Source: a virus. Taken from it: a stretch of 29,379 nt of DNA. The notes under the pieces were generated by a model that saw only the letters and a program-made list of their open reading frames with translations, had not been told where the DNA came from and did no database searches. Made by a program: the position numbers and the translations under genes. The DNA lies in the IMG/VR virus record IMGVR_UViG_3300030098_003298, positions 1 through 29,379 of that record; one strand, written 5' to 3'. Position 1 is the first letter of the stretch, and each line of letters opens with the position of its first letter. Shown piece after piece: positions 1 to 29,379 of this stretch.

Positions 1-34
1 TGATGGGGGCCTGGTGTTGAGGTTGGAGTTTTCC

Positions 35-63
35 AGGGGGAGGGGGGAGGGGAGGGGTAGGGG
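35..63 (+). other. G-rich tract, candidate G-quadruplex
   Basis: Five runs of four to six G (36-40, 42-47, 49-52, 54-57 and 60-63) are separated by one- or two-base spacers, mostly a single A. This fits the classical intramolecular G-quadruplex pattern and is out of character with the A/T-rich rest of the window. It lies near the window start, upstream of the first gene, and no convincing coding frame runs through it. It could be a replication, packaging or transcription signal, the tail of an upstream gene, or an assembly artefact near a contig end. Confidence 0.6.
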
Positions 64-218
64 CAACACTACACCCCACTATTTATAATATGATTTTTTT
101 TAGTGACATTAGGGTATTAATATAGAGATTAGTAACTAGCTAGTGTCACACTTCACTTAAATAGCGAAAAATACATGTAACTATTTAGAATAGTTAGCTA
201 ACTAAAAATAAAAAAATT
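64..218 (+). promoter_or_regulatory. Leader of the first gene with clustered palindromes
   Basis: No gene is seen here. The stretch holds a perfect 10-base palindrome ACTAGCTAGT (135-144), an inverted repeat AACTATT/AATAGTT with a 3-base gap (179-195), and a perfect 12-base palindrome AGTTAGCTAACT (192-203) that overlaps it. The last ends 15 bases before the first ATG. A TATAAT hexamer sits at 84-89 but has no recognisable -35 partner. A regulatory region for the long downstream gene run is a reasonable inference; the exact promoter cannot be placed. Confidence 0.35.
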
Positions 219-689
219 ATGGCACCATTTAAAATGAAAGGATTCAGTGGATTCAAACAATCTTCACCAACAAAACTTGCAGGAGGAAGATATCTATGGA
301 CTGAGAATCCTGAAGGGGGATTGAAAAAAACACAAATATCTGCGTCAGAAGAAGCACGTTTACTAGATGAAGCAAGAAAAGCAGCAGAAGCAGGAGACAA
401 AAATTATATAGACCCACATCTTGATAGAACAGGTATAGAGCAATATAAAGAAGGTGGTAAATACGCTGGTTTAGGCCTTGATAGTATGGATAAAATACAT
501 GCTAAGTACGCTGAGTTAATGGAAAAGTATAAAGGTGATGACTATGTACTTGGTGGTGGTCATGTTCCTCACAAGGTTACCGAAGAACCTGATTACAAAC
601 TGATGAAACAATTAAAAAGCCAAATAGACTACGCTCAAACCGCTGCTGGGAAAGCAGAAACAAGAAAACAAGAAGCTTTAGATCAATAA
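219..689 (+). CDS. Tagged small phage protein 1 (FKMKG N-terminus)
   Basis: Hypothetical 156-residue protein with no enzyme motif I recognise. It opens with MAP followed by FKMKGFSGFKQSSPTK (residues 4-19), which matches the start of the protein encoded at 1029 exactly over 16 residues. The rest is hydrophilic and charged, with Ala/Glu/Lys-rich stretches likely to be helical (about 45-60 and 120-156) and Gly-rich turns between. There is no signal peptide or membrane segment. The ATG follows an A-rich leader without Shine-Dalgarno. A shared N-terminus on otherwise different proteins suggests a targeting or assembly tag, so I infer a virion-associated or capsid-packaged protein. Confidence 0.8.
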   Translation: MAPFKMKGFSGFKQSSPTKLAGGRYLWTENPEGGLKKTQISASEEARLLDEARKAAEAGDKNYIDPHLDRTGIEQYKEGGKYAGLGLDSMDKIHAKYAELMEKYKGDDYVLGGGHVPHKVTEEPDYKLMKQLKSQIDYAQTAAGKAETRKQEALDQ

Positions 690-690
690 T

Positions 691-1017
691 ATGGATTTTA
701 AAAGATATAAAGCGATAAGAGACGCGCATAAAGTTAAAAACGATGGATCTCCATTTGATCAAACTGAAGGTGTACCGGTAATGCGTTCAGGTATGAATAC
801 TTTGGATATAGATCCTAAAGCTTTAGGTACAATTTCAGGAAGTAACGCAGCTAGTATGCTACCATCTTACGCTGATATAGCTCCTGAAAAAGAAGAAGTA
901 GAGAAAGTAGATACAGAAGGTCCAACTGATGAAGAAATAGAAAGGGCTAATAGAGAGTATAAAGAAAAAGGAACAAAACAAGTAAAAGATATAGATTTTA
1001 CTAATAGAAATTATTAA
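691..1017 (+). CDS. Hypothetical small protein between tagged genes
   Basis: Unrecognised 108-residue hydrophilic protein. It starts one base after the preceding stop (TAATATGG), so it is probably translationally coupled to gene 219. It begins MDFKRYKAIRDAH and lacks the FKMKG tag of its neighbours. The C-terminal half (residues about 65-108) is strongly charged, Glu/Lys-rich and probably disordered or helical. No membrane segment, signal peptide or catalytic motif is visible. Its place inside the tagged-protein cluster suggests a related, possibly partner, role. Confidence 0.7.
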   Translation: MDFKRYKAIRDAHKVKNDGSPFDQTEGVPVMRSGMNTLDIDPKALGTISGSNAASMLPSYADIAPEKEEVEKVDTEGPTDEEIERANREYKEKGTKQVKDIDFTNRNY

Positions 1018-1028
1018 AACATAACAAT

Positions 1029-1871
1029 ATGGCATTTAAAATGAAGGGTTTTAGTGGATTTAAACAAAGCTCACCAACAAAAAACTATAAAAACCCACAA
1101 GAATATAAGGCTTTTAACATGGGTAATAAACCAACACCAGTAGAAACAGATGAAGATGGATCTCCTTTACCGTTTACGGGAGAATATGTAGACTTGGTTG
1201 ATCCTGAAACTGGGGATATTGTAAGTAGTACAAGACAAAATAAACCTATAAAGAAAACGCAGCATAGCAGCGAAGCTCAAGAAAGACTTCAAAAAATCCC
1301 AGTTGAAGATAGAGAAGCTGAATTCGATCCCCAAGGCGTAGCTCTGTCTGATGATTACAAATATCCTAAATTAAGAACAGACAAGGAAACTGGTGAAACA
1401 AAACAGTATAACCCTGTAACAAGATTGGAAGGTTATGATAAATATATGGCGATGAAAGGAGAACACGTGCAATCCCCATACGAAAAAACTAGAATGAAAG
1501 GTGGAAAATACCTTGCTAAAGGTGGTGAAGACGCTGAAAAGTACTGGAAGCAATATCAAAAAGATAATCCAGATACTTGGGAAGCAGATATGAATCAATA
1601 TTTAGAACGTAGAGGTAAAGGACTTAATCTTCAACAATTCCCTACAACTAAATTTGATAAGAAAAAATTAAGAGAATTAGCAAAAAAAGAAAGTAAAGCA
1701 GGTGAAAATATTAAAGATGCTGCAGACCTTGAGTATTTTTCTAAAAAGACTCAGAGGGGAGGATCGTATCTTCACCCAGATGAAGGAGGAGGTATAGAAC
1801 CTATAAATCCTAAAGACCTTGAACAATGGCAAAAAACAACATCAAGAAGAATTAGTGGGGATAAGGAGTAA
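1029..1871 (+). CDS. Tagged small phage protein 2 (FKMKG N-terminus)
   Basis: Hypothetical 280-residue hydrophilic protein. Residues 3-18 (FKMKGFSGFKQSSPTK) are identical to residues 4-19 of the protein at 219, while five of those 16 codons differ synonymously; beyond the tag the two proteins are unrelated by eye. The body is rich in Lys, Glu, Pro and Gly, with PETGD and KETGE turns and no hydrophobic core long enough for a membrane helix. The MAF start follows TAAAACATAACAAT, a typical leader here. No enzymatic motif is seen. I infer a virion cargo or assembly-associated protein because of the tag and the position upstream of the head genes. Confidence 0.8.
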   Translation: MAFKMKGFSGFKQSSPTKNYKNPQEYKAFNMGNKPTPVETDEDGSPLPFTGEYVDLVDPETGDIVSSTRQNKPIKKTQHSSEAQERLQKIPVEDREAEFDPQGVALSDDYKYPKLRTDKETGETKQYNPVTRLEGYDKYMAMKGEHVQSPYEKTRMKGGKYLAKGGEDAEKYWKQYQKDNPDTWEADMNQYLERRGKGLNLQQFPTTKFDKKKLRELAKKESKAGENIKDAADLEYFSKKTQRGGSYLHPDEGGGIEPINPKDLEQWQKTTSRRISGDKE

Positions 1872-1893
1872 TAAATAAATAAATAAAACAACT

Positions 1894-2721
1894 ATGGCAT
1901 TTAAAATGAAAGGATCCCCATATGCAATGGGTACACATAAAACAAAAAATACAGCTTTATACGCTAAAAAGAAGAAAACTGAGAGAGAACTTGGTAAAAC
2001 TACTACAACTTATACTAAAAAATCAAATATTTACGATAAAGATAAGTTTGATAAAAGTAAAGGTTCCTCAGGTTCTATTGGATGGAGTAAAAAATACTCT
2101 TACGAACCAGGTGGAGGAAGAAGTGGTGAGGGTGTAACCGCTGAAAAAGTAACTAAAGGAGGTGGTAAAACAGTACAATATAAAGACAAAGGAAAAACAA
2201 AGGTAATTACTAAGGAAGGTGAAGCTCCAAAAGTAAAAACTAAAAAATCTGGAAAACAGTATAGCAAAGCTATAGATAAAATAAAGAAAAAATCAGGACA
2301 TACAGAAAGACATTCTGGTATTTATCAAAAAGAACCAATAGATCCTCCAGGAAAGAAAAAAAATGATCCTTTTGGAGATGAAAAATTAAAAGGATTAACG
2401 CAGGAAAAAGCAAGAACAAGACCAGAGAAATTAAATCCTAAAGTGGAAGGGAAAATAAAAGTATTACATAAAGCCAGAACATCTCCAGATCCTGTAAAAC
2501 GTCCTACAGAAACTTTAACGGCTCGTTTAAAACCAAAAACAATCGAAAAAGCGATGAAAAAAGCAACACCATATGAAGGTTTTAAGAAAGAAGGGAAAAA
2601 AGTTGGCATGGTAAGAGATATGACAAAACCTAAGCAAGTTGCTAGAAAGAAAGCAAGGCTTGTTGAAAAACCTAAGAAGAAAACAGGGAAGATTAGTACA
2701 AAAACTATGGAATTAGAATAA
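1894..2721 (+). CDS. Tagged, extremely basic Lys-rich protein
   Basis: Unrecognised 275-residue protein opening with MAFKMKGSPYAMG, the same tag core as neighbouring genes. It is dominated by Lys with Thr, Gly and Pro, and has many KKK clusters across its length (for example residues 25-28, 131-133 and 263-265). There is almost no hydrophobic segment, so it is probably disordered or nucleic-acid-binding. Such composition recalls histone-like or DNA-condensing internal proteins of phage heads, but no specific family is recognised. The start follows AAATAAATAAATAAAACAACT. If the tag directs packaging, this member could neutralise or organise packaged DNA; that is inference. Confidence 0.75.
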   Translation: MAFKMKGSPYAMGTHKTKNTALYAKKKKTERELGKTTTTYTKKSNIYDKDKFDKSKGSSGSIGWSKKYSYEPGGGRSGEGVTAEKVTKGGGKTVQYKDKGKTKVITKEGEAPKVKTKKSGKQYSKAIDKIKKKSGHTERHSGIYQKEPIDPPGKKKNDPFGDEKLKGLTQEKARTRPEKLNPKVEGKIKVLHKARTSPDPVKRPTETLTARLKPKTIEKAMKKATPYEGFKKEGKKVGMVRDMTKPKQVARKKARLVEKPKKKTGKISTKTMELE

Positions 2722-2722
2722 A

Positions 2723-2739
2723 TATAGGAAAGACCTATA
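2723..2739 (+). other. Small hairpin in intergenic leader
   Basis: TATAGG and CCTATA form a perfect 6-base inverted repeat around a 5-base loop, starting just after the stop of the Lys-rich gene. No T-run follows, so it is not a convincing terminator. It overlaps the start of a leader segment that recurs upstream of the gene at 5180. Confidence 0.3.
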
Positions 2740-2774
2740 CCAATTAATATTAACCAAAAACCAAAACAAATGAC
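2731..2774 (+). repeat. Duplicated leader, copy 1
   Basis: The segment runs AGACCTATACCA, a short A/T spacer, AACCAAAAACC, then CAAATGAC. Copy 2 at 5105-5143 has AGACCTAAGCCA, AACCAAAACCCC and CAAATGAC in the same order. Here the ATG of CAAATGAC is the start codon of the 97-residue gene. Confidence 0.45.
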
Positions 2775-3063
2775 TTATTTGTATTACAAGACCAGTACAT
2801 ATAATACTGGCAACCAAAAACCGAATGAAAAAACTATTAACCAATGGAAACATCTTGCAGAAAAGAAAAACTGGAGGATAACTCAATTACCAAATGGTTT
2901 TTATCAAACAGAAGTATCAGAGCCAGATAGCGAAGAATGGCATGCTGTTACAAGAAGAGAAACAATTGAAGGTGCTGAAACCGCGATTAATGGTAGCATC
3001 GACCATTTTTCTAAAAAGTTAGAAGCTATACAAGGTCCTAAAGTAGTTAAAACATTTAAATAA
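2770..3063 (+). CDS. Hypothetical small protein (MTYLYYKT start)
   Basis: Unrecognised 97-residue soluble protein. It begins MTYLYYKT, loosely like the MLNYLYFRT start of the protein at 5180, and the two genes share an upstream leader. Residues 20-50 look like a small mixed alpha/beta unit containing QWKHLAEKKNW; a helical stretch follows at about 62-87. There are no membrane or catalytic motifs. It lacks the FKMKG tag although both flanking genes have it. The ATG was chosen because it lies at the end of the conserved leader. Confidence 0.7.
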   Translation: MTYLYYKTSTYNTGNQKPNEKTINQWKHLAEKKNWRITQLPNGFYQTEVSEPDSEEWHAVTRRETIEGAETAINGSIDHFSKKLEAIQGPKVVKTFK

Positions 3064-3070
3064 TAAAACT

Positions 3071-3271
3071 ATGGCGTTTAAAATGAGGGGAAACCCATTC
3101 AAGCAAACAGACCCTCCATCAACTAAAAAAGAAACTATTTTTAGAGGTAAAATTACGACTAGTAGTGACGGTACCAAGTATTATTATGATAAAGATGGGA
3201 ATGTTAAAAAAATGGTAACACCAGATGGTACTACTACTAAATATCCAAAAGGAAGTAGAAAATACAAATAG
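3071..3271 (+). CDS. Tagged very small protein 3 (MAFKMRG)
   Basis: Hypothetical 66-residue basic protein. It starts MAFKMRGNPFKQTDPPSTK, which aligns with the tag of the proteins at 219 and 1029 not only in MAFKM(K/R)G but also in the following FKQ and (P)STK/SPTK elements. The tag therefore seems to have two parts. The remainder is a short beta-rich stretch with repeated DGT turns (SSDGTKYYYDKDGN, then TPDGTTTKYPKG). Because it is so short, about a third of the protein is tag. The start follows AATAATAAAACT. No function is recognised beyond the probable membership of the tagged set. Confidence 0.75.
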   Translation: MAFKMRGNPFKQTDPPSTKKETIFRGKITTSSDGTKYYYDKDGNVKKMVTPDGTTTKYPKGSRKYK

Positions 3272-3293
3272 AAACACAATTAAATTAAATTAA

Positions 3294-4862
3294 ATGGAAT
3301 ACAATCAACCTAGTGAGATTGTCAAAGATCTTAACTTTGGCGAATCTGCAAAAACAAAAATTATTAAAGGTGTAGATAAACTTGCTAAAGCAGTTAAGTC
3401 TACTCTAGGAGCTTCAGGTAAATGTGTAATTTATGAAGACGCTCGAGGAAAACCGGTTATTACAAAAGACGGAGTAACAGTAGCAGAATCTGTTGTCTTA
3501 TATGATCCGGTTGAAAATATGGGTGCTACCTTAATTAAAGAAGCAGCTAGAAATACAGTGAGAGAAGCAGGGGATGGAACCACTACAGCTACAGTCCTTG
3601 CTGAAGCACTGATAAAAGAAGTTAATCATGAAAGATATCATGATAACTCTGTAAGAAATATAAAAGAAGGTATACAATCTGGTTATAAAAAAGTAACTGA
3701 ATACCTTAATAACATCTTAGTTCCAGTCAAAGGAGACATGTTAAAGAACGTTTCCTCTATAAGTTGCAATAACGATGCTGAATTAGGATCAATCATAGCA
3801 GAAGCTTATGAAAAAGTAGGAAAAGATGGTGTGGTTCTGATGGAAGAATCAGATACTGGAGACACATACGTTGAGGTTGTTGACGGTGTGCAAATAGAAT
3901 CTGGACTTACTTCACCTCACTTTATCACCGATACAGACAAACAAAGGGTTGTATTAGAAAATCCACTAGTATTAATTGTCGCATCGGAAATCCCAAACGT
4001 TAGAAAGATACAAAATGTATTAGAATTTGTTATAAAAAACAACAGATCTTTACTTATAGTTGCTAGAGTTAGTCAACAAGTAAAATCTGCGCTTTTAATG
4101 AATAAAGTTAAAGGTAATATCAAAGTTAATATTGTAGATTTACCAGGTTTTGGACCAACAAAACAAGATACAATTAAGGATTTGGCTATTTTAACAGGTG
4201 CTACAGTTATAAACGAAGAATTAGGTGATGATTTAGATGGTATATCGTTAAATGTACTAGGAGAAGTAGAAAAATCCGTTACAGATAGTAAAAATACAGT
4301 AATTACTACATCTGAAACAACAAAAGATGTTACGGAAAGAATAAAAGAAGTAAAAAAGTTACTTAAAAAAGAAAAAAATCCGTATTTAAAAAGAAAAATA
4401 GAAGATAGATTAGCAATGCTTTCTGGATCTGTAGGTATTGTACGTGTAGGAGCTGATTCTAAAGTAGAACTAAAAGAAAAGAAAGATAGAGTTGAGGATG
4501 CGATATATGCTACAAAAGCGGCCCTGAAAGAAGGTATCGTCCCAGGTGGTGGTATTGCCTTACTCAACGCTTCACAATGTATAACTCCAGATAGTATTGG
4601 TGAAACGATATTATTGAAAGCGATTAAATCACCATTTGAAACAATATTAGATAATGCTGGTTTTACTCAAACTTCTCCACGTCCAGAAAAAGGATTAGGT
4701 GTAGATGTGGTAACTGGTGAAAGTGTTGATATGATAGAATCTGGTATTATAGATCCAGTACTTGTAACAAAAACAGCGTTAAAAAATGCTATATCTGTAG
4801 TTTCTACTATAATATCTGCTGATTGTGTAATCTCAAATATAAGAGTAAATGAAAGCAGTTAA
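3294..4862 (+). CDS. groEL: Phage-encoded chaperonin GroEL (60 kDa)
   Basis: ATP-dependent chaperonin forming ring complexes that enclose folding proteins in the cytoplasm. The 522 residues align with bacterial GroEL throughout: ITKDGVTVAESV and ENMGA near the N-terminus, the nucleotide-binding GDGTTTATVLAEAL, an apical domain with NVRKIQNVLEFV and DLPGFG, EMKEKK-like ELKEKKDRVEDA, GGGIALL, and IDPVLVTKTAL near the end. The catalytic Asp of GDGTTTAT and the Asp of VEDA are present. The GGM-rich C-terminal tail is absent and the N-terminal TLGPKG is TLGASG. The gene precedes and overlaps groES by 14 bases, the reverse of the usual bacterial order. The likely client is the phage capsid protein, by analogy with other phages needing chaperonin for capsid folding. 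Confidence 0.97.
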   Translation: MEYNQPSEIVKDLNFGESAKTKIIKGVDKLAKAVKSTLGASGKCVIYEDARGKPVITKDGVTVAESVVLYDPVENMGATLIKEAARNTVREAGDGTTTATVLAEALIKEVNHERYHDNSVRNIKEGIQSGYKKVTEYLNNILVPVKGDMLKNVSSISCNNDAELGSIIAEAYEKVGKDGVVLMEESDTGDTYVEVVDGVQIESGLTSPHFITDTDKQRVVLENPLVLIVASEIPNVRKIQNVLEFVIKNNRSLLIVARVSQQVKSALLMNKVKGNIKVNIVDLPGFGPTKQDTIKDLAILTGATVINEELGDDLDGISLNVLGEVEKSVTDSKNTVITTSETTKDVTERIKEVKKLLKKEKNPYLKRKIEDRLAMLSGSVGIVRVGADSKVELKEKKDRVEDAIYATKAALKEGIVPGGGIALLNASQCITPDSIGETILLKAIKSPFETILDNAGFTQTSPRPEKGLGVDVVTGESVDMIESGIIDPVLVTKTALKNAISVVSTIISADCVISNIRVNESS

Positions 4863-5106
4863 TTATTACTTAATAGTAGAAAAAATAAAAGATGAGGAAA
4901 AAAAAGTAGGTGGATTAATACTTACTGAAGAGACAGATGATGACAATAGGTACTTAAAGGCAAAAGTTATATCTATTGGAAATATTGTTGAGGGAGTAAA
5001 AGAAGATGATATAATATACTACGATAAACACGCTGGACACGGTATCCAGCATAAAGATAAATTTTACCAAGTCATTAAACAAATGGACGTGGTATTAATA
5101 GATTAG
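4849..5106 (+). CDS. groES: Phage-encoded co-chaperonin GroES
   Basis: Lid of the GroEL folding cage. The 85 residues follow the GroES pattern: an N-terminal strand (AVNYYLIVEKI), a mobile loop with GGLILTEE (residues about 21-28; the GroES consensus is GG(I/L)(V/L)L), then KAKVISIGNIVEGVKEDDIIYYDKHAG and a closing strand ending MDVVLID. It is about ten residues shorter than typical bacterial GroES, mainly in the loops. The gene starts inside the groEL 3' end, so the two are probably translationally coupled. It supplies the partner for the adjacent GroEL, suggesting the phage brings a complete chaperonin pair rather than replacing only one host part. Confidence 0.93.
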   Translation: MKAVNYYLIVEKIKDEEKKVGGLILTEETDDDNRYLKAKVISIGNIVEGVKEDDIIYYDKHAGHGIQHKDKFYQVIKQMDVVLID

Positions 5107-5143
5107 ACCTAAGCCAGAAACCAAAACCCCAAACTCAAATGAC
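5105..5143 (+). repeat. Duplicated leader, copy 2, with a micro-ORF start
   Basis: Second copy of the leader at 2731-2774, with AGACCTA, CCA, AACCAAAA and CAAATGAC in the same order. Here the ATG opens a 15-codon micro-ORF (5139-5186) whose stop overlaps the start of the gene at 5180. Whether it is translated is unknown. Confidence 0.45.
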
Positions 5144-5179
5144 AATTAACCTAATTATTAATCAAAAAATCCAAAAAAA

Positions 5180-5590
5180 ATGTTAAATTATTTGTATTTT
5201 AGAACAGAAGCCGCTGTTGGAGACGACGATGGTTCAGGAAACTCAGCTCTATATCCAGCTACTTCTTTTAGAGGTGGTGAGATGACTAGTGATACTAGTA
5301 TGACTTTGTTTTTTCAAAACTTGAAAAGACCAGATCATCACGGTAACAGCCTAGTAGTAGACAACGCTGACAATTTACCTTTATGTGATACTGTAGTTCT
5401 TAATATTACAGCTAACAAAGGTAAAGAAGTATTAGAAGCTATTGTTGGAGCTATGAATGCTGGAATGAACTCTGGTTTTATTGTAGTTGGTGACGATGCT
5501 GCTGACTCTGCTGGCGGAACTCAGTATATATCTTCTGATATTACTTCTGTTGGAACTATTACGATCAACGCTGTTTACGATAACTCTTAA
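5180..5590 (+). CDS. Small phage virion-type protein, function unknown
   Basis: Protein of 136 residues with alternating beta strands and Gly/Ser/Asp turns and no membrane segment. It begins MLNYLYFRTEAAVGDDDGSG, has SDTSMTLFFQNL (residues 38-49), a helix-like KGKEVLEAIVGAMN (80-93), and ends in strands (SVGTITINAVYDNS). From memory, proteins of this type are frequent next to head genes of uncultured marine phages, but I cannot name a family with assured function; a small capsid or tail decoration protein is possible. It lies between groES and the winged-helix-like gene, downstream of a leader also found upstream of the gene at 2770. Confidence 0.75.
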   Translation: MLNYLYFRTEAAVGDDDGSGNSALYPATSFRGGEMTSDTSMTLFFQNLKRPDHHGNSLVVDNADNLPLCDTVVLNITANKGKEVLEAIVGAMNAGMNSGFIVVGDDAADSAGGTQYISSDITSVGTITINAVYDNS

Positions 5591-5596
5591 TAACAG

Positions 5597-6037
5597 TTGA
5601 GATTAACCGCGCAAGATCTGCGTGAAATGAACATCCTTAAGTACTACAGGCTCACACGAAAGTGGGCCTGTAAGACTTACGGGTTAACAGATGCAGATTT
5701 AGAATTATTAATTTATTTAGATTGTAAAGAAAGATTTACACGACAAGAATTTATAGACGGAGTTTATACCATGAGTTGGGATAAAAACCGTTGGGAGAGA
5801 CTAAGAAGAGAGGGTTGGATAGAGGTTTGGAGGCATCGTAACAGAACGACTATTAAATACAGTGTTTTCAAAACATCATTTAAGTGTTCTCAATTAATAA
5901 GTAGAATTTACAGAGTACTTCTAGGTGAAGAAGATCTTCCGATATCAGAAAGAAGTATATTTTTTAATAACAAATCGTATACAGATAAAGTCTATAATAA
6001 AGCTATAGATGATATGATTAAAGATAAAGATAGATAA
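5597..6037 (+). CDS. Winged-helix-like protein; TTG or internal ATG start
   Basis: Basic 146-residue protein, probably a DNA-binding winged helix. Residues about 17-75 (RLTRKWACKTYGLTDADLELL, then FTRQEF, then WDKNRWERLRREGWIEVW) look like consecutive helices followed by a wing (RHRNRTTIKYSV). The longest frame starts at TTG 5597, with a stop codon two triplets upstream; the next start is ATG 5627 (residue 11). The first 90 bases are clearly more G/C-rich, with C/G-ending codons, than the rest of the gene, and can fold into a multi-arm structure. From memory, similar proteins occur in other marine phages. Possible roles are a regulator of late genes or a packaging protein; neither is shown. 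Confidence 0.75.
   Translation: MRLTAQDLREMNILKYYRLTRKWACKTYGLTDADLELLIYLDCKERFTRQEFIDGVYTMSWDKNRWERLRREGWIEVWRHRNRTTIKYSVFKTSFKCSQLISRIYRVLLGEEDLPISERSIFFNNKSYTDKVYNKAIDDMIKDKDR
5603..5687 (+). ncRNA. Candidate structured RNA in the 5' end of the winged-helix gene
   Basis: Three helices fit together as a junction. P1 pairs TTAACC (5603-5608) with GGTTAA (5682-5687). P2 pairs GCGCA (5609-5613) with TGCGT (5619-5623) around AGATC. P3 pairs ACAGGCTCAC (5646-5655) with GTGGGCCTGT (5662-5671), with one G-U pair and loop ACGAAA, extended by TAAGT (5638-5642) with ACTTA (5675-5679) across a 3x3 internal loop. The raised G/C content is confined to this segment. It overlaps both candidate start codons or lies beside them, so it could control translation of the gene. 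Protein coding constraint alone is the alternative. Confidence 0.4.
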
Positions 6038-6038
6038 T

Positions 6039-6410
6039 ATGGCATTTAGAATGAAACCTCCATCTTTTTGGAAAAAACCTAAGAAACGAAAAGAAGAGTT
6101 TGAAGTTATTAGAAAGAATCTAGATAACGGAATTCTTGGTGAGGCTAATAATGATAATACTATATTTATTAATAATGATATACCTGAAAATGGCCCAAAA
6201 GAAAAAGAAGTCATTGCACATGAAAAGCAACATATGAAAGACATGAAAGATGGTATATTAGGTTACACAGACGGTCATATAAAATGGAAAGGTAAAAAAT
6301 ATGAACGTAAAGATGGTAAAATTAATTACAAAGGAAAATGGATAGAAGAAGGTTATAAAGATTTTCCTTGGGAAAAACGAGCGTATAAAGCTGGTAATAA
6401 AGCAAAATAA
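6039..6410 (+). CDS. Tagged HEKQH zinc-metalloprotease-like protein
   Basis: Protein of 123 residues with a short tag-like start MAFRMKPPSFWKK, a variant of MAFKMKG. Residues 61-65 are HEKQH within VIAHEKQHMKDM, the HExxH zinc-binding and catalytic motif of zincin proteases. Downstream, FPWEKRAYKAG (residues 109-119) has Glu112 in a position that could be the third zinc ligand, as in gluzincins with an E-x-x-A-Y pattern. An acidic strand (NTIFINNDIPE) precedes the motif. It is very small for a protease, so it may be a minimal catalytic domain. It overlaps no neighbour and follows the winged-helix stop by one base. No serine-type prohead protease is seen in this window, so a maturation or virion-delivered peptidase role is worth considering. 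Proteolytic activity is inferred. Confidence 0.75.
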   Translation: MAFRMKPPSFWKKPKKRKEEFEVIRKNLDNGILGEANNDNTIFINNDIPENGPKEKEVIAHEKQHMKDMKDGILGYTDGHIKWKGKKYERKDGKINYKGKWIEEGYKDFPWEKRAYKAGNKAK

Positions 6411-6414
6411 AACT

Positions 6415-7185
6415 ATGGCAAGAAAATCAAAAACAAAATTTAAAATGAAGGGACATACCCTTCCTGGAATAAACCAAAAAACAGAGACAGTTAACAAACC
6501 AGATGGTAGATCAGAATCTTCAGCATTCCAAATGCAAGAATCTGGATCTAGTCCAAATAAAATAGTTGGATTAGCTGCTGGTGCTTTGTTAGGGCAATCA
6601 AAATTTGGAAAGAAAATAGGGCAGGGTGTTAAAAACCTTGGTAAAAATCTTTTTAAAGGAGGAGCTGCTGGAGCTTTAGCTGGTGGAGGTGGAGGAGAAG
6701 AGAGTTCAGATGCCGCTGCTGGAGCAGAGTTATTAAAGGCAGAAGCTAAAGAAGCTATGGAAGGATCTCCTGTTACTATGAAAAAAAAACTAAGATCGGG
6801 TACTAGTTCAACTGTAGGTGGAAAATTAGGTGGAAGTTCTTATAAAACAGAAAGTCCATTTAATCAAAATGGTGATGATATGACGTTTTCTGAAAAAGTA
6901 GATAAAGGATTAATTACTACAGATGGAGAATCCATGGAAGAAATGAGAGAAAAAGAAATGGAACCATATAAAGAAATGGATGATGCTGATTTATTTTTAC
7001 ATGGGAAACATAGAGATAAAGACGGTAAAGTACAAAATATAAACTGGGCTCCTAATCCAACTTCAGCTGAACAAATCAGAAGAGATCAAAGAGAATTAGG
7101 AGATATGATGTTTGAGGCAAAATATGGAGGTAAAATAAATCCAAAAACTATGGATTTTTATAAAAAAGGTGTAAGATATCAATAA
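6415..7185 (+). CDS. Tagged protein with Gly/Ala-rich segment
   Basis: Unrecognised 256-residue protein beginning MARKSKTKFKMKGHTLPGINQ; the FKMKG core is present but displaced by seven residues compared with the others. Residues about 44-90 form a Gly/Ala-rich amphipathic or weakly hydrophobic stretch (VGLAAGALLGQSKFG, GGAAGALAGGGGG) that could insert in or span a membrane. Later there are short SP-containing basic pieces (GSPVTMKKKLRSG, ESPFNQ) and a charged C-terminal half with MEEMREKEMEPYKEM. The gene starts four bases after the protease-like gene and is followed by the holin-like gene after two bases. A virion-ejected or membrane-contacting cargo protein is one possibility; there is no firm family. 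Confidence 0.75.
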   Translation: MARKSKTKFKMKGHTLPGINQKTETVNKPDGRSESSAFQMQESGSSPNKIVGLAAGALLGQSKFGKKIGQGVKNLGKNLFKGGAAGALAGGGGGEESSDAAAGAELLKAEAKEAMEGSPVTMKKKLRSGTSSTVGGKLGGSSYKTESPFNQNGDDMTFSEKVDKGLITTDGESMEEMREKEMEPYKEMDDADLFLHGKHRDKDGKVQNINWAPNPTSAEQIRRDQRELGDMMFEAKYGGKINPKTMDFYKKGVRYQ

Positions 7186-7187
7186 TT

Positions 7188-7580
7188 ATGAATATATTAG
7201 GAATGATTACAGGTGGAGGAGCTAAAGATCTTGTTGAAGGAGTAGGTGGAGTTATAGACAGTCTACATACTTCTGAAGAAGAAAAGCTTGAAGCTAATCA
7301 AAAAATAAAAGAGTTAGTATCCAACTACGAAGTAGAAATGGAGAAGACAATAACAGAAAGATGGAAAGTTGATATGAATTCAGATTCATGGCTTTCTAAA
7401 AATATACGACCTATGGTTCTTATATTTCTAGTTGTAGCAACAGTGTTGATGATATTTATCGATGCTGGTGTAGTACAATTTGAAGTAAAGGATACTTGGG
7501 TTGATTTATTACAATTAGTATTAATAACAGTGATCGGTGCTTATTTTGGTGGTAGATCACTAGAAAAAGTAAAAAAATAA
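7188..7580 (+). CDS. Holin-like membrane protein (GTA_holin_3TM type)
   Basis: Small inner-membrane protein of 130 residues, likely a holin that releases the lytic enzyme or lets it reach the wall at lysis. The N-terminal part (residues 1-60) is amphipathic and charged (HTSEEEKLEANQKIKEL). SWLSKNIRPMVLIFLVVATVLMIF (residues 67-90) contains the first membrane helix and the W-L-x-x-x-x-RP element typical of this family; a second helix is VDLLQLVLITVIGAYFGGRS (105-124), ending in a basic tail. No endolysin gene is recognised in the window, so the lysis partner must lie elsewhere. Family assignment is by pattern recognition. Confidence 0.8.
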   Translation: MNILGMITGGGAKDLVEGVGGVIDSLHTSEEEKLEANQKIKELVSNYEVEMEKTITERWKVDMNSDSWLSKNIRPMVLIFLVVATVLMIFIDAGVVQFEVKDTWVDLLQLVLITVIGAYFGGRSLEKVKK

Positions 7581-7584
7581 AAAT

Positions 7585-7989
7585 ATGGCAAAAACACAAC
7601 ACACTGATTGGGCTTTTGGACAAATGGGTAGTTTGTTCTTAGATGCTTCAGGAGCAGCCAGTCCTCCAGACGGTAAAGTATTTACAGCAATAACATTTTT
7701 AGCAGATACTGTATTTGATGCTTCAGGTGGATTAGTAGCTCAAACTAAACGTGATGTAGAAAACGGAGCAAATACTGGTCCTATTTTAGCTACTGTAGAA
7801 GGTTTAGAATGGATTGGTACAGAAGCTGCTGCTCATAATGTATCTGATGGATCTGAAACTACAATTTCAGGTTCTGGTGGTTTACAAATAGACGCATCTA
7901 ATACATTTCCAAAGGGAGTTACTATTTATGGTAGATGGATAGAAATTGATCTTACATCTGGAATGATCATTGCTTATATAGGAGAATAA
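7585..7989 (+). CDS. Small phage surface-type protein (GVTIYGRW motif)
   Basis: Beta-rich 134-residue protein with no membrane segment. The C-terminal part, FPKGVTIYGRWIEIDLTSGMIIAYIGE (residues about 108-134), is the recognisable part; from memory, similar endings recur in proteins of uncultured marine phages. The N-terminal half has Gly/Ala/Asp turns (GSLFLDASGAASPPDG) and a central TFLADTVFDASGGL. Its stop overlaps the ATG of the LamG gene (TAATG), so the two are probably made together. A decoration or receptor-binding accessory role is plausible; no enzymatic function is visible. Confidence 0.75.
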   Translation: MAKTQHTDWAFGQMGSLFLDASGAASPPDGKVFTAITFLADTVFDASGGLVAQTKRDVENGANTGPILATVEGLEWIGTEAAAHNVSDGSETTISGSGGLQIDASNTFPKGVTIYGRWIEIDLTSGMIIAYIGE

Positions 7990-8783
7990 TGTTAGGATTA
8001 GGGAATAGCGCTTCAGAAAATAGCGAGTGTGATGTTCATAATTTACGATCTCTATCTTTTGATGGTACGAACGACAATTTAAATGCAGATAATATATGTA
8101 GTACCTTATATGCAGCGTTTACAGATGCAGAAGATCTAAATACAAACTTGGCTTTTTCAATAGCTATGTGGGTTACAGTAGAAACAATGAGTAGTACTGG
8201 TGTTGTTTTTAATTTAAGAGTAGGAACAAGTAGTGATAACCATATGAATTTACAATGGCATGGAAGTCAAAATAAAATTAGATGGACTTGTAAATTTAAT
8301 GGTACTGCTGAGGTTGCAGCTGATGGAGAAACTAGTAGTAGTGGAGTGTCTGAAAACGACGGGAAATGGCACCATATAGTTGGTACAGTTGCAGATGGTG
8401 GGAATTGTGAACTTTGGATTAATGGAGTAAAAAGATCTACACATAGCGTTGCTCAAACATTAGTAGGAGAAGTTTCTCAATGTAATATAGGTACAAATAC
8501 TACAGAGAATAATTTTTGGAACGGTAACATAGATGAAGTGGGCATGTGGACAAGAGTTTTAACAGATGCTGAAATTTTAGCAATATCTAGAGGAGGAGGT
8601 CAATTAGATATCGGTCCACACTCTGCTTATAGTACAAATCTTGTTGCTTTGTATAGATTTGAAGAACAAGGTGTAACGGTTGCCGCTAATGAAGTTACTA
8701 GAGCCGCGGGAACAGGTGCAACAATGGTAAATAGTCCAACAGCATCAACAAATGTTCCGTGGGAAGCTAATAGTTCCAATTAA
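7989..8783 (+). CDS. LamG/concanavalin-like jelly-roll domain protein
   Basis: Virion surface protein candidate of 264 residues. It shows the LamG-type order: LSFDGTNDNL near residue 14, FSIAMWVTVE (about 55-64), DGKWHHIVGTV (about 121-131), LWINGVKR, and NFWNGNIDEVGMWTRVLTDAEI (about 177-198). These strands and the H-H-I...N-G-V signature match concanavalin-like lectin domains that bind carbohydrates or proteins. The short C-terminal extension (LVALYRFEEQG...) is also typical. There is no signal peptide, as expected for a phage protein assembled in the cytoplasm. It probably aids attachment to the host surface or forms a head fibre; its distance from the tail genes leaves this open. Confidence 0.85.
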   Translation: MLGLGNSASENSECDVHNLRSLSFDGTNDNLNADNICSTLYAAFTDAEDLNTNLAFSIAMWVTVETMSSTGVVFNLRVGTSSDNHMNLQWHGSQNKIRWTCKFNGTAEVAADGETSSSGVSENDGKWHHIVGTVADGGNCELWINGVKRSTHSVAQTLVGEVSQCNIGTNTTENNFWNGNIDEVGMWTRVLTDAEILAISRGGGQLDIGPHSAYSTNLVALYRFEEQGVTVAANEVTRAAGTGATMVNSPTASTNVPWEANSSN

Positions 8784-8792
8784 TAAGTAAAT

Positions 8793-9017
8793 ATGAAAAA
8801 ACACGTAATAATAAATGCAAGCGAAGTATCTTCAATAGATTTTAGTAAAGTTTTAGAAACCTCTGCGGATACATTAAGATATTCTTTAGATGGTAGTAAA
8901 ACGTTTGTAAAATTTGAAGGTGATACACCAAGTTTTTTAAGCGGTAAAACGCAATATGATCATAACGAAATAATAGCAATTTTACAAAGTAGTGATTGGT
9001 CTTCGGACGAAGGATAA
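8793..9017 (+). CDS. Small conserved-type hypothetical protein
   Basis: A 74-residue soluble protein, MKKHVIINASEVSSIDFSKV at the start, with a central SLDGSKTFVKFEG and a helix-like HNEIIAILQSSDW near the end. There are no catalytic or membrane motifs. It follows the LamG gene by nine bases and is probably co-transcribed with it. I recall similar small proteins beside LamG genes in marine Bacteroidota phages, but no function is known to me. Confidence 0.75.
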   Translation: MKKHVIINASEVSSIDFSKVLETSADTLRYSLDGSKTFVKFEGDTPSFLSGKTQYDHNEIIAILQSSDWSSDEG

Positions 9018-9041
9018 ATAATAATAATTAAATTAAATAAA

Positions 9042-9305
9042 ATGGCAAAAAGAAAAACACCGAAGGTTGCAAAACCTTCTAAAATCAATAAAGAAGATTT
9101 AAATTCTTTACAAGAATTAGTTAGTAATATAAATCAATCTCAAATGCAAATTGGTTTATTAGAATCACAGAAGCATAATATACTTCACTCTATAAATATT
9201 TTTAACGATAGATTACTATCTCTTAGAGAAAAATTTAAAGAAGATTATGGTACTGATGATATAAATATTACCGACGGAACAATAAATAAAAATGAAATTA
9301 ATTAG
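9042..9305 (+). CDS. Short coiled-coil protein
   Basis: An 87-residue protein with a basic N-terminus (MAKRKTPKVAKPSKINK) followed by one long heptad-like helix at about residues 18-68 (LQELVSNINQSQMQIGLLESQ and onward), then a short acidic tail. A coiled-coil oligomer is likely; the function is unknown. It starts after the leader AATTAAATTAAATAAA and its 3' end overlaps the next gene by 14 bases, the same overlap length as groEL/groES. Confidence 0.75.
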   Translation: MAKRKTPKVAKPSKINKEDLNSLQELVSNINQSQMQIGLLESQKHNILHSINIFNDRLLSLREKFKEDYGTDDINITDGTINKNEIN

Positions 9306-9510
9306 AAAAATAACAGTAGGTAAGGACTATAAAAATGATGCTATGCATTATGCGGTTGGTCAAGAGGTATACGGTGGTCATAAAATAAACGATATAATAG
9401 AAGAAGAAGATAAATATTCTATTTATATTAAAAAAAATCATGATGTATTACCTTGGAAGGATTTTAATAAAAACATGGCTATATCTATTGAGTATAATTT
9501 AGAATATTAA
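9292..9510 (+). CDS. Small hypothetical protein (YGGHKI motif)
   Basis: A 72-residue, probably beta-rich protein: KITVGKDYKNDAMHYAVGQ, then VYGGHKINDIIEEEDKYSIYIKK, then a C-terminal WKDFNKNMAISIEYNLEY. It overlaps both neighbours (14 bases upstream, TAATG downstream), which argues for real translation. The general pattern is familiar from Bacteroidota phages, always without known function. There are no metal or catalytic motifs of note. Confidence 0.75.
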   Translation: MKLIRKITVGKDYKNDAMHYAVGQEVYGGHKINDIIEEEDKYSIYIKKNHDVLPWKDFNKNMAISIEYNLEY

Positions 9511-10100
9511 TGAAAGCACCTTTTGATTTTGTTATAAGACCAAAAGGAAATAGATACAATAATACGACTAAAATTGGTGATAAAGATCTTATTTTAAACA
9601 CAGAGATATACAATCATGAATTTGTAAATAGAGAAGCTATTGTTGAATCTGTTCCTACGGCTTTTGAAACAAAAATAAAACCCGGAGATACTATTATAAC
9701 CCATCACAATGTATTTAGAAGATGGCATAATGTTAAAGGTAAAGAAAAAAATAGTAGAAGCTTTTTTAACGAAAATACATATCTTATAAAGGAAGATCAG
9801 ATATTTTTATACAAAAGAAATAACAAATGGATTGCTCCAAATGGTTATTGTTTTGTACAACCTATAAAATCTAGAGACGAAATAGACATAGGTAGAGAAG
9901 AACCATTAACGGGTATTGTTAAATATACTGATGGTTTATTTAATAAAAAAGAATTAGTTGGATTTAGACCTAGTTCAGAATATGAATTTATAATCGATGG
10001 TAAAAGATTATATAGAGTTATGAATAAATTTATTACAATTAAATATGAATACCAAGGAAACGAAGAAGAGTATAATCCAAGCTGGGCGCAAAGCAGTTGA
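9510..10100 (+). CDS. Tandem GroES-like beta-barrel protein
   Basis: A 196-residue protein that looks like two GroES-like barrels in a row. First unit: FDFVIRPKGNR (residues 5-15, like the GroES start), REAIVESVP, IKPGDTIITHH (56-66) and YLIKEDQIFLYK (91-102, like the GroES closing strand). Second unit: NGYCFVQPIKSR (111-122), LTGIVKY, then IIDGKRLYRVMNKFITIKYEY (161-181). A clear mobile loop with GG(I/L)(V/L)L is missing, so its pairing with GroEL is uncertain; it could be a degenerate or specialised co-chaperonin, or just share the fold. It is directly upstream of the terminase genes and overlaps the next gene by 56 bases. Confidence 0.65.
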   Translation: MKAPFDFVIRPKGNRYNNTTKIGDKDLILNTEIYNHEFVNREAIVESVPTAFETKIKPGDTIITHHNVFRRWHNVKGKEKNSRSFFNENTYLIKEDQIFLYKRNNKWIAPNGYCFVQPIKSRDEIDIGREEPLTGIVKYTDGLFNKKELVGFRPSSEYEFIIDGKRLYRVMNKFITIKYEYQGNEEEYNPSWAQSS

Positions 10101-10323
10101 TGAATTAATCAAAGTAGCAGAAGAAAAGATTATTACTAATACAGAAGATGATGTTTCTGCTGATAGATTAAAAAATGCTGCGGCTACTAAAAAGTTAGCT
10201 ATATTTGATGCGTTTGAAATACTTAATAGAATCCAAGAAGAAGAAAATCTTTTAGAAGGAAAAGAACCTGAAGAAAAAGAAGAAAGAGTTTTTAAAGGAT
10301 TCGCAGAAGGTAGATCAAAATAA
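10045..10323 (+). CDS. Candidate small terminase subunit (position-based)
   Basis: A 92-residue charged, helical protein: TKKSIIQAGRKAVDELIKVAEEKI, then DVSADRLKNAAATKKLAIFDAFEILNRIQEEENLL and a Glu/Lys-rich end. It starts inside the 3' end of the previous gene and its stop overlaps the ATG of the large terminase (TAATG). Small terminase subunits are short, helical, and placed just before the large subunit, which is the only basis for this call. No helix-turn-helix is obvious. An unrelated terminase-linked protein is possible. Confidence 0.6.
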   Translation: MNTKETKKSIIQAGRKAVDELIKVAEEKIITNTEDDVSADRLKNAAATKKLAIFDAFEILNRIQEEENLLEGKEPEEKEERVFKGFAEGRSK

Positions 10324-12539
10324 TGTACGAGCAAAGTTTATATAAAATAATAGAACCTATAAAACGTACTACCATTACACGTATGAATCGTGGTAAAAAA
10401 TGGAAATACGGTTATAATAAAGAACACGATATTATTGTAATATCTAAAACTGGTGTAATAGGTGAAATATATGAAATACAAAACCTTAAAATAGCATTAC
10501 CCAAAGCTCCTAAAAAAATATTTAAACACGAGAAAAATAAATGGGTGAAACAAGAATACCCAAAAGAACTTAATCGTATTAAAAATATATTTGATTGGAA
10601 GGTATATCCAGACGAAGCAAAAGAACAATGGTATGATTATATAGATGAGGAGTTTAAAAATAGAGATGAAGGTTTTTGGTTTATAAATAAAGGAATACCA
10701 ACGTATTTAACAGGTACGCACTATATGTATCTTCAGTGGAGCAAGATTGATGTAGGTGCTCCAGATTTTAGAGAAGCCAATAGATTGTTTTTTATATTCT
10801 GGGAGGCTTGTAAGGCAGATAAAAGATGTTATGGAATGTGTTACCTTAAAAACCGTCGTTCTGGGTTTTCTTTCATGTCATCAGCTGAAGCGGTTAATTT
10901 AGCAACGTTAGCAAGTGATAGTAGATATGGGATACTTTCTAAAACAGGTGCTGATGCAAAGAAAATGTTTACCGATAAAGTTGTTCCAATTAGTGTTAAC
11001 TATCCATTTTTCTTTAAACCAATTCAAGATGGTATGGATCGTCCTAAAACAGAATTAGCGTATAGAGTACCAGCTAGTAAGTTTACAAGAAAGAAAATAA
11101 CAAATAACGAACAATTAGAAGATATACAGGGTTTAGATACTACTATAGATTGGAAAAATACTGGTGATAATAGTTATGATGGTGAAAAACTTAATCTACT
11201 AGTACATGATGAAAGTGGTAAATGGGAAAGACCAGATAATATATTAAACAATTGGAGAGTCACAAAAACATGTTTACGATTAGGTAGTAGAATCGTTGGA
11301 AAGTGCATGATGGGGTCAACTTCTAACGCCCTAGATAAAGGTGGAGATAACTTTAAAAAACTATACAATGCTTCCGATGTCACACAACGAAATCGTAATG
11401 GACAAACAAAGTCTGGTTTATATTCTCTCTTTATCCCAATGGAATGGAACTACGAAGGATTTATTGACGAATACGGACATCCAGTTTTTGATAATCCACA
11501 TAATGATGTATACGACCCAGACGGTGAACTAATAGATGTAGGAATAGTAGAGCATTGGGAAAATGAAGCTGAAGGTTTAAAGTCAGATCACGACGCGTTA
11601 AATGAATTTTACAGACAGTTCCCAAGAACAGAAGAACACGCGTTTAGAGATGAGGCTTTAAATAGTATATTTAATCTAGTAAAGTTATATGAACAAATAG
11701 ATTATAATGACGGGGTTGGAAGTTCACTAGGTATTTCAACTGGAAATTTTCAATGGGTAAATGGTATAAAAGACACACAAGTAATATTTTATCCAGATCA
11801 AAAAGGAAGATTCAAAATTAGTTGGACACCACCTATACACATGCAAAACAAATCTTACATGAAAAATGGAGTAAGATACCCAGGTAATGAACACATGGGT
11901 GCTTTTGGATGTGATAGTTATGATATATCAGGAACAGTAGATGGAAGAGGATCTAATGGAGCGTTACATGGATTAACAAAGTTTAGCATGGAAGATTGTC
12001 CACCTAACCAGTTTTTCTTAGAATATATAGCTAGACCACAAACAGCTGAAATATTTTTTGAAGATGTATTAATGTCTCTAGTATTTTATGGCATGCCACT
12101 GCTTGCGGAAAATAACAAACCTAGATTATTGTACTATTTAAGAAGAAGAGGATATAGAGGGTATTCTATGAATAGACCAGATAAACTTTGGAATAAATTA
12201 TCTGTAGCAGAAAAAGAAATAGGTGGAATCCCAAACTCTAGTGAAGATATAAAACAAGCCCATGCAGCAGCGATAGAAATGTATATACAACAACACGTTG
12301 GACATTTAGGAGATGGAAATTATGGAAGTGTATATTTTAATAAAACATTAAATGATTGGGCTAGATTTGATATAACAAAAAGAACTAAATTTGATGCAAC
12401 AATAAGTTCTGGATTAGCAATAATGGCTTGTAATAGACATTTATATACGCCTAATGCAAAAATTGAGAAACCAAAATTAAACATAAGTATAGCTAAGTAT
12501 TCTAATAAAGGCCACTTATCTAAAATAATTAAAGAGTAA
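10323..12539 (+). CDS. terL: Terminase large subunit (packaging ATPase/nuclease)
   Basis: Motor that pumps DNA into the procapsid and cuts it, docked on the portal. The 738 residues have the two expected halves. ATPase: a Walker-A-like LKNRRSGFSFMSS (175-187), Walker B LLVHDESG (292-299, Asp296-Glu297), and a coupling motif MGSTSN (330-335). FYRQFPRTEEHAFRDEA (429-445) links to the RNase-H-like nuclease, with Asp531 in GAFGCDSYD, possibly Glu596, and Asp691 in KFDATISSGLA. The Walker A variant with Arg-Arg-Ser-Gly instead of the classic GxGKS is, from memory, usual in phages of Bacteroidota. It is followed by the portal gene after one base. Confidence 0.93.
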   Translation: MYEQSLYKIIEPIKRTTITRMNRGKKWKYGYNKEHDIIVISKTGVIGEIYEIQNLKIALPKAPKKIFKHEKNKWVKQEYPKELNRIKNIFDWKVYPDEAKEQWYDYIDEEFKNRDEGFWFINKGIPTYLTGTHYMYLQWSKIDVGAPDFREANRLFFIFWEACKADKRCYGMCYLKNRRSGFSFMSSAEAVNLATLASDSRYGILSKTGADAKKMFTDKVVPISVNYPFFFKPIQDGMDRPKTELAYRVPASKFTRKKITNNEQLEDIQGLDTTIDWKNTGDNSYDGEKLNLLVHDESGKWERPDNILNNWRVTKTCLRLGSRIVGKCMMGSTSNALDKGGDNFKKLYNASDVTQRNRNGQTKSGLYSLFIPMEWNYEGFIDEYGHPVFDNPHNDVYDPDGELIDVGIVEHWENEAEGLKSDHDALNEFYRQFPRTEEHAFRDEALNSIFNLVKLYEQIDYNDGVGSSLGISTGNFQWVNGIKDTQVIFYPDQKGRFKISWTPPIHMQNKSYMKNGVRYPGNEHMGAFGCDSYDISGTVDGRGSNGALHGLTKFSMEDCPPNQFFLEYIARPQTAEIFFEDVLMSLVFYGMPLLAENNKPRLLYYLRRRGYRGYSMNRPDKLWNKLSVAEKEIGGIPNSSEDIKQAHAAAIEMYIQQHVGHLGDGNYGSVYFNKTLNDWARFDITKRTKFDATISSGLAIMACNRHLYTPNAKIEKPKLNISIAKYSNKGHLSKIIKE

Positions 12540-12540
12540 T

Positions 12541-14967
12541 ATGAGAAAACGAGGACACAACTTTCCAAGTCAAGTAGTTAGCGATATAGAAAAACAAAGT
12601 TTTGATTATGGCTTGAAAGTAGCTCAAGCTATAGAAACGGAATGGTTTAATAGTGAAAATAATGGTACAAATAGATATTTTAATTACATAAATAATTTTC
12701 ATAGACTACGTTTATATGCTAGAGGAGAACAATCAATTCAAAAATATAAAGATGAATTATCTATTAACGGTGATTTATCTTATCTTAATTTAGACTGGAA
12801 ACCTGTACCAATTATACCTAAGTTTGTAGATATAGTTGTAAATGGTATATCAGAAAGACAATATTCTATCACAGCATATTCTCAAGATCCATTTGGAGTA
12901 AACAAAAGAACCAAATACATGGAATCTATAATGAAAGATATGCGTGTTAAGGAGTTTGATGAAATGGCTAAGAACTTGATGAATATGGATTTCAAACAAA
13001 ACAAAGAAGAAGATACTCCAGACACTCAAGAAGAATTAGATCTTCACATGACATTAAATTATAAACAAGCTGTAGAAATAGCAGAGGAACAAGCTATAAA
13101 TACTTTGTTAGCAGGAAATAAATATGATTTAACTAGAAAAAGATTAATATATGATTTAACAACATTAGGTATAGCGGCTGCAAAAACAACATTTAATACA
13201 TCTGAAGGTGTTGTTGTTGATTATGTTGATCCGGCTAATTTAGTTTATTCTCATACTGAATCTCCATATTTTGATGATATATATTACGTTGGAGAAGTTA
13301 AAAGCGTACCTATTAACGAGTTGATTAAAGAGTTTCCGTATTTAACAGATGATGAGTTAGAAGATATAGTTAAAAATAACTATAAACATCATTATAGATA
13401 TGGAAAAGCTAGACAAATCGATGAAGATAATAACAAATTAGATATTTTATATTTCAATTATAAAACCTTTATGAGTGAGGTATATAAAATGAAAGAAACT
13501 GGAACTGGAGGTGAGAAAATAATCCCAAAAGATGATACATTTAATCCTCCACCAAATAAAGAAGGTGGGTTTGAAAGATTAGGTAGAAAAATGGAATGTC
13601 TATATGAAGGAGTTTTAATTTTAGGTACAAAAAAATTACTTAGATGGGAAAGAGCTAAAAACATGATGCGTCCTAAAAGTGATTTTACCAAAGTTAGAAT
13701 GAATTATTCTATAGTAGCACCTAGAATGTACGAAGGTAGAATCGAGAGTTTAGTTGGAAGAATAACTGGATTTGCAGATATGATTCAACTTACTCATTTA
13801 AAGTTACAACAAGTAATGGCACGTATGGTACCAGATGGTGTGTATTTAGATGCAGATGGTTTAGCTGAAGTAGATTTAGGTAATGGAACCAATTATAATC
13901 CTCAAGAAGCTTTAAATATGTTCTTCCAAACCGGTAGTATTATTGGTAGATCATTCACACAAGATGGTGATCAAAATCCAGGTAAAATACCTATTCAAGA
14001 AATACAAAGTGGTACTGGACAAAAAATGACTAGTTTAATTAACACGTATAACTATTATTTACAAATGATAAGAGATACGACAGGATTAAATGAAGCTAGA
14101 GACGCGGCTACACCAGATCCAAAAGCATTAGTTGGTGTTCAAAAGTTAGCAGCAGCTAATTCTAATACCGCTACAAGACACATATTGCAAGGTGGAGCAT
14201 TTTTGACGGCTGAAATTGCAGAACAACTATCACTTAGAGTTTCTGATATTATAGAGTATTCACCAACTAAAGATGCTTTTATACAAGCTATAGGTTCTCA
14301 CAATGTAGCAACGTTAAAAGAAATGTCTGAATTACACCTTTATGATTTTGGTATATTTATACAATTAGCACCAGATGAAGAAGAAAAAACAATATTAGAG
14401 AATAATATACAAACAGCATTATCTCAACAAACAATAGATTTAGAAGATGTAATAGATCTACGAGAAATTAAAAATATAAAATTAGCTAATCAATTGTTGA
14501 AGATTAGAAGAAGAAAGAAAATGCAAAAAGATCAAAAAATTCAACAAGAAAATATGAAAGCCCAAGCTGATGCTAACGCGCAACAGCAACAAGCAGCGGC
14601 TCAAGCTGAGATCCAAAAGTCACAAGCTAATTTACAAAATGAAATACAGTTAGAAACTCAAAAAGGAGAAATTAAAAAAGGTACTTTACACGCTGAAGCA
14701 GAAGTAAAGAAAATGTTGATGGATCATGAATTTAATCTAAACATGAAGATGAAAGAAATGGAACTTAACATGATTAGAGAAAAAGATGAAAAGAAAGAGC
14801 AAGATAAGACATCTAGAGATCTTATGAATAATCAAGTAAACAACGAACATAAAGAAAGATTAGAAGATAAAAAAGCTATAAACAAGATTATGGAAAAAGG
14901 CTTTGAATCTTCAGGTAACGATGTGATTGGTGGAGGAATGCGTTTAGGTGCTTTCGAACCACAATAA
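12541..14967 (+). CDS. Portal protein
   Basis: Forms the dodecameric channel at one head vertex through which DNA enters and leaves. The 808-residue protein directly follows the terminase, as portals do. Visible landmarks are LDWKPVPIIPKFVDIVVNG (residues about 84-102), a YVDPANLVYSH element (about 228-238) and the GLNEARDAATPDPKALVGVQ segment (about 518-537), which I recognise from portals of marine Bacteroidota and crAss-like phages. From about residue 660 the chain becomes a Gln/Lys/Glu-rich coiled coil (AQQQQAAAQAEIQKSQ), matching the long C-terminal barrel or crown helices. It is longer than most siphophage portals and closer to podovirus-type ones. Confidence 0.9.
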   Translation: MRKRGHNFPSQVVSDIEKQSFDYGLKVAQAIETEWFNSENNGTNRYFNYINNFHRLRLYARGEQSIQKYKDELSINGDLSYLNLDWKPVPIIPKFVDIVVNGISERQYSITAYSQDPFGVNKRTKYMESIMKDMRVKEFDEMAKNLMNMDFKQNKEEDTPDTQEELDLHMTLNYKQAVEIAEEQAINTLLAGNKYDLTRKRLIYDLTTLGIAAAKTTFNTSEGVVVDYVDPANLVYSHTESPYFDDIYYVGEVKSVPINELIKEFPYLTDDELEDIVKNNYKHHYRYGKARQIDEDNNKLDILYFNYKTFMSEVYKMKETGTGGEKIIPKDDTFNPPPNKEGGFERLGRKMECLYEGVLILGTKKLLRWERAKNMMRPKSDFTKVRMNYSIVAPRMYEGRIESLVGRITGFADMIQLTHLKLQQVMARMVPDGVYLDADGLAEVDLGNGTNYNPQEALNMFFQTGSIIGRSFTQDGDQNPGKIPIQEIQSGTGQKMTSLINTYNYYLQMIRDTTGLNEARDAATPDPKALVGVQKLAAANSNTATRHILQGGAFLTAEIAEQLSLRVSDIIEYSPTKDAFIQAIGSHNVATLKEMSELHLYDFGIFIQLAPDEEEKTILENNIQTALSQQTIDLEDVIDLREIKNIKLANQLLKIRRRKKMQKDQKIQQENMKAQADANAQQQQAAAQAEIQKSQANLQNEIQLETQKGEIKKGTLHAEAEVKKMLMDHEFNLNMKMKEMELNMIREKDEKKEQDKTSRDLMNNQVNNEHKERLEDKKAINKIMEKGFESSGNDVIGGGMRLGAFEPQ

Positions 14968-14974
14968 AAACAAA

Positions 14975-15002
14975 TTTATTAATTATATAATATTATATTA
15001 TG
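14975..15002 (+). promoter_or_regulatory. A/T-rich leader, copy 1
   Basis: TTTATTAATTATATAATAT followed by TATATTATG is closely matched by 17822-17851 upstream of the next MAKK-type gene. It may be a shared promoter or translation leader for late genes. No -35/-10 pair can be assigned. Confidence 0.35.
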
Positions 15003-16214
15003 GCAAAAAAAGAAAAAAAAGAAGTAGTTGAAAAGGCTACTGAACAACCAAAAGCAGATGAAAAGGTTGAAAAATTAAAGGTTAAAAAACCTAAAATGAA
15101 AAAGTTTGAGGAACCAGAAGATGGTATTGTTAAAGTAGATCTTAAAGAATTAGCTAAAAAAGCTGAAGATGTAGTAAAGGTTGATTTATCAAAACCTATA
15201 GAAGACATTAAGGTTCCAGATGAAAAACCTATAGAAGAAGTAAAAGAACAAAAAACTGAAAATCCAGTAGAAGAAAACATTGATACACCTGTTATAGAAG
15301 AGATTACAAACGAAGAAGAGGTTAAACAAGTTGAAGAAGTTGTTGAACAAGCTGTAACTGAAAATGTAGAAACAGGAAGAAAGCTTCCAGAAGGAGTTGA
15401 GAAATTAATGAACTTTATGAATGATACTGGTGGTGATATTAATGATTATGTAAAACTTAATAGAGATTATTCTGAAATGGATAATCATACTTTATTAAAA
15501 GAATATTATCAACAAACAAAACCTCATTTACAATCTGATGAAGTTGATTTTTTAATGGAAGATCAATTTTCTTATGATGAAGAAATTGATGAGGAAAAAG
15601 ATATTAAAAGAAAAAAACTAGCGTTAAAAGAGCAAGTTGCCGACGCTAAAGCTCAATTGGAAGAGCGTAAATCCAAATACTATGAAGATATCAAAGCTGG
15701 GTCAAAGTTGACCTCTGAACAACAAAAAGCTATTGATTTCTTTAATAGACACAACAAAGAATCTGAAAACAATCAAAAGATTCAAAAGCGGTCTCAAGAT
15801 ATTTTTGCGAATAAAACTGAAAATGTTTTCAATAAAGATTTCAAAGGTTTTGAATATAATGTTGGGGACAAGAAGTATAGGTTTAACGTTAAAGATGTGA
15901 ACGAAGTTAAAGAAACCCAAAGTGACATGAATAATTTTGTCAAAAAGTTTTTGAATAAAAATAATGAAATGGAAGATGCTAGGGGTTACCATAAATCTTT
16001 ATTTACTGCTATGAATTCAGATGCTGTTGCTAAACATTTTTATGAACAAGGTAAAGCTGATGCTTTAAAAGAAAGCGTGGCTAATTCTAAAAACGTTAAT
16101 ATGGATCCAAGATTACAACATAGCGAACCTATTGATAATAGTGGCCTTAAATTTAGAGTGGTTGGTGATAGTACAGATGATTTCAAATTCAAATTTAAAG
16201 GAAAACGAAAATAA
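15000..16214 (+). CDS. Probable head scaffolding protein
   Basis: The position between portal and major capsid genes, and the composition, indicate a scaffold. The 404 residues are highly charged; the first 130 are Lys/Glu/Val/Pro-rich and probably disordered, and helices dominate after about 190 (EEIDEEKDIKRKKLALKEQ, a coiled coil). The C-terminus is strongly basic, FKFKFKGKRK; in many scaffolds such a basic C-terminal element binds the capsid protein. The same FK-x-KG pattern appears in the N-terminal tags of the small proteins upstream. No protease domain is visible in it. The leader before it (TTATTAATTATATAATATT) closely resembles that of the gene at 17849, as does the MAKK-rich N-terminus. 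Confidence 0.75.
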   Translation: MAKKEKKEVVEKATEQPKADEKVEKLKVKKPKMKKFEEPEDGIVKVDLKELAKKAEDVVKVDLSKPIEDIKVPDEKPIEEVKEQKTENPVEENIDTPVIEEITNEEEVKQVEEVVEQAVTENVETGRKLPEGVEKLMNFMNDTGGDINDYVKLNRDYSEMDNHTLLKEYYQQTKPHLQSDEVDFLMEDQFSYDEEIDEEKDIKRKKLALKEQVADAKAQLEERKSKYYEDIKAGSKLTSEQQKAIDFFNRHNKESENNQKIQKRSQDIFANKTENVFNKDFKGFEYNVGDKKYRFNVKDVNEVKETQSDMNNFVKKFLNKNNEMEDARGYHKSLFTAMNSDAVAKHFYEQGKADALKESVANSKNVNMDPRLQHSEPIDNSGLKFRVVGDSTDDFKFKFKGKRK

Positions 16215-16237
16215 TAACAAATTAAAAATTAAAAAAA

Positions 16238-17776
16238 ATGGCAATAACAGCAGGAGGTAGTTTGAATTCAGTAGTTGCTCCAGGTAAGCAAGTACTTTCT
16301 TCAAATTACATTGATTTTACTGCGTCCGGTACAGCAGGATGGGCGCAACAATATCTGCCTGACTTAATGGAAAAAGAAGCTGAAATTTTTGGTAACAGAA
16401 CAATTGGTGGATTTTTAGAGCAAGTTGGAGCAGAAGAATCTATGACTTCAGATCAAGTAATTTGGTCAGAACAAGGTAGATTACACCTTTCTTACAAAGG
16501 TAGAATGAAGAGTGCTACAGACACAGCTACAGCTGTTGATAGTATTACTTCAAACGCAGGGGGTCACATTCAGATTGAAAAAGATATCGATGGTAACGCA
16601 TTGGGTACTTCTTCTTATTCTAATGGTGATCACGGTATTCGTGTAAACGATATGGTTTTAGTAGCAGATTCACAAGCTACTGTACGATGTATGGTAACAG
16701 CTGTTGCAGCTGATGGAGATATTGATGTTACTCCTTATGACGCAACTTCTGGTACAACTACATTAGGGGCAGCTGGTTTAGCTACTGGTGATGTTTCTGA
16801 AGCATTAAGAATCTTAGTTTATGGTTCTGAATTTGGTAAAGGAGATAATTACGATGGTAGTTCTACAAGAGGTGCTAACGAGCCTAAATTTACTTCGTTT
16901 ACTAACAAACCAATCATTTTGAAAGATTACTATGAAATCTCAGGATCTGACGCTTCTCAAATTGGTTGGGTTGAAGTTTCTGGTGAAGATGGACAAAATG
17001 GTTACTTATGGTACTTAAAAGCTGAGGGTGATACTAGACAAAGATTCTCTGATTACATGGAGATGTCGATGATAGAATCTATAAAAGGAGACGGGTCAGA
17101 ATCTAGAATTGATACTCACTTAAGTGCAGCTACAGCAGGTACTGATGGATTTGGTACTGAAGGTTTATTTGCAGCTATAGAATCAAGAGGTAACATTACT
17201 ACTGGTGTAACTGGTGTTAATGCTGCTACTGATTTAGCTGAATTTGATCTTATTTTAGCTGAATTTGATAAGCAAGGTGCTATTGAGGAAAACATGATGT
17301 TTGTTAATAGAGCAACTGCTTTAGCAATGGATGACATGTTAGCTTCAATGAATTCTTACGGAGCTGGTGGTACTTCTTATGGAGTATTTGACAACGAAGA
17401 AGATATGGCGCTTAATTTAGGTTTCTCTGGTTTCAGACGTGGATCTTATGATTTCTACAAAACTGACTGGAAATACTTAAATGACTTTTCAACTAGAGGT
17501 GCTATTAACGCGGTTGATACAGCTAATGCTGTTAGAGGTGTAATTGTACCAGCTGGTGTATCTTCAGTTTATGATCAAATTTTAGGAAAGAACCTTAAAC
17601 GTCCTTTCTTACACGTTAGATACAGAGCGTCTCAAACAGATAATAGAAAAATGAAAACATGGACTACTGGTTCTGTTGGAGCTTCTACATCTGCTATTGA
17701 CGCGATGCAAGTACACTACTTATCTGAAAGATGTTTAGTTGTACAAGGTGCTAACAACTTTATGATGATGAAGTAA
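16238..17776 (+). CDS. Major capsid protein
   Basis: Main shell protein, presumably HK97-fold. The 512 residues start MAITAGGSLNSVVAPGKQ with an N-terminal arm, then TAGWAQQYLPDLMEKEAEIFG and an SEQGRLHLSYKGRMK segment (about 78-92) that fits an extended loop; the C-terminal part is NLKRPFLHVRYRASQ...ALQ-type strands ending ERCLVVQGANNFMMMK. Assignment rests on its place after portal and scaffold, its size, and resemblance to capsid proteins of marine Bacteroidota phages. Codon choice is richer in C-ending codons (AAC, TTC, TAC) than in neighbours, as for a highly expressed gene. A strong terminator follows directly. It is the likely client of the phage GroEL/GroES. Confidence 0.9.
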   Translation: MAITAGGSLNSVVAPGKQVLSSNYIDFTASGTAGWAQQYLPDLMEKEAEIFGNRTIGGFLEQVGAEESMTSDQVIWSEQGRLHLSYKGRMKSATDTATAVDSITSNAGGHIQIEKDIDGNALGTSSYSNGDHGIRVNDMVLVADSQATVRCMVTAVAADGDIDVTPYDATSGTTTLGAAGLATGDVSEALRILVYGSEFGKGDNYDGSSTRGANEPKFTSFTNKPIILKDYYEISGSDASQIGWVEVSGEDGQNGYLWYLKAEGDTRQRFSDYMEMSMIESIKGDGSESRIDTHLSAATAGTDGFGTEGLFAAIESRGNITTGVTGVNAATDLAEFDLILAEFDKQGAIEENMMFVNRATALAMDDMLASMNSYGAGGTSYGVFDNEEDMALNLGFSGFRRGSYDFYKTDWKYLNDFSTRGAINAVDTANAVRGVIVPAGVSSVYDQILGKNLKRPFLHVRYRASQTDNRKMKTWTTGSVGASTSAIDAMQVHYLSERCLVVQGANNFMMMK

Positions 17777-17789
17777 GCATTTACATATT

Positions 17790-17830
17790 AAAAGACCGGG
17801 GCTTCGGCCTCGGCCTTTTATTTTATTAAT
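17790..17830 (+). terminator. Rho-independent terminator with UUCG loop after capsid gene
   Basis: A 13-position stem (17790-17802 with 17807-17819) closes a TTCG tetraloop (17803-17806). It has one A-C mismatch and one G-U pair; all other positions pair, including four outer A-T pairs. A T-rich tail (TTTTATTTTATT) follows. It starts 14 bases after the capsid stop and probably reduces transcription into the downstream tail genes. Confidence 0.9.
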
Positions 17831-17851
17831 TTTATTATATATTATATTATG
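17822..17851 (+). promoter_or_regulatory. A/T-rich leader, copy 2
   Basis: TTTATTAATTTTATTATAT then TATTATATTATG repeats, with small changes, the leader at 14975-15002. Lying just after a terminator, it is a candidate for renewed transcription initiation of the tail genes, but no consensus promoter is recognised. Confidence 0.35.
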
Positions 17852-18673
17852 GCAAAGAAAAAAGAAACAAAAAAAGTTGAAGTAGCCGAAGAGCTACAGG
17901 TTTTAGAAAAACCAAAAGCAAAAGAGGTTAAAAAACCTACCGGTCCAGAAGATGGATGGGAAATAAAAGATAGAACATATTACTTAAAAAGTGGTAAAAC
18001 ACCTTTATCTTATATGGTTAGATCTAGTAATGTTTATTATTTTGATGAAGAAAAAGGTTACGAAAGAGAATTAAAGTTAACTTCAAACCAAAGAACTGCT
18101 TTCGTTGATGAAATGAAAGGTGATCAAAGATTAGAGCATATAATTTTTAGATCAGGAGCCTTGTTTGTTCCTAGAAATAAACAAACTCTTCAAAAATTAT
18201 TATCATTATATCACCCTCATAAAGATAAGATATATTACGAGTGGCAACCTAAAAAGATAGCAGAAAACGAATTAGATTGGTTAGAATTTGAAGTAGCAGC
18301 TTTACAAGCAGCTAATAATCTAGATATTACAATGATGGAAGCGGTTATGAGAGCAGAAATCGGTTCTAGAGTATCAGAGATGAGTTCTAGTGAGCTTAAG
18401 CGTGATTTATTACTATTTGCTAAGAAGAATCCTAAATTGTTCTTAGAGTTGGTTACTGATGAAAATATAGTACTTAGAAACTTTGGTATAAAAGCTACTG
18501 AAATGGGTATTATAAAATTAACAGATGATCAAAGAACATTTACTTGGGGTTCTACTGGTAGAAAATTAATGAATGTTCCTTATGAAGAACATCCATATTC
18601 AGCTTTAGCCGCTTGGTTTAAGACTGATGAAGGTATGGAGATTTATTCAAATATTGAAAAAAGATTAAAATAA
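17849..18673 (+). CDS. Hypothetical head/neck-associated protein
   Basis: Protein of 274 residues. The N-terminal 35 are Lys/Glu-rich and probably disordered (MAKKKETKKVEVAEELQVLE), reminiscent of the scaffold N-terminus including a PEDG turn. The body starts around WEIKDRTYYLKSGKTPLSYMV and has FRSGALFVPRNKQTLQKLLSLYHP (about 101-124) and a helical C-terminal half (AAWFKTDEGMEIYSNIEKRLK). There are no membrane segments or catalytic motifs. I recall similar proteins between the capsid and connector genes in related uncultured phages without a settled function. Confidence 0.75.
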   Translation: MAKKKETKKVEVAEELQVLEKPKAKEVKKPTGPEDGWEIKDRTYYLKSGKTPLSYMVRSSNVYYFDEEKGYERELKLTSNQRTAFVDEMKGDQRLEHIIFRSGALFVPRNKQTLQKLLSLYHPHKDKIYYEWQPKKIAENELDWLEFEVAALQAANNLDITMMEAVMRAEIGSRVSEMSSSELKRDLLLFAKKNPKLFLELVTDENIVLRNFGIKATEMGIIKLTDDQRTFTWGSTGRKLMNVPYEEHPYSALAAWFKTDEGMEIYSNIEKRLK

Positions 18674-18688
18674 TAATCACTTTGTAGA

Positions 18689-18714
18689 TGCAGTCGCTCT
18701 ACGGGGTGACTGCA
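18689..18714 (+). other. UACG-loop RNA hairpin in intergenic space
   Basis: TGCAGTCGCTC (18689-18699) pairs with GGGTGACTGCA (18704-18714) over 11 positions, with two G-U pairs, around a TACG loop closed by C-G. This is a stable UNCG-class tetraloop. No T-run follows, so a simple terminator is unlikely on this strand; RNA processing, stabilisation or a protein-binding site are possible. Confidence 0.6.
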
Positions 18715-18734
18715 AATACAAAATAAAAGAAATT

Positions 18735-19442
18735 ATGGCAAAAATTAAAGTAGATACTGTTTATCAAAGAGTTTTAGCTATAGCTAATAAAGAACAAAGA
18801 GGGTACATAACACCTCAAGAGTTTAATCTTTTAGCTAACCAAGCACAACTAGCTATATTTGATCAGTATTTTTACGATATAAGTCAAATAAGTACGCTAC
18901 CAGGAAATGAAACTGAGTATGCGGATATGTTAAAAACATTAAATGAAAAAATAAGTATATTTAAAAAATTAGATACTTCCTTAACTTACAGCGGTTCGTT
19001 CTTTTTATATCCAAATGATATGTATAAATTAGGAACACTTTATTTTGCTCAAAGTGGTTTATCAGAAGATGGAGTTGAGATTCAAGAGATAAATTATGAT
19101 GAGCTATTAGACGTACTAAGATCACCTTTAACCGCACCAACAAAATCACACCCAATATATATACGTAGAAAAGAAGGTATAAAAATATTTTCTACACCAG
19201 CAATTACTAGTGGTGTAATAGCTAGTTATATACGTAGACCTAATGATGTTGAATGGGGTTATGTTGTTGTCAATGGGGAGGCTTTATATAATGCTAGTGC
19301 TTCAAATAATTTTGAATTACATTTATCTGAAGAGAATTTATTAGTAATGAAAATATTAGAACTAGCAGGTATAGTTATAAACAAACCAGGATTAATAACG
19401 GTTGGACAGCAAGAACAAAACGAAATACAACAAAAAAAATAA
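18735..19442 (+). CDS. Probable head-tail connector/adaptor protein
   Basis: Structural protein of 235 residues. N-terminal helices carry YITPQEFNLLANQAQLAIFDQYF (residues about 24-46), a pattern I associate with neck or adaptor proteins of Bacteroidota phages. The C-terminal half contains YIRRPNDVEWGYVVVNGEALYN (about 165-186) and NFELHLSEENLLVMKILELAG (about 192-212), ending in a Gln-rich tail. It is four bases upstream of the next ring-type gene, a common pairing. No enzymatic motif is present. It probably sits below the portal; the exact ring cannot be named from sequence alone. Confidence 0.7.
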   Translation: MAKIKVDTVYQRVLAIANKEQRGYITPQEFNLLANQAQLAIFDQYFYDISQISTLPGNETEYADMLKTLNEKISIFKKLDTSLTYSGSFFLYPNDMYKLGTLYFAQSGLSEDGVEIQEINYDELLDVLRSPLTAPTKSHPIYIRRKEGIKIFSTPAITSGVIASYIRRPNDVEWGYVVVNGEALYNASASNNFELHLSEENLLVMKILELAGIVINKPGLITVGQQEQNEIQQKK

Positions 19443-19446
19443 ATAA

Positions 19447-20595
19447 ATGGGATTATTAAAAGAAACAGCACATAATTACTATAGTGGTAATGATTTAGGT
19501 AGTTATCAGTTTATATCTTTAGAAAATATTATAAATAACTTTATGATTTCTTATGTTGGAGAAGATAAAATAATATCTAAGGTTAAACGTACAGATGTAT
19601 TGTTTCACGCTAGAAGAGCACTACAAGAACTTAGTTATGATACTTTTAAATCTATAAAATCTCAAGAAATTACATTACCACCATCTTTAGTAATGCCTAT
19701 ACCACAAGATTATGTAAACTATGTTAAAGTATGTTGGAGTGATTCAAGTGGAATAGAACACACGATTTATCCTGCCTCAAAAACCTCTAATCCAAATTCG
19801 TTATCACAAGACGGTAATGATAATTATATATTCACTGATCAAGGTGATTTATATCAATTCCCAATGGAAGTAGAACTAGAAGATTTGAGTAATGGAATAA
19901 ATTCTTTTGACTTTTATTTAAAAGCACTAAATACTAATGCTAATATGACTGCTGGTGAAATAGCGCCAGATACGAATCCAATTAAAGCTGGCATGGAAAT
20001 TGTCAGTCCACACTTTCCTGTTGGCACAAAAATATCTAGCGTTGGAACTAACGATCCCACTTCAGGAGATTTTTATATAACAACAGATAACAACTCTGTT
20101 TCTACAGCACCAGGAGGAACTGTTAAAATAACTATACTAGACAAAAGTGATACTTGGGATAATTACAAAGATGCAACACCTTCAGAAAACACTGAAGATT
20201 ATCAAGAGGATACATATTGGCCTCATATGGGTGGTAGATTTGGATTGGATCCAAAGAATGCTCAGGCTAACGGATCGTTTTTTATAGATAGTATATCAGG
20301 AAAAATCCATTTTAGCTCTAATATTAACGGAAAAACTGTGATATTAAAATATATAAGCGACAGTTTAGGAACAGACGCAGAGATGCAAGTACACAAACTC
20401 GCTGAAGAAGCTATGTATAAATGGATAGCACACGCTATATTAGCATCAAAAGCAAATGTCCAAGAATATCTAGTTAATAGATTTAAAAAAGAAAGATTCG
20501 CGGAAGTAAGAAAAGCAAAATTAAGATTGTCAAATTTAAAAATTGAGGAATTAACTCAAATAATGAGAGGTAAATCCAAGTTTATAAAACATTAA
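19447..20595 (+). CDS. Probable tail ring protein with inserted module
   Basis: Virion protein of 382 residues. Landmarks are VLFHARRALQELSYDTFK (51-68), PIPQDYVNYVKVCWSD (84-99), HMGGRFGLDPKNAQANGSFFID (260-281) and EEAMYKWIAHAILASK (320-335), which I recognise from ring/tubular neck proteins of crAss-like and marine Bacteroidota phages. Between them (about 150-235) sits a separate beta module with IKAGMEIVSPHFPVGTKISSVG, similar in pattern to modules in later tail proteins. It ends in a basic helical region. It links the connector to the nozzle, which starts four bases downstream. Confidence 0.75.
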   Translation: MGLLKETAHNYYSGNDLGSYQFISLENIINNFMISYVGEDKIISKVKRTDVLFHARRALQELSYDTFKSIKSQEITLPPSLVMPIPQDYVNYVKVCWSDSSGIEHTIYPASKTSNPNSLSQDGNDNYIFTDQGDLYQFPMEVELEDLSNGINSFDFYLKALNTNANMTAGEIAPDTNPIKAGMEIVSPHFPVGTKISSVGTNDPTSGDFYITTDNNSVSTAPGGTVKITILDKSDTWDNYKDATPSENTEDYQEDTYWPHMGGRFGLDPKNAQANGSFFIDSISGKIHFSSNINGKTVILKYISDSLGTDAEMQVHKLAEEAMYKWIAHAILASKANVQEYLVNRFKKERFAEVRKAKLRLSNLKIEELTQIMRGKSKFIKH

Positions 20596-20598
20596 TAT

Positions 20599-22503
20599 AT
20601 GCCAGAATTGAAACAAACTTTCTCTACTGGTAAGATGAACAAAGATCTTGATGAAAGAATTGTTCCATCTGGAGAGTATAGAGAAGCATTAAATATAGAT
20701 ATAGGTAATTCTGAAGAATCCGATGTTGGTTCTGTGCAAACGTTATTAGGTAATATTAACATGCATAATACTAACATTAGTCTTAGCGAAAACGCTACGT
20801 GTGTAGGTTCTGTAGCTGATGAAAAAAATAATAAAATATATTACCTTGTAACAGATGGTTCTAATGGAACTGATTGGATAATAGAACACAACACTGACAC
20901 AAATCAAACAACACCTGTTGTTGTAGATAAATGGAAGTTTTCTTGGAGGATAAGTAGCACAACTATATACAATATAAGTGGAACACCATCTGTGTCTTTT
21001 AAAATAAGTGATCTTGGAAATTCTACAAATAATATTACAAATGTAAGACCTGGAATGATAGTTTATAACAACTTGTTGGGTGGTGATTTTATAAACATAG
21101 GTCCTAGTTCAGGTGTTTTTGTAAACATGCTCAAACATAATGGTATAGACGAGTGGGAGATTTTTGTTGATGATGTAACTGGTGATAATGGTATATTTTC
21201 TGGTATTACCCCAGGTTTAGGATCAGTACAAGGTGATTATGTTAATTTCCAATCACCAAAAAGAGTATTAGGTTTTAATTATAAAAATATAATTACAGGT
21301 ATAAACATAATGGACGGAATGTTATTTTGGACAGATGGAAAAAATGAACCTAAAGTAATAGATATAGAGTTATCTAAAGAAGGAACATCTATTGCTAATA
21401 GTCCTACTGCGGGTACGTTTTACAACCACACTAAATTTCACGTTTATGATTCTAATCATAATTTAAAAAATAACTCTTCAAACACTATTAATTTTAGAAC
21501 TCAACCCGCGTGGTTACAAGAAGAACATGTAACTGTTATTAAAAAATCACCTCTTCACCCACCCAATATAACAATGAGTAATACTTCTGATGATAGATTT
21601 TTATCAGATGGTTCAAAAGCTGTTCTTATAGCTAGAACAAATCCAGTCGCGTTTATTACTTATGAAGATGAAGATCCAGTTATTGGTGACAGTAAGCAGT
21701 TAGAGTTTTCTTCTCCATATCCACATTATAAAAAGGGAGATGTTGTATTATTTAGAAATGATGACACTGGTACAGAGCACCCATATTTTTATGATGAATA
21801 TCAAGTTAGCGCTGAGGTTTTAGAAATACTAGATTCAGACACAAGTGGTGGAGTTAAAAAGGGTAAATTTAAAATACTTTCTGTATCTAAAGAACTTGGG
21901 GATTTTGGTGCTTCAGCACCAACTACATATGCTTGGTATTCTCTTTTACAACAAGAAGAACCTCTTTTTGAATCTAAAATACCTAGATTTGCTTATAGAT
22001 ATAAATATCAAAACGGGCAATACTCTCCTTTCTCTCCATTTTCAGAACCAGCTTTTTTACCTGGTAGTTTTAAATACAATCCAAAAGAAGGACATAATTT
22101 AGGAATGGTTAATAATATAAGAACATTATATATAACAGATTTTGTTCCAGACACTGATGATTTACCAAAAGATGTTATAGCTATAGATATACTTTATAAA
22201 GAATCAAATTCTACAAATGTTTATACAGTAAAAACTATAAAAGATACTGATGCAGAATGGGAAAAATATGGTGCTGCTGTAGCCCCTTCATCAGGTATTT
22301 ATACTTTAAAAGGTAGAAAATTAATTTACGCAAGAACTACAGGTTCTTTAAAAATAGAATCTGAATTAATACATGCTGCTGTGCCAGCAAATCAATTATT
22401 AAGACCTTGGGATAATGTTCCAAGATCAGCTAAAGCACAGGAAATAATAGGTAATAGATTAGTTTATGCTAATTATATTCAAAACTATAATTTAAAACAG
22501 TAA
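20599..22503 (+). CDS. Tail nozzle/tubular protein, N-terminal part
   Basis: A 634-residue structural protein starting with MPELKQTFSTGKMNKDLDE, then RIVPSGEYREALNIDI, a hallmark of nozzle- or tubular-type tail proteins (P22 gp10/T7 gp12-like beta-propellers). A beta insert at about 130-205 holds VRPGMIVYNNLLGG. Later, FAYRYKYQNGQYSPFSPFSEP and NIRTLYITDF look like propeller strands. It stops at a TAA and the next frame begins two bases later with sequence that, in related phages as I recall them, continues the same protein (NRLVYANYIQNYNL... then SLRTYQVGVVYKD). So it is probably the first half of a natural or apparent split. Confidence 0.8.
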   Translation: MPELKQTFSTGKMNKDLDERIVPSGEYREALNIDIGNSEESDVGSVQTLLGNINMHNTNISLSENATCVGSVADEKNNKIYYLVTDGSNGTDWIIEHNTDTNQTTPVVVDKWKFSWRISSTTIYNISGTPSVSFKISDLGNSTNNITNVRPGMIVYNNLLGGDFINIGPSSGVFVNMLKHNGIDEWEIFVDDVTGDNGIFSGITPGLGSVQGDYVNFQSPKRVLGFNYKNIITGINIMDGMLFWTDGKNEPKVIDIELSKEGTSIANSPTAGTFYNHTKFHVYDSNHNLKNNSSNTINFRTQPAWLQEEHVTVIKKSPLHPPNITMSNTSDDRFLSDGSKAVLIARTNPVAFITYEDEDPVIGDSKQLEFSSPYPHYKKGDVVLFRNDDTGTEHPYFYDEYQVSAEVLEILDSDTSGGVKKGKFKILSVSKELGDFGASAPTTYAWYSLLQQEEPLFESKIPRFAYRYKYQNGQYSPFSPFSEPAFLPGSFKYNPKEGHNLGMVNNIRTLYITDFVPDTDDLPKDVIAIDILYKESNSTNVYTVKTIKDTDAEWEKYGAAVAPSSGIYTLKGRKLIYARTTGSLKIESELIHAAVPANQLLRPWDNVPRSAKAQEIIGNRLVYANYIQNYNLKQ

Positions 22504-22504
22504 C

Positions 22505-25500
22505 ATGGGAATACCAACGGGAGGATCAGCAACATCAGGAAATACAATTAAAGTAGATATTACTGCTAACGTAGAATCTGCTGTACCTAAATCAAATGTT
22601 GAACCAGGAAAATCTTTAAAGTCTTTAAGAACATACCAAGTAGGTGTTGTTTATAAAGATATATATGGTAGAGAGACACCAGTATTAACAAATGAAGAAG
22701 CTACATTTACTGTACAAAAAGAATTAAGTAATAAAGAAAATAGAATAGTTGCAGATATAAATAATAATCCACCTAATTGGGCTGATTCTTATAAATTTTT
22801 TATTAAAGAGACTTCAAACGAATATTACAACGCTTGTATGGACAGATGGTATGATTCTGAAGATGGTAACATATGGTTATCTTTTCCTTCTGCAGAAAGA
22901 AATAAAATACAAGAAGACACGTTTTTAATTCTTAAAAAAGAAGCAGCAAGTGATAGTGCAGTATTAAAGAAAGGTAAATATAAAGTTATAGATATTAAAA
23001 ACGAAGCGCCTGACTTTATTAAAACAGATTATGAATTATATGGATCTATGACGTTAGATGTTAATTCTGCTCATCCAAACAATACTGAAATAGTTATAGA
23101 TTGGGATACCGCAACTAAAGGTTGGGATGACAGTCCTTTTTTCGACGCTGTGTTAACTGGTGATATAGATCAAGATGGTACAGCTGGAAACCCAATAAGT
23201 GAAAGTACAAATTCTGCTGGTTTTATAGGTTGGCCATTAAAAGATGTTGTAATTGATCTTTCTATAACTGGTAGTAGAACAGGTTGGTTAGACGTTACTA
23301 ATATACGCAAAGATACTGATGCTAAAATATTTTTATCAAAACCATTAAAAGGTAATAGTTCTAGTAATAGTGGTGGTATATTATCTGTCTTACCATCTGG
23401 AGATGGAGACGCAACAGTAAAAATAGCTAAAAAAGTAGTTAAAAATAAATCAGAATTTGATGGTAGATTTTTTGTAAAAATAAAAAGAGATCCAGTAGTA
23501 GATGATCATATTAGAGCTATTGGTAATCCTTCACCTAGTTTTGTTGTAAAAAATAGTGTTCCACAATATTATTTAACTACACCGAAATCTGGTTCTAATT
23601 CTAGTTTTTGGAATAGTATTGGTGAAATAATTTTTATAGACAAAGCTAGTAGAGCAAATGTTGGTACGGGTGGTGGTACTGGATCAGCTGGTCCATATGA
23701 TGAAGATGATGGATATGGAATAATTGGAAGTGGAACTGGTGCTAGAGTTGGAAGCGCTAAGAGTAGTCTTAGATGTACAATGGAATTATCTCTTAGTAAA
23801 ATAAAAGACGGGGAGCAAGAAGGTTTTTCAACAGCTGACAACACACAGGCATATCAAGAATTTTTACAATCGATGTCTACTGTTGGTACGAAATTTAGAT
23901 GGAAAGAAGATCCATTCCAACATATATACAAAGTAACAACTGTTTATAATTCTCAAGACGGAAATACAAATGGCACAGGTATATATAATTATTCTTCTAA
24001 ATCAAAACATAAAGATGAAAAAGATAATAAAACAGTTAGATTATATATAAAGTTTAAAACAACTGGTTGGAGATTAAATGACGATCAAGCTTCTAGTGGT
24101 ACTTATGAGTTTTTTGAAGATGAAAAAGATAAATATCCTTTTAATTATTTAAATCAATATGATGTAGATACTTCTGAGGGTACTGCCTATCCAACGTCTG
24201 GTGGTGTAGATATTCCAGAGTGGAATCCTACAAAAAAGGGTTATGGTACTTATGGTGGTAGTGTTGCTTGGCAATTAAATACAGCATCTAATGATTTTGA
24301 TGATATAGAAGTAACATCATCATTCCCGGCTTCAACTGATGAAGATGAATTTAGGAATACTATGGAAATTGTAGATATAGGTACAGGTAGTGAAGAACCT
24401 GTTTTTACAGAAAATCCAGCTATTTGGGAAACAGAACCAAAAGAAGATATTGGTCTAGATATATATTACGAAGCTAGTCAAGCTTATCCTATACAACTAA
24501 CGGAAAAAACCAATGAACTTTTTATCCCATTTGGATCTTTAATAGAAAGTAAAGATATTATAACGGCACCACTTGTTAGTGGAGTTCAAAAAGATTTACA
24601 ATTATATTTCCCACCTGAATCTTATGTAGAAACTTGGTCACCAACAAATAATGGTGGTGATTGCATACTAGTAAATATTAGAGCATCGGAATTAGGTATA
24701 TATGACACGCAAAAAGCTATTAGTGAAGCAGAGGCGACAGAAGTTGCTGATGTTACTTTAAATAGTAATGTCATGGATTTATCACAAGCTAACGCAAATA
24801 TTTTAGCAGGTTATAAAATAACAGGACCTGGAGTACCTTATGGTACAGAGGTTATTACTGTTGCCGGTACAACTGTAACTATGAGTGATAATGCTCAATC
24901 TAATGAAACAAATGAGACATATCAATTTGTCGATCCTAATAATGCTACTTTAAATCCAATACCTGTTGGTAATAGTGCATTTTTTAATATATTTGGTCCT
25001 GGATATTTACATTTAAATAATCTTTTTGTAGGAAAAGAATTACGATTTATTAGACAAGATGGTGGGTATGTAACTGCGAAAATAAAACATTTAACTGGTT
25101 GGAAAACCTCAAACACAAATATAAACGGTAACAATCCAGCTTACAATGGCGATAATGATATATTACTAATAAAGTTAGATAGAGATATTACAAAGGGAAA
25201 AATAAGATTACCTTATTTTAATTGCTGGTCGTTTGGAAATGGAGTTGAGTCTAATAGAGTTAGAGATGATTTCAACGCTGTTATGTTAGACAAAGGTGTT
25301 AAGGCATCTACAGTTTTAGCAACACCTTATGAAGAAGAAAAAAGATCAAGTGGTTTAATATACTCTGGTATTTATAATACTAATAGTGGAGTAAATAATC
25401 TTAATCAGTTTATAGCAGGTGAAAAAATAACTAAAGATGTTCCACCTAGTTATGGTAGTATACAAAAATTAAAAGCAAGAGACACGAATTTAGTTGCTTT

Positions 25501-26917
25501 TTGTGAAGATAAAGTTTTAAAAATAATTGCTTATAAAGACGCATTATATAACGCAGATGGAAAACCAGATTTAATATCATCAAATAATGTTTTAGGTGAT
25601 ATAACTACTTTTTCTGGAGAATATGGTATATCTCAAAATCCAGAATCATTTGCAGAGGAATCATTTAGAATGTATTTTACAGACAAACAAAGAGGTAAAG
25701 TATTAAGACTTTCTCAAGATGGATTAACACCAATATCTGATATTGGAATGAAAGATTGGTTTGGAGATAATTTAAAGGGTTATGAATATCTAATCGGATC
25801 TTTTGATGATAAAAAACAAGAATACAATATATCTTTAAGAAGAGATTTAGATCCATTTTTTGACAACGATCCTAAAACAGTTTCATTTAGCGAAGGTATA
25901 AAAGGATGGAGTAGTTTTAAAAGTTTTCATCCACAAAGTGGTTTAAGTATAAATATGAATTATTATACTTTTGAGAAAGGGAAAATATGGAAACATCATT
26001 CTAATCAAACAAGAAATAATTTTTATGGAAACCAATATGATTCTTATATAGATGTTTTATTTAATCAAGAATCTGGTTCTGTAAAAAGTTTTGGATCTAT
26101 AAATTACGAAGGAAGTCAATCAAAAATATCAAAAGACTTAACAGATCCAAATTACTATAATAATGAAGAGAAATACGGTTGGTATATAGAATCTGGACAA
26201 ACAGATTTACAAGAGGCTGGGACAATGGAGTTTAAAAACAAAGAAGGAAAATGGTTTTCTTATATGAAAGGAAATCCTGTTTATGGAGTTAACGATTTAA
26301 ATAGTAAAGAATTTTCTTTTCAAGGAATAGATGTTGTTAGTTCTTCTTCAACCACTGGTGTTGTTACTGGATGTACTGATCCTAATGCTGTAAATTACGA
26401 TCCAGCTGCAAATACAGATGATGGTAGTTGTATTGTTTGTAGTTTGTTAGATATAACTTATCAAGCAGTTATGGGCGTAGATAGTATCTCAATAACACCT
26501 TCTAATACAGCTGAAGATTTACCATGGAATATGTTTGTTATAGATTCTAATGGGCAACAATTAACAGGGACTAATACTCCAAATCCTGGAAACGTTACAA
26601 GTGTGTTTTCTGGATTAAATCCTGGAACCTACACGTTGCATATACACACTAATAACGCGTGTGAGCACACAAGACAACTTGTAATAGCTGCTGTTCCTGT
26701 TCCTGGATGTACTAATCCTTTAGCAGTTAATTACGATCCTAATGCTACCGTAGATGATGGTAGTTGTATTTTACCACCTCCAACAGTGATATACGGTTGT
26801 ACAGATCCAACGGCAGCTAATTATAATCCATTAGCAACACAAGATGATGGTTCATGTCAATATGCGCCACCAAATATGATACAAGTTTCAGTTGAAGATT
26901 TAGGAGATAACGATTAA
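22505..26917 (+). CDS. Tail nozzle/tubular protein, C-terminal part, with GCTDP repeats
   Basis: A 1470-residue protein in the +1 frame relative to the previous gene. It begins MGIPTGGSATSG and soon has SLRTYQVGVVYKDIYGRETP (about 39-58) and FFIKETSNEYYNACMDRWY, continuing the nozzle fold. A beta module with AGYKITGPGVPYGTEVITV lies near residue 765. A propeller-like region (about 930-1275) includes SIQKLKARDTNLVAFCEDKV and IKGWSSFKSFHPQSGLSIN. The C-terminus has three cysteine-pair GCTDP...DDGSC units (1289, 1401, 1431) with an Ig-like stretch between the first two (VFSGLNPGTYTLHIHTNNAC). The end likely faces outward and may contact the host. Confidence is high for coding, moderate for the nozzle role. 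Confidence 0.8.
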   Translation: MGIPTGGSATSGNTIKVDITANVESAVPKSNVEPGKSLKSLRTYQVGVVYKDIYGRETPVLTNEEATFTVQKELSNKENRIVADINNNPPNWADSYKFFIKETSNEYYNACMDRWYDSEDGNIWLSFPSAERNKIQEDTFLILKKEAASDSAVLKKGKYKVIDIKNEAPDFIKTDYELYGSMTLDVNSAHPNNTEIVIDWDTATKGWDDSPFFDAVLTGDIDQDGTAGNPISESTNSAGFIGWPLKDVVIDLSITGSRTGWLDVTNIRKDTDAKIFLSKPLKGNSSSNSGGILSVLPSGDGDATVKIAKKVVKNKSEFDGRFFVKIKRDPVVDDHIRAIGNPSPSFVVKNSVPQYYLTTPKSGSNSSFWNSIGEIIFIDKASRANVGTGGGTGSAGPYDEDDGYGIIGSGTGARVGSAKSSLRCTMELSLSKIKDGEQEGFSTADNTQAYQEFLQSMSTVGTKFRWKEDPFQHIYKVTTVYNSQDGNTNGTGIYNYSSKSKHKDEKDNKTVRLYIKFKTTGWRLNDDQASSGTYEFFEDEKDKYPFNYLNQYDVDTSEGTAYPTSGGVDIPEWNPTKKGYGTYGGSVAWQLNTASNDFDDIEVTSSFPASTDEDEFRNTMEIVDIGTGSEEPVFTENPAIWETEPKEDIGLDIYYEASQAYPIQLTEKTNELFIPFGSLIESKDIITAPLVSGVQKDLQLYFPPESYVETWSPTNNGGDCILVNIRASELGIYDTQKAISEAEATEVADVTLNSNVMDLSQANANILAGYKITGPGVPYGTEVITVAGTTVTMSDNAQSNETNETYQFVDPNNATLNPIPVGNSAFFNIFGPGYLHLNNLFVGKELRFIRQDGGYVTAKIKHLTGWKTSNTNINGNNPAYNGDNDILLIKLDRDITKGKIRLPYFNCWSFGNGVESNRVRDDFNAVMLDKGVKASTVLATPYEEEKRSSGLIYSGIYNTNSGVNNLNQFIAGEKITKDVPPSYGSIQKLKARDTNLVAFCEDKVLKIIAYKDALYNADGKPDLISSNNVLGDITTFSGEYGISQNPESFAEESFRMYFTDKQRGKVLRLSQDGLTPISDIGMKDWFGDNLKGYEYLIGSFDDKKQEYNISLRRDLDPFFDNDPKTVSFSEGIKGWSSFKSFHPQSGLSINMNYYTFEKGKIWKHHSNQTRNNFYGNQYDSYIDVLFNQESGSVKSFGSINYEGSQSKISKDLTDPNYYNNEEKYGWYIESGQTDLQEAGTMEFKNKEGKWFSYMKGNPVYGVNDLNSKEFSFQGIDVVSSSSTTGVVTGCTDPNAVNYDPAANTDDGSCIVCSLLDITYQAVMGVDSISITPSNTAEDLPWNMFVIDSNGQQLTGTNTPNPGNVTSVFSGLNPGTYTLHIHTNNACEHTRQLVIAAVPVPGCTNPLAVNYDPNATVDDGSCILPPPTVIYGCTDPTAANYNPLATQDDGSCQYAPPNMIQVSVEDLGDND
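26369..26434 (+). repeat. GCTDP-DDGSC repeat, unit 1
   Basis: Encodes GCTDPNAVNYDP followed by AANTDDGSCI, 22 residues with paired Cys and an Asp-rich loop suggestive of Ca2+ binding. The unit is common in secreted proteins of Flavobacteriia. Confidence 0.85.
26705..26770 (+). repeat. GCTDP-DDGSC repeat, unit 2
   Basis: Encodes GCTNPLAVNYDP followed by NATVDDGSCI. It keeps both Cys and the NYDP and DDGSC cores of unit 1, with several synonymous base differences, so it is not a recent DNA duplication. Confidence 0.85.
26795..26860 (+). repeat. GCTDP-DDGSC repeat, unit 3
   Basis: Encodes GCTDPTAANYNP followed by LATQDDGSCQ, spaced eight residues after unit 2 by a PPPTVI linker. It lies 19 residues before the protein ends. 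Confidence 0.85.
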
Positions 26918-26921
26918 TAAT

Positions 26922-28277
26922 ATGGCAAATAATTACGATGTAACTCAATTAACAACACAACCATTCGCTGCAGGAGTTAATGGACTTTTTGATAATCCAG
27001 TACCTTTTCCTCCACCCAATGGTTATAAATTAACAATAGAAGCCCATCCAGGCTACACTATTGAAGCTAAAGATTTTGGAGTTAATGGTAGCTCTTCAGT
27101 TCCAAGTTCAACAGCTAACTCCCATACAGCGGCACCTTCTAGGTGGGAACATCAAGCTAATTTACCAAACGGAATACATAAAGTTGTATTTGAAGATACT
27201 GATAATCCTACAAACTCACCCACTTGGGTACCTACATCTACAAACAAAATAGATGTCTGGGTATATTTTGGAGATACTCAAAGTACGCCTTATTTTCCAG
27301 GAAACACCATAGGTATATTAATAGATATAGATGGTATAACTAGACCAACAGGACCAGCAAGCAATGAAGTATATATAAGAGATCTTTCTTTACATGAAAG
27401 TGTATGTTCTATATCGCAGTGGCCTGTTAATACTAACGCGAATCCAAACTTAACTAGTTGTAGTTACAAAGGTGCGCCAAATCAAAGTGATGGATATCAT
27501 TTCGTTATGGAAAAACCTATTCCATCAACAACTGTACAGAATGTAACAATAGATAATTGGCCTAATTATACTTATTTTGCACAAGATACAGGTTCTATAT
27601 ACAGTTCTTCAATATACAACTCTATAAATATAGCTGAATCTAGAACAGTAAAAACAACAGACTCACAAATATCAAGTGCTGGATATACTGATATATATTA
27701 TAAATTTATATTTTGTGGTCCTGGAGTTAGCTATACGCCAGGGGGAGCTCCATATGCGGTTTTTAATCCAATAACAATGCCAGATATAAATATAGTTGAA
27801 ACGTCTGATAATTATCAAACAACAGCAACTTTAACAGGTCCAGATGGAATATTACAATCTAATTACTTTCATTATACGTGGTTTGTAAATGATGCTTCAA
27901 ACATTATACCTGGCATGATAATATCCGGACATCCAGACATTAATCATAATTCTGGTGTTTATCCTTTTTCTTTTGATGTTAGAGTTGTAGATGTAGATTA
28001 TATAAATAATAAAATAAAACTATCAAACGCTCAAGAGGCTACTGAACTAACGAATGTAACTTTAAATTTTTCTGCTGATACAGCAGATGGTTCTTGTGTT
28101 GCTAAACGTTTTATAATACAAAGTTCCCCTGATTTAGCCACTCAAGTTGGAGTAGAAACATCAGAAGCTTTAACTGCTATTGGTGATAGAGATATTGAGT
28201 TTTATTTCGAAACAATGAATATAGCACCTACATGGGGTACACAAACTAATCTTAATATTACTGGATTTGATATTTAA
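26922..28277 (+). CDS. Tail protein of unknown function, beta-rich
   Basis: A 451-residue protein with many beta strands and Pro/Thr/Ser-rich turns, no membrane segment and no catalytic motif. It begins MANNYDVTQLTTQPFAAGVNG and contains YKLTIEAHPGYTIEAKDFGVNG (about 35-56). Near residues 325-395 a module (SNIIPGMIISGHPDINHNSG, then KIKLSNAQEATELTNVTL) resembles those in the ring and nozzle proteins, and an AADTADGSC-like SADTADGSC recalls the GCTDP repeat ending. It follows the nozzle stop by four bases. A tail-tip or fibre component is likely by position. Confidence 0.75.
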   Translation: MANNYDVTQLTTQPFAAGVNGLFDNPVPFPPPNGYKLTIEAHPGYTIEAKDFGVNGSSSVPSSTANSHTAAPSRWEHQANLPNGIHKVVFEDTDNPTNSPTWVPTSTNKIDVWVYFGDTQSTPYFPGNTIGILIDIDGITRPTGPASNEVYIRDLSLHESVCSISQWPVNTNANPNLTSCSYKGAPNQSDGYHFVMEKPIPSTTVQNVTIDNWPNYTYFAQDTGSIYSSSIYNSINIAESRTVKTTDSQISSAGYTDIYYKFIFCGPGVSYTPGGAPYAVFNPITMPDINIVETSDNYQTTATLTGPDGILQSNYFHYTWFVNDASNIIPGMIISGHPDINHNSGVYPFSFDVRVVDVDYINNKIKLSNAQEATELTNVTLNFSADTADGSCVAKRFIIQSSPDLATQVGVETSEALTAIGDRDIEFYFETMNIAPTWGTQTNLNITGFDI

Positions 28278-28288
28278 AAATAAATAAA

Positions 28289-29379
28289 ATGGCTATAGTA
28301 AAAAACACAGGTTACGGAACAATAACAAGAAAATTAAAAATAAACGGAGATGCTGGCGCTGTGTTTAATTTAAAAATTAAAACTGGTAGTAATTATTATA
28401 ATTTTGATACAAACGGTTTTTCTTCTGGTATAAAAGAATTAAAAAACCAAAAGATTGGTATTAGTGGTGTGTACGAAAAAGATATAATATTACCTACTGT
28501 TAGCTCAGATACTCAATATGATGTTTACATATCTCCTTCTCCAACTACTAATTTAAATATAAAAACGGGATTAGATTTAAAAGTTGGAACTATTTTCCAA
28601 CGCGGCAACAAAGCCATAACATTTAATGTCACTTCCGCGGTGGCTGGCATGTCAATACATTCTGATTTAACTGGAGGAACGGTAACTGCTTTAGCGACTT
28701 CTGATTTTCCAGCAGAAAGAGGGACTTTAACACAAACAGGAACTATTACTAAATCTAGCTCTCCATTATTATATATACATGATACGCCTAGTTGGAATAG
28801 AGCAGATGGAGGAAACTTTACTAATTCAAATGTTGTAGAATCTAAAGTTTTATCAGTAAATAAAACTAGAGTAGTTTTAGATAGTGTGACTGGAATATCT
28901 ACTACGTATTATGTTTCTGGTGAAAATATTTATGATGATATAACTGTATCTGCCATAAGTGGAAATGTAATTACTTTATCTGCAGCGCAGAGAATAGAAG
29001 ATGGAGATATTTTAACGTTTACTCCCAAGGGTTGGGAAGTTGATTCTATATTATCTAAAATAAAAGGATCCGGCACAAGTAGTTTAACTATGACAATGAT
29101 TGTATCTGTAAGTAAAGCTGGTAGAGCAGCTGTTACCTCTGTTTGTGATATTGATAATTTTGTTTCTGTTAAACCAAACGCATTTCCAGTTTCAAATATA
29201 GAATGTCCAGCTGGTGGTGAGGTTGCAATAAATGTAGTTAGACAATGTACTAATTATCTTGGAAACAGAGGTGATAATGACGCTAATTTGAGTGGTAAAT
29301 CATTTAAAGTGCATTCTGTACCAGCGGGAGATTCAACGTCTAGAAGACCAACTGGTGTACTTGATTCAAATGGGGATAT
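28289..29379 (+). CDS. Tail protein, partial (runs off the window end)
   Basis: An open frame from ATG 28289, after the leader AAAAATAAATAAA, continues without a stop to the last base: 363 complete codons. It begins MAIVKNTGYGTITRKLKING, which looks like the start of a structural beta domain (GAVFNLKIKTGSNYYNFDTNG). Repeated beta patterns follow, including SGENIYDDITVSAISGN then VITLSAAQRIEDGDILTFTP (residues about 211-247), like the modules in upstream tail proteins. No enzyme motif is seen in the visible part. Position suggests a tail or tail-tip protein; the C-terminus, where a receptor-binding or enzymatic domain could sit, is missing. Confidence 0.8.
   Translation, partial: MAIVKNTGYGTITRKLKINGDAGAVFNLKIKTGSNYYNFDTNGFSSGIKELKNQKIGISGVYEKDIILPTVSSDTQYDVYISPSPTTNLNIKTGLDLKVGTIFQRGNKAITFNVTSAVAGMSIHSDLTGGTVTALATSDFPAERGTLTQTGTITKSSSPLLYIHDTPSWNRADGGNFTNSNVVESKVLSVNKTRVVLDSVTGISTTYYVSGENIYDDITVSAISGNVITLSAAQRIEDGDILTFTPKGWEVDSILSKIKGSGTSSLTMTMIVSVSKAGRAAVTSVCDIDNFVSVKPNAFPVSNIECPAGGEVAINVVRQCTNYLGNRGDNDANLSGKSFKVHSVPAGDSTSRRPTGVLDSNGD

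Follow-up and report, generated by a model that had tools for sequence, protein, structure and literature searches.

Small, late-made proteins in an uncultured group of marine phages begin with a shared motif, FKMKG, and we propose from sequence comparison that this motif is probably a prohead-targeting tag, which would load its bearers into the procapsid. The window analyzed here, i.e., the whole stretch of 29,379 bases from a virus record, lacks end repeats, which is often the sign of a fragment. One of its strands encodes GroEL/GroES, a holin, the terminase large subunit (10323..12539, +; phrog_6681), the portal protein (12541..14967, +; phrog_6547), a scaffold-position ORF, the capsid protein, and tail genes. 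The named phages closest to the window were podovirus-like flavophages: the portal protein shared 49.5% identity with that of MW202828, 39% with those of the Flavobacterium elemo phages, and 38% with that of Cellulophaga phage phi38:1, and Pachyviridae were more distant. IMG/VR contains uncultured relatives in great abundance, each of two scans there having returned at least 600 rows. A scan with a DNA pattern including the start codon matched at least 120 viral contigs; 98 of these loci carried a core gene of the window clade, and all of the rest except L116 and the very short L130 had other clade-like genes. Judging from these sequences, the tagged phages appear to be a clade of podovirus-like marine flavophages, uncultured and forming a very large group.

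All six ORFs to which the preliminary description had assigned an FKMKG-type N-terminus were recovered on the plus strand with the N-termini it reported. The first (219..689, +; 156 aa) starts with MAPFKMKG, with FKMKG at 228-242 and the tag plus a second element, FKMKGFSGFKQSSPTK, at 228-275, and the second (1029..1871, +; 280 aa) starts with MAFKMKG and carries FKMKGFSGFKQSSPTK at 1035-1082. The third (1894..2721, +; 275 aa; MAFKMKG, with FKMKG at 1900-1914) is very Lys-rich, while the fourth (3071..3271, +; 66 aa; MAFKMRG, with FKMRG at 3077-3091) bears FKQTDPPSTK at 3098-3127. The fifth (6039..6410, +; 123 aa; MAFRMKP, with FRMKP at 6045-6059) is a minigluzincin-like metallopeptidase, and the sixth (6415..7185, +; 256 aa) starts with MARKSKTKFKMKG, in which FKMKG (6439-6453) stands behind a basic leader and ahead of a Gly/Ala-rich body. 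The second element FKQ..(S/P)TK, described for three of the genes, was indeed present in ORFs 219, 1029, and 3071. The bodies had been described as unrelated, in agreement with blastp among the six proteins, which showed them not to be strongly similar outside their common N-terminus: ORFs 219 and 1029 were 100% identical over residues 3-19 (E 4e-7), and ORFs 1894 and 3071 matched with an E of 0.009 over residues 1-50, tag included. The sole relative of ORF 219 in viral contigs (L354) matched residues 1-16 alone, and the relatives of ORF 1029 at five loci matched just its first 43-58 residues (1-43 or 1-58), a database search with the ORF 1029 body yielding no match. Family searches with ORF 1894 gave no match either, and the body of ORF 3071 is weakly similar to RHS-repeat-like beta structure (Pfam RHS_repeat, E 0.0011, below the family cut-off). 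The body of ORF 6415 clustered into a group of 9 members in 8 contigs, although a single-sequence scan for its relatives found none.

As points against a targeting role, FKMKG is short, and Lys-rich proteins make its chance occurrence likelier. We surveyed a tag-blind sample of 81 contigs, comprising the window and 80 contigs picked via the conserved untagged neighbor gene (5597..6037, +; 146 aa). Residues 1-45 of the proteins contained 55 occurrences of FKMKG, compared with a single one in all 208,852 residues beyond, and a wider tag pattern marked 108 of 1275 late-strand ORFs versus 0 of 246 opposite-strand ORFs. The tag recurs in phage contigs on diverse small basic proteins of the late module, all 108 tagged ORFs being on the late strand. 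Individual contigs had 0 to 9 tags, and 38 of the 81 had none by the pattern used, many of these contigs being short; as their count varies among contigs, the phages do not share one constant set of tagged proteins, which speaks against targeting. In 13 long contigs including the window, some of which had been chosen by the tag, F[KR][ML][KR][GSP] occurred 41 times in the first 20 aa versus 2 times elsewhere, and shuffling the N-termini predicted 0.28 occurrences against the 41 observed. Chance or composition as the source of the tag is ruled out by the N-terminal confinement, the shuffling, and the tag-blind counts. The exact start-tag had 27 matches in 85,000 cellular species, close to the chance estimate of that search (approximately 15), and they were mostly short frames, frames inside other frames, or unrelated genes. 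No tag was found in the head-module surroundings of the cultured phages MW202828, elemo, phi38:1, phi19:3, and Gundel; a 23-aa tag query had no match in a phage collection, a weak test for so short a query, and a literature search on FKMKG found no paper.

The tag immediately follows M-A/G or is preceded by a basic leader; shifted versions are MARKSKTKFKMKG, MSGPFKMKG, and MKKSGFKMKG, and one protein (8172 of L184) has the motif at both ends. The columns carrying information are A, F, K, M/L, K, and G, followed by (F/S/P)-(S/P/N). A second element resembling S(P/A)xK, located mostly 0-14 residues past the tag, was found in 40% of the tagged proteins versus 2.8% (40/1411) of the untagged ORFs.

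Behind this tag, the 278 distinct tagged proteins collected across loci formed 137-175 body clusters, the number varying with the threshold. The true number of body families may be smaller owing to remote homology among fast-evolving Lys-rich bodies, and a large cluster of 71-73 proteins was apparently joined via Lys-rich low-complexity stretches, shrinking to about 32 under a coverage rule. The alternative raised in the preliminary description, that the bodies are one ordinary homologous family, fails on these clusters, as one tag precedes different bodies; a single family is ruled out by the body clustering and by the N-terminus-only matches of ORFs 219 and 1029. The protein of L354 shares MAPFKMKGFSGFKQ with ORF 219 and differs from it in the body, and in L097 this L354 body is preceded by another version of the tag. 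From such sequence pairs, tags and bodies appear to be exchanged among proteins. The tagged proteins have a median length of 125 aa and contain 17% Lys. Their net charge per 100 aa is +8.1, versus -1.3 in conserved untagged late ORFs, and 95% of the tagged ORFs are free of Cys, versus 46% of the latter. The composition of the tagged ORFs resembles that of internal DNA-associated proteins.

One of the bodies had been described as protease-like, and that of ORF 6039 is a candidate HExxH...E metallopeptidase: in 59 aligned sequences, M1, H61, E62, H65, and E112 were invariant and A2 and K4 were conserved in at least 90%. In the window, HEKQH lies at 6219-6233 and the third ligand, E112, at 6372-6374. 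The protein thereby shows the pattern of HExxH and a downstream Glu ligand of minigluzincins, which is also common to selecase (MJ1213) and Peptidase_M90-like proteins. Its profile partly matched selecase MJ1213 (E 4e-4), and the top Foldseek matches were of selecase/abylysin type (prob 0.98, TM 0.34-0.40) with a best E of 0.08, which is not significant. Unlike minigluzincins, the phage proteins have an additional beta region as well as the tag; nearly all of the 140 family members start with M(A/G)(F/Y)K(L/M), and the tag of ORF 6039 was poorly ordered in the AlphaFold2 model. No homologue was found by tblastn against cultured phages, and weak PHROG matches exist. We speculate that the ORF 6039 product might be a procapsid protease.

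Two virion proteins of Cellulophaga phage phi40:1, gp80 (gp080) and gp99 (gp099), which are annotated as structural from experimental MS/MS, have homologues relevant to the tag. In the window clade, the gp80 family is mostly untagged and, as a point against targeting, a clear tag was found on few members: in L311, MAFKMKSPLKRQ (starting with MAFKMKSPLK) stands ahead of the gp80 body, and in the L239-L242 contig, MAFKLKSQSPLEQ (starting with MAFKLKSQSPL) lies upstream of a C-terminal gp80 domain. Many other members of this family start with SPI(K/R)LKQ or similar. The gp99 family has variable tag-like N-termini, such as MYKQKGSTFYNDLKPPFKARGGVSPMK in L213-L215 (MYKQKG...SPMK) and MSYQESKSPLK in L231-L234. 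Homologues of the phi40:1-type gp69, gp77, gp100, and gp101 were not found in the tagged loci. As homologues of proteins detected by MS/MS are tagged or tag-like, the tag sits on relatives of virion-measured proteins, and these sequences provide the strongest available, albeit indirect, indication of packaging.

A motif related to the tag occurs at the opposite end of another late protein, a second indirect pointer to packaging. The scaffold-position ORF (15000..16214, +; 404 aa), located between the genes of the portal and the major capsid protein, ends with the tail FKFKFKGKRK (16182-16211) and shows the scaffold-type features of the portal-MCP slot, a predicted helical fold, and a conserved basic C-terminus; in the AlphaFold2 model, a helical core was followed by a disordered tail (residues 370-404). 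All of the 109 scaffold-position homologues (109/109) have a motif of the type (F/Y/L)-(K/R)-phi-(K/R) in the last 25 aa, FKFKIK being the commonest, and the density of the 4-residue motif there is approximately 150 times that of the remaining sequence. Among 28 families with at least 15 members, the scaffold-position family alone conserves such a terminal motif. For phi40:1, the proteins listed from MS/MS include gp092, which occupies this slot, and the slot protein may thus be at least partly retained in the particle. The major capsid protein (16238..17776, +; phrog_13704) has in its N-terminal region an acidic stretch, LPDLMEKEAE(I/V)FG, seen in the window as the acidic N-arm LPDLMEKEAEIFG at 16355-16393. 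In P22, R293 and K296 at the C-terminus of the scaffold gp8 bind the acidic N-arm of the coat protein (PMC9965877), and we infer that the acidic stretch would be equivalent to this N-arm region. Both the gp8 tail and the window scaffold tail are basic terminal elements of a portal-MCP slot protein, whereas the former is a helix-turn-helix and the latter is predicted to be disordered. The scaffold tails of tag-free relatives are also basic (K-phi-K), and in the distant L105, L171, and L196, FKMKG is kept on the metallopeptidase while the scaffolds end with ...KLRIKK or ...KLSIKKNKFN, not FKFKIK, implying that the tag and the scaffold tail do not strictly covary; both observations speak against a common site.

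Taken as a targeting tag, FKMKG would be a short unstructured N-terminal address label for small late-made proteins; like the scaffold, the label would attach to the inside of the coat or to the scaffold core while the particle assembles. The basic cargo would then be trapped with the DNA and perhaps ejected into the next host, and the tagged metallopeptidase could be active inside the procapsid. In the most speculative step, the tag would copy the putative coat-binding C-terminal tail of the scaffold (FKFKIK) and use the acidic N-arm of the capsid protein as its docking site; we propose this common site because the conserved tail is related to the tag and P22 sets a precedent for a basic tail meeting an acidic N-arm. 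Tentatively, and with less confidence than in targeting itself, we suggest that one motif is used in two places, the C-terminus of the scaffold and the N-terminus of the cargo, so that any protein gaining FKMKG could compete for the coat docking sites and be packaged, amounting to an open, modular, encapsulin-like loading system that an abundant group of marine phages would shuffle freely among at least 100 protein families.

Decoration, too, could be served by a short anchor at the N-terminus of diverse late proteins, and virion membership alone cannot separate the inside of the head from the outside. An outside anchor of decoration or head-fiber proteins is nevertheless unlikely, since the likeness to the scaffold tail and the Lys-rich, Cys-poor composition favor the interior and the tagged metallopeptidase is easier to explain inside a procapsid. 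The genes for the phage GroEL (3294..4862, +) and a GroES-like co-chaperonin (4849..5106, +), the former a conserved neighbor in relatives, sit among the tagged genes in the window and most of its relatives, as would be expected if the tag were a recognition peptide for these chaperonins and the tagged proteins their clients. However, the tag-free elemo, MW202828, and phi19:3 also encode GroES or GroEL, other tagged genes close the late module, a long way from groEL (L210-L212 and L213-L215 contigs), and most tagged bodies are short, Lys-rich, and presumably in little need of a chaperonin; we regard this possibility as quite improbable. We give similarly little credence to the tag being a DNA-binding or general nucleoid motif, by which the proteins would follow the DNA and bind neither coat nor scaffold: it is a basic tag on basic proteins, but its most informative columns are the hydrophobic F and M/L, for which a role of charge alone would give no reason, and it is strongly conserved on the folded metallopeptidase too.

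The prohead-targeting reading is also favored by selection on the peptide, for which the codons provide evidence. In FKMKGFSGFKQSSPTK, ORFs 219 and 1029 differ at 7 nucleotides over 16 codons, including a change of Ser TCT to AGC, and at 0 amino acids, and the Gly codons of the tag over the body clusters are GGT 32, GGG 15, GGC 20, and GGA 36. As the peptide stays constant despite unconstrained variation at synonymous sites, the tag is conserved at the protein level, i.e., selected as a peptide and not as DNA. A DNA- or RNA-level element (a translation enhancer or a regulatory or recombination site) that yields the peptide as a by-product is therefore a very improbable explanation of the shared start: the tag is indeed placed at the start codon, and repeats can be seen in the DNA, but the free Gly codons and the 7 synonymous against 0 non-synonymous differences rule such an element out, and the tag is also found shifted several residues from the start, many late genes being without it.

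If FKMKG is a prohead-targeting tag, it gives a probable location in the virion interior to hundreds of otherwise matchless marine phage proteins and a sequence rule for finding cargo proteins in uncultured phages. Among the cargo proteins of T4 are anti-restriction factors that enter the host by injection; a transferable docking motif would be a simple evolutionary route for swapping injected proteins, and the tag would offer a short peptide with which to bring foreign proteins into phage heads.

Packaged cargo is known from crAss001, a phage of Bacteroidota, in which gp45 and gp46 are packaged in the virion and ejected (PMC10172136). In that paper (PMC10172136), we found no shared tag described, and the words "targeting" and "scaffold" are absent. 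These proteins and the P22/T7-type ejection proteins are packaged and ejected, as proposed for the tagged proteins, but the crAss001 cargo proteins are large, unlike the small tagged ones. In encapsulins, a short linear motif, the cargo-loading peptide, loads unrelated cargo into an HK97-type shell. Those peptides are mostly C-terminal and serve one or a few enzymes in a DNA-free compartment, in contrast to the N-terminal FKMKG.

In T4, the prohead protease recognizes the site consensus (L/I)xE at the end of the capsid-targeting sequence (CTS). The likeness to the CTS suggested in the preliminary description stands for the anatomy, a short common N-terminus on diverse small Lys-rich bodies, and not for cleavage, as inspection of residues 1-20 in each of the six window proteins found no (L/I)xE site of the T4 consensus, other cleavage motifs aside. 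The internal proteins of T4 are diverse and conserve only the CTS, which is proposed to load them into the prohead core (PMC3012670, PMC5694885), and propeptides analogous to it occur in the giant phage SPN3US (PMC5694885). Like FKMKG, the CTS of IPI-III, Alt, and the core proteins is the sole common feature of diverse small Lys-rich proteins. On the other hand, FKMKG is unrelated to it in sequence, belongs to another phage group, and is linked to far more body families, and packaging is what we infer here. Altogether, we judge that FKMKG would function in the manner of a capsid-targeting sequence but lies outside the T4 CTS family.

The untagged 146-aa protein of the window (5597-6037), the gene of which apparently starts with TTG, matched phrog_17028 weakly; across the 80 contigs that were retrieved, its identity was 86-97%. 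Recurring Cys-bearing modules (CWKGYERVPGTxPGxKGSCRK... and KVCLPAAKIR) were found on small proteins, both with and without the FKMKG-type tag, in the related phage loci L123, L175, and L210-L212. The minus-strand protein L184:8172-8915 bears the tag at both termini, namely MAFKLKGG at the N-terminus and SSGFKMKGSHHYGKKKKV at the C-terminus.

The tail protein of the window (22505-26917) ends with several GCTDPxAxNYxPxAxxDDGSC repeats of the type found in Bacteroidota secreted proteins. Giant ORFs of 3065-4518 aa follow the tail genes in the L218-L220 (2028-15584), L210-L212 (30503-40666), and L213-L215 (30090-39287) contigs, and the 4518-aa version carries SPLK close to its N-terminus.

A phage-encoded GroEL/GroES pair (3294-5106) lies amid the tagged cluster, and the pair is kept in relatives. 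The elemo phages, tag-free cultured Flavobacterium phages, have theirs on the opposite strand. The elemo scaffold-slot protein, encoded between portal and MCP (L203:24673-25692), starts with MFKMKLEG, a comparable motif at the terminus opposite to the FKFKFKGKRK tail of the window version.
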